A stretch of 50,471 nt of DNA, from positions 1 to 50,471 of the forward strand of contig CALEUG010000013.1 in the NCBI GenBank assembly GCA_937920515.1, written 5' to 3'. Under the pieces are notes generated by a model. The model had not been told where the DNA came from, did not search any database, and worked only from the letters and a program-made list of their open reading frames with translations. Positions 1 to 50,471 of this stretch are shown piece after piece. Numbering within the stretch: position 1 is the stretch's first letter; each line of letters opens with the position of its first letter. Source of the DNA: an uncultured bacterium. Lineage in GTDB: Bacteria; Acidobacteriota; Aminicenantia; Aminicenantales; Saccharicenantaceae. The translations under genes were made by a program, and so were the position numbers.

Positions 1-1
1 A

Positions 2-415
2 CTGCACTCCCAGCCCGGATTCAGTCACAACAGAAGCTGCCGCTTGCTTGCCTTTTAGAGCAGAGTCCTGTCTTGAATCAGTTAATCTGCCCTTAATCGC
101 TTCTTCAAGCCCGCTTCTCCCTCCCCTGCTCCTCTCCCTCAAAGCCAGTATCCTCCTCGCTTCCTCCTCCATCACCGCCTTCCCCCGCTTCTTCACCCTG
201 ATGCCAAAACTCTCATCACACACGTCAAATGGATATCTCTCCGGCAGAGCTATGCTCTTCCTGACCACATAATAGGCCCCATCCCCTGTGCTGAGCTTAA
301 GCGACTTTAGCCCAGAGACTGACTCCAGAACATTGAGCAATTCCCCGCTTTCCTGCCCGTCTTCTCCAACCTTGCTTACCTTCCAGCCACCAGAAGAAAC
401 CTCCTCATCTGTCTT
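2..415 (-). CDS. Unrecognised reading frame running off the left edge (partial)
   Basis: An uninterrupted minus-strand frame of 138 codons enters from a TGA at 416-418 and leaves the window at the left edge. There is no ATG or GTG near its upstream end, so the 5' part is missing or initiation is at an internal TTG or GTG. The translation is charged and polar, with a core reading YYVVRKSIALPERYPFDVC followed by an Arg/Glu-rich, probably helical stretch. The coding strand is very purine-rich, unlike the neighbouring genes. I do not recognise the family. It could be the tail of a decayed mobile-element gene, but nothing seen here proves that. Confidence 0.4.
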
Positions 416-450
416 TCAATTACAAATATCTGGATTTTAAGGCTGTCTTT

Positions 451-732
451 TTAACGATACAGGCATAGATAGGAGGTGTCGGCCGAAATTTTGAGCTGGA
501 ATTTCTGGTTGGCCGGCACTTCAAAGGTGTCGCCGGCCTTGAATTCTTTCCACACCTCGCTACCGGGCAATTTCACCAGCATTTTTCCGGTGATGACCGT
601 CATGATTTCTCTGGATGAAGTACCAAACTCATAATCACCCGCGGCCATAACACCGATGGTGGCCGGACCGTCTTCCGTGGTAAAGGCCAGGGACTTCACC
701 TTACCCTCAAAATATTCATTCACCCTGAACAT
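451..732 (-). CDS. ppnP: Pyrimidine/purine nucleoside phosphorylase, PpnP (YaiE/DUF1255) family
   Basis: This small cupin of 93 residues matches the PpnP family in length and pattern: [17 protein letters not shown] at the N-terminus, then the centre [17 protein letters not shown], then a [15 protein letters not shown] segment. Family members split nucleosides with phosphate to give the base and (deoxy)ribose-1-phosphate in the cytosol. A strong GGGAGGT site precedes the ATG by about six bases. It follows the pterin-cofactor operon on the same strand after a 220-base gap, so it may be transcribed separately. The family assignment is firm; a link to cofactor synthesis is not implied. Confidence 0.9.
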
Positions 733-952
733 TCAGGACCTCCCGGGTTTAATCTGTTTAATATCAGTTAGCTGCCAGAACTTAAAATAAAATTAATCAG
801 GCCATGAACATAATACCCGGATCCCGTTATTTCTTCAAATAAAAAAATCCTTTAAGCCTTATTCATCAAAGCAACCGGCTTGAGAATTGCGCGGGTCGAG
901 TCAAGAGATAAAGCCAGAACTTAAACTTCAAATTTTTATAGCGGGAGAGCAA

Positions 953-1624
953 TTACCTGCTTTTTTTTCCGGCCCGATGCTTTTTCCAGAGCAATTCTAT
1001 AACCAGGTTGGCCTGCAGGTTGGCCACTATGCCCACCCGCGGGGCCATCGGACTGACCGTTTCAGTCGGCTCGCTCTCTTCATCCCCGCAGAGATAAAGC
1101 CGCCCCATCTTTCGGGTTCGGAGCTTGTTATTTTTCCCGAAACCTGATAGCCCGGAAGCGGCCACAATCGGCCTGTCCGGAAAGAGGCTCAGCCAGGTGT
1201 TTATCAGCATGCTCTTTTCGCTGGCCAGGTCAAAGGCTTCCACCATCACTTCGGCTTCCCCGAAGATCCTTTTTATGTTCTCTGGTGTAAGGCGAGTATG
1301 ATGGACTTCATATTGAGAGAAAGGGTTCATCCTCTGCAAATTCTCCCGCAGGGCTTCTACCTTGGGCCGTCCGACCTGGTCTATAAAATACTGCTGGCGA
1401 TTGAGGTTGGAGGGATATACCCTGTCCATGTCGGCGATGATTAATTTGCCGACTCCGGCCCGGGCCAGGGCTACCGCCACGTTGGAGCCCAGACCGCCGG
1501 CCCCGGCTATTCCCACCACCGCCCGGCGCAGAACCGGCAGGAGTTCAGGGTCATGCCGGGAAAAAAAGTCCTGCTTTAGTTTTTCCATATCGATTTTAAG
1601 TTTCCCCGGTCTATTTCTCTTCAT
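953..1624 (-). CDS. thiF: ThiF/MoeB-type adenylyltransferase, short form
   Basis: This is an E1-like enzyme of 223 residues. The Gly-rich nucleotide loop GAGGLGSNVA sits at residues 41-50 and SNLNRQQYF at 72-80 is the usual Arg-containing ATP-site segment. Relatives adenylate the C-terminal Gly-Gly of ThiS or MoaD so that sulfur can be loaded. The protein is short and has a single cysteine (C179), so the CxxC zinc pairs of MoeB and classical ThiF are absent, as in the compact ThiF 'family 2'. It overlaps the mobB end by 14 bases and is the last gene of the cofactor operon. Its position suggests it activates a MoaD-like carrier, but no such carrier is encoded in this window. Confidence 0.8.
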   Translation of the reverse strand: MKRNRPGKLKIDMEKLKQDFFSRHDPELLPVLRRAVVGIAGAGGLGSNVAVALARAGVGKLIIADMDRVYPSNLNRQQYFIDQVGRPKVEALRENLQRMNPFSQYEVHHTRLTPENIKRIFGEAEVMVEAFDLASEKSMLINTWLSLFPDRPIVAASGLSGFGKNNKLRTRKMGRLYLCGDEESEPTETVSPMAPRVGIVANLQANLVIELLWKKHRAGKKSR

Positions 1625-2273
1625 CTCCTTTTCCCTTTTTGACCTGGACGATTATTTCGCCAGGATTATCCGGAACACCCTTCAACGCCCTGACCAGGCC
1701 CTTTATCGTCTCGCCAAACAGTCCCTGGACAAAAGCATTAAGCGGGATTACCTTCCCGTCCACCTTAACCTTGACCGCCGGCTCCAGTGGCTCGAGTGCG
1801 GCCAGAAGAAAATCGGCCAGCCTGGCGGTTTCCGTGGCCAGGAAAAACGGATATGGCGCCTCAAAGGCTTTATCCGAAACTATGGCGATCAAATCTTCAG
1901 GCGGGCTTATCAGATTATGGTCGTCGCTGTCCTGAACCCTGAGTATCTTCCTGAAGGCGCTTTCCCTCTTACCCCCTTCGACCAGCAACACGTCCACCTC
2001 TGAAAATTTATCAAGGGCCGTTTCCAGAAGAGTATCGGTCGCGGTTTTCTTTTTTATCAAGAACAATTTCTCATCGGTCATGACCGCAACCATCCTGGCC
2101 CCGGCCTGGATAAACTGCCAGGAGTCCTTGCCCTCGGCATCCAGTTCTATCTCATGGCTGGCTTTTTTCAACACCCCGCATTTAAGACCCCGGCTGCCAA
2201 ATTCCTTAACCAGGTCAGAAATTAACCTGGTTTTACCTGTATCCGAAGCTCCGATTATGGCCACAGCTTTCAT
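1611..2273 (-). CDS. mobB: Molybdopterin-guanine dinucleotide biosynthesis protein MobB
   Basis: A 220-residue P-loop GTPase with the Walker A sequence GASDTGKT at residues 8-15, followed by the typical MobB run ending in GVLKKASHEIELD. MobB assists the MobA-catalysed attachment of GMP to molybdopterin. No mobA lies in the window. The C-terminal third after the GTPase core (about residues 165-220) is more variable. The start overlaps the mogA stop by ATGA, indicating translational coupling. In a tungsten-oriented operon it may serve a bis-pterin cofactor; that is inference. Confidence 0.85.
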   Translation of the reverse strand: MKAVAIIGASDTGKTRLISDLVKEFGSRGLKCGVLKKASHEIELDAEGKDSWQFIQAGARMVAVMTDEKLFLIKKKTATDTLLETALDKFSEVDVLLVEGGKRESAFRKILRVQDSDDHNLISPPEDLIAIVSDKAFEAPYPFFLATETARLADFLLAALEPLEPAVKVKVDGKVIPLNAFVQGLFGETIKGLVRALKGVPDNPGEIIVQVKKGKGDEEK

Positions 2274-2848
2274 GATTTTTTCTCCCCTTCCTGCCCCTGC
2301 CGGTGGTGCTGATGATGTCCAAGGTGAACCGATTCCTGGCAGTCGGAAATTTTACCCCGCAGTATCTCAGCGGCATGGGCCAGGGCCGGCAGCACCGCTT
2401 CCAGGTTTTCCCTGGCGGCGCGAACACTTCCTGGAAGATTAATGATAAGCGTCTTATTCTTTATTCCGCAAACCGCCCGGCTGAGCGCGGCCATGGGCGT
2501 TTTTTTCAGGCTTTCCGCCCTCATGGCTTCAGCCAGACCAGGCACCTCTTTTTCTATCATCTCTTTTGTGGCTTCGGGAGTAACATCCCGCGGCGAAACC
2601 CCGGTCCCGCCCGTGGTCAGGATAATTTCCGGAGCGTCAGGAGCAGCACATAGTTCCAGGAGCTTGCCCCTGATGGCTTCTTTCTCGTCGGGGACAACGG
2701 CCATAAAAACTACCTGCCCTCCCCTCTCTTCCACAAAGTGTTTTAATTCCGGGCCGCTCAGGTCTTCTCTTTCCCCACGGGCAGAGCGGTCTGAAACGGT
2801 GATGATGGCCAGGCTTATGCCGGTAAGTTCAACTTTGTGTTCTGACAT
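2270..2848 (-). CDS. mogA: Molybdopterin adenylyltransferase, MogA/MoaB family
   Basis: A 192-residue protein with the MPT-binding signature TTGGTGVSPRDVTPEA at 78-93 and INLPGS at 136-141. Enzymes of this family activate molybdopterin with ATP to MPT-AMP, which MoeA then uses for metal insertion. The core ends near residue 168. An additional tail of about 25 residues is rich in histidine and charged residues (HLGHHQHH at 175-182), which is unusual and could bind metal. The first codons overlap the upstream MOSC gene by 20 bases and a GGAG site sits about nine bases before the ATG. MogA and MoaB cannot be told apart reliably by eye. Confidence 0.88.
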   Translation of the reverse strand: MSEHKVELTGISLAIITVSDRSARGEREDLSGPELKHFVEERGGQVVFMAVVPDEKEAIRGKLLELCAAPDAPEIILTTGGTGVSPRDVTPEATKEMIEKEVPGLAEAMRAESLKKTPMAALSRAVCGIKNKTLIINLPGSVRAARENLEAVLPALAHAAEILRGKISDCQESVHLGHHQHHRQGQEGEKKS

Positions 2849-3287
2849 TGATTCTATCTCCTGCCTTGATTTTACCGCCTTTTATCACCCGGGCAAAGAT
2901 GCCTTCTTCTGGCATGACGCACTGCCCCACCTGCCGGAAGATGGCGCACTTTGTATGGCAGGTCTTGCCGATCTGGGTAACTTCCAGGATTGAACCCTCG
3001 CCCACTTCCAGCACGGTTCCCACAGGCAATGAAGCCAGTTCCAGGCCCGAGGTGGTGATGTTTTCGGCAAAATCCCCGGGGCCCACCTCCAGGCCCATCT
3101 TTTTCATCTTTTCTATGCTTTCCAGGGCCAGCAGGCTGACCTGCCTGACCCCGGGACCGGCATGGGCATCACCTTCAAATCCAAAATCCTTAATTAAAAG
3201 GCCTTCCTGCCCCGGCTTTTTTCGCACGCTCTTGGTCCGGCTCAGGTTTATTGAAACCACCCTGCCGTATTCATTCTTCCTGTTCAT
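2829..3287 (-). CDS. MOSC domain protein
   Basis: A stand-alone MOSC (Mo-cofactor sulfurase C-terminal) domain of 152 residues. It carries FGFEGDAHAG and VGPGDFAENI, then the cysteine-bearing segment IGKTCHTKCAIFRQVGQC leading into MPEEGIFARV, and ends in GGKIKAGDRI. MOSC proteins bind pterin cofactor or its sulfur. The ATG at 3287 is chosen because an AAAGGAG site lies about eight bases before it; an ATT nine codons upstream is less likely. It lies between moaC and mogA in the cofactor operon, a common arrangement for single-domain MOSC proteins, where it probably handles cofactor sulfur or transfer. Confidence 0.88.
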   Translation of the reverse strand: MNRKNEYGRVVSINLSRTKSVRKKPGQEGLLIKDFGFEGDAHAGPGVRQVSLLALESIEKMKKMGLEVGPGDFAENITTSGLELASLPVGTVLEVGEGSILEVTQIGKTCHTKCAIFRQVGQCVMPEEGIFARVIKGGKIKAGDRINVRTQS

Positions 3288-3504
3288 GACCAGGTCTCCT
3301 TTTCTTACAATCATTTCCAGATAATCATCCTTATCTGTCCGATTCCTTCGGTTTCTTTCCGACTTTTAAGGCGGCTATCTTGCTTTGCTTCATTTTATTC
3401 CTCTGCTTCTTTTATCTTCATCTTCTCCTCCTGTCTCCCGCTCACTTCCCCTTCTTTTCGGCCAGGCTTAAACGACTCCTGCCAGGCTGATTTTTACTCC
3501 ACCG

Positions 3505-4047
3505 CTACCAGTTGAAATCTCCGCTTTTTCCGCCGGTTTTGGAAAGAAGATGAATATCGGCTATGACCATCCTCTTATCGAAAGCCTTGCACATGTCATA
3601 AACGGTAAGACAGGCCACAGCCACCGCGGTCAGGGCTTCCATCTCCACCCCGGTGCGGTCAAAGGCCCTGACCAGGCTTTTCACTTCCACCAGCCTTTTT
3701 GATTTTACCGGACGAACCTCAACTTCAACAGAGGTAATCCTCAGGGGATGGCAGAGGGGGATGAGTTCTGAAGTCTTCTTGGCGGCCTGAATGGCGGCCA
3801 GCCGGGCCGCGGTGAGGACATCTCCTTTGGGCAGCCGGTTTTCCAGGATCATCCTGAGCACTTCAGTTGAAAGCCGCACCTCTCCCCGGGCTTCTGCCGT
3901 CCGCAGAGTTTCTGCCTTTTCAGCCACATCCACCATCCTGACCCCGGCTGATTTCACATCTGGTTTCCGGACTGACTTAAAAGTGCTTCCGGCAGCTTTC
4001 ACCTTCTTACTTTTTTCCCTCAATTCTCTGGTTTTTTCTGCCTTCAT
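3505..4047 (-). CDS. moaC: Cyclic pyranopterin monophosphate synthase MoaC
   Basis: Converts the MoaA product 3',8-cyclo-GTP to cyclic pyranopterin monophosphate. The family motifs are intact: MVDVAEK near the start, LIPLCHPLRIT in the middle, GVEMEALTAV, then DMCKAFDK and the terminal KTGGKSGDF. Residues before MVDV form a Lys/Arg-rich extension of about 37 residues not usual for MoaC, so the protein is 180 rather than about 160 residues. The ATG at 4047 follows a TTGGAGAG site; a TTG four codons upstream is also possible. About 220 bases separate it from the MOSC gene, with only a 20-codon frame in between. Confidence 0.93.
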   Translation of the reverse strand: MKAEKTRELREKSKKVKAAGSTFKSVRKPDVKSAGVRMVDVAEKAETLRTAEARGEVRLSTEVLRMILENRLPKGDVLTAARLAAIQAAKKTSELIPLCHPLRITSVEVEVRPVKSKRLVEVKSLVRAFDRTGVEMEALTAVAVACLTVYDMCKAFDKRMVIADIHLLSKTGGKSGDFNW

Positions 4048-4322
4048 TTTTCTCTCCAACTGAAATCTGCTTAAAATTTATTTAGTTGAAAAATTATTTT
4101 TAGCTCCATCTTCAGCCCATCATACTTACCTTTTACTCCTGATTCCAGGCCACCTTCGAGCCTTTATTTTCAGCCAAACCTTTTCAGCCAGCAAAGCCAA
4201 AATCCCTTCCCTTTATCTTTACAATTTTTTGATACAGGCTGCCGGAGATAAAGTAACCATTGCCGGCTACAATTCTCTTAAAAATGCTAACAGGCATCAT
4301 CCTTAAGTTAGCTCTCAGCTTA

Positions 4323-5288
4323 CTAACCTCCAATGTCTCTCAAACCGTTTTTTCGGCCGTAACCCCCGGCATCCTGCCAGCTTCCGGGCTTTTCGCCGAG
4401 CGCGGTTTTGATGGCCTCCAGTATCTGATCGTCTCCGACCTGCTGGCGCAGGAGAGTCCTCAGGTCGTAAGTTTTTTCCGAAAAAAGGCAGGTCCGCAGC
4501 CTCCCGTCAGCCGAAAGTCGCAACCGGTTGCAGGAGCCACAGAAATGATGGCTGTAGGGAGCTATAAAACCGAAGCTTCCTTTCATGCCTTTAATCCGGA
4601 AATGGCTCCTGGCCGGCCCGGCACCCGGTAACTCAATTTTTTCCAGTTCATACTTCTTTTCTATGTCTTCCATTATTTCCGGGACCGAAACGAAATAGCC
4701 TTCCGCCGGAGAAAAATCCATCAATTCTATAAACCGGACATGAACCGGAAGAGAAAAAGCCAGGGCTATAAACTCATCAACATCGGCTCCGTCGTTCATT
4801 CCCCTTAATAAAACCACGTTGATTTTGACCGGGTCAAAGCCGGCCGAAAGCGCTTCCTCTATTCCGCTCAGAACCTTATCCAGCCCGTCAAAACCGGTTA
4901 TACGGAGGAATTTATGGCGGTCGAGGGTATCAAGAGAAATATTCAGGCGCCGCAGACCGGCGGCTTTAAGTTTGGGCAGGTTCTCCCCGAGCAAGATTCC
5001 GTTGGTGGTCAGCGAAACATCCTGGACCCCGGGCAGGGCCGTTATCCCGGCCACCAGGGAATCAAGGTCCTTCCGGACCAGGGGCTCACCGCCGGTAATC
5101 CGGAAGCGGTTTATCCCCAGGCTTAAGGCCAGCCGGACCAGTCGCAATATCTCTTCGTAGGTAAGAATTTCCTGGTGAGGAATAAACTCAAAATCCTGCA
5201 CTCCCCGGCAATAAAAGCAGCGCAGGTTGCAGCGGTCGGTAACCGAGATTCTCATGTAATTTATCTGCCGGTTAAACCTGTCTTCCAT
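4323..5288 (-). CDS. moaA: GTP 3',8-cyclase MoaA
   Basis: A radical SAM enzyme for the first step of molybdopterin synthesis. The SAM-binding cluster motif is C20-x3-C24-x2-C27 in CNLRCFYC; FRITGGEPLVR (62-72) is the GGEP motif. The second, GTP-binding cluster uses C250, C253 and C267 in CGSCNRLRLSADGRLRTC. The chain ends in Gly-Gly, as needed for MoaA activity. Length (321) is normal. AAGGAG lies ahead of the ATG. Gaps of 83 bases to moeA and 275 to moaC hold no gene that I can see. Confidence 0.96.
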   Translation of the reverse strand: MEDRFNRQINYMRISVTDRCNLRCFYCRGVQDFEFIPHQEILTYEEILRLVRLALSLGINRFRITGGEPLVRKDLDSLVAGITALPGVQDVSLTTNGILLGENLPKLKAAGLRRLNISLDTLDRHKFLRITGFDGLDKVLSGIEEALSAGFDPVKINVVLLRGMNDGADVDEFIALAFSLPVHVRFIELMDFSPAEGYFVSVPEIMEDIEKKYELEKIELPGAGPARSHFRIKGMKGSFGFIAPYSHHFCGSCNRLRLSADGRLRTCLFSEKTYDLRTLLRQQVGDDQILEAIKTALGEKPGSWQDAGGYGRKNGLRDIGG

Positions 5289-5371
5289 CTAAATCAGGTC
5301 TCCTTGAACATATGAACAACTTTTCATATATAATCTCAATTCCCGGGCACTTTTCTGCCTCACTTTCAGCT

Positions 5372-6589
5372 TCACCATTCTACCAGGTGGACTTTAACCT
5401 TTGTCCCTTCCGGCAGGAAATCAGCCTCGGCCGGAATGAGAGCCAGGCCATCGGCTTCGGTCAGGCTGGAAATGATGCCCGACTCCTGTTGCGGCAAAAG
5501 CCTGGCCTGCCAGGCCCCGTCAACCTGTATCAGCCTGACCCGGACGAAGTTCAGGCGCCCCCTCTTTTTTCTGAAAGGCTCAGCCAGCGCGGCTTCTACT
5601 TCCCGCGGCCAGAAATCCTGCCGGCCTGAAACCTTTTTGATAAAAGGTCTGACATATTCTTCAAAGGATATCATGACCGCACCTGGATTTCCCGGGAGCC
5701 CGAATATCCAGGCCGGCCTTCGCCCTTTTTTCAGCTGGTAAAAGGCCAGGGGCTTGGCCGGCTTCTGGGCCACCTTCCAGAAAACCTGTTCCGCCCCGAC
5801 CCGGATAGCTGCTTCTTTAACCAGGTCATAATCGCCAACCGATACCCCCCCGGAAGTGATAATGATATCGGCCCTGTTAGCCGCAGAGCCAATAGCCGCA
5901 GTTAGAGCCTTCAGATTATCTCTAACCTGTTTAATGGCCAGCAACCTGGCGCCGCTGGTTTTAAGCAGCGCCTGGAGAATGGTGGAGTTGGAATCGTAGA
6001 TTTTACCAGGCTGGAGCTTCTGGCCAGGCCGGCAGAGTTCATTTCCGGTAATCAGGATAACCACCCGGGGCTGGCGAAATACCATGAGCCGACTAACTCC
6101 GCAGGCAGCCAGGAGGCCCAGATGAGGAGCCCTCAACAGGGTTCCCCGGCTGATAATAGTCTGCCCCTTTTTGACATCTTCCCCGGCCTGGCGGACATTT
6201 TCCAGGGGCTTGAATTCCCGTCTGATGAGGATAAGGCCATTTTTTTGCTCAGCCTCTTCTACCGGCACCACCGAGTCCGCCCCGGCTGGAACGGGAGCTC
6301 CGGTCATCACCTTAACCGCCTGCCCCCTTCTCAATTTCTTTTCAAAATACTCGCCGGCCGGCTGCTCGGCCGCCAGTTCAAGTTTTACCGGTCCTTCCTG
6401 GCCAACGGTATCCTCGCTTCTTACGGCATAGCCGTCGACGGCTGAGTTTCTGAAAGGCGGCACGGGAATTTTTGACTTCAGGTCCTCAGCCGCCACCCGG
6501 CCCAGCGCCTTGGCCAGGGTGACCTCTTCTTTTCCCAGGATTTTTGCCTGTTCCATAACCAGGTTTTTTGCCTGTTCGTAGGAAATCAT
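5372..6589 (-). CDS. moeA: Molybdopterin molybdenumtransferase MoeA
   Basis: Inserts molybdate or tungstate into adenylated pterin. The 405-residue protein has the full MoeA layout: an N-terminal region with PPFRNSAVDGYAVRSED, the lobe containing GAPVPAGADSVVPVEEAE, the MogA-like catalytic domain with TSGGVSVGDYD and FGLPGNPGA, and a C-terminal beta domain ending in KVHLVEW. CAGGAG precedes the ATG by about nine bases. It lies directly downstream of the tungstate transporter ATPase gene (18 bases), which fits delivery of imported oxyanion to the cofactor. Preference for W or Mo cannot be read from the sequence. Confidence 0.95.
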   Translation of the reverse strand: MISYEQAKNLVMEQAKILGKEEVTLAKALGRVAAEDLKSKIPVPPFRNSAVDGYAVRSEDTVGQEGPVKLELAAEQPAGEYFEKKLRRGQAVKVMTGAPVPAGADSVVPVEEAEQKNGLILIRREFKPLENVRQAGEDVKKGQTIISRGTLLRAPHLGLLAACGVSRLMVFRQPRVVILITGNELCRPGQKLQPGKIYDSNSTILQALLKTSGARLLAIKQVRDNLKALTAAIGSAANRADIIITSGGVSVGDYDLVKEAAIRVGAEQVFWKVAQKPAKPLAFYQLKKGRRPAWIFGLPGNPGAVMISFEEYVRPFIKKVSGRQDFWPREVEAALAEPFRKKRGRLNFVRVRLIQVDGAWQARLLPQQESGIISSLTEADGLALIPAEADFLPEGTKVKVHLVEW

Positions 6590-6607
6590 TTTTCCCGCTC
6601 CTGATTT

Positions 6608-7720
6608 TTATTCGTTTTCGTTTTCAGAAGAATTCATCTCTTCAAGACCCGGCCAGGTGGTCAGAGCAGTGGCTTTAATACCAGCCCAGATTTCAGTTCC
6701 CGGCTTAAGCCCCAGTTCCTCAACTGAAGTCCTGGAAACAAGAGCCTTCAACCTGAAGCCGCAATCCATCAGCACCAGCACCATCCGTTCAAAAGGCCTG
6801 ATTTCCTTTATTTCAACCTTAAACCAGTTCCGCACGCTGCTGGCGGGTCGCTCCGGGGCCAGGATTACCTCTTCCGGTCTGAAGGTCAGGACCACCCGTT
6901 TTCCCTTCCGCTGCTTTCCAAAGGCATAGATGGACTGACCGTGAGCCCGAATTTCCAGGAGTCCATCGTCCGATTTTTCCACCACCCCTTCGACCAGGGC
7001 TTCCTGGCCCATCAGCCGCGAGACTTCGGCCGTGGCCGGCGCTTCGGAAATTTCTTCCAGGCTTCCGGCCTGAACTATCTGTCCGGAAAGCATCACCGCC
7101 ATCCGGTCAGCCAGGTTCACGGCTTCTTCCCGGTTATGAGTCACCAGTATGGTGGTAATGCCGAGTGATTTTCTTATCCTGTAAAAATCAGACATTATTT
7201 CTTCCCGGAACTGAACATCAAGACCGTTGAACGGTTCATCCAGGTACAGAAACTCAGGTTCCAGGATGAAGGCCCGGGCTAAGTGAACCCTCTGCCTTTC
7301 TCCGCCAGACAGCTCATCGGGGAAACGGCCCAGAAGCGGAGCGAGGTTAAAAAGCCCTGATATTCTTTCCAGTCGGGTCTGCTGTTCAGCCCTGTCAACC
7401 TGGCGAAACCTTAAACCCAGCAGAAGATTATCGTGGACCGTCCCCCGGAAGAAAACGGGTTTTTGAAGAAGATAGACAATTTTCCGCCGCAGTTCCTCCC
7501 GGTTTTCAGGTGAGACTGCCTGCCCCTGATAATAAATTTCGCCGGAATCAGGTCTCTGCAACAAAGAAATTATTCTCAAGAAGGTGCTCTTGCCCGAACC
7601 GTTTGGTCCGAAAAGGGCGAGGCACTCGCCCTTTCTCAGGTCAAAATAAGAGACGTCAAGTATTTTTCTGCCGCTGGCCGCAACTTTCAGGTTTCTTACT
7701 TCCAGCTCGGGCCTTTCCAC
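6608..7720 (-). CDS. tupC: Tungstate/molybdate ABC transporter ATP-binding protein with TOBE domain
   Basis: ABC ATPase of 370 residues: Walker A GPNGSGKST at 38-46, signature LSGGERQRV at 137-145, Walker B ending DE at 161-162 and H-loop histidine at 195. After residue 240 come two short TOBE/MOP-like segments (EALVEGVVEKSDDGLLEIRA and a second around 300-360), as in ModC/WtpC-type ATPases that sense oxyanion. Translation starts at a GTG seven bases after AAAGGAG, inside the tupB 3' end (25-base overlap). The partner genes make tungstate the most likely substrate. Confidence 0.88.
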   Translation of the reverse strand: MERPELEVRNLKVAASGRKILDVSYFDLRKGECLALFGPNGSGKSTFLRIISLLQRPDSGEIYYQGQAVSPENREELRRKIVYLLQKPVFFRGTVHDNLLLGLRFRQVDRAEQQTRLERISGLFNLAPLLGRFPDELSGGERQRVHLARAFILEPEFLYLDEPFNGLDVQFREEIMSDFYRIRKSLGITTILVTHNREEAVNLADRMAVMLSGQIVQAGSLEEISEAPATAEVSRLMGQEALVEGVVEKSDDGLLEIRAHGQSIYAFGKQRKGKRVVLTFRPEEVILAPERPASSVRNWFKVEIKEIRPFERMVLVLMDCGFRLKALVSRTSVEELGLKPGTEIWAGIKATALTTWPGLEEMNSSENENE

Positions 7721-8367
7721 CTGCTCACTCCTTTGCGCTGCAGTGAAGTTAAAAATAAGTTAATAAAAAAGCTCAGGGTTAGGAGAATTACAGCCAGATA
7801 AACCGCTCCCCTGAGGTTGCCCATCCTGGTTTCCTGAACGATGGCCGTGGTCAGAACCCGGGTATAACCTTTAAGGTTGCCGCCGACCATCATCACCGCT
7901 CCCACTTCGGAAATGACGCCGCCAAAAGCGGCAATGATGGCCGCTAACTGGCCCATCCTTGATTCTCTGAACAGCACCCTTACCGTCTGCCAGGCGTTTG
8001 CTCCCAGGGCCCTGGCCTGAAGCAGAACTTCCGGGTCGACCTGCTCCAGGGCCGTTAGCGACAGGCCGACCACCAGCGGGAGAGCGATTATAAACTGGGC
8101 TATGACCATGGCCGCGGGCGTGTACATCATCCCCAGGAAGCCCAGCGGGCCGCTGCGCCAGAACATTATGGCCACCAGCAGTCCTACCACCACGGGCGGC
8201 AACCCCATCCCGGTGTTAACCAGCGAGACTACAAGCCTTTTGCCCGGAAATTTCTTGAGATAAAGCAGAACCGCTGCCGGCAGCCCGACCAGCATGGCCA
8301 GAGAGACGGCCGCGCCTGAAACCAGAAGGCTCAGCCAGGTTATCTGGATTATTTCTTTGAGATTCAT
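7696..8367 (-). CDS. tupB: Tungstate ABC transporter permease TupB
   Basis: An integral membrane protein of 223 residues with about five to six hydrophobic segments. The cytoplasmic ATPase-contact loop is readable as ALEQVDPEVLLQARALGANA around residues 106-125, and GGVISEVGAVMMVGGNLKG around 149-167 is a strong TupB/WtpB-type signature. It passes oxyanion across the inner membrane. The ATG overlaps the tupA stop (ATGA), and its 3' end overlaps the ATPase gene. The family match to TupB-like permeases is clear. Confidence 0.92.
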   Translation of the reverse strand: MNLKEIIQITWLSLLVSGAAVSLAMLVGLPAAVLLYLKKFPGKRLVVSLVNTGMGLPPVVVGLLVAIMFWRSGPLGFLGMMYTPAAMVIAQFIIALPLVVGLSLTALEQVDPEVLLQARALGANAWQTVRVLFRESRMGQLAAIIAAFGGVISEVGAVMMVGGNLKGYTRVLTTAIVQETRMGNLRGAVYLAVILLTLSFFINLFLTSLQRKGVSRWKGPSWK

Positions 8368-9311
8368 CTCTCAGATTCTCCTGCCTCATCTTTAGGTCGC
8401 AGGGTCTGAAATAAGGGCCGGCCGGTTTCTGAGTCCCGACCGAATCGGTCGATTAATACCCGGGCTTCTTCTGACAGCAAAAAATTAATAAAGGCCTCTG
8501 CTCCGGCTGCATTGATTCTGCCTGACCTGTTTCTCACCGCGACGGCTGAGTAAACATTTTTATTTTTTTCGTCGCGGCCCAGGACTTCAAGGTTAAGCGA
8601 GCTTTTAAGGCGATAAAAAGTCGGATAATCGGCAAGGATGTAAGCCTGCTTTTCTGAGGCTATCCGCAGGCTTTCACCCATGCCCTGCCCTGTTTTTAGG
8701 TACCAGCTCCCCTCAGGTTTCACTCCCGCTTCAGTCCAGATTTTCATTTCCAGGTTATGAGTGCCGGAATTATCGGCCCGGCTGACAAAGGGAAATCGCC
8801 CGGAAGAAATCCTGGAAAAAGCTTCCACAAATCCAAGGCCCCTAATTTTAGCCTGATCGGAAGCGGGCCCGGCCATGACCAGTTCAGCGGTCATAAATTC
8901 TTCGCGTCTCTGGCCATAGCCACCTGCCATAAATTTTTTCTCAAGGTCCGGGGAATGGACAAGCAACAGGTCGGCCGACTGCCGCCGGCCCAGGGCCAGG
9001 GCTTCCCCGCTGCCCACAGCTAACAACTTGACCTTTAACCCGGCCTGCTTTTCAAAAACCGTAATAAGAGCCTCGAGCAGACCGCTGTCATAAAGGCTGG
9101 TGGTGGTGGCAATCAGCAAATGCCTGGCTGCTTTGCCCTGTTTCTTGCCTGCTTCATCAGACGCCAAGCCTTCATCTTTACTGGCCGTTTTAACCCGGGA
9201 AACTGCCGTCCAGGTCAGAAAGAACATCAGGGCCACCAGGAAAAAATAAAAGGCTCGCTTCTTATGGCCCGGTGTCTCTGGAATTTTTTTGCACCTGTCT
9301 CTCACCATCAT
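8364..9311 (-). CDS. tupA: Tungstate-binding protein TupA
   Basis: Extracytoplasmic solute-binding protein of 315 residues. A membrane-anchoring hydrophobic segment lies at about residues 20-40 without a lipobox cysteine. The mature part begins with LLIATTTSLYDSGLL; the TTTS motif is the oxyanion-binding signature of TupA. SRADNSGTHNLEMKIW and GQGMGESLRIASEKQAYIL are also characteristic. An extended linker of about 30 polar residues separates anchor and binding domain. It is the first gene of the operon after the structured leader. The ribosome site (GGCGAG) is weak. Confidence 0.93.
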   Translation of the reverse strand: MMVRDRCKKIPETPGHKKRAFYFFLVALMFFLTWTAVSRVKTASKDEGLASDEAGKKQGKAARHLLIATTTSLYDSGLLEALITVFEKQAGLKVKLLAVGSGEALALGRRQSADLLLVHSPDLEKKFMAGGYGQRREEFMTAELVMAGPASDQAKIRGLGFVEAFSRISSGRFPFVSRADNSGTHNLEMKIWTEAGVKPEGSWYLKTGQGMGESLRIASEKQAYILADYPTFYRLKSSLNLEVLGRDEKNKNVYSAVAVRNRSGRINAAGAEAFINFLLSEEARVLIDRFGRDSETGRPLFQTLRPKDEAGESER

Positions 9312-9582
9312 CTCGCCTTTATTAACCCTGTTTCCTTCTCCTTCGCCAGGTCATATGGACTTCTCTTTCATACCTGGACCATACCAATCCCATATGTAAA
9401 GTTGCCATTTCGCATTCGTCTATCTTTTCTTTTGTAAAATCGTTTCAGTTTTTTTTGTCATCCTGCCTGGCCTTGACTCTTTTCTATTCATTTATTAAAC
9501 CGAAAAATTCCTTCATCCAAGCCGCCAGGATTTGTTCTGGAGAAGGCCCTGCCAGCCTGCCTGCATCCTTCGTCACCGAACC
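9312..9582 (-). other. Leader segment between riboswitch terminator and tupA
   Basis: About 270 bases downstream of the leader terminator and ahead of tupA. No convincing gene was found; the short frames lack ribosome sites. Two CATATG palindromes (near 9351-9356 and 9390-9395) about 40 bases apart might be an operator, but nothing supports a particular regulator. Confidence 0.3.
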
Positions 9583-9618
9583 AAAAAAAAGGCATGCCTT
9601 CCACCAGGAAAGCATGCC
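9583..9618 (-). terminator. Intrinsic terminator in the tup/moa leader (expression platform)
   Basis: On the minus strand a stem of 12 pairs (arms 9607-9618 and 9591-9602, with one G-U pair and a TGGT loop) is followed at once by eight T (9583-9590). It lies about 20 bases after the proposed aptamer and 270 bases before tupA, so it would stop the transcript before the operon unless prevented. Confidence 0.8.
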
Positions 9619-9629
9619 CTGAAAATTCA

Positions 9630-9735
9630 ATGCCAACTCCTTTCCTGAGCGGGAGGCAGTGGCCGTTTCCAGCCATACCCTGTCGGCCGGCGTCCATACC
9701 TTCGGGCTCCAGGCCCGCCGGCTCGGAGTCTTAAT
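9630..9735 (-). promoter_or_regulatory. Probable molybdenum/tungsten cofactor (Moco/Tuco) riboswitch aptamer
   Basis: The minus-strand leader ahead of tupABC-moe-moa folds strongly. A GCCGGCG/CGCCGGC helix encloses a GGGC/GCCC hairpin and the segment GAAGGTATGG. Next is TGGCTG-GAAA-CGGCCA, a six-pair stem closed by a GNRA tetraloop. The following strand, CTGCCTCCCGCTCAGGAAAG then GAGTTGGCA, gives CTCC/GGAG pairs. A GACTCC at the 5' side can pair with GGAGTT at the 3' side. UAUGG segments resemble a tetraloop receptor. This arrangement and its place before cofactor and tungstate genes fit the Moco RNA motif. I matched from memory, not with a covariance model, so the class is probable and the Mo/W choice unresolved. 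Confidence 0.68.
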
Positions 9736-9766
9736 AATTATCAAAGATCCGTAAGCCTTGAGATAT

Positions 9767-9795
9767 TTTATACCTTTATATCGCTTTCCGGTCAA
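9767..9795 (-). promoter_or_regulatory. Sigma-70-like promoter of the tungstate/cofactor operon
   Basis: On the minus strand TTGACC (9790-9795), a 17-base spacer and TATAAA (9767-9772) form a near-consensus promoter. The expected transcription start, about 9760, lies just upstream of the structured leader, so it would produce an RNA beginning with the proposed aptamer. Confidence 0.75.
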
Positions 9796-9846
9796 GCCTT
9801 AATACATCAAAAGGCTAACGGATAAAAAATGGCCAAGATATGCCTT

Positions 9847-10213
9847 TTAAGAACCTGAAATACATGACAGGAGACCGGCAGTAATTTTCTTTGCTGGCTT
9901 TAGATTTGATTTGCCTGGAGAGCCAAAAATTACTGACAGATCATCATTCTCCACTATTTTTATGTTCGGCGAGAACTCAAAGAAAATTAAGAACTGGCGT
10001 TTTGACCGAGCCAGTTCACCGGCAACCTCGATTTCCAGGTCCATGGTCCTTAAAGCTCTTTACCAGGTTCTCTACGCTGACCTTCCGGCTACCACCTTTT
10101 TGCCGCTTTTTTATTACTATGGCCAGCCCGCTGATCTGACCGTACCCCGCTCGCTTGAATAGCCGGACTCCTTTCTCACCATTTCTCCGGTTATCAATTT
10201 CTAAACCCTGCCA
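9847..10213 (-). pseudogene. Possible frameshifted small gene of unknown function
   Basis: Two minus-strand frames abut here. The upstream frame (10213-10019, 65 codons, no ATG or GTG at its head) reads ISGLAIVIKKRQKGG then KVSVENLVKSFKDHG and stops at 10016-10018. A second frame begins at ATG 10044 and reads MDLEIEVAGELARSK onward for 65 residues. A one-base shift near 10044 would join them as a chain of about 120 residues with alternating basic and hydrophobic segments. I do not recognise the product. It may be a decayed gene or an assembly error, or neither frame may be real. Confidence 0.28.
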
Positions 10214-10226
10214 TTACAAACCGATT

Positions 10227-11078
10227 TCATAACCAGAGCTGGGAAACCTCGGGCACAGACTGGCGGTCGACCAGGCTTATGGCTTCAGCCGGGCAGACAC
10301 TGCGGCAGATTCCGCAGCCATAGCATTTGCGAATGTCCGCTTCTGCCTTATCGCCATTCTTTACGGGCCTATAAGCACTGAACGGGCAGATTTTCAGGCA
10401 TTCACCGCAACCGATGCATTTTTCCGGGTCAACCACGGCCACATATTCTCCCCTGAACATGACCGGCGTTTTGTGGACAACGGCAGTTCTCATGGCCAGG
10501 CACCCGGGCAGAGAGCAGTTACAAAGCCCGCCGATAAAAGGGGTCATAAAAGTCCAGATGCTATGACATAATCCGTCCATCTCGCAGCGGCGCATCTGTT
10601 CCAGGGCTTCTTCTTTTGTTAAATACTCAAGACCCCCTGTCTGCGGACCTATCAGGTAGGAGGCATCTATTTCTTCCAGGATACTGGCCACCCCGTTGCC
10701 CCGGGGAGACAGGGTCAACCCGTAGCAGAAGCGTTGCTCGGAACCAAGCAAGGCCTGCCGGCAGATACAGGCCAGGCGAACGACGGAAGTGGTCATTTCC
10801 AGGATTTTTTCCACGTCCTCAATCGGTATAACCTGCCCGAAGTGATACGGCATCTGCCTTCTGGTTACTTTTTTCCGGATGAATCCCCTTAATAGGGCCG
10901 GCAGACGGTCCAGGAGGTGGAGCTGACGCTCGCTCTTTTTCAGGCTATCCGGACCGTGAATGAAAAAATGCTCTATGAACCGGCGCCTCCTGAGGTCGTT
11001 GAGCAGGTCTTCAGAGTAGTTCCGGGCCTCCAGGTACCACTTTTTTCCTTCCCCGTGCTGATGGCAAAAATTACACAT
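10227..11078 (-). CDS. 4Fe-4S ferredoxin-domain protein of unknown role
   Basis: The C-terminal quarter is a two-cluster ferredoxin: CIGCGECLKICPFSAY and, about 30 residues on, CYGCGICRSVCPAEAI. Upstream are further cysteines in CNFCHQHG at the very start, ACICRQ, and a CNCSLPGC-containing segment. The middle part is helical and positively charged (RGFIRKKVTRRQMP). The arrangement suggests an iron-sulfur protein carrying more clusters than the ferredoxin domain alone, perhaps for electron transfer. The ATG at 11078 follows GGAGGGG; a TTG 16 codons upstream is an alternative. It lies between two damaged small genes and has no obvious operon partner. No specific function is assigned. Confidence 0.75.
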   Translation of the reverse strand: MCNFCHQHGEGKKWYLEARNYSEDLLNDLRRRRFIEHFFIHGPDSLKKSERQLHLLDRLPALLRGFIRKKVTRRQMPYHFGQVIPIEDVEKILEMTTSVVRLACICRQALLGSEQRFCYGLTLSPRGNGVASILEEIDASYLIGPQTGGLEYLTKEEALEQMRRCEMDGLCHSIWTFMTPFIGGLCNCSLPGCLAMRTAVVHKTPVMFRGEYVAVVDPEKCIGCGECLKICPFSAYRPVKNGDKAEADIRKCYGCGICRSVCPAEAISLVDRQSVPEVSQLWL

Positions 11079-11260
11079 CAATCCCCTCCGGCCCATCATC
11101 GTTTCACTTTTGGCGACTGATGTCAAATGATAATTATTCTACCCGGCCGCAGCTCTTACCCGTTACAGGGATTCCTGCGCTATTGATGGAGCAAAACTCT
11201 GATTATCCCCCTATATCTTTTCCCTGCTTATCACAATCTTTTAATTTTCTCTTCCCGCTC

Positions 11261-11721
11261 CTATATTAAAGCTTTTTTTTTCTCCAGGTTATCAAGATGC
11301 AGCCGGAGATTGATGATTTCATCCCGGACGGCCATTGCCAGAAGCGGAACCGTCTCAGGGCTGGAGACCCTGTAGTCTTCGCCCAGCGTCTCAAAGACAA
11401 AATCCTCCAGAAACCTGCTTATAAGCGGGGAAAGAATTTTTTCCTGGTCCGGCTCGATGCCGATTTTTATAATTCCGAAAAGCCGGTGGTAACGGGCGAA
11501 GAAGACCTTATCAACCATGTTTTTTTCCCGGGCCTGGCGGACCTCGGCCATAAGCTTCTCAAGAATCTGGTTGACCTTCTGTAAGTATCCGGTATCAGGT
11601 GAAAGTATCTTGAAGATAACGTCTAAAATGAATCCAGCAGGGCATATCCGTCTCCTGAGGCAGGCTGTCGAGCCCGGGTTCCAGGCACAAAGATAATTGA
11701 AAGACATACCGTTGCCACCAT
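11261..11721 (-). pseudogene. Exported small protein, apparently frameshifted
   Basis: The downstream frame (from about 11625 to 11261) encodes a helical, charged segment: LDVIFKILSPDTGYLQ, then NMVDKVFFARYHRLFG and FLEDFVFETLGEDYRV. It remains open up to 11707, but the translation of that extension is poor (cysteine, arginine and proline rich). A second frame starting at ATG 11721 gives a good signal peptide, MVATVCLSIIFVPGTRARQ, and stops at 11623-11625. A single-base change at the TTTT run near 11621-11626 would join signal peptide and mature part. An AGGAGG site 30 to 45 bases upstream of 11721 has no start codon at normal spacing. Family unknown; likely disrupted or a homopolymer sequencing error. 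Confidence 0.5.
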
Positions 11722-11928
11722 TACCGGCCAGAATAGACCTTTTCTTTTGTTCTTAAAAAGCCTCCTTTTTAAAAATACTTAAATTTCTCCCTTTTACCCG
11801 GTGAGGAGACAGGCATATTTCAACCCCGGAAGTTCTCTCTATAATTATACGAAGGTCGCTCCTTTATTATTTATGTGCGATAACAAAATTTTTAATAGAT
11901 TAAAAATCAAGGTTAGGTTAAAATTAAA
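11722..11928 (+). promoter_or_regulatory. Divergent intergenic region with a possible -10 element
   Basis: This AT-rich gap separates the damaged exported gene from the lipoprotein gene. A perfect TATAAT at 11840-11845 on the plus strand, preceded by a weak TTTCAA 16 bases upstream, could drive the lipoprotein/DUF362 pair. The support is only the -10 box and the position. Confidence 0.3.
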
Positions 11929-12972
11929 ATGGCCAGGATTCAGGTTGCTGCTTCCATGACCATCTACAGGCGAAAAATAATAATTTATAGCCCTGTTTTC
12001 CTGTCTCTTTGCTTTCTGTTATCAGGTCTTATTTCCTGCTCTAAAGGAGAACCCCCCATGATTAGAGCCGACAGCATTAACCTGCCGGAAGAATTAAACG
12101 GCTGGAAATTGCAGGGCCCACCACAGAAAATAACCAGGGAAACCATATTTGACTACATGGACGGGGGTGGCGAGCTCTACCTGGCCTATAAGTTCGGGCA
12201 GCTACTTGTCTATAAATATCTGGATAAAAACGATAATGAAATTCTGGTTGAAATCTACGAGATGCAGCACCCGGACGAAGCCTTTGGCCTGCTTTCGCTT
12301 GATTGGTCAGGAGAGCCGGTAATCCTGCACTCCGGTACTGAACCCCTGACAGAAAACCCGGCCTGCCCTTCATACACTGCACTTTACGGCGAAGGCCTGC
12401 TCCGGGCCAGGATTGATAACCTGTTTCTTAGAATCCTGGCCCTGCGGGAAACCCCGGCGGTAAAAAAAATCATCCTGAACCTGGGCGAGGCCATCGCCGC
12501 CCGCTCTTCTCAAGCCACCTTCCCCGCGCTCCTCGAGGTCATCAGGCCGAAAGCAGATAGCACCTGGCAGATTAAAAAACAGAGAACCGGCTATTTCCAC
12601 TCCCACCTGATATTGAATTCCTTATACTATCTCAGCCACGAAAACCTCCTGCATCTTGACCCGGGCGGAGAGGCCCTGTATACGGAATGGACCCGGAGGG
12701 ACACCGACCATAAAAAGTCAACCCGCCTGATAATAATAAAGTATCCGGAAAGACAGAAGGCGGAGATAGCCCTGGCCGATTTTCTGGGAGCCTATTTGAC
12801 TGAAAAATCCATACGCCCGGAAGAAATTCCTGCCTCTCAAAAAGAAAAAGCCGTCCGGTTAGAAGACGGCTGGCTGGGCTGGAAACTGGTCGGAAGCTAT
12901 CTGGCCCTGGTCTTTGAAGCGCCGGAAGAGGCCACAGTTCAAGAACTGTTTGGCCAGCTGGAACTGCAATGA
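11929..12972 (+). CDS. DUF6599-like lipoprotein
   Basis: An exported lipoprotein of 347 residues. A basic n-region (IYRRKIIIY) and hydrophobic core lead to a lipobox LISC at about residues 34-37, so the mature protein is probably lipid-anchored. The mature domain starts with a helix followed by FDYMDGGGELYLAYKF, which I associate with the DUF6599 family; EMQHPDEAFGLLSLD follows. No catalytic residues are recognisable. The ATG at 11956 (MTIYRRKI) would give a better signal peptide than the first ATG; neither has a strong ribosome site. A 41-base gap leads to the DUF362-like gene, so the two are likely co-transcribed. Confidence 0.72.
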   Translation: MARIQVAASMTIYRRKIIIYSPVFLSLCFLLSGLISCSKGEPPMIRADSINLPEELNGWKLQGPPQKITRETIFDYMDGGGELYLAYKFGQLLVYKYLDKNDNEILVEIYEMQHPDEAFGLLSLDWSGEPVILHSGTEPLTENPACPSYTALYGEGLLRARIDNLFLRILALRETPAVKKIILNLGEAIAARSSQATFPALLEVIRPKADSTWQIKKQRTGYFHSHLILNSLYYLSHENLLHLDPGGEALYTEWTRRDTDHKKSTRLIIIKYPERQKAEIALADFLGAYLTEKSIRPEEIPASQKEKAVRLEDGWLGWKLVGSYLALVFEAPEEATVQELFGQLELQ

Positions 12973-13013
12973 TAAAATGTTTAAAAGAATATGATTTCTG
13001 AGAGGAGGGTGAA

Positions 13014-13910
13014 ATGATAGATAAAAAGAAAATTACCCGGAGAGATTTCATAAGGGGAACTGTCGGCACCACCCTGGGCCTGACCCTGGTGGCTCCCGAC
13101 TGGGTGAAAAAATCTCTGGCTTCGGAAACCGGGCAAAAGACCGCGGGCAAGAGCCTGGTCCTTCTGGTCCGCGACGAAAATGTCCTGGATGACCGGATGA
13201 ACGTTAACAAGAAAATTCTGGCCGGCATGGTTGACAGGATAATTCTGGAATTAACCGGGAAAAAGGACAGCCAACAGGCCTGGCTCTCCTTCTTTAATCC
13301 GCAGGATGTGGTTGGACTTGTTCCCACTCCAATGATGAACCCAACTCACCAGGAACTTCTGGAAGTGATTAAAGAAGCACTGATGGCAATAGGAATTCCG
13401 GAAGCCAATATCCGCAATGCTCAGGGACGAAATGTTGATTTAACTTCTATAACCGCCCTGATTTCTGTTCCGGGCCTGAAAGCTCACTGGCTGACTGGAA
13501 TAGGAACAGTAATAAAAAATTACATTCTTTACTCGGGCGCACCCAGAAACTACCACTATGAAGACAGCGCTAAGCTGGGAGAAATCTGGCATCTGCCCCA
13601 GGTCAAGGGTAAAACCAGGTTGATAATTGTCGATGCCCTGCGCCCCGTCTGCGACAAAGGGCCGCAGTTCGACCCGCGCTACCGCTGGCCCTATAAGGGC
13701 CTGCTGGCCAGCACCGACCCGGTGGCCCTGGATGTCGTTGGCTTGAAAATTATCCAGGCCAAGCGTGATGAGCTCCGGGGCGAACCCTGGCCGATTTCTC
13801 CTCCTCCGATTTGCATCGAAGCCGCCGACACGGTCTACCAGCTGGGTCAGAGCAAGCTGGAAAATATAGAAATAAGAAAAATCGGCTGGGACAAAGAAAT
13901 TCTGATATAA
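13014..13910 (+). CDS. DUF362-like protein with Tat signal
   Basis: The N-terminus carries a twin-arginine signal (TRRDFIRGTVGTTLGL, residues 6-21) and an alanine-bearing cleavage region near residue 38, so a folded protein is exported. The mature part has the DUF362 features LIIVDALRPVCDKGPQFDP (about 203-221) and LLASTDPVALDVVGLKII. DUF362 domains often accompany ferredoxin domains, but no cysteine cluster motif is present here. GAGAGGAGGG lies just before the ATG. It follows the lipoprotein gene closely and ends 80 bases before a convergent gene. Function unknown. Confidence 0.8.
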   Translation: MIDKKKITRRDFIRGTVGTTLGLTLVAPDWVKKSLASETGQKTAGKSLVLLVRDENVLDDRMNVNKKILAGMVDRIILELTGKKDSQQAWLSFFNPQDVVGLVPTPMMNPTHQELLEVIKEALMAIGIPEANIRNAQGRNVDLTSITALISVPGLKAHWLTGIGTVIKNYILYSGAPRNYHYEDSAKLGEIWHLPQVKGKTRLIIVDALRPVCDKGPQFDPRYRWPYKGLLASTDPVALDVVGLKIIQAKRDELRGEPWPISPPPICIEAADTVYQLGQSKLENIEIRKIGWDKEILI

Positions 13911-13913
13911 TCT

Positions 13914-13969
13914 TCAGCCATTTTAAGATGAAGCGCTCTGCCACCAGAGCTCAGAGAGCGAAGGGCTGA
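13914..13969. terminator. Inverted repeat between convergent genes
   Basis: TCAGCC (13914-13919) pairs with GGCTGA (13964-13969), and inside it CGCTCT (13934-13939) pairs with AGAGCG (13955-13960). It lies between the ends of the DUF362-like gene (+) and the RlmN-like gene (-), so it may terminate both. The T-run is weak. Confidence 0.45.
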
Positions 13970-13991
13970 GTTATTTAATCAATCAGCTGTA

Positions 13992-14936
13992 TCAGGAAAT
14001 TTTCTCCATTCTTAAATAACTGGTAAAGGCCAGCTGTCCGCAGTTGGAGCCAACAGCCACCTCCTCCAGCGAACCGATGGAAATTATAACCTCAAAACCG
14101 GCCTCTTCAAGTTTATTTATTTCTCTACCAAGAGATTCCGGATAACTGCCATCAAATTTCAGGGCTGTGGTAAAATTGCCTCTGGTCGCACCTTCAGTGG
14201 GATTAACCGGCGTGATTTTAATCAGAAAAACAGACGGGTCAAAGGTTTCGATTAGGCGGCGGGCATCAAAAGGCGTCTCCAAAGCCAGGGCATAATTCAG
14301 GGTAATTTTTCTGTCACCATCCATGTAATATTTACTACCATAATTGCTTATCTCCCTTGCCGTCCATTTTCTCACTGGCATGATTCTGTCTCTATAATTT
14401 TCGTCCGTTGAATTCAAGGAAAACTGCAATTGAAATCTCCCACCAGAATATAACTGGTTTTTCAGGTCTATCAGTTCTTGAAACCATTTTTCATTACCGG
14501 CCGGTGCGATGGTGGCAATTGTGGGAATAAAGTTAACTCCCGGATAAATAAACGGAATATCTGCCAGAACTCCAAGGACTGCTGGATTCATGGCCGGTTC
14601 TCCCATTCGGGCAAAGTGCAACTTTACCTTTTTGGAATTAAGACAATCATCACCCTTCAGGTGAGGAGCCATGACAACATCGAGTTGTTCCAGCAACTCC
14701 TCCTGGTTCAAATTTCCTTTAAAATAAAAGGCCGCATCACAAAACTGGCATTTTACCGGACAACCCTTCTGGCTGGAAAGGATTATTACCCACTTATCTC
14801 TGGCTGAATAGCGGGGGTCCAGGGCATCAACACACTCGATTAAGACTCCTTCCTCCCTATTCGAGGACAGCAGATATATCCAGGCCACTCCATCTTTTCC
14901 TCTCTTCCCGATAATTTTCCAGCATTTTTTTCCCAT
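13992..14936 (-). CDS. RlmN/Cfr-like radical SAM protein lacking the resolving cysteine
   Basis: The SAM cluster motif is C59-x3-C63-x2-C66 in SSQKGCPVKCQFCDA, and GEPAMNP resembles the RlmN GEP segment. The C-terminal SNCGQLA (C299) matches the cysteine that is methylated in RlmN. However, the residue seven before C59, which is Cys118 in E. coli RlmN and needed to resolve the protein-RNA adduct, is Ile52. The N-terminal RNA-binding domain of RlmN is also absent (314 residues, only about 58 before the cluster). It is therefore probably not a standard 23S/tRNA A2 methylase. GGGAGG precedes the ATG. It is the last gene of a three-gene set with a flavoprotein and an isochorismatase-like hydrolase. 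Confidence 0.75.
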   Translation of the reverse strand: MGKKCWKIIGKRGKDGVAWIYLLSSNREEGVLIECVDALDPRYSARDKWVIILSSQKGCPVKCQFCDAAFYFKGNLNQEELLEQLDVVMAPHLKGDDCLNSKKVKLHFARMGEPAMNPAVLGVLADIPFIYPGVNFIPTIATIAPAGNEKWFQELIDLKNQLYSGGRFQLQFSLNSTDENYRDRIMPVRKWTAREISNYGSKYYMDGDRKITLNYALALETPFDARRLIETFDPSVFLIKITPVNPTEGATRGNFTTALKFDGSYPESLGREINKLEEAGFEVIISIGSLEEVAVGSNCGQLAFTSYLRMEKIS

Positions 14937-14963
14937 CCGGTTCCTCCCTGACTAAGGGTTTGG

Positions 14964-15896
14964 CTAAGTTGATAAATACCTGGCTGCTTCCCGGGCCGCT
15001 CGCATACCGTCGGCCACAGCCAGACAAACATATCTCTCCCGCCCGTTTTTCAGGTCCCCGGCCAGGAACAGCCCGGGAACAGGGCAGCCAACATCCAGCT
15101 TTTCTGATCTCCAAATTATCTTTTTTTCTAAAGATCTGCCCATCCTTGGATATTCGGGCTTTTTTCCGCAAGCCACGATCACCAGATCAAACTCTTGGCT
15201 CTTCTGATTACCGTGACAATCAGCCCAGCCCAAAACAGTTCGGTCTGACCTGGTTTTATAAGCCAGAAGAATTCGAGACCTGCTAACAGTTTCTATTTTG
15301 CTGGCGTTAAACTCCTCCAGCAATTTACGGCTGGCCCGGAGCAGATTTCTGGTCAAAACTGTCACCTTAAATCCCATGTCTTTGTACAAAAGAGCTTGAT
15401 CCAGAGCCACTTCTCCACCGCCTATGATTGCTACCTCTAACTCTTTTCCAGAGGTTATCAAATTCACCTGGTCCGGGAAACGACAGAAGCGATTGAGAAA
15501 ACTGAGCTCATCCGGTAGAAAAAATTTCTGACCGGTGGCCAGAATGACGGTTCTGGCCAGACGAAGCTGGCCACTTTTTAACTCTAATTCAAAATATTTT
15601 CTTTTCTCATCTGAAGGTCTTAGGGCCATAACTTCGTCCTGCAAAACCGGCACCCCTGACCTCAATATTCTTTTTCTGAAAAGCTCGACCAGAAAAGAGC
15701 CGCTGGCTACCGGCCAGGGGGGAAAATTCTCCACCTTTCTGGCTATCCTTAATGAGCCTCCAGATTCATTTCTCTCTATGATCATAACCGATAAACCCTG
15801 CCGGGAAGCTTCAAGGGCCGCGCTCATCCCGGCCGGCCCGCCTCCAACTATGGTTAATTCGAATATCCCGTTTTCTCCGGACTGAGTTGCCATCAT
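14964..15896 (-). CDS. Thioredoxin reductase-like FAD/NAD(P) flavoprotein without CxxC
   Basis: A two-dinucleotide flavoprotein of about 310 residues. FAD binding is shown by IVGGGPAGMSAALEASRQG near the start and GLFLAGDL near the end; IIGGGEVALDQALLYKDMG in the middle is the NAD(P) site. GGSLRIARKVENFPPWP mirrors the GG...EN(W/F)PG run of thioredoxin reductases. The redox-active Cys-x-x-Cys expected ahead of the second Rossmann fold is missing, so it cannot act as a normal thioredoxin reductase; ferredoxin/flavodoxin reductase-like activity is possible. ATG at 15896 is preferred over a TTG 5 codons earlier; the frame begins just after the hydrolase stop at 15901. Confidence 0.8.
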   Translation of the reverse strand: MMATQSGENGIFELTIVGGGPAGMSAALEASRQGLSVMIIERNESGGSLRIARKVENFPPWPVASGSFLVELFRKRILRSGVPVLQDEVMALRPSDEKRKYFELELKSGQLRLARTVILATGQKFFLPDELSFLNRFCRFPDQVNLITSGKELEVAIIGGGEVALDQALLYKDMGFKVTVLTRNLLRASRKLLEEFNASKIETVSRSRILLAYKTRSDRTVLGWADCHGNQKSQEFDLVIVACGKKPEYPRMGRSLEKKIIWRSEKLDVGCPVPGLFLAGDLKNGRERYVCLAVADGMRAAREAARYLST

Positions 15897-15900
15897 GCCT

Positions 15901-16503
15901 CTACTTTTCAATCATATGGATAAACTCCTTAACTTTCATTACCGCCGCACAGGATTTTTTCATAAGGTTAAGAGCTGCTCTGTGTCGGTAGCTATTTCGA
16001 GAACAGCAGGCATCAGACAGTACTATTACCTCAAATCCCCGGTCAAAACCGGCCAGGGCACTGGCCATAAGACATTTATCAGTCTGGACCCCGATCAACA
16101 CCAGTTTCCTTATCCGGCGGGTAAAAAGATAGGAAAGAATATCCCTGTTTTCAAAAATGGAATATGTATACTTGTCGAAAACCTGCACCTTACTAATCTG
16201 TTTCAGCGGTTCAGCCAGATGAAACCATCTGTTCTGACGGCTGATCACTCGGCCGTAAAACCTTAAAAAGTTGTTTCTCTCTGTTTCCGAATTGCTGTGG
16301 CGAGTGGCTAACACGGGAAGGTCACGCTTTTGAAATTCTTCCACCAGCCATTTTATTTTTTCTACGACCCTCCGAGCTGATGATATAAAGGCCGGTGATT
16401 CAGGATGGACAAAGAAATCCTGCCAGTCAATAATACACAGCAGAAATTTGGGCCCGGGAGAAATATCTTTTGATTTTTTATTTTTGAGTCGAAACAGACC
16501 CAC
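15901..16503 (-). CDS. Isochorismatase-like cysteine hydrolase
   Basis: A 200-residue protein of the isochorismatase/nicotinamidase fold. The catalytic triad can be placed at D26 (IIDWQDFF), K111 (FDKYTYS) and C144 in GVQTDKCLMAS. The VQTDKC motif is typical, while the substrate (an amide or enol ether) cannot be deduced. GTG is the start, preceded by an excellent AAGGGAGG site. It is the first gene of the set that continues with the flavoprotein and the RlmN-like protein, so a small redox or salvage pathway is possible. Confidence 0.85.
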   Translation of the reverse strand: MGLFRLKNKKSKDISPGPKFLLCIIDWQDFFVHPESPAFISSARRVVEKIKWLVEEFQKRDLPVLATRHSNSETERNNFLRFYGRVISRQNRWFHLAEPLKQISKVQVFDKYTYSIFENRDILSYLFTRRIRKLVLIGVQTDKCLMASALAGFDRGFEVIVLSDACCSRNSYRHRAALNLMKKSCAAVMKVKEFIHMIEK

Positions 16504-16821
16504 GAGCCACCTCCCTTGAGACCGGGATGGCCTCGCGGGCCTGACATAGTCTCACTTTAAGTTTAACCGGAAGAATAATTTTGTCAAGTCCACCAGGTCG
16601 GCATAAAAAAATAGAGATTTCATCCAGGAAAAAAGGCCATTGTATGCCTCCTCTTGTTTACAGGAAGTCCGGTAAAATGGATTTCTGGAGGCAATGGCCA
16701 GTAGAGATTTGCAAAAACATTAACTGATATATTTCGAACCTGAATCTTTGCAGGACGAGAATTCACCGAAGTCTAAGTTTTCAGCTTAGCCCAGAAATAC
16801 TATCTGACCAACTAAAAAGAT
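16504..16821. other. Intergenic region of 318 bases
   Basis: No gene found. It contains a hairpin element flanked by a short direct repeat at 16612-16710 (listed separately). The rest is AT-rich with no recognisable signal. Confidence 0.4.
16612..16710. repeat. Hairpin element flanked by 9-base direct repeats
   Basis: TAGAGATTT occurs at 16612-16620 and again at 16702-16710. Between them lies an 81-base segment whose arms GGCCATTGTATGCCTCC (16635-16651) and GGAGGCAATGGCC (16687-16699) are complementary apart from a small bulge. This layout recalls a tiny miniature element with a target duplication, or a stable RNA hairpin of another origin. Confidence 0.45.
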
Positions 16822-18258
16822 TTATTTTGTCTCTTTTGCCCATACTGTTTCATAATATTTTCGGACCTGACCTTGCAGGAGCTGCAGCCTTTCCAAAACC
16901 GACTGGTTGCCCCCGGCATATTCAATCATCAGCCGGCCTTCTTCAAAACACATCTCATCATGAAGCGGAAAAACATATCGCAACAAGAAATGAGCATAAT
17001 TAACCAGTCGGAAAGGACCGTAGGCCCGGGGAAGTTCTCCACCAGGAGTTTCAACAGCCACCGACCTCTCGTTCTTGATGGAATCTATAAGGTCCTTAAG
17101 CTCCAACGTGGGCGAGAAGACTATCGTGTAATAACGCCCGAACTGGTCGCTGTCCTCGCAGCCATGGCTGTCGCTTACGCCAACTACCGGCAGTTTCAAT
17201 CCCCTGGCTCGAGCCTCCAGATATTTATTAACCTGTAGATTATTGACATCAACTTCTTGCAGTTCGCTCCAGCCAAAGCCGCTGATAAGTTCCAGCGCAT
17301 CAAATATCCTTTTCTCGATAATGTAATCAACCAGAGCATAAGAAATAAAATTAGCATTTCCGGGTCGCCAGTAAGGATGAGCAAATATCCCGAGCCCACC
17401 TTTCTCGCGGATTTTCTGGAAAGTCCAGACTGACGAGGCATATTGATATTTATCAACGCCTCCCGAAACCGATTTCAGCTTATCCATTATAGCCTGCACT
17501 TCTTTCCGATAAGCAATTTCGTCCCTCTGTATAAGGTCGGTGATGCTCTCCCTGGCCCCGAAGCTTACGAAATGAACAGGATTTTCCGGCGGATGAATCT
17601 CCTCGCCAGGAAAAAGCCGCAAATCGACCGGTAAATCTTTAAAAGCATTAATGGCTTCAAGTGAAGCGGCATAATTACTGTGGTCCGTCAGGGCCGCAAA
17701 GTCCAGCCCTATTCGGCGGCAGGCCCCGGCCACATAGGCCGGGGATTCGTGGCCATCGGACCGAAAGCTGTGCAGATGAAAATCGCCTTTATAAGGGCGA
17801 AGAGCAAAAAGGTCTGGTTTCAGGGAGTATAGATGAAAAGTTCCCACCTGCCGGACTCTGTTTTCTGAATCCACCTCCTCAATTCTTATGATGTGTTCTT
17901 GCTCGCCCTCAAAATATCTTGTGATTTCAAACACATTATCCTCAGGGATGCTCTCCTCCGCTACTGCCTCTTTCCAGCCTGTTTGTAATGCATACCGACC
18001 GACGGGTGTGTACCTGAAACGATACCTGTATCCCGGTTTGGGAAACTTTTCAAAAGGCGAGATAATCCTTACAGTTATGGCACTGTCGGCCGGCACAATG
18101 CGCGGGATTACCTGAAAATACCGGTCACCCCGGTAAGCTTTCAGACCGCCTGGCAAAGCCGGGGTTTTCAGGCTCTGAGCCAGATTAAAGCTTATCAATA
18201 GAAAAAACATGGCAGGCAACAAACCCAAAATCAGAACGCACCTATTAAATTTTTTCAT
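16822..18258 (-). CDS. Exported PHP-domain phosphoesterase-like protein
   Basis: The ATG at 18258 is chosen because GGGAGG lies about ten bases upstream; an in-frame codon 14 codons earlier lacks this. The N-terminus is a signal peptide (MKKFNRCVLILGLLPAMFFL). After an Ig-like beta region of about 140 residues comes a PHP metal site: GDFHLHSFRSDGHES, then ALTDHSNY, GEEIH, FAHPYWRPG and VVGVSDSHG, which together supply the His/Asp/Glu ligands. PHP enzymes hydrolyse phosphoesters, but an exported one could process polysaccharide or phosphorylated substrates outside the cytosol. The C-terminal part (about 390-478) is helical. Substrate unknown. It stands alone upstream of the five-gene exported family. 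Confidence 0.85.
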   Translation of the reverse strand: MKKFNRCVLILGLLPAMFFLLISFNLAQSLKTPALPGGLKAYRGDRYFQVIPRIVPADSAITVRIISPFEKFPKPGYRYRFRYTPVGRYALQTGWKEAVAEESIPEDNVFEITRYFEGEQEHIIRIEEVDSENRVRQVGTFHLYSLKPDLFALRPYKGDFHLHSFRSDGHESPAYVAGACRRIGLDFAALTDHSNYAASLEAINAFKDLPVDLRLFPGEEIHPPENPVHFVSFGARESITDLIQRDEIAYRKEVQAIMDKLKSVSGGVDKYQYASSVWTFQKIREKGGLGIFAHPYWRPGNANFISYALVDYIIEKRIFDALELISGFGWSELQEVDVNNLQVNKYLEARARGLKLPVVGVSDSHGCEDSDQFGRYYTIVFSPTLELKDLIDSIKNERSVAVETPGGELPRAYGPFRLVNYAHFLLRYVFPLHDEMCFEEGRLMIEYAGGNQSVLERLQLLQGQVRKYYETVWAKETK

Positions 18259-18702
18259 GGGTTGCACCTCCCTCCTGGTCAAAGAAATGCTTCCTGACAT
18301 ATCTTATAAGCGGTGAGCTGTTCCTTTTTACCTTTAAATAAAGTGATTTTTTCGACAATTGTCAGTTCAGTTTTCATACTATTATAAATCCAGAAAATAA
18401 TTCAGACTCCAATTCCAGCTCAACCTGCTTCTTAAATTCTCCAATCCTTTAGCCTCGTTTAAATTTTTTCTGCTTACCGGGATCTATGATCCAACCTGAT
18501 CTGCAACTAATAACACTGTTCGCCGGGAGGTTTCTAACCTCTTTCCTGGAACGTTAACTTCATCTAACCTTTAGGGTAAAGCCGGCGGTTTATAATTTGG
18601 GCTAACCACCAATCAAAGGCCAAAATTTTTTCCAACCCTGAATGTTGCCGCTATATTATAGCATTACCTTATCCTCAGACTGTCCGCCCCTGATTTTTGC
18701 CT
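18259..18702 (-). other. Intergenic region upstream of the PHP gene
   Basis: About 440 bases. A perfect TATAAT lies on the minus strand at 18381-18386 with only a weak -35 (TTGGAG, 20 bases away), a possible promoter for the PHP gene. A small palindrome GCTATAATATAGC lies near 18650-18662. No gene, and no clear terminator for the exported family upstream. Confidence 0.3.
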
Positions 18703-20403
18703 CTATTTCTCCTGGTACAGGGCGTAGACAAAGGGTTCGGTGGTGGTCTGCCAGCCCGAAGAGACCCGGCGTCCGTCTCCCAGCAGCCAGGTCACCTGGT
18801 ACTGGTAATTCAGGTCATTTTCGGCATGGACGTATTCGTACTTTCCGAGCAGCGTTTCTCCCGGCAGCAGCTTGACCTCTCCTGTCTTCTCCCGGTCGGC
18901 AAACCTGTTCTTGAAGGTCACCGAAATCAGCTTGAGGTTATAAGCCCTGACGTTTTCTTCGTCAGCGATTATGTCAATCTGGCGGTAACGATGGGGCGGG
19001 AACAGGTTAATGGCAGCTTCTTCGCTCCTGGTCCAGGGGCCTTCCACTTTAATTCCGCCGACAAAACTCCAGACGGTCTTATATTCATAGCTCAACCAGG
19101 TAGCCCCCTCCCCCAGCCTGGGATAGACAAAGGACAGCATGTTTCCCCGCTCGGCAAAGGTCTGGGCATTGAAGATAACATCCCGGGTGGTCGGCTCGCC
19201 TGTCCTGTGGGTTTTCTTAAAGCTGACAGTCACGAAGTTGATGTATTTTCTGAAAGTCTCAAAATCTTCACCATCCAGGATGGCATAGACCACCCGGTCC
19301 TGAAGGTCGGGGTCATCCAGGTTGATTATGTCATAGACTTTCTTATTATTTTTGAACTTCCTGAGCACCTCACCGATGCTGGCGTCCATCGGGCCGGTGT
19401 CCCTCTCCTGGCGCAGGCGCTTGGTCAGGTTGATGGTCCAGTCGTCGGTGCGGCTGACCTTTTTTCTGGTGGTGCTGACGCCATAAGGCCGGTCCTTCTG
19501 CTTTTCTTCTTCGCCTTCTTTACCTTCGTCAGCCTCGGGCAAATCCAGCCTGGTATCGAACATTTCCCGCATGATGGTATCGACCAGGCTCTGCATCAGG
19601 GCATCCAGGTTCTGGTCTTCGCCGGTGATATCAACTTTAACCGCCCCCCTGGACCTCATCTCATCCTTGATCTCCCGCAGTTCTCCGGTTCCTGTCTGTA
19701 TATACCAGGTCCAGATACCCAGCTTTTTTTTCTTGTATATTTTCCATTTGCTGTACTGGTCAAAGTACTCACGCACCTTGGACCAGTGAATGGTGGCCGT
19801 GGCCTGGTATTTCGGGGTCAGTCCCTCGTAGGTCATCTCAAACCTGACGCTGACCGGATAAGTCGGCTGGCGCAGGGCTTCTTCCAGGAAGGTGGCACCT
19901 TCAGGGGTAACGGCAATAGATACCGATACTTCAGAGCCAGAAATCAGCGGAGCCTTGCCTTCGCCGATTATCTTGCGGGTGAAGGCTCCTCCTTCTCCCA
20001 CCGCTGCCGAAACCACCAGGAAAGAGCCTTTTTTAAAAACCAGGGGGCCCTTGATGGTAGCCCTGGGATTTATCTTCAGAAGTTCCTGCCGGACCCTGTT
20101 CAACTCCTGCTCATCCAGACCGTATTTCACGAAGAAATGCAGAATTCCGCCTTTTGATTCTTCCTTTCCAGTTTTGGTATATTTCAAAAATGTCAGCTTG
20201 GGCGTGCCGTCCGGCCAGTAAGCCAGGCGCGGCTGGTTGGGCATGTAATAATAGATATTGGGGTCGGCATGGTCTTTGAACAGGATGGCATTGGCCACCT
20301 GGAGCGGGGCCGAGTCCAGTTCAACCTCGGCTGCGGCATACGAAACCAGGCTCAGTATCCATAAGCCAGCCATTATCAATGTGACTGTTTTTTTCCGGCA
20401 CAT
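18703..20403 (-). CDS. Exported family protein A (two-module, unknown)
   Basis: Fifth and last gene of the paralogous operon; 566 residues with signal peptide (hydrophobic core LIMAGLWILSLVSYAAA, cleavage near residue 25). The N-terminal module begins FKDHADPNIYYYMPNQPRL and continues with GGILHFFVKYGLDEQEL, GEGKAPLISGSEVSVSIA and MTYEGLTPKYQATATIHW. A charged acidic linker (about residues 292-310) follows. The C-terminal module holds INLDDPDLQDRVVYAILDGE, WLSYEYKTVWSFVGG and ends YQYQVTWLLGDGRRVSSGW before EPFVYALYQEK. Predominantly beta structure is expected. AAAGGAG precedes the ATG. No known enzyme or transporter motif was found. Confidence 0.85.
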   Translation of the reverse strand: MCRKKTVTLIMAGLWILSLVSYAAAEVELDSAPLQVANAILFKDHADPNIYYYMPNQPRLAYWPDGTPKLTFLKYTKTGKEESKGGILHFFVKYGLDEQELNRVRQELLKINPRATIKGPLVFKKGSFLVVSAAVGEGGAFTRKIIGEGKAPLISGSEVSVSIAVTPEGATFLEEALRQPTYPVSVRFEMTYEGLTPKYQATATIHWSKVREYFDQYSKWKIYKKKKLGIWTWYIQTGTGELREIKDEMRSRGAVKVDITGEDQNLDALMQSLVDTIMREMFDTRLDLPEADEGKEGEEEKQKDRPYGVSTTRKKVSRTDDWTINLTKRLRQERDTGPMDASIGEVLRKFKNNKKVYDIINLDDPDLQDRVVYAILDGEDFETFRKYINFVTVSFKKTHRTGEPTTRDVIFNAQTFAERGNMLSFVYPRLGEGATWLSYEYKTVWSFVGGIKVEGPWTRSEEAAINLFPPHRYRQIDIIADEENVRAYNLKLISVTFKNRFADREKTGEVKLLPGETLLGKYEYVHAENDLNYQYQVTWLLGDGRRVSSGWQTTTEPFVYALYQEK

Positions 20404-20476
20404 TTAAGTCTCCTTTTTAATATTTTTATTCCTGCTGTTCACTTTATCTTTTAATCTGCGTCCCTTTAGAAATCCC

Positions 20477-23218
20477 CTATCTGCTAAACACGGCATAGAT
20501 GAAGGGCCCTTCCCGGTTGACCCAGGGTTTCTCAATTTCCTTGCCATCCAGCGTCAGCCAGATGGCCCGGTAGCTGTAACCCGGTTTGCCCTCTTCATGC
20601 ATGTAGGTGTAGTTAACCTGCAGCGGGTCCCCCTTATCGTAATTTATCACCACTTCTTTCAGGATGTCTTTGCCGAAAATGTTGTGCTTGACCTGTATGG
20701 CCACCGCCTTGACCTTGTTCTGCAGAATGTTGTCCTCGTCAACCGAAATCTCTATGGTCCGGCGCCTCACCGGTGGAGTCAGGGTCAGCACCGAATCCGA
20801 GGTTTTCACCCAGTCACTCTCCCACTCCACCCCGCCGTAAAGTGCCCATTTGGTTTTATACTCGTAATTCAGCCACTCGGTCGAAGCCTCATTCACCCGG
20901 CTGTACTTATAGCTCAGGCGGTTGCCCCTGTCGGCAAACTGCTGCTCGAAAAATTTAACCTCTCCGGTCTGCACCGCTCCGCCCATCCTCTGCTTCCGGA
21001 ATATCACCGACACGCTGTTGACATAGTTTTTGAAGTCCTCAGCATCCTGGCCGTCCAGAATCACCTCCACCGTCCTCTCCTGGAAGGCCGGGTCATCCAG
21101 GCTGACCACCGTGAAAAACCTTTTGTCCTCGCCATACTTCCGGTAAATTCCGCTGATGTTGCCGCTCATCACTATTTCCCGGTCTTCCCGCAGCCGCCGT
21201 CTCATGTCCACCTCGTAGCGACCGGAAAGTTTTGTCCGCTTAAAGCTGTAACCAAGCTGGACGTTGAAAAGAGGTTTTGCTTCCGGAGCGGCTGGGGTGG
21301 CCTGAGAAGCCGTTGCCTGTCCGGCGGTTGTGGCCGGAGGGGTCGTCGAGCCGGTGCCGGCCGCCCCTGTGGTTGCCTGGCCGCCTGAAGTCTGCTGGGA
21401 GGCCGCCTGTCCGCCTGTCTGCCCTGATGTGCCTGTGGCTTGCTGGCCCAGAGCCCCACGGACGTCACCGGCCTGGGTTGCACCGGTAGACCTTTCCGTC
21501 CCCGTAGTGGTCTGCTGGGCACCGGTAGCAGTAGCTCCTGTCTGCTGTTGTACCTGCGGTTCTGGCTTTTCCTGAGGTTGAGGAGCTGGTAAACTGGCTA
21601 TTTTTGCCTTAAGATTTATGACAACTCCAACCACGTGTTGTTTAAATCCATCAAGATTGGCCTCAGCCGGGACTTCCTTGTATTCCCTTAAAAATCCTTC
21701 CAGCAATTCCACGGCTCTCTCGTAGTTCTCTCGCCCGTTTTTTTCCTGGGTATTACCCTGATCTTCAAAACAGTATCCGGCAGAAACCAGAGCCCGTGGA
21801 TTTCTAACTAATCCATAACTTAATAGAAACTCTTCACCGGCCTCAAGATATTTGCCTGATTCTCTCAGCTGTTTTGCTTTATTAAACATTTCCCGGGCCC
21901 TGTCTATATCAGAAATTTTTCCAGAAACGCCCTGCCTCTCATCTTGATATAAATTCTTTTCTTCGGCCAGCTGAACGAACTTTTTATAATGATTTTCGGC
22001 CAGGTCGAAATCGTAAAGATATTTTTCATAGAAAAATCCAGCTCTAAAATAATAAATGGGGTCAGGACAGGCAACAAACGCTTTTTTGAACTGGTCAATG
22101 GCCTCAACAAATTTTTTCTCCGTCGCCAGAGCCAGGCCCTTTTGATAGAGCTGGTCCGCCCGGCGCTTATCAGCCGAACTGCAATCTATCCCCTGATTAG
22201 TAGCCTGCTGTTCTTGCTGCAACCGGACTCTCGGTCCCCCGGACGTTACTTCAAAATTCAGCGGGTCTGGGGAATAATACTCCATCCTTTGGCTCCCCTC
22301 GCTCAGGCTGTCGGCCCAGTTGTATTTAAGTTCTCTGATACTTTTTAACCACAGAAAAGCACTGTGGCCAGAAGGCCCTGTTGTCCCTGTTCCGATCGGC
22401 ACCTTGTCGCACATCAGCTGAAGGATATGATTGTAGGCTGTTTCCAGAAGCTTCTGCATGTTCTCGTTCTCACCCACCACCTCCAGCTGGATCGCTCCCT
22501 TTTGCCTTAATTCCTCCAGCGTGGCCCCGAGGTCTGCTCGCAGCTTAACCACCTTCACCGTCCCTTCCACCGCGGCCTTTATGTCGTGCTGGGTATAAAC
22601 CTTATCCCAGTCCACCTTCAACTTGGCCTGAAAGGCCGGGGTTATACCCGAAAACTTCAAAACATACTGAACCGAAATATCCGAGGCTGGGTTCTTGAAA
22701 GATTCCCACAGAAGAGAGGCGCCCTCTTCAGTCAGAGCTATCGATACCGCCGCTTTCTGGCCCGGCAACACCGGCGCCTTGCCTTCCCCCACTATCCGCC
22801 GGTTGAAAATGCCGTCTTTTCCGGCCGTGGCCGAGATGATCTGAAAGGTCGCTTCCTTGAAGGGCACCGGTCCAGCCAGCTTGGCCTGAGGATCTATACC
22901 TTTAAGCGCCGATTCGGCCGAGCTTAATTCCCCGCTGGTGAATCCCCAGGTCACCAGAAAATGAATCACCCCGCCCTTAGTCGTGCTGTCGGTCCTGGTG
23001 TATTTAATAAAAGAAAACTCTGGAGTTCCGTCCCGTTTAGTGGCCAGACGTGGCTCCCCCGGCACATAGTAATACTTATGAGAGTCAGCGTGGTCGCGGT
23101 AAAATACAAACCTGCCCGCCTGAACCACCTCCTCCACCGCCACTTCGGCTGCCAGGTAAAGCCCGGTCTGCAATATCAGAGTCAAACCAGCCAGCAGGAA
23201 AACAGATTTCTTTTTCAT
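20477..23218 (-). CDS. Exported family protein B with TPR and low-complexity insertion
   Basis: A 913-residue member with the same ends as A and D: signal peptide, then YRDHADSHKYYYVPGEPRL and GGVIHFLVTWGFTSGEL, and a C-terminal module (646-913) with VSLDDPAFQERTVEVILDGQ, WLNYEYKTKWALYGG and GPFIYAVFSR. Between the modules is an insertion absent from A and D: helical TPR-like repeats at about 345-543 (YQKGLALATEKKFVEAIDQF is one), then a Thr/Gln/Gly/Ala/Pro-rich stretch at 544-645. AAAAAGGAGAG lies before the ATG, which overlaps the stop of a short upstream frame (ATGA). The insertion suggests a protein-protein interaction role within the family; function unknown. Confidence 0.87.
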   Translation of the reverse strand: MKKKSVFLLAGLTLILQTGLYLAAEVAVEEVVQAGRFVFYRDHADSHKYYYVPGEPRLATKRDGTPEFSFIKYTRTDSTTKGGVIHFLVTWGFTSGELSSAESALKGIDPQAKLAGPVPFKEATFQIISATAGKDGIFNRRIVGEGKAPVLPGQKAAVSIALTEEGASLLWESFKNPASDISVQYVLKFSGITPAFQAKLKVDWDKVYTQHDIKAAVEGTVKVVKLRADLGATLEELRQKGAIQLEVVGENENMQKLLETAYNHILQLMCDKVPIGTGTTGPSGHSAFLWLKSIRELKYNWADSLSEGSQRMEYYSPDPLNFEVTSGGPRVRLQQEQQATNQGIDCSSADKRRADQLYQKGLALATEKKFVEAIDQFKKAFVACPDPIYYFRAGFFYEKYLYDFDLAENHYKKFVQLAEEKNLYQDERQGVSGKISDIDRAREMFNKAKQLRESGKYLEAGEEFLLSYGLVRNPRALVSAGYCFEDQGNTQEKNGRENYERAVELLEGFLREYKEVPAEANLDGFKQHVVGVVINLKAKIASLPAPQPQEKPEPQVQQQTGATATGAQQTTTGTERSTGATQAGDVRGALGQQATGTSGQTGGQAASQQTSGGQATTGAAGTGSTTPPATTAGQATASQATPAAPEAKPLFNVQLGYSFKRTKLSGRYEVDMRRRLREDREIVMSGNISGIYRKYGEDKRFFTVVSLDDPAFQERTVEVILDGQDAEDFKNYVNSVSVIFRKQRMGGAVQTGEVKFFEQQFADRGNRLSYKYSRVNEASTEWLNYEYKTKWALYGGVEWESDWVKTSDSVLTLTPPVRRRTIEISVDEDNILQNKVKAVAIQVKHNIFGKDILKEVVINYDKGDPLQVNYTYMHEEGKPGYSYRAIWLTLDGKEIEKPWVNREGPFIYAVFSR
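21284..21589 (-). repeat. Low-complexity Thr/Gln/Gly/Ala coding stretch in protein B
   Basis: Encodes about 102 residues made chiefly of T, Q, G, A, S and P, with repeated words such as TTG, QQ and TGA. It is probably a flexible linker between the TPR part and the C-terminal module. Open frames seen on the other strand arise from this composition. Confidence 0.8.
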
Positions 23219-23412
23219 AGTTGCTCTCCTTTTTCCCGGTCTGCGGACCCGCTTAAGCCTTCAAACCGGCAAATCAGATTGTTTATAAACGGGCCCGTGG
23301 TATTACCTGTACCCGGGTCCGGATTAGCCGTCAGCAACCAATCTATCTTGAAAGTAATGAACATGTAATTAAGTTTTTGAAGCCCCGAACTTAAAGAGTT
23401 TTTCAACTTCAT
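23215..23412 (-). CDS. Short coupled frame resembling the family's C-terminal end
   Basis: A frame of 65 codons between genes C and B. TGGAGGG stands just before its ATG, and its TGA overlaps the ATG of B (ATGA), so translational coupling is possible. Its centre reads FKIDWLLTANPDPGTGNTTG followed by PFINN, which can be aligned with the last strand of A (VTWLLGDGRRVSSGWQTTTE then PFVYAL) and of D. It could be a remnant of a further family member whose upstream part is lost, or a chance frame that aids translation of B. The resemblance is over about 25 residues only. Confidence 0.35.
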   Translation of the reverse strand: MKLKNSLSSGLQKLNYMFITFKIDWLLTANPDPGTGNTTGPFINNLICRFEGLSGSADREKGEQL

Positions 23413-23425
23413 TCCCTCCAGAAGC

Positions 23426-24448
23426 CTAACTTTCCTTTATAACCAGCTCATAGGCGGACAGGTCCAGAAAGGCATTATCCCCTTCCTGCCAGTCGCCCCT
23501 TTCTGAACGTCCATCGGTATAGACCCTGGTAACCCGGTAGCGGTATTTTCCGCCTCTGGCTTCCGGAACGTTAAATTCCAGGTTGTATTGCGGCTGGCTG
23601 TCTGCTGAGAAAGTCACCAGCCTGACGTCTTTCTGACCCCGGGCGGTAGTGCTTTCCACCTCAACCGCCATCTTGACCATGTCGCCGTTCAGCCCGTTGA
23701 CAAAATCAAAGCAGATCACGCTCATCCTGCGAAAATTAAAAGAGAACTTCCGGGCCAGGTTAATTACCTGAAAAAGGTCCGGAAATTGCTCCATCGACAC
23801 GGGCACATCCAGACTCAGCCTGCCCGCTCTCTCTCCCGGCTGCAGTTTTCCTTCCTGGTCAATTTCATATCCGCCATAGCTAAAGGAACACTCCAGGCTG
23901 AGGCCGGCCGCTTTCTTTTCTTCATAGATTTTCCAGAGATATGAGGCCGAAGAGGCACTCAGGGGAAAGGTAAAACTTTTTCCCGTCCAGAGAATCCTGT
24001 TCGACCCCGGAGCCTTTTTATCGCCAGCAGCTGTTTCCCGAGTCTCCGGGTTTTCCAGTCCGGTATAGCTCAGACTGATATCGATGGTTTCCACCTGGAC
24101 CGGTCGGTATTCAAACTGTTCTCCCTTTTCTCTTTTCAATATTTCCGTTTCGTTGCTGAACTCCACCGAAAGAGTCAGCACCCCGCCGGCCGTGGTTCTG
24201 GGCTCGGCCGTTCCCTGGTCTTTAACATAAACATACTTGTAGAAAAAGAAATTGGGCCGGCCGAAAACCTGGCTCAACTGGAGACGGGTGGGTACGTAGT
24301 AAAAAATCCCGGGGTTCCTGTGGTCCGGGTAAACTATAATCCGCCCGGCTACCGTTTCCGGTCTGGTGAGTATCGGGTCAGCCCGCAGTCCCGGCGCGAA
24401 CAGCAACCATAAAATAACCGCTACCCCGGCCGCTAACCTGAATCGCAA
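23426..24448 (-). CDS. Exported family protein C (short, divergent)
   Basis: 340 residues, the shortest full member. The start is TTG, six bases after AAAGGAG and 15 bases after the stop of D. A signal peptide (MRFRLAAGVAVILWLLFAPG) leads to PDHRNPGIFYYVPTRLQL, the family's N-terminal motif. The C-terminal end, YRYRVTRVYTDGRSERGDW and LDLSAYEL, corresponds to the last part of the longer members. The middle is shorter and the GEGKAP block is missing. It looks like a reduced or specialised partner of A, B and D. Unknown function. Confidence 0.82.
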   Translation of the reverse strand: MRFRLAAGVAVILWLLFAPGLRADPILTRPETVAGRIIVYPDHRNPGIFYYVPTRLQLSQVFGRPNFFFYKYVYVKDQGTAEPRTTAGGVLTLSVEFSNETEILKREKGEQFEYRPVQVETIDISLSYTGLENPETRETAAGDKKAPGSNRILWTGKSFTFPLSASSASYLWKIYEEKKAAGLSLECSFSYGGYEIDQEGKLQPGERAGRLSLDVPVSMEQFPDLFQVINLARKFSFNFRRMSVICFDFVNGLNGDMVKMAVEVESTTARGQKDVRLVTFSADSQPQYNLEFNVPEARGGKYRYRVTRVYTDGRSERGDWQEGDNAFLDLSAYELVIKES

Positions 24449-24463
24449 ATATTTCTCCTTTAC

Positions 24464-26170
24464 TCAGAGCTTTTCGTAGTAGGCATAAATAAAAGGGTCG
24501 GTAGCTTTTTTCCAGCCGGAGGAAACCCTGGTGTTGTTCTTGAACAGCCAGGTGATGTTGTATTCATACTCCAGGTTGTTCGGCTCGTGGAAATACACAT
24601 AGTTGATATTCAAGGGTTCGCCTTTGCGCAGCACAACCTCTTTCTGCAGCTGCCGGCCGAAATTTTTGTGCCTGAACTGAACGGCCACCCTGATAATGCC
24701 ATTCTCGTTCAGGTTTGCTTCTTCAGCCAGGACTTCAAGATAACGATACTTGTGAGGCGGAGTCAGGGTTATGACCGGCTGGCTGGTCTTGATCCAGTCT
24801 CCGGCCACTTCCAGACCACCGACATAGCTCCAGATGGGCCTGTATTCATATTCCAGCCATTTATCAGTCCGGTCGCCTTTACGTCTGTATTTCAAAGAAA
24901 GTTTATTTCCATTCTGACCAAACTTAGTCCGGTCGAAAATCAGGTCCTCGGTGATGGACTTCATGTCGGCACTTTCATATTCCTTCTTGAAAGTGATTCC
25001 GGCAAAATTAAGGTACTGGGAAAAGGTCTGAAAATCTTCACCGTCCAGGATGACGTTTATGGTTCGTTCTTCAAAAGTCGGGTCATCCAGGTCGACCACG
25101 CTGAAAAACTCGATTTCTTTTCCGTATTGTTTATAAAGTCCGCTGATATTTCCGGTCAGGGGTACTTCCCGCTGGTCGCGCTTGCGCCGGGTGAGGTCCA
25201 CGGTATACTTGCCGCTGAGTTTAACCTGCTTGCGGAAAAAACCTAAATGAGCCTGCCCGAAAAGCTTGCCCAGCCAGTTAGAGCCGGTGGTGGCCTGGGC
25301 CTTACCGATGTCTTCCGGCTTGACCGGCTTGGCCTCAAACATCATCCGGGTGATGGTATTGTAAGCCGTATCCAGGAGCTCATCCATCCTGGCCTCCTCG
25401 CCAATCACCTCCAGCTTGATAGCGCCCTGCTCTCTCAGTTCAGAATAGATTTTGTGTATCTGGGCACTGACCAGGAAACCCCCGACGTTGGCCTTGAATT
25501 CCCTGTGGTCGTAAACTTTATCCCAGTCCACGGTCAGCAGGGCCTGATAGGCCGGGGTCAGCCCCTGGTAGGTCATGACGAACTGGACCGAAATATCCGA
25601 AGTGGGTTTCTTGAATGATTCCATGAGCAGCGTTGAGCCTTCTTCGGTCAGGGCAATGGAGATTGCGGCTTCCGAGCCGGCCAGAAGCGGGGCCTTTCCA
25701 GTGCCGACAACCCTACGGCTGAATATTCCACCCTCGCCGGCCGAGGCTGAAATGATGTGAAACTCTCCCGAAGTGAACATCACCGGTCCGATTAATTTCC
25801 CGTCCTTATCAATTTTTTTAAGTTCCTGCTCGATTTTTTCCAGTTCTTCTCCGGTCAGTCCGAAGGTGCACAGGAAATGCAGGATACCGCCGGTTATTTC
25901 CTTCCCGGTTCTGAGGTACTGGATGAAACTGAACTTGGGCTTGCCGTCAGGCCAGGTGGCCACCCTGGGTGACAGCGGCATATAGTGATAACCGTGTTCG
26001 TCGGCATGGTCCCGGAACAGCAGGGCGTTTGTTACCTGGATCGGTTCCCTGTCCAGCAGCACTTCGGCCTGAAGGCCAATGGCTGCAGCCGTTAGAGCCA
26101 GGACAGAAAACATTAATAAAATTCCTGCCTTTTTAATTTCAATTTTTATTTCATTCAATGGAGTCCACAT
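24464..26170 (-). CDS. Exported family protein D (two-module, unknown)
   Basis: 568 residues, the closest relative of A by layout. Signal peptide near residues 14-35, then FRDHADEHGYHYMPLSPRV, GGILHFLCTFGLTGEEL, GTGKAPLLAGSEAAISIALT and MTYQGLTPAYQALLTVDWDK. The C-terminal module has LSGKYTVDLTRRKRDQREVP, DLDDPTFEERTINVILDGED, WLEYEYRPIWSYVGG and the ending YEYNITWLFKNNTRVSSGW before DPFIYAYYEKL. AAGGAGG precedes the ATG. Compared with A, the acidic linker is replaced by a short neutral one. No cysteine-rich, metal-site or nucleotide-binding motifs are visible. Confidence 0.87.
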   Translation of the reverse strand: MWTPLNEIKIEIKKAGILLMFSVLALTAAAIGLQAEVLLDREPIQVTNALLFRDHADEHGYHYMPLSPRVATWPDGKPKFSFIQYLRTGKEITGGILHFLCTFGLTGEELEKIEQELKKIDKDGKLIGPVMFTSGEFHIISASAGEGGIFSRRVVGTGKAPLLAGSEAAISIALTEEGSTLLMESFKKPTSDISVQFVMTYQGLTPAYQALLTVDWDKVYDHREFKANVGGFLVSAQIHKIYSELREQGAIKLEVIGEEARMDELLDTAYNTITRMMFEAKPVKPEDIGKAQATTGSNWLGKLFGQAHLGFFRKQVKLSGKYTVDLTRRKRDQREVPLTGNISGLYKQYGKEIEFFSVVDLDDPTFEERTINVILDGEDFQTFSQYLNFAGITFKKEYESADMKSITEDLIFDRTKFGQNGNKLSLKYRRKGDRTDKWLEYEYRPIWSYVGGLEVAGDWIKTSQPVITLTPPHKYRYLEVLAEEANLNENGIIRVAVQFRHKNFGRQLQKEVVLRKGEPLNINYVYFHEPNNLEYEYNITWLFKNNTRVSSGWKKATDPFIYAYYEKL

Positions 26171-26242
26171 CTCTGCCTCCTTGTTTTCCTGAACTTTTCT
26201 AAAATTTTTGTGTTATTCGCAGTTTCCCTCGCCGATTTAAAA

Positions 26243-28438
26243 CTATCTACCGAAAAGGCTTTTTATATGATACGGGCCTATGGTCAGGTCCAGGCTATCG
26301 GCCACGGTTTCCCAGCTGGCTGACTCGGCTATCCGCCCGTCTTTAAGGACTGCTTTGACCTTATACTCAAAATTGAACTGTCCTCCGCTGCTGAGCGGCA
26401 GGTAAACTGTCACCAGCCCTTTGAGCTTGTTCTTATTAAAATCAAGACCGGTCACCAGTCCGCTCCGGCCCTGGGCGCTGAGATAGGGTGAACGAATTTC
26501 AAGTCGAACTTTCTCCACCTCCAGCGGGCTGTCATAAGCAGCCGGGGCAAAGACGCTGGCCAGCACCTCCACCTGGAGTTTTCTCATCCTTTCTATATAC
26601 GAGACCACCTCAATGTTGCCCCAGATCTTATCCAGGCAGGGCTGGCAATTAAAATCTGGTTCAATCTCCATCCAGAAGCTGCGAGCATATTGTTTGAAGA
26701 AAGCATCCACTTTAGGACTGGCCGGCTGCCCGACCTCATCCCTGGTCAGGAGTTCCTCGGCCTCCCTGACTTTATCCCTGTCCAGTTTCTTCTCCAGTTC
26801 ACCCTTGATAGCTCCCAGCCCCTTTTCTAACAGAGAACTCTTCTTCTTGGGAGCCGGGGGCGCGGTGGGGAAAGCTTTCCGGTATTCAGCCAGAAGCAAG
26901 CCCCTGGGAGCAAACTGAACTTCCAGGTCCAGGGCCTGCCCGGGCTGGATAACGGTTTCCTTCAGACATTTAAGGTTCTTATAGACATCCTCTCCGTTCG
27001 GCAGGCGGAAACGCAGGCTGACCGAAGAAACCTTGATCGGAAAATCCGACAGGTTCCTGACGCCGTGGAGATAAAGCACGGAATTCTTTTCGTCGATGGA
27101 GAAACCCAGCTCTTCCAGGCCCGAATACCAGCGGCCGGTAAAATATTTCAGGCCAACCCTGATGGGGATTTCTCTTTCGACCGTTCCTGACTTGATTTTC
27201 ATTCCAGCCGTTAATCCTTCTTTTTCCAGCAGGGGCTTGAGTTCGGCCAGGGTGTCGGGAGTCATGGCAATGTTGATGGGAAGTTCTGTTTCCAGCGAGC
27301 CAAAGCTTGGAATCCTGATGTTTTCTATTTCCCAGTCTTCCCAGCCCTGCATGTCTATTATGGCGGCTTCATCATAGGGCAGCGACCGGAGAACTGCCTG
27401 CTGACCCCTGGCCGCTTTCAGGGCTTCCTCCATAAGCTTAACATCAGCCGGGTCAACGCTGGCTCTGAGGGTCATGGTGGTTTTAACCCTCTGGTCGTTG
27501 GTCCAGACGGCGCTGATACGATAACCGCCGGCGGCCTTGTCTCTGACCAGGTTTATTTCCCTGGGAAGATAATAATAGGTATTCGGTTTTTCATTATCCT
27601 TGAAAACCCGGTTGAGCAGGGTTAACGGTTCTTCAATGTTCAGGGGGCCGATATCCTCTACCTTGTGACGGGCTGGGGCCACGCCCGTCGGGTTCAGGGG
27701 GATGGTTTTAATGACTGCGGGTTTTACCAGCTGCAGGTCTAACTGACCGGCCGGTCTCTGCTGGGTGCTGGCGGGCACTCTGGTTTTGCCCGGGTCAGCC
27801 ACGGCGCCAACTTTTTGCACAGCCAGCGGAGCATATATGGCCGCCGAGGCCCAGACCGCCCAGTCCTGGACTGACCGCCCGGCTGCAGACACCGACAGCC
27901 GGAAATCCACAGTGGAGCCGGCATAGGGTGACAGATCAACCGATATCTGGTCAAGCTGGCCGTCAGGTCTGGCCGGTAGCTCGGCTAACATTACCGCTCC
28001 ACCGCCTGACGAGCCGGCGAAAGACACATAAAATTTAACGCCATCGGACTGGGTGGCCCCCTTAAGAAAGCCCACAGTGGCCTTAAAGGTAGCGCCGGCC
28101 GGTATCTTGACTCCAGGATATATTCCGATTATGTTCCCGTCGTTTTTCCACTCAGGATGAGTTTGAAGCACCAGGGCGTAGGTCTGGCCATCTTCCAGGG
28201 CCGTGTTGTTAACATGCCGGGCAAAGCCGCGGCTGTCACTATCGGCGCCATTCCAGGGAAGTTCGCCGGCCGGGGATATAGACCGGTACCACTTCGCTTC
28301 CGGAGCTTTTTTGACGAAATCATAAATAACAACGTCGGCTGCTTTCAAGCCTGGAAAAACAGACAGGCTTAAAAATATCAAGAGGCAAATTGGCAGATAA
28401 AACAACATATTTCCCCTTCTGGCTGGCTTTAAACGCAT
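26243..28438 (-). CDS. Exported family protein E with an additional N-terminal domain
   Basis: First gene of the operon. The ATG at 28438 follows AAAGGAG by seven bases; an in-frame codon 20 codons upstream lacks a ribosome site. The signal peptide ends near residue 34 (VFPGLKAA). An additional beta-rich domain of about 170 residues follows (with YALVLQTHPEWKN, GVKFYVSFAGSSGGG and DFRLSVSAAGRSVQDWAVWA), resembling a jelly-roll carbohydrate-binding type; that is inference. The family motif appears later as FKDNEKPNTYYYLPREINL, and the end FNFEYKVKAVLKDGRIAES with LDLTIGPYHI matches C. A lysine/glutamate-rich helix lies about 540-590. Total 731 residues. Function unknown. Confidence 0.83.
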   Translation of the reverse strand: MRLKPARRGNMLFYLPICLLIFLSLSVFPGLKAADVVIYDFVKKAPEAKWYRSISPAGELPWNGADSDSRGFARHVNNTALEDGQTYALVLQTHPEWKNDGNIIGIYPGVKIPAGATFKATVGFLKGATQSDGVKFYVSFAGSSGGGAVMLAELPARPDGQLDQISVDLSPYAGSTVDFRLSVSAAGRSVQDWAVWASAAIYAPLAVQKVGAVADPGKTRVPASTQQRPAGQLDLQLVKPAVIKTIPLNPTGVAPARHKVEDIGPLNIEEPLTLLNRVFKDNEKPNTYYYLPREINLVRDKAAGGYRISAVWTNDQRVKTTMTLRASVDPADVKLMEEALKAARGQQAVLRSLPYDEAAIIDMQGWEDWEIENIRIPSFGSLETELPINIAMTPDTLAELKPLLEKEGLTAGMKIKSGTVEREIPIRVGLKYFTGRWYSGLEELGFSIDEKNSVLYLHGVRNLSDFPIKVSSVSLRFRLPNGEDVYKNLKCLKETVIQPGQALDLEVQFAPRGLLLAEYRKAFPTAPPAPKKKSSLLEKGLGAIKGELEKKLDRDKVREAEELLTRDEVGQPASPKVDAFFKQYARSFWMEIEPDFNCQPCLDKIWGNIEVVSYIERMRKLQVEVLASVFAPAAYDSPLEVEKVRLEIRSPYLSAQGRSGLVTGLDFNKNKLKGLVTVYLPLSSGGQFNFEYKVKAVLKDGRIAESASWETVADSLDLTIGPYHIKSLFGR

Positions 28439-28857
28439 TATTTTCTCCTTTCGTCCCTGAATTAAGGCGGTCTCAGACTTTAAGTGGCAGTCAGCCACCT
28501 CAAGACGGAGAAACTAATTTGATGGATATGGGAGGATAATTCAAGATAGGCTCTGGGAAAAAATGGACCTTGACTTTATCTCTGAAGAATCGCCCCGCAC
28601 CATCGGCTGTCATCTTCATTAACAAGATTTTAGGATGTTAACACGCCCTGGAAATCCTGTCAAGAAAATTTTGTCTCACATGAGGTGCTGGTAGTTTTAT
28701 TCAGACGGCTTTCAGGGCTGAGAAAGAATGCTATTTCTTTTACTTAATCAATTACCCGTCAGAAAGGACAATCAGGTTCAGGATGCAGGGCTTATCTATT
28801 TGCGGCAATGGATTAATTTATGGGGCCCATCAAGCAAAATCGGGAAGAATTAATGGG
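28439..28857 (-). other. Intergenic region upstream of the five-gene exported family
   Basis: About 420 bases with a strong promoter (listed separately) and an untranslated leader of about 190 bases. A short GTGGC/GCCAC hairpin lies near 28482-28496. No gene is visible. Confidence 0.4.
28635..28663 (-). promoter_or_regulatory. Promoter of the exported paralogue operon
   Basis: On the minus strand a consensus TTGACA (28658-28663), 17-base spacer and TAACAT (28635-28640). The expected start near 28628 leaves about 190 bases of leader before gene E. It is the only strong promoter-like sequence I found upstream of the five genes. Confidence 0.65.
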
Positions 28858-29406
28858 TCAGGCCAGGCCCAGGTCCCGGTCTATACCCTGCATGGACTGC
28901 AGGCATATCATCAAGAATTCATCCAGGCTTAAACCCAGGTTGGCGCACTGCTCTATTTCTTCCCTTCTGGCGCCCCGGGCGAAATGCTTTTCTTTATAGC
29001 GCCTCTTGAGAAAATCCAGGTCCACTGCCTTTAGCTTTTTCTCCGGATGCATCAGCGTGGCCGCGATAATCAGTCCGGTGGTCGGGTCGGCCGAGTAAAT
29101 TGACCAGTCCATGGCACTCTGACAGGGCACGCGGCCGGCATGAGCCTTGATGGCCTGGATGACCTCAACCGGCAAATTGTATTTTTCCAGCATCTTAACA
29201 GTTTCGGTGGTGTGAAGCTCGGGGCTCTTCTCGGTTAATTCATAATCCAGGTCGTGCAGCAGGCCGGCCAGTCCCCAGAGCTCCTCATCTCCACCCAGGC
29301 GTCGGGCCAGTCCCCTCATGCAGGCTTCCACCGCAAGGCAATGCTTGACCAGGTTCCTGTTATGCAGGTGTTGCTTGACCAGTTCTAAGGCTTCTTCTCT
29401 GTTCAT
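28858..29406 (-). CDS. HD-domain protein, probable metal-dependent phosphohydrolase
   Basis: 182 residues with the HD signature: an early His in LVKHCLAVEACM, LLHDLDYE (about 49-56) with the HD pair, and AIKAHAG later. SADPTTGLIIAATLMHPEK contains a late Asp/His set usual for this sub-family. Relatives hydrolyse phosphomonoesters or nucleotides; the exact substrate is unknown. AAAAAGGAG precedes the ATG. The gene follows the exported deacetylase-propeller gene by 19 bases, so both may be one transcript. Confidence 0.87.
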   Translation of the reverse strand: MNREEALELVKQHLHNRNLVKHCLAVEACMRGLARRLGGDEELWGLAGLLHDLDYELTEKSPELHTTETVKMLEKYNLPVEVIQAIKAHAGRVPCQSAMDWSIYSADPTTGLIIAATLMHPEKKLKAVDLDFLKRRYKEKHFARGARREEIEQCANLGLSLDEFLMICLQSMQGIDRDLGLA

Positions 29407-29425
29407 CTCTGGCTCCTTTTTTCTT

Positions 29426-31717
29426 TCAGTCTGTGGTCAAAGAAGTGATATTATACCGCATCCAGGCTTTTTTGCTTATTTTCCCATCAAAAACCCGAAC
29501 GCTTATGGTATATTCCCCGGGTTCAGCCGGAAGCCAGGTCCAGGTATTGTGCCGGGAGGCCTTCCTGGCCCGGACTTTCGGGCCGGTATTCCGCTGAAGA
29601 TAGAATTCATACTTCGGTTTTTCCCAGCCAGAAGCCAGGACTGAAAACACCACCCGCTGGCCGACAGGCTGTGGCGATTCCTTTGAAGGTCTGAGAATAA
29701 TTCGTGGCTCTTTTTTAAGGGCATAGACCAGGCTCAGATCCTGCCGGTAATCATAGGTCCCGATGAGAAGCAGGTTGCCGCTGGCCACGGGGTCGGTTTT
29801 AACCTCAAAACTCAGCCCGGTCTCGGAAGATTTCTGCCCCGTCTTAAGGTCAAAACCAAAAAGGACCGTTCCGGCCGGAACCAGTATTTCTTTTTTGAAA
29901 ATGACCGGTTGAAAGGATGGCCGCGCCGGCAAAGTTTGCCACCACAGTATGTCGCCGCCCCGCCGATTCAATTTGTAGATAATACCGCCCGAGGTCAGAG
30001 CATAAAGAAACCGGCCTTGAGTCAGCAGGAAATTAATTTTCTGGTTGGCCGGATTGAGTTTCCAGAGGATTTTTGATTTCTTAAGGTCAAAGCATACCAG
30101 GTAGCCGGAAGCGGTGGCCAGGAACAACTTATCATCGCTATCAACCTGAAGCCCCGTAATTTCTTCCTTAAAATCAGGCCCGGCAATTTTCCTTCCTGTT
30201 TGTAAGTCCAGGCGAAGAACCTGGCCGGAAGTAAGAACGGCGATGACCTCGGAGTTTGAAACAGAAATCAGCCCCGCGGCTTCCACCGGCAAGATAAATT
30301 CCCGGATTGAGTGGCCTGTTTCCAGGTGGCGAACTTCAATCTTTTTACTGAATAGCAGGATTAACCTTCCCTCCGCTGCCAGAGAAATGGCTGCCGGGAC
30401 TTCTGCCAGTTCAAGCTCGAGTTCTTTTATTTCTCCCGTTTTGCCATCTATGGCCACAACCCTGTTGTCATAAACCAGACAGAAACCGCCCTGCCCGGCC
30501 AGCAGCCTGGAATCTTTAGCTGCCGGCAGGAAAAAAGAGCCCGTAAGCTTCCCCGATTCCAGGGAAATCAGCTGGCCACTCAATCTTTCTGGAAGGTCAC
30601 AGATTGCCAGCAATCGGTCCCCGGCCAGCGACAGTCCTGTTATCTTACCCCGCATCCAGCTGACCATTTGTCTGGTCAGTGGAAAGCCCTGGATAAGAGA
30701 AGTTTTTTCATAAGTTTTCTTCTCTTCGGGTTGAGTTGACCGGACGTTCATTCCTTCGCCAATATTTTCTGGCAAGACCCGGCTCCTGGGCCGGGCTGAA
30801 GTACTGCTGCCGGCGGAGTCGAAGTTTCCGGTTTTCGCTTTCTGCAGGTTTCCAGAAGTTATTTTCCTGCCTTCAGCCGATACCAGTCCGGTGGCACCTG
30901 AGTCCGCTTCACTTTCCTGTACCGAAAGCAATTCGTCGATTCGTTTAAAAGAATAGCCGCGGTCCTTAAGGTCATCTATGAGCTGGCCCAGATGGAAATA
31001 GAACAGGTCTGTCCTCTCCGGGGCCACTCCCGGGTGAACCAGAATGATGAAGCCATTAAGGCCGGCAGCGGAGGTGGCTTCATAATCCAGAAGCTGTCGG
31101 TAAATCTCTTCCGAGGAGCGATAATTCGGCTGGTCGGGAGTGGTATAGTCGGCGCTGGTGATAATTCCCGGTGTAAAATTCACAATGACCGCGCCGGCTT
31201 CAGCGGCCCAGTCCGCTACCTGCCGGTTATACCATTCGTAAGGCGGCAGGAAATACCTGGCCTGGCTGCGCTCAATTCCGAACCGGGCCAGTTCGGCATA
31301 ATTGGCTTCCAGGTCTGCCAGAAACACTTCCCTGCTCACCAGGGTTTTCTGCCGGTCCTGCCAGTCGCAGTAGAGAAGATGGCGGTCGGAATGCGGTCCC
31401 AGGTAGTGGCCATCCCTGACCATTGCCTCCACCAGGGACTGGAATTCCGGGTTCCGCAGAAAATTTCCGGTCAGGAAAAAGGAAGCCCTGACTCCTTTCC
31501 GCTCCAGCTCGGCCAGGATGTATTCTCCTCCCTCGCCGTAAGAATCGGCGGCAAAAACCAGGGCTACCTGTTTCCTGTCAAGAGGACCCCGGACTATGCC
31601 GCCCTGGTCATAAGTCAGGCTCTGAGCAGCCAGAGAGCCCGCCAGGAAAATCAAAATAGCAAAAATCATAGAAATCGGGATTATACTCTTAACCAGCACC
31701 TTATCTGATTTATCCAT
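29426..31717 (-). CDS. Exported NodB-like deacetylase fused to a beta-propeller
   Basis: 763 residues. Signal peptide (hydrophobic core IPISMIFAILIFLAGSLAA). Residues about 45-265 are a NodB-type domain: GVRASFFLTGNF, the metal-site HxxxH in GPHSDRHLLYCDW, YFLPPYEWYN and FIILVHPG. The first NodB motif, normally T-F-D-D-G, reads VFAADSYGEG, so the usual aspartate pair is altered. A polar linker (about 270-345) leads to PQQ/WD-like propeller repeats (for example KLFLATASGYLVCFDLK and LLIGTYDYRQD). A final Ig/PKD-like domain (about 660-760) has FSVLASGWEKPKYEFYLQ. It may remodel envelope polysaccharide; altered catalysis is possible. Confidence 0.85.
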   Translation of the reverse strand: MDKSDKVLVKSIIPISMIFAILIFLAGSLAAQSLTYDQGGIVRGPLDRKQVALVFAADSYGEGGEYILAELERKGVRASFFLTGNFLRNPEFQSLVEAMVRDGHYLGPHSDRHLLYCDWQDRQKTLVSREVFLADLEANYAELARFGIERSQARYFLPPYEWYNRQVADWAAEAGAVIVNFTPGIITSADYTTPDQPNYRSSEEIYRQLLDYEATSAAGLNGFIILVHPGVAPERTDLFYFHLGQLIDDLKDRGYSFKRIDELLSVQESEADSGATGLVSAEGRKITSGNLQKAKTGNFDSAGSSTSARPRSRVLPENIGEGMNVRSTQPEEKKTYEKTSLIQGFPLTRQMVSWMRGKITGLSLAGDRLLAICDLPERLSGQLISLESGKLTGSFFLPAAKDSRLLAGQGGFCLVYDNRVVAIDGKTGEIKELELELAEVPAAISLAAEGRLILLFSKKIEVRHLETGHSIREFILPVEAAGLISVSNSEVIAVLTSGQVLRLDLQTGRKIAGPDFKEEITGLQVDSDDKLFLATASGYLVCFDLKKSKILWKLNPANQKINFLLTQGRFLYALTSGGIIYKLNRRGGDILWWQTLPARPSFQPVIFKKEILVPAGTVLFGFDLKTGQKSSETGLSFEVKTDPVASGNLLLIGTYDYRQDLSLVYALKKEPRIILRPSKESPQPVGQRVVFSVLASGWEKPKYEFYLQRNTGPKVRARKASRHNTWTWLPAEPGEYTISVRVFDGKISKKAWMRYNITSLTTD

Positions 31718-31825
31718 CTTATTTGCTTATCTATCCGGCAATTATGGCTTAATTCTAATTAAAGAGCCACGTTTGTGCAAACACCGGGCTTTACTAAAAC
31801 CTTCCGGGTTGATATCATCTTGCTG

Positions 31826-32053
31826 ATGATAAATTACATCCTGCTTTACAAAATCAGGAAGCTGGTCAAGAGAATCCTGAAAGAAAAAATAGAAGACGGC
31901 GAGATAGCCACCACGCCCCGCTCCTGCCTGGGCTGCCTGGCCGACGAGCTGAGCTGGGAAATTTATTACCTTTTCAAGGAAAGAGAAGAAAGTAAAAAGG
32001 GCGGAACCGACCAGGCAACCGAAGACAAGGAAAAACCGGAAGAACCCGGGTAA
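31826..32053 (+). CDS. Small hypothetical protein
   Basis: 76 residues if started at the ATG 31826; a GTG at 31775 would add 17. It opens with a short amphipathic basic helix (MINYILLYKIRKLVKRILKE), followed by an SCLGCLADEL segment with two cysteines and a Lys/Glu-rich tail. No family is recognised, and no strong ribosome site is seen. It is divergent from the deacetylase gene and convergent with rarA. Confidence 0.45.
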   Translation: MINYILLYKIRKLVKRILKEKIEDGEIATTPRSCLGCLADELSWEIYYLFKEREESKKGGTDQATEDKEKPEEPG

Positions 32054-32106
32054 GACCTTTAATATACCCTCCTGGATAATATTAGATAAAAGAAATTACA
32101 GGCGGT

Positions 32107-33438
32107 TCAGTCCTTTTTGCCGGATTTTTCCTGGCGGATTTTTTCCTTCACAGCTTCCCACCAGTCAATTCTTTTTTTGACTTCTTTCTCAAAACCCAGG
32201 TTCCCGGGCTGGTAATAGCGGCGTCCCTTCAGCCTTTCCGGAAAGGTCTCCATGTCGGTGGTCGACAGCGGATGGTCGTGCGCATACTGATATTCCTGCC
32301 CGTAGCCTATCTCTTTCATCAGGGGAGTCACCGGGTTACGGATGTGAAGCGGCACCGGCTCAAAGGGGCTTTCTTCCACGTCCTTCATGGCCTGGCCAAA
32401 GGCCACGTAAATGCGGTTGCTCTTGGGCGCAGAGGCCAGGTAGACCACGGCTTCGGCCAGGGCCAGCTCGCCCTCCGGCGAGCCCAGAAAATCATAGGCT
32501 TCCTTAGCTCTCAGGGCCACGGTCAGGGCCTGGGGGTCGGCCAGGCCGACATCTTCCGAAGCGAAGCGGACTAACCTCCTGGCGATATAAAGCGGGTCTT
32601 CCCCGGCATAGAGCATCCGGGCCAGCCAGTAGAGGGAGGCATCGACATCCGAGTTGCGCAGGCTTTTATGCAGGGCGGAGATCAGGTTGAAATGTTCTTC
32701 TCCCGCCCTGTCGTAAAGCAGTATCCGTTTCTGCAGGGCTTCTTCCACTTCCCGGGCTGTTATTTCCCTGCCCCTGGTCAGGCTGGCCGCAATTTCCAGG
32801 GCGTTCAAGATGCGGCGGGCGTCGCCGTTGGACTGGTCCAGCAGAAGCTTCAGGGCTTCGTCGTTTATTTTCAGCTGGAGCTGCCCCAGGCCATTAACCT
32901 CATCGGTCAGGGCATCCTCTATTATTTTTCTCAGGGCCGCTTCCTCCAGCGGTTTTAAGACCAGAACCCTGGTCCGGGAAAGCAGGGGCGAAATCACCTC
33001 GAACGACGGGTTCTCGGTGGTCGAGCCGAAGAGAATCACGTCTCCCCTTTCCACGTAAGGCAGGAAGGCCGACTGCTGGGCCTTGTTGAAGCGATGGATT
33101 TCATCGATGAAGATGATGATTGGCTTGCCGTAAAGCTTTTTCTGCTGCTCGGCCCGGGCCATCACCTCTTTAATTTCTTTTATCCCGGAAAGAACAGCGC
33201 TGTAAAAAAGGCAGGTCAGGTTAAAATGCCGGGCCAGCATCATACCCAGGGTGGTTTTCCCGGACCCGGGTGGACCCCAGAAGATAATGGACACCAGGTG
33301 GCCCGATTCTATTAACTCGGTCAGGATTTTGCCCGGCCCCAGCAGGTGCTCCTGGCCATAGAAGCGGTCAAAGGTCTGGGGCCGCATCCTCTCGGCCAGG
33401 GGGATATGCTGACTGTCAGCTCTATCTGTTTTTTTCAT
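32107..33438 (-). CDS. rarA: Replication-associated recombination protein A (RarA/MgsA)
   Basis: AAA+ ATPase of 443 residues acting on stalled replication forks. Walker A is GPPGSGKTT (about 55-63), Walker [16 protein letters not shown] (about 108-122), sensor [18 protein letters not shown] with the Arg finger. Downstream are the typical [20 protein letters not shown] and [20 protein letters not shown]. Length and motifs are standard. It is transcribed alone and toward the small hypothetical gene. The ribosome site is weak. Confidence 0.95.
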
Positions 33439-33892
33439 CCAGGCTCTGGCAGTATATTAAGTCCTGTATTCCCGGGTACTTTAATATTATAATATTTTTT
33501 CCCCTTTATTAAAAGCTAACATCTTGAATCAGTCAGGTTCTTTCAGCTTCCGGAATCTAAACTTGATAGAAAAAGGCGAGAGGGCTGATCAATATTAGAA
33601 CAGGATGTTCTTCTCTATTTTAATAAAAAAACGGCAGGAAGAAGTTGGGCTGTACTGTTTCTCTTAGTATCCGGGCTGTTGCTGACAGCACTCATTACCT
33701 GGAGATCAAGAAAAATTTCAGGCTGCGCCGGAAGACTCTGTTTTTAACAACCGGACACCAGGGAGATTGGCAATCAGCATCAATAATCGAGGTTTCCGGG
33801 TGGGCCCTGGACTCCCGGGCCAACAAATTTTCTTTTTCTGGAAGGTATAATTGTTTAAAATGGAGTGAGAATTAAAGAAGGAGTTTGAAGTG
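33439..33892. other. Intergenic region, no supported gene
   Basis: About 450 bases between divergent rarA and the cyanophycinase-like gene. On the plus strand a frame near 33596-33745 spells a hydrophobic segment (WAVLFLLVSGLLLTALITW) but has no start codon and stops quickly; it may be a remnant. The short frames on the other strand show no ribosome site. Confidence 0.35.
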
Positions 33893-34786
33893 ATGAAACC
33901 TGGCAGAATTGGAACTTTCCGGTATTTCATCAGCATCTTCCTGGTAGTGATTCTATTTTTGCTGGCTAACCACCTGGCCCAGGCTCAGCCCAGGCCCAAA
34001 GGCTATCTGTTTATCATCGGCGGCGGCAACCGGCCGGAATCCATGATGAAGCGCTTCGTGGAAATGGCCAGCCGCTCGGGCAGCGGCCGGATTGTTGTTT
34101 TACCCATGGCCAGCGCCACCCCGGATGAGACCGGGCGCAGCCTGGTGGAAGAATTCAAGCAGCTTGGAGCCAGGGAAGTCGCCTATTACAACTTCACCCG
34201 GAAAGAGGCTGAAAACTACTCCAACGCCAGGCTCCTGGCTGAAAGTGGTGGCATCTTCTTTTCCGGTGGAGTCCAGACCAGGATAACCGAAGCCATCCTG
34301 GACACGCCCATCCACAACATGATCAAAGAGCTCTACCAGAAGGGCGCGGTTGTGGGCGGGACCAGCGCCGGGGCCGCAGCCATGAGCGAGCTGATGATCA
34401 CCGGCGACGAGGTCAGGAAACCGGAAGAGGGTCATGAATTCGAGACCATAGAAGCGGGCAACGTTATCGTGGCCCGGGGACTGGGCCTGATAAAATCGGC
34501 CATAATCGACCAGCACTTTGCCACCCGCAAGAGGCACAACCGCCTGATAAGCCTCATCGCCGGACACCCGGAAATCGTGGGCGTGGGCATAGACGAGTCC
34601 ACGGCCATCATTGTCAACCCGGATGAGACTTTTGAGGTCATAGGCCACCGCAACGTGATTGTCTACGATTCCGGCCGGGCCCGGGTGGAAGTCCGGAGCG
34701 ACCGGGCCCTGTCCATCAGGAACCTGGTGATGCACATCCTGCTGGAAGGCGAGCGCTACGACCTTAAGAAGAGAAAGCCGCTGTAG
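33893..34786 (+). CDS. Exported cyanophycinase-like peptidase (S51 type)
   Basis: 297 residues with signal peptide (YFISIFLVVILFLLANHLAQ). The mature fold has LFIIGGGNRPESMMKRFVEM, IVVLPMASATPDETG, FFSGGVQTRI, and the nucleophile in VVGGTSAGAAAMSE; DQHFATRKRHNR is the downstream histidine region. Family members cleave beta-Asp-Arg or related isopeptide bonds; the exported type probably acts on extracellular peptide. A GTG one codon upstream is an alternative start. AAGGAG lies ahead. It precedes the MerR-like gene by 89 bases. Confidence 0.88.
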   Translation: MKPGRIGTFRYFISIFLVVILFLLANHLAQAQPRPKGYLFIIGGGNRPESMMKRFVEMASRSGSGRIVVLPMASATPDETGRSLVEEFKQLGAREVAYYNFTRKEAENYSNARLLAESGGIFFSGGVQTRITEAILDTPIHNMIKELYQKGAVVGGTSAGAAAMSELMITGDEVRKPEEGHEFETIEAGNVIVARGLGLIKSAIIDQHFATRKRHNRLISLIAGHPEIVGVGIDESTAIIVNPDETFEVIGHRNVIVYDSGRARVEVRSDRALSIRNLVMHILLEGERYDLKKRKPL

Positions 34787-34875
34787 ACAGGAATGGCCGA
34801 GCACCGGTTTCAGACCGGCCAGCCCATTCTTGACGAACTTCCGGTTAAGTGTTAATGTTTTGAGGAAATCTGCTG

Positions 34876-35262
34876 ATGAGCCAGGAACAGAAAGCCAGCA
34901 ACCCTAAAGAAGCCATAAACCGGAAACTTATTTTTTCCCTGGAAGAAGTCTGTCGTTTGCTTAAAATCACACCCGAAACCGTAAAAGACTGGGAAAAGGA
35001 ATTCCCGCTGTTCTTCGCCGGGCAGACGGCCAGCGGCAAGCAGATTTACCGCCAGAAAGATGTTCTGATCATCCTGAGAATCAAAGAACTTCTGGAGGAG
35101 GGCACCCTGACCAACGCCGGCATCAGGCGAAAGATTGAGGAAGAATTCGGCTTCAAGACGGATAAGATACCTCCCGAGAGGCTCTATTCGGTCCTGGCCC
35201 AGGTTAAGGCAGAATTGACCGAAATTCTCCAGGCCCTTGAAAAAAAACGAAAAAAAGGTTAA
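34876..35262 (+). CDS. MerR-type HTH regulator (short)
   Basis: 128 residues. The HTH region is FSLEEVCRLLKITPETVKDW followed by EKEFPLFF, and the second part KQIYRQKDVLIILRIKELL is the MerR wing and first helix pattern. A helical tail (about 75-128) would form the dimer. It resembles MerR-like regulators next to translation or stress genes, but no ligand is evident. GAGGAAA precedes the ATG by about ten bases. A tRNA gene follows 24 bases downstream. Confidence 0.85.
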   Translation: MSQEQKASNPKEAINRKLIFSLEEVCRLLKITPETVKDWEKEFPLFFAGQTASGKQIYRQKDVLIILRIKELLEEGTLTNAGIRRKIEEEFGFKTDKIPPERLYSVLAQVKAELTEILQALEKKRKKG

Positions 35263-35286
35263 ATTTATTTCCTCTTTTTCTCCAAT

Positions 35287-35360
35287 CGGGACGTGGCGCA
35301 GCCTGGTAGCGCACATGCTTGGGGTGCATGGGGTCAGCGGTTCAAATCCGCTCGTCCCGA
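35287..35360 (+). tRNA. tRNA-Pro (anticodon GGG)
   Basis: A complete cloverleaf of 74 bases: acceptor CGGGACG/CGTCCCG with discriminator A, D-arm with GCGC...GCGC, anticodon stem CATGC/GCATG around loop TTGGGGT with anticodon GGG at 34-36, and T-arm GCGG-TTCAAAT-CCGC. The CCA end is not encoded. A T-rich run follows directly and could end transcription. Confidence 0.96.
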
Positions 35361-35531
35361 TTTTTTCTTTTTTCAGGCCAGTTTGACTGAAAGCTCTGAA
35401 ACTCTTTCTGGATCCTTTTTAATCCTGTTCAGGCCTGATTTCGACTGCTCTCTATGGATAATCCATCCCGGTTCATCTATAATATTGTCTTATCTCTGGC
35501 TGCAATTTTTTGGCAAGGAACCATTGACCTG

Positions 35532-36374
35532 ATGAAAAAGAAAAACACTGCTTCCCCCAGAAATTATCCCCTGATTCTCCTGACCAACGACGACGGTTAT
35601 TTTGCCCCCGGACTGACCGCCCTGGCCGAAGAGCTCCGGCAAATCGGTCAGGTCTATGTCGTAGCTCCCGACCGGGAAAAAAGCTCAATTTCCCTGGCCC
35701 TGACCCTGCGCCGGCCGCTGCGGGCTGAAAAGATAGACCGGAATGTCTATGCGGTTGACGGAACACCGGCCGACTGCATCTATATCGCCCTGAGGCATAT
35801 CCTTCCTGGCCGGCCTGACCTCCTGATCTCGGGCATGAACCGGGGCGCCAACCTCGGCTGCCAGGACGTTTCTTATTCAGGCACGGTGGCCGCGGCTCTT
35901 CAGGGAACGTTTATGGGCATACCTTCCATAGCCGTTTCTGTCCTGGGACGAAGGACAGATAACGGTAGTATTTACGATTTCAGGGGTGCAGCCGCCCTCA
36001 TCAGGCCCCTGGTCGAAACAATTCTCTGGAATGGGCTACCACAGCGCATTTACCTGAACATCAACATTCCCCCGCTACCGGTTAAAGGAATAAAAATAAC
36101 CCGCCTGGGAGAAAAGCGTTACTCCCCGGAACTGGTCCGAAAACGCGACCCCCGCGGTAAAACCTATTTCTGGATTGGGGTTGGCCATCCCCGGGCAGTC
36201 GGTCCCAGGGATTCCGACGTCCAGGTGGTCGACCGGGGCTGGATTTCCATAACTCCACTGCAGATAGACCGCACCGCCCACCCTCTCCTTGGTCACCGGC
36301 TTCTGGAAAGCCTGAAAGATTGCTGGAAAAGATATAAAGCTGAAAAAAAAGATAAGCCCGGGAAAAGAGGTTGA
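35532..36374 (+). CDS. surE: 5'-nucleotidase SurE
   Basis: Survival protein SurE, a cytosolic metal-dependent nucleotidase. Signature ILLTNDDGYFAPGL near the start, then VVAPDREKSSISLALT, VDGTPADCIYIAL, LLISGMNRGANLG, and SYSGTVAAALQG. 280 residues from the ATG at 35532, which is placed so that the conserved TNDDG falls about 17 residues in; an ATG 26 codons earlier would add a hydrophobic segment not usual for SurE. AAGGAA lies about 13 bases before. The gene ends one base from the end of convergent dedA. Confidence 0.95.
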   Translation: MKKKNTASPRNYPLILLTNDDGYFAPGLTALAEELRQIGQVYVVAPDREKSSISLALTLRRPLRAEKIDRNVYAVDGTPADCIYIALRHILPGRPDLLISGMNRGANLGCQDVSYSGTVAAALQGTFMGIPSIAVSVLGRRTDNGSIYDFRGAAALIRPLVETILWNGLPQRIYLNINIPPLPVKGIKITRLGEKRYSPELVRKRDPRGKTYFWIGVGHPRAVGPRDSDVQVVDRGWISITPLQIDRTAHPLLGHRLLESLKDCWKRYKAEKKDKPGKRG

Positions 36375-36375
36375 C

Positions 36376-37032
36376 TCAGGGCCTGGCTGCCCTCTTCCGT
36401 TTCCTTTCCTTCCAGATACTGACAGCTGCCGGAACCAGGGAAATCAGGATGATGGCCACGATAACCAGAGAAAAATTTCTTTTAACCACCGGTAAGTTTC
36501 CGAAAAAATAACCGCCAAACAGGAAGGTCGAGACCCATAACAGGCTGCCGGTAAAGCTGTAAAGCAGGAACTTGGCATAGGTCATCCGGCCTATTCCGGC
36601 CACAAACGGCGCGAAGGTCCGGATAAAGGGCATGAAACGGGCGATGACTATGGTCAGGCTTCCATATTTCTCGTAGAAGCGATGGGTTTTTTCCAGGTAT
36701 TCCCGGTTGAAAAACAGGCTCTTTTCCTTCCTGAAGATCCCGGGCCCCACCCTGGAACCTATCCAGTAGTTGGTAATATTCCCGACAAAGGCAGCCAGGG
36801 TCAGCAAAAGAAAAAGGCTCAGGATGTTCAGATTGCCGATGGCCGCCACTGCGCCCACCGCGAAAAGAAGAGAATCCCCGGGCAAGAAGGGGGTAACCAC
36901 GAAACCGGTCTCCGAAAATATCACGGCAAACAGGATCAGATAAGTCCACAATCCGTACTGCTGGACAATATCCACCACGTAGCGGTCGAGGTGTATGGCG
37001 ATGTCGAACAGTTTCTTGATTAATTCCAGCAA
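36376..37032 (-). CDS. DedA-family membrane protein
   Basis: 218 residues with several hydrophobic segments. Motifs of the DedA/SNARE-associated family are present: FSETGFVVTPFLPGDSLLFA, FVGNITNYWIGSRVG, and FYEKYGSLTIVIARFMPFIR then TFAPFVAGIGRM. Family members flip or scramble phospholipids or undecaprenyl phosphate. Start is TTG with GGAAGG about seven bases before. It stands alone, facing surE. Confidence 0.92.
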   Translation of the reverse strand: MLELIKKLFDIAIHLDRYVVDIVQQYGLWTYLILFAVIFSETGFVVTPFLPGDSLLFAVGAVAAIGNLNILSLFLLLTLAAFVGNITNYWIGSRVGPGIFRKEKSLFFNREYLEKTHRFYEKYGSLTIVIARFMPFIRTFAPFVAGIGRMTYAKFLLYSFTGSLLWVSTFLFGGYFFGNLPVVKRNFSLVIVAIILISLVPAAVSIWKERKRKRAARP

Positions 37033-37114
37033 GTTGATTCCTTCCCTGTCAGCAGGAGTCAGCTCTTTTGCAGAAAAATTACTATACTTATTTTCATCCC
37101 TGCTTACAAGCTAT

Positions 37115-37255
37115 TTTTGGCTCCTCAGCCAGACGTGTGGTTAAAAAATAGAGAAATGTGGCAGGAACTCCTTGATGGATAATCACTCAGGAAAGGAGTT
37201 AACCGGCCACAATGAGCATCAGAGATTTAATGCTGAAATTCCTGAATTTACAAGG
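37115..37255 (+). mobile_element. ISL3-like element left end, copy 1
   Basis: About 140 bases match, with scattered changes, the reverse strand of 46807-46951. It starts TTTTTGGCTCCTCAGCC, contains a GTGGC...GCCAC hairpin with GGAACTCC/GGAGTT arms, and runs into the start of a transposase-like frame (MSIRDLMLKFLNLQ). The rest of the element is decayed. Confidence 0.75.
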
Positions 37256-37523
37256 GTATAAGTCAGGGGGTCTGGAGTGCAGGGGGAAGGAGATATTAAT
37301 CAGGGTGGAATTAAGGCGGAGGGCAGGCAACTGTGCTCACCGCGGCAAGAGGAGCGGGTATCTACCTAAATATCAAAAAGAGCGGATAGTCTGGCCTGAG
37401 TTCAAAGGTCAGGGACAGATGAACACAGTGCTTTCGCCCTATATTATTTTTTGCTACCAAAATCAGCCCTTCCGAATTAGAAGAGCTCCGCTAAGCTACC
37501 TGTTTTCTCCAGCTCTGGTATAA
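37212..37523 (+). pseudogene. Remnant of ISL3-type transposase N-terminus
   Basis: The frame begins MSIRDLMLKFLNLQGYKSGG and continues EILIRVELRRRAGNCAHRGK with KRSGY, which follows the N-terminal pattern of ISL3 transposases, including the place of a degenerate zinc finger (CAHRG instead of CxxCG). After residue 65 the similarity ends and the sequence is not transposase-like. There is no DDE domain, so it is inactive. It sits between dedA and the PflX-like gene. Confidence 0.6.
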
Positions 37524-37555
37524 TTATCCCGGAAAGGTGATAAAAAATTACGGAT

Positions 37556-38548
37556 ATGATGGAAAGGAAATTCTGGCTGCAACGGAAACTGGAAGCCATA
37601 GACCGGGCGCTGGATAAGCTATCTCCCCTGGAAGCTGACTGCACCCTTTGCCCGCGGCACTGTCATGTGGACCGGACCAGGGGACAGACCGGTGTCTGCC
37701 AGACGGGCAGCCTGGCCCGGGTCTCAGCGGGCCTTTTGCATTTCGGCGAGGAACCGGTCCTCAGCGGCCGGGGACGACCGTCCGGGGCCAGAGGCTCCGG
37801 GACCATATTTTTCACGGGTTGCAACCTGAAGTGCCTGTTCTGCCAGAACTTTCAGCTGAGCTGGCTCAACGAGGGTGAGCTTCTGACCGACGAGCGCCTG
37901 GCCGAACTGATGCTTCAACTCCAGAAGCGGGGAGCGTTGAACATCAATTTTGTCTCCCCCACCCATGTTATCCTGCCCGTTCTCCGGGCTCTGAAAATCG
38001 CCTACCGCCAGGGACTGGAAATTCCCCTCGTTTATAATTCCAACGGTTATGATTCCCTGGAAGTGGTTGAGCAACTGCGGGGCATTGTGGACATTTACCT
38101 GCCCGACCTCAAGTACGTGTCTTCAGAGCTATCCCGCAGGTACTCTTCAGCTCCGGATTACTTTGAACAGGCACGGCTGGCCCTTCAGGAAATGTTCTGT
38201 CAGCAACCGGACCTGGTAATAGACGAGCAGGAGATAGCCCGGCAGGGCCTGATCATCAGGCACCTGGTCCTTCCCGGCTCGGCCGACGATTCCATCCGGG
38301 TCCTGGAGTGGATAGCCAGGAATCTGTCAACGGGCGTTGGACTCAGCCTGATGAGCCAGTACCATCCCTGCTTTAAGGCCCCGGCTGAAATTCAAAGAGA
38401 AATCACTCGTGAGGAATACCATAAAGTAATGCAGAGGGCCTTCGAGCTGGGTTTTGAGCACCTTTTCCTGCAGCCGGAGCCCTTCCAGGAAGACGAACAC
38501 CTGGTCCCGGACTTCAGGCGCAAGGAACCTTTCCGCTGGAAAAATTAA
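37556..38548 (+). CDS. PflX-like radical SAM protein (COG1313)
   Basis: 330 residues. Before the SAM motif is a cysteine set CTLCPRHCHVDRTRGQTGVC (about 29-48), then the radical SAM cluster CNLKCLFCQNFQLSW (about 93-107). SPTHVILPVLRALKIA, YNSNGYDSLEVVEQL, IYLPDLKY and HLVLPG follow; MSQYHPCFKA is also typical. Such proteins resemble pyruvate-formate-lyase activating enzymes, but their targets are unknown. It is a solitary gene. A GGAAAGG sequence lies about 20 bases before the ATG, rather far. Confidence 0.85.
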   Translation: MMERKFWLQRKLEAIDRALDKLSPLEADCTLCPRHCHVDRTRGQTGVCQTGSLARVSAGLLHFGEEPVLSGRGRPSGARGSGTIFFTGCNLKCLFCQNFQLSWLNEGELLTDERLAELMLQLQKRGALNINFVSPTHVILPVLRALKIAYRQGLEIPLVYNSNGYDSLEVVEQLRGIVDIYLPDLKYVSSELSRRYSSAPDYFEQARLALQEMFCQQPDLVIDEQEIARQGLIIRHLVLPGSADDSIRVLEWIARNLSTGVGLSLMSQYHPCFKAPAEIQREITREEYHKVMQRAFELGFEHLFLQPEPFQEDEHLVPDFRRKEPFRWKN

Positions 38549-38825
38549 AGACCGGTAAATCCTCTAATTCTTTTCTGCCACCTTCCGGACAGGATCCATT
38601 TCCGCATTAAGTCAGGTTCCCTCCTGATTTGTCTTTAAAGGTCTAATTCAACTTGCAGCCGGGATATCTTTCGGAATAAAAAGTCCGGACCCAAACCCTG
38701 ACCCTATCAGTAATTCTGGCCGGAATGCCTGTCGGGGCGGTGTCCTTCCCGATTCTCCGCCTGGAATTAACCGGGTAGAACTCCTTTGAAATCATTTATA
38801 ATTTATTTTCTCCTTTATTTCAGCC

Positions 38826-39494
38826 CTATTTCAGGCTCTCCGGGTGATGGCGGACCTGCTCGGCCTTGACCAGATAAATCACATTCTCGGCAATGTTGGT
38901 AGCATGGTCGCAGATTCTTTCCAGGTGCCTGGCCACCAGCAACAGGGGCACCGCCCGGGGAGCGGTGCCGGGGTCCTTGCTCATGTAGTCGTAAATCAAC
39001 TCCGATTGCACCAGGTTGCGCAGGGTGTCAGCTTCGCTGTCCCTCAGGATCACCGACCTGGCCAGCTCGGTATCCTTGTTGACGAAAGAATTGATGGCAT
39101 CCCGGACCATGCCCTGAGACAGGGTGGCCAGCTTGGGAATGTCAATCAGCGGCTTTAGCAGAGGCTGGTCGGCAATTTCCAGGACTCTCTGGGCAATATC
39201 CACGGCCAGGTCGGCTATGCGTTCCAGGTCGGTGGCGATTTTCATTGACATCACGATAAAGCGCAGGTCGGCCGCGGCCGGCTGGTAGAGGGCGATCAGG
39301 TTGAGACATTTCTCCTCTATGGCCAGGTCCAGGTTGTCGATGCGGTCGTCATCTTTGATAACCGCTTCCGCCTTTTCCCGGCTTAAATCCCTCAGGGCCT
39401 TGATGGAATTGCCTATGGCCGCCTCGGCCTCGGCACTCATCTCCAGAATTTTTTTGTTAAGCTCCAGCAATTCCTCGTCAAAATACCTGGTCAT
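38826..39494 (-). CDS. phoU: Phosphate transport regulator PhoU
   Basis: 222 residues forming two PhoU three-helix repeats. Motifs: KALRDLSREKAEAVIKDDDR and ALYQPAAADLRFIVMSMKIA in repeat one, and ARHLERICDHATNIAENVIY in repeat two (the D..ERI.D.A.N metal-cluster pattern). PhoU restrains phosphate uptake and Pho signalling. AAAAGGAGG lies before the ATG. Last gene of the pst operon, 37 bases after pstB. No PhoR/PhoB pair is present in the window. Confidence 0.95.
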   Translation of the reverse strand: MTRYFDEELLELNKKILEMSAEAEAAIGNSIKALRDLSREKAEAVIKDDDRIDNLDLAIEEKCLNLIALYQPAAADLRFIVMSMKIATDLERIADLAVDIAQRVLEIADQPLLKPLIDIPKLATLSQGMVRDAINSFVNKDTELARSVILRDSEADTLRNLVQSELIYDYMSKDPGTAPRAVPLLLVARHLERICDHATNIAENVIYLVKAEQVRHHPESLK

Positions 39495-39530
39495 GGCTGC
39501 CTCCTTTTCCAGCTGCTCTGGTCAGTGGCC

Positions 39531-40298
39531 TTAACCAAAACGGCCGGTTATGTAATCTTCAGTCCGCCTGTCCCGGGGACCGGTAAAAATCTGGTTGGTC
39601 TCTCCAAACTCCACCAGGTCACCCAGCAAAAAGTAGCCCGTATAATCGGAAACCCGGGCAGCTTGCTGCATGTTATGGGTGACTATGATAATAGTATAGT
39701 CTTTCTTCAGTTCATACATCAAATCTTCGATATGGCCGGTGGCCACCGGGTCCAGGGCCGAACAGGGTTCATCCATCAGCACCACTTCCGGCTCGACCGC
39801 CAGCAGCCGGGCAATACACAGACGTTGTTGCTGCTCGCCGGTGAGCCTGAGGGCATTATCGTCAAGCCGGTCCCTCAGCTCTTCCCAGAGATTTACAGCC
39901 TGCAGGCTGCGCTGGAGTTTTTCCTCAAGAAAAGCGGGTTCGGTCCGCCCGTGCACCCTGAGTCCGTAGGTAATGTTCTCGGCAATGCTCAGCGGGAAGG
40001 GGTTCGGTCGCTGGAAAACCATTCCCACCCTTCGCCTCAGTTCCAGCAGGTCGGTTTCCGGGTCGTAGATGTTCCTCCCCTCAAACAGAACCTCGCCCTC
40101 GGTGCGGCAACCTTCTATCAGGTCGTTCATCCTGTTGAGTGCCCGCAGGAAGGTGGACTTGCCGCAGCCGGAAGGTCCGATAAGAGCCGTGATGCGGTTT
40201 CTCTGAATATCAAGATTTATATCCCTGAGCGCCTGGAATTTTTCATAATAGACGTTAAGGTTCTTGACCTCTATGATGTTTTTTCCGGTAGCACTCAT
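39531..40298 (-). CDS. pstB: Phosphate ABC transporter ATP-binding protein PstB (copy 1)
   Basis: ATPase of the phosphate importer. Walker [10 protein letters not shown] (about 44-52), Q-loop [17 protein letters not shown], Walker B VVLMDEP, H-loop [11 protein letters not shown]. The ABC signature reads [17 protein letters not shown] instead of the usual LSGGQ, so Ser and the second Gly are changed to Thr and Glu. ATG at 40298 (MSATGKN) fits the known N-terminus; an upstream in-frame codon at 40322 is less likely. Function as a PstB is likely, but ATPase activity may be reduced. Confidence 0.92.
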
Positions 40299-40311
40299 GC
40301 TTAATGCTTCC

Positions 40312-40527
40312 TTAATCCTCACTCGCCATCACGGCACGGGTAGAGACCAGGCCGGGTGAGTCAGGTTCGCGGTTCGTGGGCATCAGTTTCTGCTGGAAAT
40401 TTCCCTGCCCGGCCGGAGCTGATTCCTCCAGCCGGCCTGATCTTCCACGGGCGGTAATCTCGACCCTGGGCCTGAGGTTAATGCTGCCTTTCATAATAAT
40501 TAATCCAGCCTCGAATCCTGTATTCAT
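40312..40527 (-). CDS. Doubtful small frame between the two pstB genes
   Basis: A frame of 71 codons in the 330-base gap between the pstB genes; it overlaps the extended 5' end of copy 1 and ends 14 bases before the proposed ATG. The product is basic and unstructured ([19 protein letters not shown]), with no family match and no good ribosome site. It may merely reflect base composition. Confidence 0.2.
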
Positions 40528-40629
40528 TCTACGTTAATTTATATTAATCGTTCCATTAAAATTGCATGAAACAGAGATGCCCTGGAAATTACCCCTGGTC
40601 TTGACCCGGTTTTCCTGCCTCCTCATTTC

Positions 40630-41388
40630 TCATCCAAACTTTCCTAAAAGGTAAGCCTCGGTCCGCTTATCGGCTGGCCTGGTAAAAACCACGGGCGTCT
40701 CGTCTATTTCCACCAGCTCCCCCATCAGGAAAAAGGCCGTCCGGTCGGCCACCCTGGCTGCCTGCTTGGTGTTATTGGTTACCAGAATGATGGTGTAATC
40801 TTTTTTCAGAGCTCGCAGCGAGTCTTCAATTTTCATGGTGGAAATGGGGTCCAGGCCCGAGGTTGGCTCATCCAGCATGATATACTGCGGCTTCAGGGCC
40901 AGCACCCGGGCGATGCACAGCCGCTGCTGCTGCCCGCCCGATAGTTTAAGGGCGCTGGTGTGGAGACGGTCCTTGACCTCTCCCCACAACCCGGCCTTTT
41001 CCAGCGAATCCTGCACTATCAGGTCAAGCTCTTTGCGGTTATTGTTTCCCAGCAGGCGGACTCCAAAAACTATATTCTCATAGATGGTCAGGGGCAAAGG
41101 CACCGGAGTGGCAAAGACCATGCCCAGCTTTCTTCTCAGGGCCACCACATCCACTTCCGGCCCGTAGATATCCTGTTCATCGATCAGGATCTTTCCCTCC
41201 ACCCGGGAGCCGGGTATCAGGTCGTTCAGCCGGTTGAGACAGGCCAGGAAGGTGGACTTGCCACTCTTGGCCGGCCCGATTATACCCAGGATTTCATTGC
41301 GGTAAACGTCCAGGTTGATGTTGTTCAGGCTGCGGGTCTGGCCATAATAATGGCTGAAATCCCGGACCAGTATGCCTCTCTGTTTCAT
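40630..41388 (-). CDS. pstB: Phosphate ABC transporter ATP-binding protein PstB (copy 2)
   Basis: 252-residue PstB-type ATPase: Walker A GPAKSGKST (about 34-42; Ala-Lys replaces the usual Ser-Gly/Cys), signature [17 protein letters not shown] intact, Walker B IMLDEP, H-loop VTNNTKQAARV in which the histidine is replaced by Asn. It is directly after pstA (3 bases). The two PstB copies thus carry complementary deviations: copy 1 in the signature, copy 2 in the H-loop. They may form a heterodimer. The substrate is inferred from context. Confidence 0.9.
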   Translation of the reverse strand: MKQRGILVRDFSHYYGQTRSLNNINLDVYRNEILGIIGPAKSGKSTFLACLNRLNDLIPGSRVEGKILIDEQDIYGPEVDVVALRRKLGMVFATPVPLPLTIYENIVFGVRLLGNNNRKELDLIVQDSLEKAGLWGEVKDRLHTSALKLSGGQQQRLCIARVLALKPQYIMLDEPTSGLDPISTMKIEDSLRALKKDYTIILVTNNTKQAARVADRTAFFLMGELVEIDETPVVFTRPADKRTEAYLLGKFG

Positions 41389-41391
41389 GTC

Positions 41392-42240
41392 TTACGATTT
41401 CCGCCTTATGTACTTTTCCATTAAATAATAAGTTGCGATGTTGATGACCAGAATGGATATGACCAGCACCGCGGCTGTACCGTAAGCCTTGGGCATGGAT
41501 ACCCCTTCCTTGGCCAGAATGTAAAAATGGACCGACATGGTTCTCGAGGAGGAAAAGAGCGAGGTGGGCATTCTCAGAGCCGAGCCGGCCGTAAAGATGA
41601 CGGCGGCCGTTTCCCCGATGCTCCGCCCGATGCTCAGGATGACACCGGTCACGATTCCCGGTATGGCTGAAGGCAGAACCACCCGGGTGACGGTTTGCCA
41701 GCGGGTGCTGCCCAGGGAAAAGCTGACCAGCCGGTAGGCCTGTGGCACCGCTTTTATGGCTTCCTCACTGGTCCGGATTATGGTCGGCAGGACCATGAAG
41801 GCCAGGGTCAGCCCGCCACTAAGTATCGACCAGCCGAACTTCAATTTGTTGACAAAAAGAATAAAACCGAAAAGACCGAAAATGATAGAAGGAATACCGG
41901 CCAGGCATTCGGCCCCGAAGCGGATTACCTTGGTGATACGGCTTTCCACAGTATACTCGGTCAGGTAAATGGCCGTGCCCACTCCGAGGGGAGTGGCCAC
42001 CAGAAGAGCGATAAAGGTCAGAAATATGGTGGCCACTATGGTCGACAGGATGCCACCTTCGCGGCCCATGTCGGCCGGATTCCTGGTCAAAAATTCCAGA
42101 CTGAGCTGGGGTAGACCGTTTTTCAGGATTACCACCAGGATAAAGACCAGCACCAGGACAGCCAGGGAGGTCATAAAATACATTAGGAACTGAACCACCT
42201 TCTGTTCTGTTCTCGGCTGCAATCTTAACTGTGGGCCCAT
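41392..42240 (-). CDS. pstA: Phosphate ABC transporter permease PstA
   Basis: 282-residue membrane protein with about six hydrophobic segments. The PstA features are FLTRNPADMGREGGILSTIV near the start, IYLTEYTVESRITKVIRFG, and the cytoplasmic loop EEAIKAVPQAYRLVSFSLGS with TRWQTV. It works with PstC to import phosphate. GAGGAGC lies about nine bases before the ATG. Ten bases separate it from pstC. Confidence 0.94.
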   Translation of the reverse strand: MGPQLRLQPRTEQKVVQFLMYFMTSLAVLVLVFILVVILKNGLPQLSLEFLTRNPADMGREGGILSTIVATIFLTFIALLVATPLGVGTAIYLTEYTVESRITKVIRFGAECLAGIPSIIFGLFGFILFVNKLKFGWSILSGGLTLAFMVLPTIIRTSEEAIKAVPQAYRLVSFSLGSTRWQTVTRVVLPSAIPGIVTGVILSIGRSIGETAAVIFTAGSALRMPTSLFSSSRTMSVHFYILAKEGVSMPKAYGTAAVLVISILVINIATYYLMEKYIRRKS

Positions 42241-42250
42241 TACCAGCTCC

Positions 42251-43111
42251 TCACTTCTTCCTCTGCCTGGCCGCGGTCACGTTGGCAATGGTATTCAGTA
42301 TCATTATGATGACAAAGAGTATGACCCCGGTGGCAAACAACGCTTCCCGGTGTTCCCCGCTGGCGTAGGCCATCTCCAGGGCAATGTTGGAAGTCAGTGT
42401 CCGGACCGGGGCCAGGAGCGAACCCGGGATGTCGGCGGCGTTGCCGGCCACCATGATGACGGCCATGGTTTCGCCGATGGCCCGTCCCATCCCCAGAATT
42501 ATTCCAGCAATTATTCCGGAGCGGGCTGCCGGCAGGATCACCATCCTGACCGTCTGCCACCTGGTGGCTCCCAGGGCGATGGAGCCTTCCCGGTAAGAAT
42601 CGGGAACAGCCCTGATGGAATCGATGGCAATGCTGATTATGGTTGGCAGGATCATAATACCCAGGATGACCGATGCCGCCAGGACCGATAAGCCGGGACC
42701 GCCGAATTTATCCCTGATAAACGGCACCAGGAACATCAACCCGATAAAACCATAGACTACTGAAGGGATGCCAGCCAGGAGTTCAATGATCGGCTTTAAG
42801 ATGCGGGTCAGCCGGCGGTGCGAGAATTCGGTCAGGAAAATGGCGCTGGCCAGGCCCAGGGGAACTCCAATAATAAGAGCCCCAAAGGTCACCATTATGG
42901 AACCAACAATCATCGGCAAGAGGCCAAAGCTCTTTTCGGACGGGTACCAGTCCTGACCGAGCAGGAAGCTCTTCAACCCGTACCTGAACATGATGGGCGT
43001 ACCCTGCTCGAAGATAAAAACGGTGATTATGGCCAGAACGGAAATGGCCGACAGGGCAATCATCAACAGGCTTAACCTGACCAGACGATCGTTCTTTTCC
43101 AGTTTGGTCAT
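42251..43111 (-). CDS. pstC: Phosphate ABC transporter permease PstC
   Basis: 286 residues with about six membrane segments. Characteristic PstC sequence includes FLLGQDWYPSEKSFGLLPMI, IFLTEFSHRRLTRILKPIIE, LLAGIPSVVYGFIGLMFLVP and the ATPase-contact loop SIRAVPDSYREGSIALGATR. The ATG overlaps the pstS stop (ATGA). It forms the membrane channel with PstA. The family assignment is clear. Confidence 0.95.
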   Translation of the reverse strand: MTKLEKNDRLVRLSLLMIALSAISVLAIITVFIFEQGTPIMFRYGLKSFLLGQDWYPSEKSFGLLPMIVGSIMVTFGALIIGVPLGLASAIFLTEFSHRRLTRILKPIIELLAGIPSVVYGFIGLMFLVPFIRDKFGGPGLSVLAASVILGIMILPTIISIAIDSIRAVPDSYREGSIALGATRWQTVRMVILPAARSGIIAGIILGMGRAIGETMAVIMVAGNAADIPGSLLAPVRTLTSNIALEMAYASGEHREALFATGVILFVIIMILNTIANVTAARQRKK

Positions 43112-44013
43112 CGGCTACCCTCCGGCCGGGAAACTCTTCTTACCGGGATTAAACCTTCTTTAAGAATCAGCTCCTGAATTTCATCTGACAGGACAAAATC
43201 TATGAATTCTTTCGCCAGTCCGGTTGGCACCTCTTTAGTGAGAAACAAAAACGGCCGCACCAGCCGGTATTCTTTTTTCAGGATGGCCTCTTCCGTGGGT
43301 TTTACCCCGTTGAGAGCCAGGGCCTTAACCGATTCGTTGACCAGCCCCAGCGAAATAAAGCCGATGGCATTGGGGTCACGACTGACAATCTCTCTCACGG
43401 TGCCGTTGGAATCCTGGACTATGGCCTTCTTGGTGATGCGGGATTTTCCCATGACCAGCTCCTGGAAAGCGCCACGGGTGCCAGAGCCTTCTTCCCTGAC
43501 CACCACGGTTATGGCCTTTTGCTGACCGTTGAGGCTTTCCCAGGTGGTAATTTCACCCAGAAAAATGCTCTTGACCTGTTCGATGGTGATATTATCAAGC
43601 GGGTTGCGGGGATGGACGATTATGGCCAGCCCGTCATGAGCCACTTCTATCTGGTAGAGTTCCTTTTCGTCGTCTTTAAGTTCCCGGGAAGACATGCCTA
43701 TGTGGGCCGCGCCGGTCCCGACGGCCTGAATGCCGGCGCTGGAGCCACCACCCTGAACGTCAACGATTTCACCCGGCCTTTTTTCCATGAAGACTTCGGC
43801 CCATTTGTCGGCAAAAGGCTGGATGCTGGTTGAGCCGGCCACCACCAGGCTGTGACCGCGGCGCCCGGGGCGGCAGGACGGGAAAAAGGCCAGGGCCAGC
43901 AGAAGCGTTAAGACCAGAAAACTGAAGAGACGGCAAAAGGAAGCGCTACTTTTCAGCCTGCTGGCCTTAGCCTCTGCGGTCGGCGGCCTGTATTCATCAT
44001 TAGCCATTCTCAT
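43108..44013 (-). CDS. pstS: Phosphate-binding lipoprotein PstS
   Basis: 301 residues. A 25-residue basic leader precedes a hydrophobic core and a lipobox-like FFPSC (C about 49), so it is probably a lipoprotein. The mature part begins SLVVAGSTSIQPFADKWAEV, with the phosphate-binding GSTS; GGGSSAGIQAVGTGAAHIGM and EEGSGTRGAFQELVMGKS are the other ligand loops. First gene of pstSCAB1B2-phoU. The leader before the hydrophobic core is unusually long, so a start at a later codon is possible. Confidence 0.94.
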   Translation of the reverse strand: MRMANDEYRPPTAEAKASRLKSSASFCRLFSFLVLTLLLALAFFPSCRPGRRGHSLVVAGSTSIQPFADKWAEVFMEKRPGEIVDVQGGGSSAGIQAVGTGAAHIGMSSRELKDDEKELYQIEVAHDGLAIIVHPRNPLDNITIEQVKSIFLGEITTWESLNGQQKAITVVVREEGSGTRGAFQELVMGKSRITKKAIVQDSNGTVREIVSRDPNAIGFISLGLVNESVKALALNGVKPTEEAILKKEYRLVRPFLFLTKEVPTGLAKEFIDFVLSDEIQELILKEGLIPVRRVSRPEGSR

Positions 44014-44103
44014 CTGACCTGTTTTTCTATTCTCATCGCTGCTGGCCCGGGTGCAGTGCTACACCCTGTTCTTACAGCTTCAGGGAATCATAATAGATTC
44101 TTA

Positions 44104-44109
44104 ATTATA
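44104..44109 (-). promoter_or_regulatory. Possible -10 box of the pst operon
   Basis: TATAAT on the minus strand about 90 bases before pstS, without a recognisable -35. Pho-regulated promoters often lack a good -35 because an activator replaces it, but no Pho box could be defined here. Confidence 0.35.
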
Positions 44110-44150
44110 CTTAACTTTGAGAAAAAGAAAAGTTGCCATCCCGCCTTGAA

Positions 44151-46106
44151 TCAAGAAGAGAGCTTATCGATTTCCTGCAACCGCAGTTCAAAGCTCTGGC
44201 TCTTCTCTTCATATTCCTGGTAGACCTGGGTGTATTCTTCATAAAGGGAATCAAGGTTCTTGCGGCTGGCATCCAGTTCCCTGGAGAGGCGAACCACTTC
44301 CTGGCCGCGTCCATCGACCGAAGCGGCTATTATCTCCTGGGTCAGCCGGTTGACCCGCTGTTCAATTTCCTCAATCTGGCTTTCCAGCCTGAGCACCCTT
44401 TCTTCCAGGGGCTTGAGCACCCTGGACTTTTCTATAATGACTTCAGACCTGAGCTTTCTCAGCTCGCGCGGCGAGAGCTTGAACCTGAAAGATTCATCGG
44501 GGGAAGAGGGAACGACTGCGTTTTTATTCCTTTCGGGCCTTTCCGGCTGCCCGACAGGAGGTTCGGGAGATGAAGAGGGCTGGCTTGATTTCTTTTCCTC
44601 CGCTTCTTTCCTTTCATCCCTCTCTTCACTCCAGCCAACTTTTTTCAGGAAGCTCTCATAGTCCCCCTCGAAAACGGTGATCTTATTTTCCTGGAAAACG
44701 ATTAGCCTTTCGGCCAGGGCCCTTAGAAACATTTCGTTGTGAGTTACCATGACCACGGCCCCGTCAAAGTTGTCCAGGGCCGCCAGCAGGGCGTCGCAGG
44801 ATTCCAGGTCGAGGTGGTTGGTCGGCTCGTCCAGGAGAAGAAGGTTGACCGGCGTGGCCAGAATCTTACCCAGCAGCACCCGGCTCTTTTCGCCCCCCGA
44901 CAGAACCCTGATCGGCTTGAGGGCCTCGTCGCCTTCGAACAGCAGGGTGCCGGCAATCTGGCGAACCCGGGCCGGTTCGAGCTGGCTGTTGGCCGAACCT
45001 ATTTCTTCCAGCACGGTATTGGCACTGTTCAGGTCTTCGGCAAAGCTCTGTTCGTAGTAGCCGGCTGAAACAGATTTGGGAAAAGTGATTTCTCCCGACT
45101 GTGGTTTAAGCAGGCCGGCCATCAGCTTGAGCAGGGTGGTTTTGCCCCGGCCGTTGGGGCCGATGACCATCACCCGGTCGCGGGCTCCGATATGTATGCT
45201 GAAATTATTGATGAGGGGCTTTCCGGGAGTGTAGGCAAAGCTGACATTGTCCAGGCTCAGGGCATACCTATGATGAAACTTCTTTTCCAGGAAGGAAAAC
45301 TCCATGTTCTTTATCTTTTCCAGCTTCTCCCGCTTTTCCATCTTTTCGATGTACTTCAGGCGGGATTGGACCAGTCCGGCCAGCCGGGCCTTGGCCCGGA
45401 AGCGGTTGATAAAGACTTCAAGTTCCCGGCGCTTTCTTTCATCATTTATCCGGGTTTTCTCGTAGACTTCTTCTTCCAGGGCTAACTGGTTGTAGTACTT
45501 CTCCGTATCTCCCTCAATCTTGCGAATTTTCCGCCGGTGCAGGCCCAGGATATGGGTGGCCACCCGGTCCATGAAGCTGCGGTCATGGGTGATGAACATC
45601 AGCTCGCCCCGCCAGGAAAGCAGGAATTTTTCCAGCCAGCGGATGGAGGTGATGTCCAGGTAGTTGTTGGGCTCGTCCAGCAGAAGCAGGTCGTAGTCGG
45701 CCAGCAACAGCCGGGCCAGGTTCAAGCGGACCTGGTATCCCCCTGAGAGCTGGCGCGGATTTTTCTGGAAATCTTCGGGCGAAAAGCCCAGGCCGACCAG
45801 GACTTTTTCCACCCGCCAGAGCTGGTCTGAGTCGCAGGCCGGAAGCCCGGAGCCGGCTTCTTCCAGGACGGTTGACTTCCGGAAATAGGGTTCCTGTTCC
45901 AGGTAGCCGATGCGGTAGTTTCTGGGAATTACCACCCGTCCCTCGTCCGGCTCTTCCAGCCCGGCGATGATGCGAAACAGGGTGGACTTGCCGTGGCCGT
46001 TTTTGCCGACCAGACCCACCCTCTCGCCCGGGTTTATCTTGAAGCTGATTTTTTCAAAAAGAACCTGGCGGGCAAAGCTCTTGGATAATTCTTCAACGCT
46101 TATCAT
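44151..46106 (-). CDS. ABC-F family ATPase
   Basis: 651 residues with two ABC domains and no membrane segments. Domain 1: GLVGKNGHGKST (about 33-44), LSGGYQVRLNLARLLL, and LLLLDEPNNYLDITSIRWLE. The inter-domain linker (about 230-290) is helical and basic, as in proteins that act on the ribosome. Domain 2: VIGPNGRGKTT (about 343-353), LSGGEKSRVLLGK and LLLDEPTNHLDLES. After residue 535 a Ser/Pro/Glu-rich segment and a coiled coil (about 565-651) follow. The C-terminal coiled coil is Uup-like. It assists translation or ribosome rescue; the sub-family is not fixed. Confidence 0.92.
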   Translation of the reverse strand: MISVEELSKSFARQVLFEKISFKINPGERVGLVGKNGHGKSTLFRIIAGLEEPDEGRVVIPRNYRIGYLEQEPYFRKSTVLEEAGSGLPACDSDQLWRVEKVLVGLGFSPEDFQKNPRQLSGGYQVRLNLARLLLADYDLLLLDEPNNYLDITSIRWLEKFLLSWRGELMFITHDRSFMDRVATHILGLHRRKIRKIEGDTEKYYNQLALEEEVYEKTRINDERKRRELEVFINRFRAKARLAGLVQSRLKYIEKMEKREKLEKIKNMEFSFLEKKFHHRYALSLDNVSFAYTPGKPLINNFSIHIGARDRVMVIGPNGRGKTTLLKLMAGLLKPQSGEITFPKSVSAGYYEQSFAEDLNSANTVLEEIGSANSQLEPARVRQIAGTLLFEGDEALKPIRVLSGGEKSRVLLGKILATPVNLLLLDEPTNHLDLESCDALLAALDNFDGAVVMVTHNEMFLRALAERLIVFQENKITVFEGDYESFLKKVGWSEERDERKEAEEKKSSQPSSSPEPPVGQPERPERNKNAVVPSSPDESFRFKLSPRELRKLRSEVIIEKSRVLKPLEERVLRLESQIEEIEQRVNRLTQEIIAASVDGRGQEVVRLSRELDASRKNLDSLYEEYTQVYQEYEEKSQSFELRLQEIDKLSS

Positions 46107-46806
46107 TATTTATCATCTGCTCCAGTTCGGACATTAAGTATTATTAAATTAAGTATTTATGCCGATCTTCTGGTTTTAATCGGGCCAGACCAGTGAATTC
46201 TCAGGCTGTAAGCAAGCGCTTGAACTAAAATTTTTTTATCAGTTTATTATAATAGCACGTTTTGCCGGCTATTTTTAGTCCGTGTATCAGGTCAAAACAT
46301 CAGTGACACTTTCAGTCTGTAGTTTTAAGAACAGGATTTTCTTTATGACCGATCCCCATAGATTGCCAGATAAGACGACTGTAAGGCGTAAATGGTAATA
46401 CTCCCCGGGTTGGAGATATGCAAAATTAAGACTTTTATAGATATCCCGAGCTGTCTCCGATTTATCTGACCCGGCACAGCCAGCCTGCGAGCGGCGGACC
46501 GGTTAAGGCATATTGATTACTTAAAGCCGGTGTTCCTGCAGACCTGGAAAACAGGACATCGTGCCGGTAGCAGGTCAGGTTCTACCCTTCCCTGGCCTTC
46601 TCTACCAGAAAGACAGGTGCAACGGTTCGACCGGCTGGATATTATGCAAGCCATAACCTATCTATATCTCCTCCATCCAGGATTTAATCAAGGAACAATT
46701 TCATCGAAGTCTCTTGCTTTATTCCCCAGCCCTGTCTCCAAGTGCTGACCGCTGGTTGACCCTGAAACCGGTCAGCTCCTGATTCTCCAGGCCACTTGCC
46801 TTATAC
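46107..46806. other. Gene-poor region of about 700 bases
   Basis: Between the ABC-F gene and the decayed IS copy. The frames here have no ribosome site or protein-like composition. The divergent arrangement suggests promoters for the ABC-F gene, but no good -35/-10 pair was found. Possibly decayed mobile-element sequence. Confidence 0.35.
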
Positions 46807-46951
46807 CCTTATAAATTGAGTGATTTCAGCATAAAATCTCTGAGGCTCATTGTGGCGGGTTAATTCCATTCCTGAGTGATTATTCATCAGGGAGTTCCTG
46901 CCACATTCCCCTCTTTTTTCACCACACTTTTGGCTGAAGAGCCACAAAAAT
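46807..46951 (-). mobile_element. ISL3-like element left end, copy 2 (inverted)
   Basis: On the minus strand this reads TTGTGGCTCTTCAGCC through the GTGGC...GCCAC hairpin and into ATGAGCCTCAGAGATTTTAT, matching copy 1 at 37115-37255. The frame MSLRDFMLKSLNL then stops, so it cannot encode transposase. It lies directly upstream of the response-regulator gene. Confidence 0.7.
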
Positions 46952-47006
46952 ATTGACTAAAAGAGCTCCTTTAATGAATAATAAATTAAAAAAATGGAGT
47001 AAGGGC

Positions 47007-47504
47007 ATGAGCGCACACATAGCCATCATTGATGATGACCGGGTATCGTCTTCGATGCTGGAGAAATTATTGAGCGAGAAGGGCTACAGGGTGGTCAAGG
47101 CCTTTGACGGGGAAAAGGGAATGAAGCTGGTCAGGGAAGAACGGCCTCGGTTGGTCATCTGCGACATGCTGCTGCCCAAAATTCATGGAGCTGACCTCTG
47201 CCGGAAAATCAAGGACGACCCGGAACTCAAAGAGACCATGGTGGTGCTGATTACAGCGGTCTATAAAGGAGCCACCTCCAGAATCGACATCAAGAGTTAT
47301 GGAGCCGATAACTATTTCGAAAAACCGATCAATACCAAAGAGCTGCTCGGCTGGGTCGAGAAAAACGTGCCGCCAGAACCAGAACCGGCCAGACCTGGCC
47401 AGAAGCCGAAGGAGAACAAGATAGACATCGAATCTCTCAACGTAGACGATGTCGTCAATCAGCTAAAGAATCTGGTGGATGATAACCCCGGCAGGAAAAA
47501 ATAA
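47007..47504 (+). CDS. Single-domain response regulator
   Basis: 165 residues from ATG 47007, preceded by GGAGTAAGGGC; an ATG 18 codons earlier would add a basic extension. The receiver domain shows the acidic pair in IAIIDDDRVSS, the phospho-acceptor Asp in VICDMLLPKIHGADL, Thr in VLITAVYKG and the lysine in YFEKPINTKE. There is no DNA-binding domain; the tail (about 125-165) is Pro/Glu/Lys-rich and ends IDIESLNVDDVVNQLKNLVD, a short helix that may bind a partner. No histidine kinase is encoded nearby. Its upstream region is the decayed IS end, which may now supply its promoter. Confidence 0.9.
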   Translation: MSAHIAIIDDDRVSSSMLEKLLSEKGYRVVKAFDGEKGMKLVREERPRLVICDMLLPKIHGADLCRKIKDDPELKETMVVLITAVYKGATSRIDIKSYGADNYFEKPINTKELLGWVEKNVPPEPEPARPGQKPKENKIDIESLNVDDVVNQLKNLVDDNPGRKK

Positions 47505-47518
47505 AAACAAAAGCCGCG

Positions 47519-47551
47519 AGCAACTCCTTTAATTAAAACGCCGGAGTTGCT
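47519..47551. terminator. Hairpin between convergent genes
   Basis: AGCAACTCC (47519-47527) and GGAGTTGCT (47543-47551) form a nine-pair stem with a 15-base AT-rich loop. It lies between the ends of the response-regulator gene and the S46 peptidase gene and could stop transcription from both sides, although the T-runs are poor. Confidence 0.6.
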
Positions 47552-47595
47552 ATTTCACCACCAATCGCTTGCCTGTCCTGTCCTTATCCTTCAGC

Positions 47596-49758
47596 TCACA
47601 GCCCCATTTCTTTAATCAGGTGGTGAGCGCCGGAAAACTTTTCGGTGATGAACAGGACATAACGTATATCAACGGATATCGAGCGCTGCCATTCAGGAAT
47701 GATGTAGTAGTCGCCGATGACGCTCTCATAGGTCATGTCAAAGATGATACCCACCTGCTCGCCTTTGGCGTTAAGGGTCGGAGAACCGGAATTTCCGCCG
47801 GTGACGTTGGTGGTGTTGAGAAAACAGGCCGGGACATCTTTGAGCAGCGGGTCTTCAAATCTGCCAAAATCACGCTTCTGGTAAAGCTCTTTCAACTTAT
47901 CCGGGACATGGAACGGGAATTCTCCGGTTTCTTTTTCCATCACGCCCTTGAGCGTGGTAATTGGTTTGTAGACCACGGCATCGCGCGGGCTGTAGCCCTC
48001 AACCAGCCCGTAGGTGAAGCGGATGGTGCCGTTGGCGTCCGGGGCCAGCTTCCCTTCCTTCATCTCGAGCAATGCAGCTTCATAGGCCTTTTTAATGTCC
48101 GCTCTTTCCTGGGACCAGTTCTTGCTTTCCTCGCGGACCACCTTGAGCTCTTTTTCCAGCTCGGCCGCCAGCCTGATGAACGGGTCGTTGAGCTTAATCA
48201 GCTCGGCCGGTTTCATTTCCAGAAGCTCAAGGCGCTTCTTCGGGTCGCCGAGGATGGTCTCGTCATAAAGGCTATTCACGAATTCATCAACGGCCTTTTC
48301 CGATTTCTGAGCCAGAACGGACCGGAAAGGAGACGGGATTTTTTCCGCCGGTAGCTCCATCATCTTCTTCAGCTGGTGCTTGAAGAATTCCCGGTCGGTG
48401 TTGAAGACATAGCCGCGTTCGGCCAGCTGCACCCTCTGTTTGATGTAGGGCAGGTTGCGGTCCTGGTAGGAAGCCTCCCGGTCTTTATCGGGCTTCTGCC
48501 GTTCTTCCACCGTGCGGTAGATGGTATAAGCCTGGGAAAGAACGGTCGAGCCGAAATAGGGACTGATGATGTTGCTCAGAAGCTCGTTCCGGGAAGCAAA
48601 GACGTCGTAGCGTTTCATGTAATCAGCCATCTGGCTCAGGACTGCTCCGTATTTTTTCTGGCGTTCGGGCCTGGAGTTAATCCAGGCCAGAAGTTCTTTT
48701 TCCTGCTCTTTCTTCCTGGTGATGAGGTCCACCTTTTTCAGACCTTCCACCTTGCCCTGCATGTTTTTGAGAGAATTGTAGAGGCCCCTGAGCATAGAGG
48801 CATAACGGATTTCGGTTTCCTTGTCGCCCTTGCTGGCAGCTTCGATGAAATTGATGATGTCCTGAAATTCAGCCATGCGCCTGACCATGGCGTTGAAGTC
48901 GTACTCTATTTCCACCGCCGGGTTGTTGCGGTAGGTGCGGCCGGGATAGCCCATAACAAAGGTAAAGTCGCCTTCTTTAAGGCCTTCGGTGGAAAGCTTC
49001 AGCCAGACTTTGGGCTGGTAGGGCACGTTTTCCGGGCTGTAATCAACCCCAACCCCATCTCTGGAAACATAGGCCCGCAGGAAGGAAAAGTCGCAGGTGT
49101 GGCGGGGCCACATCCAGTTATCCACCTCGCCGCCGTAGTTGCCCAGGTCCTGGGGCGGAGCGTAAACCAGGCGGACATCCTTAATCCTCTTAAACCGATA
49201 GAGATAGTATTGATTGCCGCTGTACATGGCCACCACGCTGGCCCGGATATCCGGACCGGCTTTTTCGGCTTCAGCCACGATTTCTTTAACCGCAGCTTCA
49301 ATTGCCTCATATTTCTGGCGCGGGGTCATTTTGGGTTTAACTCTGGAGAGAACCCGGGCCGTGACTTCCTCATAGCCCAGCAGGATATCGGCCGTGTAGC
49401 CCTGGGCTGGAATTTCCTGCTCCCGGGTCAGGGCCAGGAAGCCGTCGCTGATGTAATCGTGTTCCTTACTCGAAGCCCGCTGGATGGCCCCGAAGGCCAC
49501 GTGGTGGTTGGTGAGAATGAGTCCTTCAGGGCTGACAAACTCGCCGGTGCCCCCGCCCAGGTTGACCACGGCACTCATCAATCCGGTGCCGTCCTTCCTG
49601 TAGAGGTCATCCGGGTTCATCTTGAGGCCGAGCTGCTGCAGGTTGAGCAGGCGCATCTGATGCGGCATCCACATCCCCTCATCCGCCCGGAGGACAAAGG
49701 GGACCAAGATAAACCAGGCTAACATAAAAACGATAAGCAATTTTGCCTTAACCTTCAT
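47596..49758 (-). CDS. S46-family dipeptidyl-peptidase (DPP7/DPP11-like)
   Basis: 720 residues with a signal peptide (LLIVFMLAWFILVPFVL). The catalytic triad parts are visible: His in ILTNHHVAFG (H85/H86), Asp in GGEVDNWMWPRHTCDFSFLR (about 213-223), and Ser657 in TGGNSGSPT. S46 enzymes remove dipeptides from peptide N-termini in the periplasm. In the family, the residue 18 after the serine sets P1 preference: Arg (DPP11, acidic P1) or Gly (DPP7, hydrophobic). Here it is Met675 (GIIFDMTYES), so specificity may be neither. GAGGAGG precedes the ATG. It is a single gene. The nearby asparaginase suggests peptide or amino-acid use. Confidence 0.93.
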   Translation of the reverse strand: MKVKAKLLIVFMLAWFILVPFVLRADEGMWMPHQMRLLNLQQLGLKMNPDDLYRKDGTGLMSAVVNLGGGTGEFVSPEGLILTNHHVAFGAIQRASSKEHDYISDGFLALTREQEIPAQGYTADILLGYEEVTARVLSRVKPKMTPRQKYEAIEAAVKEIVAEAEKAGPDIRASVVAMYSGNQYYLYRFKRIKDVRLVYAPPQDLGNYGGEVDNWMWPRHTCDFSFLRAYVSRDGVGVDYSPENVPYQPKVWLKLSTEGLKEGDFTFVMGYPGRTYRNNPAVEIEYDFNAMVRRMAEFQDIINFIEAASKGDKETEIRYASMLRGLYNSLKNMQGKVEGLKKVDLITRKKEQEKELLAWINSRPERQKKYGAVLSQMADYMKRYDVFASRNELLSNIISPYFGSTVLSQAYTIYRTVEERQKPDKDREASYQDRNLPYIKQRVQLAERGYVFNTDREFFKHQLKKMMELPAEKIPSPFRSVLAQKSEKAVDEFVNSLYDETILGDPKKRLELLEMKPAELIKLNDPFIRLAAELEKELKVVREESKNWSQERADIKKAYEAALLEMKEGKLAPDANGTIRFTYGLVEGYSPRDAVVYKPITTLKGVMEKETGEFPFHVPDKLKELYQKRDFGRFEDPLLKDVPACFLNTTNVTGGNSGSPTLNAKGEQVGIIFDMTYESVIGDYYIIPEWQRSISVDIRYVLFITEKFSGAHHLIKEMGL

Positions 49759-50312
49759 ATGAACCTCCTCACTTTATGTTGTTAATGATTATAAACACAG
49801 GATATTTAATTTCGGTCCACGCCGGCCTACGGCTTTCCGGGCCAGAATTAGATGATATTCTATCCTTCAATCCAATTCAACCTCAACATTTTCACTGATT
49901 TCATCCTCGACCGCGAAACAATTCATCCCTGTTTGAAAGTTTCAAATTATGAAGAGCCCCCGCCTGCCCTGAAAACTGGAGTTTTTATAACTGAAGACAT
50001 CCGGACAAAAATACAAGATAAAAAAAGGAATTAAACACGGCCGCAATGAACCGGCAACAACCAGGTTAAAAAACAACCGTCCCGGCAATTACGACCTGCC
50101 GGCCTCTACACATATGGCCCGGATGATATAAAGATAACTTGGCGCGGTAAAAAAGTAAGGATGATTTTTTTGAGTTTTTGAAAAATATTGAAACAGCATC
50201 TTGTAAGATTTGGCCGGTGCCGGAATCAACCTAAAAGCATCAGAAAAATCAAGAAATGTGGATTGCGGCTCCCTTTTTATATAAAATAAGCTGCTAATCG
50301 AGGGAGAAAAAA
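49759..50312. other. Intergenic region between the S46 peptidase and asparaginase genes
   Basis: About 550 bases between divergent genes. On the minus strand TATAAT at 49788-49793, 30 bases before the S46 ribosome site, is a possible -10 box. On the plus strand TATATAAAAT near 50277-50286 may be one for the asparaginase gene. Short frames here lack ribosome sites and look like noise. Confidence 0.35.
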
Positions 50313-50471
50313 ATGACTTGTCAATCAAAAGTTCTGGTCCTGTTCTGTGGCGGGACCATCGTCATGGAAGAACGGGCGGACGGCTCGCTGGCGGTTCCCG
50401 AAAGTAAAGATTCAGCTATAAAAATTTTAAGGGAGGTGGAACCCCGGCTGTCCAGCATTGCCCCCTACGAC
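50313..50471 (+). CDS. L-asparaginase, N-terminal part (runs off the right edge)
   Basis: 53 codons remain in the window. The product starts MTCQSKVLVLFCGGTIVMEE, where the GGTI threonine is the nucleophile of bacterial asparaginases and glutaminases. AGGGAG lies about eight bases before the ATG. The C-terminal part is outside the window, so type (I or II) and completeness cannot be judged; there is no signal peptide, which favours a cytosolic enzyme. Confidence 0.82.
   Translation, partial: MTCQSKVLVLFCGGTIVMEERADGSLAVPESKDSAIKILREVEPRLSSIAPYD

What the first reader, a model, noticed from the sequence alone, without database searches (positions are those of the whole stretch)
18703..28438. 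Operon of five exported paralogues that belongs to no family I recognise
Seen directly: each of five consecutive minus-strand proteins has a signal peptide and the same N-terminal motif: FKDHADPNIYYYMP (A), YRDHADSHKYYYVP (B), PDHRNPGIFYYVP (C), FRDHADEHGYHYMP (D), FKDNEKPNTYYYLP (E). A, B and D also share GEGKAP/GTGKAP blocks and a (L)DDP...ILDG(E/Q)D block, and all five end with a YxYxV...DGR-like strand. The spacing between genes is small and one strong promoter lies upstream. Inference: a family that expanded by tandem duplication and works as a multi-part assembly outside the cytoplasm, perhaps at the cell surface. This is the strongest candidate for an undescribed system in the window.
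Basis: partly seen in the sequence, partly recalled or inferred. Interest (0 to 1): 0.88.

Follow-up and report, generated by a model that had tools for sequence, protein, structure and literature searches.

The report
Exported five-protein family operon, function unknown
Bacteria of the Aminicenantes group carry a compact five-gene block whose exported proteins share a previously unnamed building block, and relatives in other phyla keep similar sets, often next to wall- or protein-cutting enzymes, which points to an undescribed multi-part machine outside the cell.

Summary
Five adjacent minus-strand genes (E-D-C-B-A, 18703-28438) encode Sec-exported proteins. A, B and D are clear paralogues; C shares their N-terminal module (hhalign 97.7%; 8.6e-10 in a genome search); E is a probable, weaker relative carrying a CBM-like domain. 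A-E match no Pfam, NCBIfam or PADLOC model above cut-off; profiles find no PDB relative, and Foldseek finds only generic Ig-like sandwiches for D. Gene order is conserved in 8 of 8 relatives' loci tested; dN/dS is 0.05-0.10. In four operon-less congeners the genes that flank the block elsewhere lie 0.9-2.6 kb apart, so the block comes and goes as a unit. Related sets (E-like, C-like, 4-5 A/B/D-like) occur in Holophagae, Thermoanaerobaculia and a Bacteroidota isolate; positions 1 and 3 each form one cross-phylum clade, so the subunits are ancient. The N-module also occurs without leader peptide in Bacteroidota, Alphaproteobacteria and Deinococcus; 7 of 15 clusters outside the window's type have an adjacent enzyme (muramidase, amidase, chitosanase, caspase, papain, PLD-like). 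Most likely: an extracytoplasmic multi-subunit, glycan- or wall-directed assembly that takes exchangeable enzymes in relatives. Assembly and function are inferred, not shown.

The parts
26243..28438 (-). Gene E: exported; CBM-like beta domain, then a region with the FKDN..YYYLP motif, C-terminal CxxC and Y-x-Y strand
27827..28336 (-). E residues 55-224 (numbered from GTG 28498): CBM/galactose-binding-like jelly roll
   Evidence: pLDDT blocks mostly 62-90 in a model of mean 57; Foldseek: CBM6, 15, 16, 61 and Eph ligand-binding domains TMt about 0.5-0.63, CBM4 0.34-0.44; NPCBM E 0.085, below cut-off
27563..27604 (-). E motif FKDNEKPNTYYYLP
   Evidence: kept as D..YYxP in far E-like proteins
24464..26170 (-). 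Gene D: exported; N-module plus Ig-like beta domains; the best conserved of the five in distant relatives
25316..26065 (-). D residues 36-285: the shared N-module (bounds from the model and the alignment)
23426..24448 (-). Gene C: exported; part of the N-module plus C-terminal beta region
20477..23218 (-). Gene B: exported; N-module, about 370-aa insert with TPR and T/Q/G-rich linker, then the C half as in D
22061..22159 (-). TPR-like stretch in B (residues 354-386)
   Evidence: TPR_1 1.7e-4, 21.7 bits against a cut-off of 27.8
18703..20403 (-). Gene A: exported; N-module plus C half as in D
28635..28663 (-). Promoter-like site upstream of E
   Evidence: consensus match only
28858..29406 (-). 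HD-domain gene: flank of the variable slot (not part of the system)
13014..13910 (+). DUF362 gene: other flank of the slot (not part of the system)

Best explanation
The block encodes the subunits of one extracytoplasmic hetero-oligomeric assembly. Shown: leaders, a shared N-module in A-D, Ig-like beta domains behind it in D (predicted model), a CBM-like domain in E (predicted model), fixed gene order, purifying selection, gain/loss as a unit, and ancient subunit classes. Inferred: the N-module is the common joining part that lets A, B, C and D pack together; E, with the CBM-like domain, is the end that binds glycan (own envelope or external polysaccharide); B's TPR insert docks a partner. In relatives the same module is encoded with a wall- or protein-cutting enzyme, so the general design would be a glycan/wall-directed scaffold with an optional, exchangeable enzyme. 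The window's version has no such enzyme in the block and would be the bare, exported scaffold.
For: E-D-C-B-A in order in all 8 relatives' loci put into (chosen for contig length). dN/dS A 0.05, B 0.10, C 0.09, D 0.05, E 0.07 against L080, with dS 0.85-1.63. In G009 only the five genes lie between the HD and DUF362 genes; in operon-less G013, G005, G012 these two are 0.9-1.0 kb apart and in G015 2.6 kb. Tree of 36 proteins: positions 1 and 3 each one clade (UFBoot 100) from Holophagae to Agaribacillus; the window-type A, B and D classes each 100. D model pLDDT 82; E CBM-like domain. Enzyme passing the Pfam cut-off beside the family in 7 of 15 other clusters. The only PF11860 muramidase of G637 and of G720 lies in the cluster; 2 of 3 caspases in G539; 1 of 2 Amidase_2 in G420, the only (sub-cut-off) one in G657. 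By eye, the amidases of the two exported-type sets have a leader and the enzymes of five leaderless clusters do not.
Against: No interaction was predicted or measured. pTM of D is only 0.50 and Foldseek gives no specific fold. E's kinship is marginal. No enzyme lies in the window's block or in its relatives of the same type, and none was found at L098, L099, L100. I picked which neighbours to scan by eye and named the enzyme families after seeing them, so there is no fair chance estimate. The same families also occur away from the clusters: PF11860 in G428; Amidase_2 in G283, G539, G637 and a second one in G420; caspases in G283 (1), G420 (5), G428 (3 matches) and a third in G539. The block is missing from 10 of 18 congeners (some genomes incomplete), so it is not essential. 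A glycan ligand is a guess from fold.
Confidence: 0.45

Rival explanations
1. Periplasmic or surface polysaccharide capture complex of a sugar-fermenting bacterium (works like a Sus-type system): the Ig-like proteins and the E CBM hold glycan for uptake.
For: E CBM-like domain; the host genus is Candidatus Saccharicenans (name-matched contigs of congeners; that it ferments sugars is recalled from its name); a TIG/NHL lipoprotein-like protein beside the Agaribacillus set.
Against: No TonB receptor, SusD or glycosidase among the 19 window genes that I scanned with Pfam, two on each side of the block included; the only ABC ATPase of transport type seen (6608-7720, TOBE) sits beside MoeA. In G009 the slot holds only E-A. 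Leaderless relatives beside caspases do not fit.
Confidence: 0.2
2. Antagonism or defence system: the set is a carrier for exchangeable toxins (wall hydrolases, proteases), and the window's copy has lost or separated its payload.
For: Muramidase with PG_binding_1, GH46, Amidase_2, caspase fused to PG_binding_1, papain and PLD-like genes next to the family in unrelated bacteria; patchy occurrence; variable slot; leaderless sets with leaderless muramidase.
Against: No immunity-like gene was recognised (not searched for systematically), no injection machinery in what was scanned, no phage match, PADLOC empty for the 9 family members tested; purifying selection in every subunit; no payload in the window.
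Confidence: 0.2
3. A set of independent secreted Ig-like adhesins that are neighbours after old duplications, with no common complex.
For: The top Foldseek match of D is a repeat of a large adhesion protein, the rest generic; no interaction data.
Against: Fixed order and unit-wise gain/loss, subunit classes kept across phyla, C-like and E-like genes kept alongside in the far exported sets.
Confidence: 0.15

Closest known systems
Carbohydrate-binding modules (CBM6/15/16/61) and NPCBM (PF08305)
   Same: Predicted fold of E residues 55-224, weak NPCBM match
   Different: Below Pfam cut-off; only one domain of one subunit; no glycosidase attached; the same search also ranks Eph ligand-binding domains as high
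Ig-like/FN3 bacterial adhesins and phage Ig-repeat proteins
   Same: Ig-like beta sandwiches in the C half of D
   Different: Query-normalised TM below 0.2, target-normalised at most 0.30; the conserved N-module has no counterpart found; in my judgement any tandem Ig chain would give such matches
EAD1-trypsin-STAND conflict systems ('System 3' of Kaur et al. 2020, PMC7159879; search passages and section 32 read)
   Same: Trypsin-like, EAD1 and STAND-like genes lie just upstream of the Paracoccus set; the paper also names lysozyme- and papain-like wall enzymes
   Different: No NucA core in the Paracoccus annotation (PLSDB gene table, incomplete); section 32 mentions no multi-paralogue Ig-like set; the window has none of these parts
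Extracellular contractile injection systems / T6SS (recalled)
   Same: Carriers with exchangeable wall-hydrolase cargo
   Different: No sheath, tube or spike family in the members or neighbours that were scanned; PHROGs without a convincing match for 15 N-modules

Membership tests
Pfam / NCBIfam families | Score above curated cut-off for A-E | tested here: not met
   best in Pfam TPR_1 in B, 21.7 bits vs 27.8; in NCBIfam MamA in B, 24.3 vs 200
PADLOC defence proteins | Match of family members at E 0.01 | tested here: not met
   A-E and 4 far members, none
PHROGs | Match of the N-module | tested here: not met
   15 N-modules (window A and D among them; B, C, E not sent), three single matches, best E 0.017
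Shared N-module family (this report) | A, B, C, D matched by one N-module profile in a whole-genome search | tested here: met
   A 1.7e-84, B 2.1e-62, C 8.6e-10, D 1.5e-90 in G000 (A and D rows are in the profile)
Shared N-module family (this report) | E matched by the same profile | tested here: inconclusive
   not at 1e-4; hhalign 32%, 5e-4
NPCBM / CBM (domain of E) | Fold | tested here: met
   TMt about 0.5-0.63 for CBM6/15/16/61, on a partly low-confidence model
NPCBM / CBM (domain of E) | Profile above cut-off | tested here: not met
   13.3 vs 23.9 bits
NPCBM / CBM (domain of E) | Glycan binding | not testable with these tools
   needs a binding assay
Sus-type polysaccharide locus | TonB receptor and SusD partner beside it | tested here: not met
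   not among 19 window genes scanned; the rest of the window was not scanned
Phage tail / contractile injection system | Sheath, tube or spike proteins in the operon | tested here: not met
   (not every neighbour scanned)
EAD1 / System 3 conflict system | NucA endonuclease plus trypsin core | tested here: not met
   absent from the window block; no NucA named beside the Paracoccus set

The most novel reading that the evidence does not exclude
A previously unknown class of multi-subunit, wall-directed assembly, spread over at least four bacterial phyla, built on one N-module plus Ig-like arms, with an E-type glycan-binding subunit and an exchangeable enzyme slot (muramidase, amidase, chitosanase, caspase, papain, PLD-like). 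It exists in a Sec-exported form (window) and in a leaderless form that would have to leave the cell another way or act inside it.
Probability: 0.22. Interest if true: 0.92.

Novelty: categorically new. Interest (0 to 1): 0.74.

Why it matters
It gives a handle on an unnamed protein family that recurs as ordered multi-gene sets in several phyla, including an isolate (Agaribacillus) and plasmids of Paracoccus, Pararhizobium, Ruegeria and Deinococcus strains, so it can be tested at the bench. If the enzyme-slot reading is right, it is a new kind of modular extracellular or conflict machine. If it is only a surface complex, it still defines a conserved envelope structure of the uncultured Aminicenantes.

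Tried and rejected
Mobile-element reading: no tRNA at the slots searched; no integrase-like gene noticed among the ORFs (no profile search for it); no match in the phage collection for D or for one leaderless member; no relative in viral contigs for the same two queries, a search that reaches close relatives only. Kept only as a variable slot. Polysaccharide deacetylase/PQQ gene 29426-31717 as part of the system: rejected, because a homologue stays beside the HD gene in operon-less G013, G005 and G012. Long plus-strand ORFs inside the genes (such as 18697-20157): taken as shadow ORFs. A 1280-aa D fusion in G028: E lies in another frame there, so no fusion. E model (mean pLDDT 57, pTM 0.31): only the CBM-like part was used. 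Foldseek hits of D to complement, pore-forming toxins and adhesins: TMq 0.07-0.19, TMt at most 0.30, not interpreted. Trypsin/EAD1/STAND genes in Paracoccus may belong to a neighbouring system (about 130 bp gap), and tyrosinase and a second trypsin follow the set; of its enzymes only the PLD-like gene inside the set is counted. The subtilase near the G283 cluster is not next to a member and is not counted. The C39-like gene in Pararhizobium and the HELMH gene in Agaribacillus rest on my reading only (Pfam empty) and are not counted.

Dropped rows and limits: one L098 protein split over two frames was left out of the tree. Not every neighbour of the 15 clusters was scanned with Pfam; 'none' means none found among those scanned or recognised by eye. 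Of the 10 operon-less congeners, 9 were searched for the slot (G001 was not); 4 show the two flanks together, G003 has only a 39% DUF362 relative far away, G004 and G017 have no DUF362 hit, G016 has the two on different contigs, and G007 has neither. Of the 8 operon-bearing congeners, G018 holds the block in other surroundings, and in several the contig ends inside the block. One row of alignment A1 was translated wrongly (24% identity); A1 was not used further. In one search the wrong table columns were printed; corrected.
Full report
Where it is. The window is a whole contig (C13) of a 2.56 Mb, 91.7% complete genome. Contigs of congeners G014, G009 and G011 have the same lengths (126,560; 240,768; 234,914) as named Candidatus Saccharicenans contigs in L079, L081 and L080, so the host is inferred to belong to that genus. 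NCBI places it in Candidatus Aminicenantota; the genome search treats it as one phylum with Thermoanaerobaculia and other Acidobacteria, because G200 and G415 ('same phylum') have the contig lengths of L100 and L099.

The genes. Five minus-strand genes run E (26243-28438), D (24464-26170), C (23426-24448), B (20477-23218), A (18703-20403), with gaps of 72, 15, 207 and 73 bp. E most likely starts at ATG 28438, which has a Shine-Dalgarno sequence. All five have a Sec-type leader with an A-x-A-like end and no lipobox cysteine, read by eye; the script test covers A-D. dN/dS against the L080 orthologues is 0.05 to 0.10, with dS 0.85-1.63, that of B being high.

Kinship among the five. A, B and D are paralogues over their full length; B is D with an insert of about 370 aa holding a TPR-like stretch and a low-complexity linker. 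C shares the first part of the N-module (blastp 3e-6; hhalign 97.7%, 1.6e-12). E is weaker: hhalign 32%, E 5e-4, not found by the N-module profile at 1e-4. In favour of E: the D..YYxP motif is kept in E-like proteins at the same operon position in L099, L100, G420 and Agaribacillus. In E the motif lies at residue 299 of the 751-aa reading, after a CBM-like domain.

No known family. Pfam and NCBIfam give nothing above cut-off for A-E and PADLOC nothing for A-E and four far members. PHROGs gives nothing convincing for 15 N-modules, window A and D among them. PDB sequences give nothing convincing for D alone or for profiles A7 (A/D type), A8 (E) and A10 (N-module); C and B were not sent on their own. 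D folds with mean pLDDT 82 and pTM 0.50: leader, N-module (36-285), then Ig-like beta domains. Foldseek against PDB and BFVD finds only generic beta-sandwich chains, TMq 0.07-0.19 and TMt at most 0.30. The E model is poor (57), but residues 55-224 match CBM6, 15, 16 and 61 and Eph ligand-binding domains (TMt about 0.5-0.63; CBM4 0.34-0.44), below a few whole-ectodomain hits with low TM. Papers: six searches of an open-licence library listed 9 papers, none of which names such a set in title or abstract start; two were opened.

Conservation as a block. D homologues occur in 15 of 60 related genomes, 8 of 18 of the same genus. E-D-C-B-A lie in that order in all 8 loci put into: four of the genus, three of the family, one (G158) farther (A is cut by the contig end in L086); one congener has two B genes. 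In G009 the five genes, and only these, lie between an HD gene and a DUF362 gene. In operon-less G013, G005 and G012 the same two genes are 0.9-1.0 kb apart, in G015 2.6 kb, with other small genes or none between them. These are 4 of the 9 operon-less congeners searched; the other five do not show the pair together (lost, unassembled or apart), and operon-bearing G018 holds the block in other surroundings. No tRNA was found at the slots. So the block is gained or lost as a unit in a variable slot. In the window the slot also holds four more genes between A and the DUF362 gene.

Wider family. A profile of A/B/D finds 11 of 396 genomes of the phylum; the N-module profile finds 12 of 396, own genome included in both, and 7 of 395 Bacteroidota, the query genome included (5 of 395 with profile A7). 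The named scan found Holophagae FeB_10, Acidobacteria Ww181, Thermoanaerobaculia PIR-30 and Agaribacillus aureus BMA12, the last a Bacteroidota isolate. Holophagae, Ww181 and Thermoanaerobaculia each have an E-N-like gene, a TIG-like gene, an E-C-like gene, a C-like gene and 5, 5 and 4 A/B/D-like genes. G420 and Agaribacillus have an E-like gene, a C-like gene and 4. Plasmids of Pararhizobium, Paracoccus, Ruegeria and Deinococcus carry members annotated as hypothetical. No phage record matched two queries and no viral contig.

Ancient subunits. A tree of 36 proteins (one split L098 protein left out) puts operon position 1 of all five far sets in one clade and position 3 in another (UFBoot 100 each). 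Positions 2 and 4 form a joint clade with unclear inner order (66, 38), so for them position does not predict class with support. A, B and D of the window's type are each a group at 100, and together at 100 apart from the far sets. The distinct subunits are thus old and each kind is kept, which fits parts of one machine better than recent tandem copies.

Two forms. Of 53 members tested, 28 of 31 from exported-type sets have a hydrophobic leader ahead of the N-module; the three exceptions are the position-3 proteins of L098, L099 and L100, whose module starts 114-266 residues in. 0 of 22 from the other sets (G539, G637, G720, G806, G283, Pararhizobium, Paracoccus, Deinococcus) have one. For G657 and Ruegeria the grouping rests on this same test. 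That the leaderless ones are cytoplasmic is an inference.

Enzymes next door. I looked at 15 clusters outside the window's type (G807 and G385 set aside, G158 put with the window's type). In 7 an enzyme gene over the Pfam cut-off lies on the same strand in the run of genes: G420 Amidase_2, G637 PF11860 muramidase with PG_binding_1, G806 GH46, G539 two caspases; G720 muramidase with PG_binding_1 and papain, Deinococcus caspase fused to PG_binding_1; Paracoccus PLD-like. Two more are weaker: G657 Amidase_2 below cut-off and Ruegeria PG_binding_1 without enzyme. In six I count none: L098, L099, L100, G283, Agaribacillus, Pararhizobium; their neighbours were only partly scanned. In G637 and G720 the muramidase is the only one in the genome, but G428 has one away from its cluster. 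Amidase_2: 6 matches in 11 genomes, 2 of them in clusters (G420, G657). Caspase: 12 matches, 2 in a cluster (both G539). By eye the two amidases have a leader, as their sets do, and the enzymes of G637, G720, G806, G539 and Deinococcus have none, as their sets have none. Neighbours and families were picked after looking, so I give no p-value. The window block itself has no enzyme.

Reading. The best-supported account is an extracytoplasmic multi-subunit assembly with the N-module as the common joining part and E as the glycan-binding part; relatives add an exchangeable enzyme aimed at walls or proteins. Shown: what carries a call number above. Inferred: complex formation, joining role, glycan target, and any link between the enzymes of relatives and the window's block. 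The papers by Kaur et al. (PMC7159879: passages and section 32; PMC8195603: passages only) describe EAD1/trypsin/STAND conflict systems that resemble the upstream neighbours in Paracoccus but, in what I read, not this family.

Noticed in passing
window 13910-28858 and L181-L185: Variable chromosomal slot between a DUF362 gene and an HD gene; different congeners hold different small genes or the five-gene block there.
   Followed up: yes
window 16822-18300 (-): PHP/CehA-McbA-like metallohydrolase with a leader, directly downstream of A inside the slot; no homologue in the congeners' stretches.
   Followed up: no
window 29426-31717 (-): Protein joining a PdaA-like polysaccharide deacetylase to a PQQ/BamB-type propeller; found beside the HD gene with or without the block.
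   Followed up: partly
L120 15226-16830: Caspase-family protein fused to a C-terminal PG_binding_1 domain on a Deinococcus plasmid, next to a family member.
   Followed up: partly
L071 10249-12015: Pararhizobium gene between family members that looks like a C39-type peptidase by eye; no Pfam match.
   Followed up: no
L101 14022-15425: Protein with a leader and a HELMH motif right after the Agaribacillus set; no Pfam match.
   Followed up: no
L077, L154, L155 (one contig of G283): At least seven family members over about 39 kb on both strands, with a subtilase gene in between.
   Followed up: partly
window 26636-26647 (E, -): C-x-x-C pair in E, kept in the E or E-like proteins of other Aminicenantes aligned, G420 and Agaribacillus, absent from G158, L099 and L100; possible metal or disulphide site.
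   Followed up: no
window 47596-49758 (-): Full-length peptidase S46 gene near the contig end.
   Followed up: no
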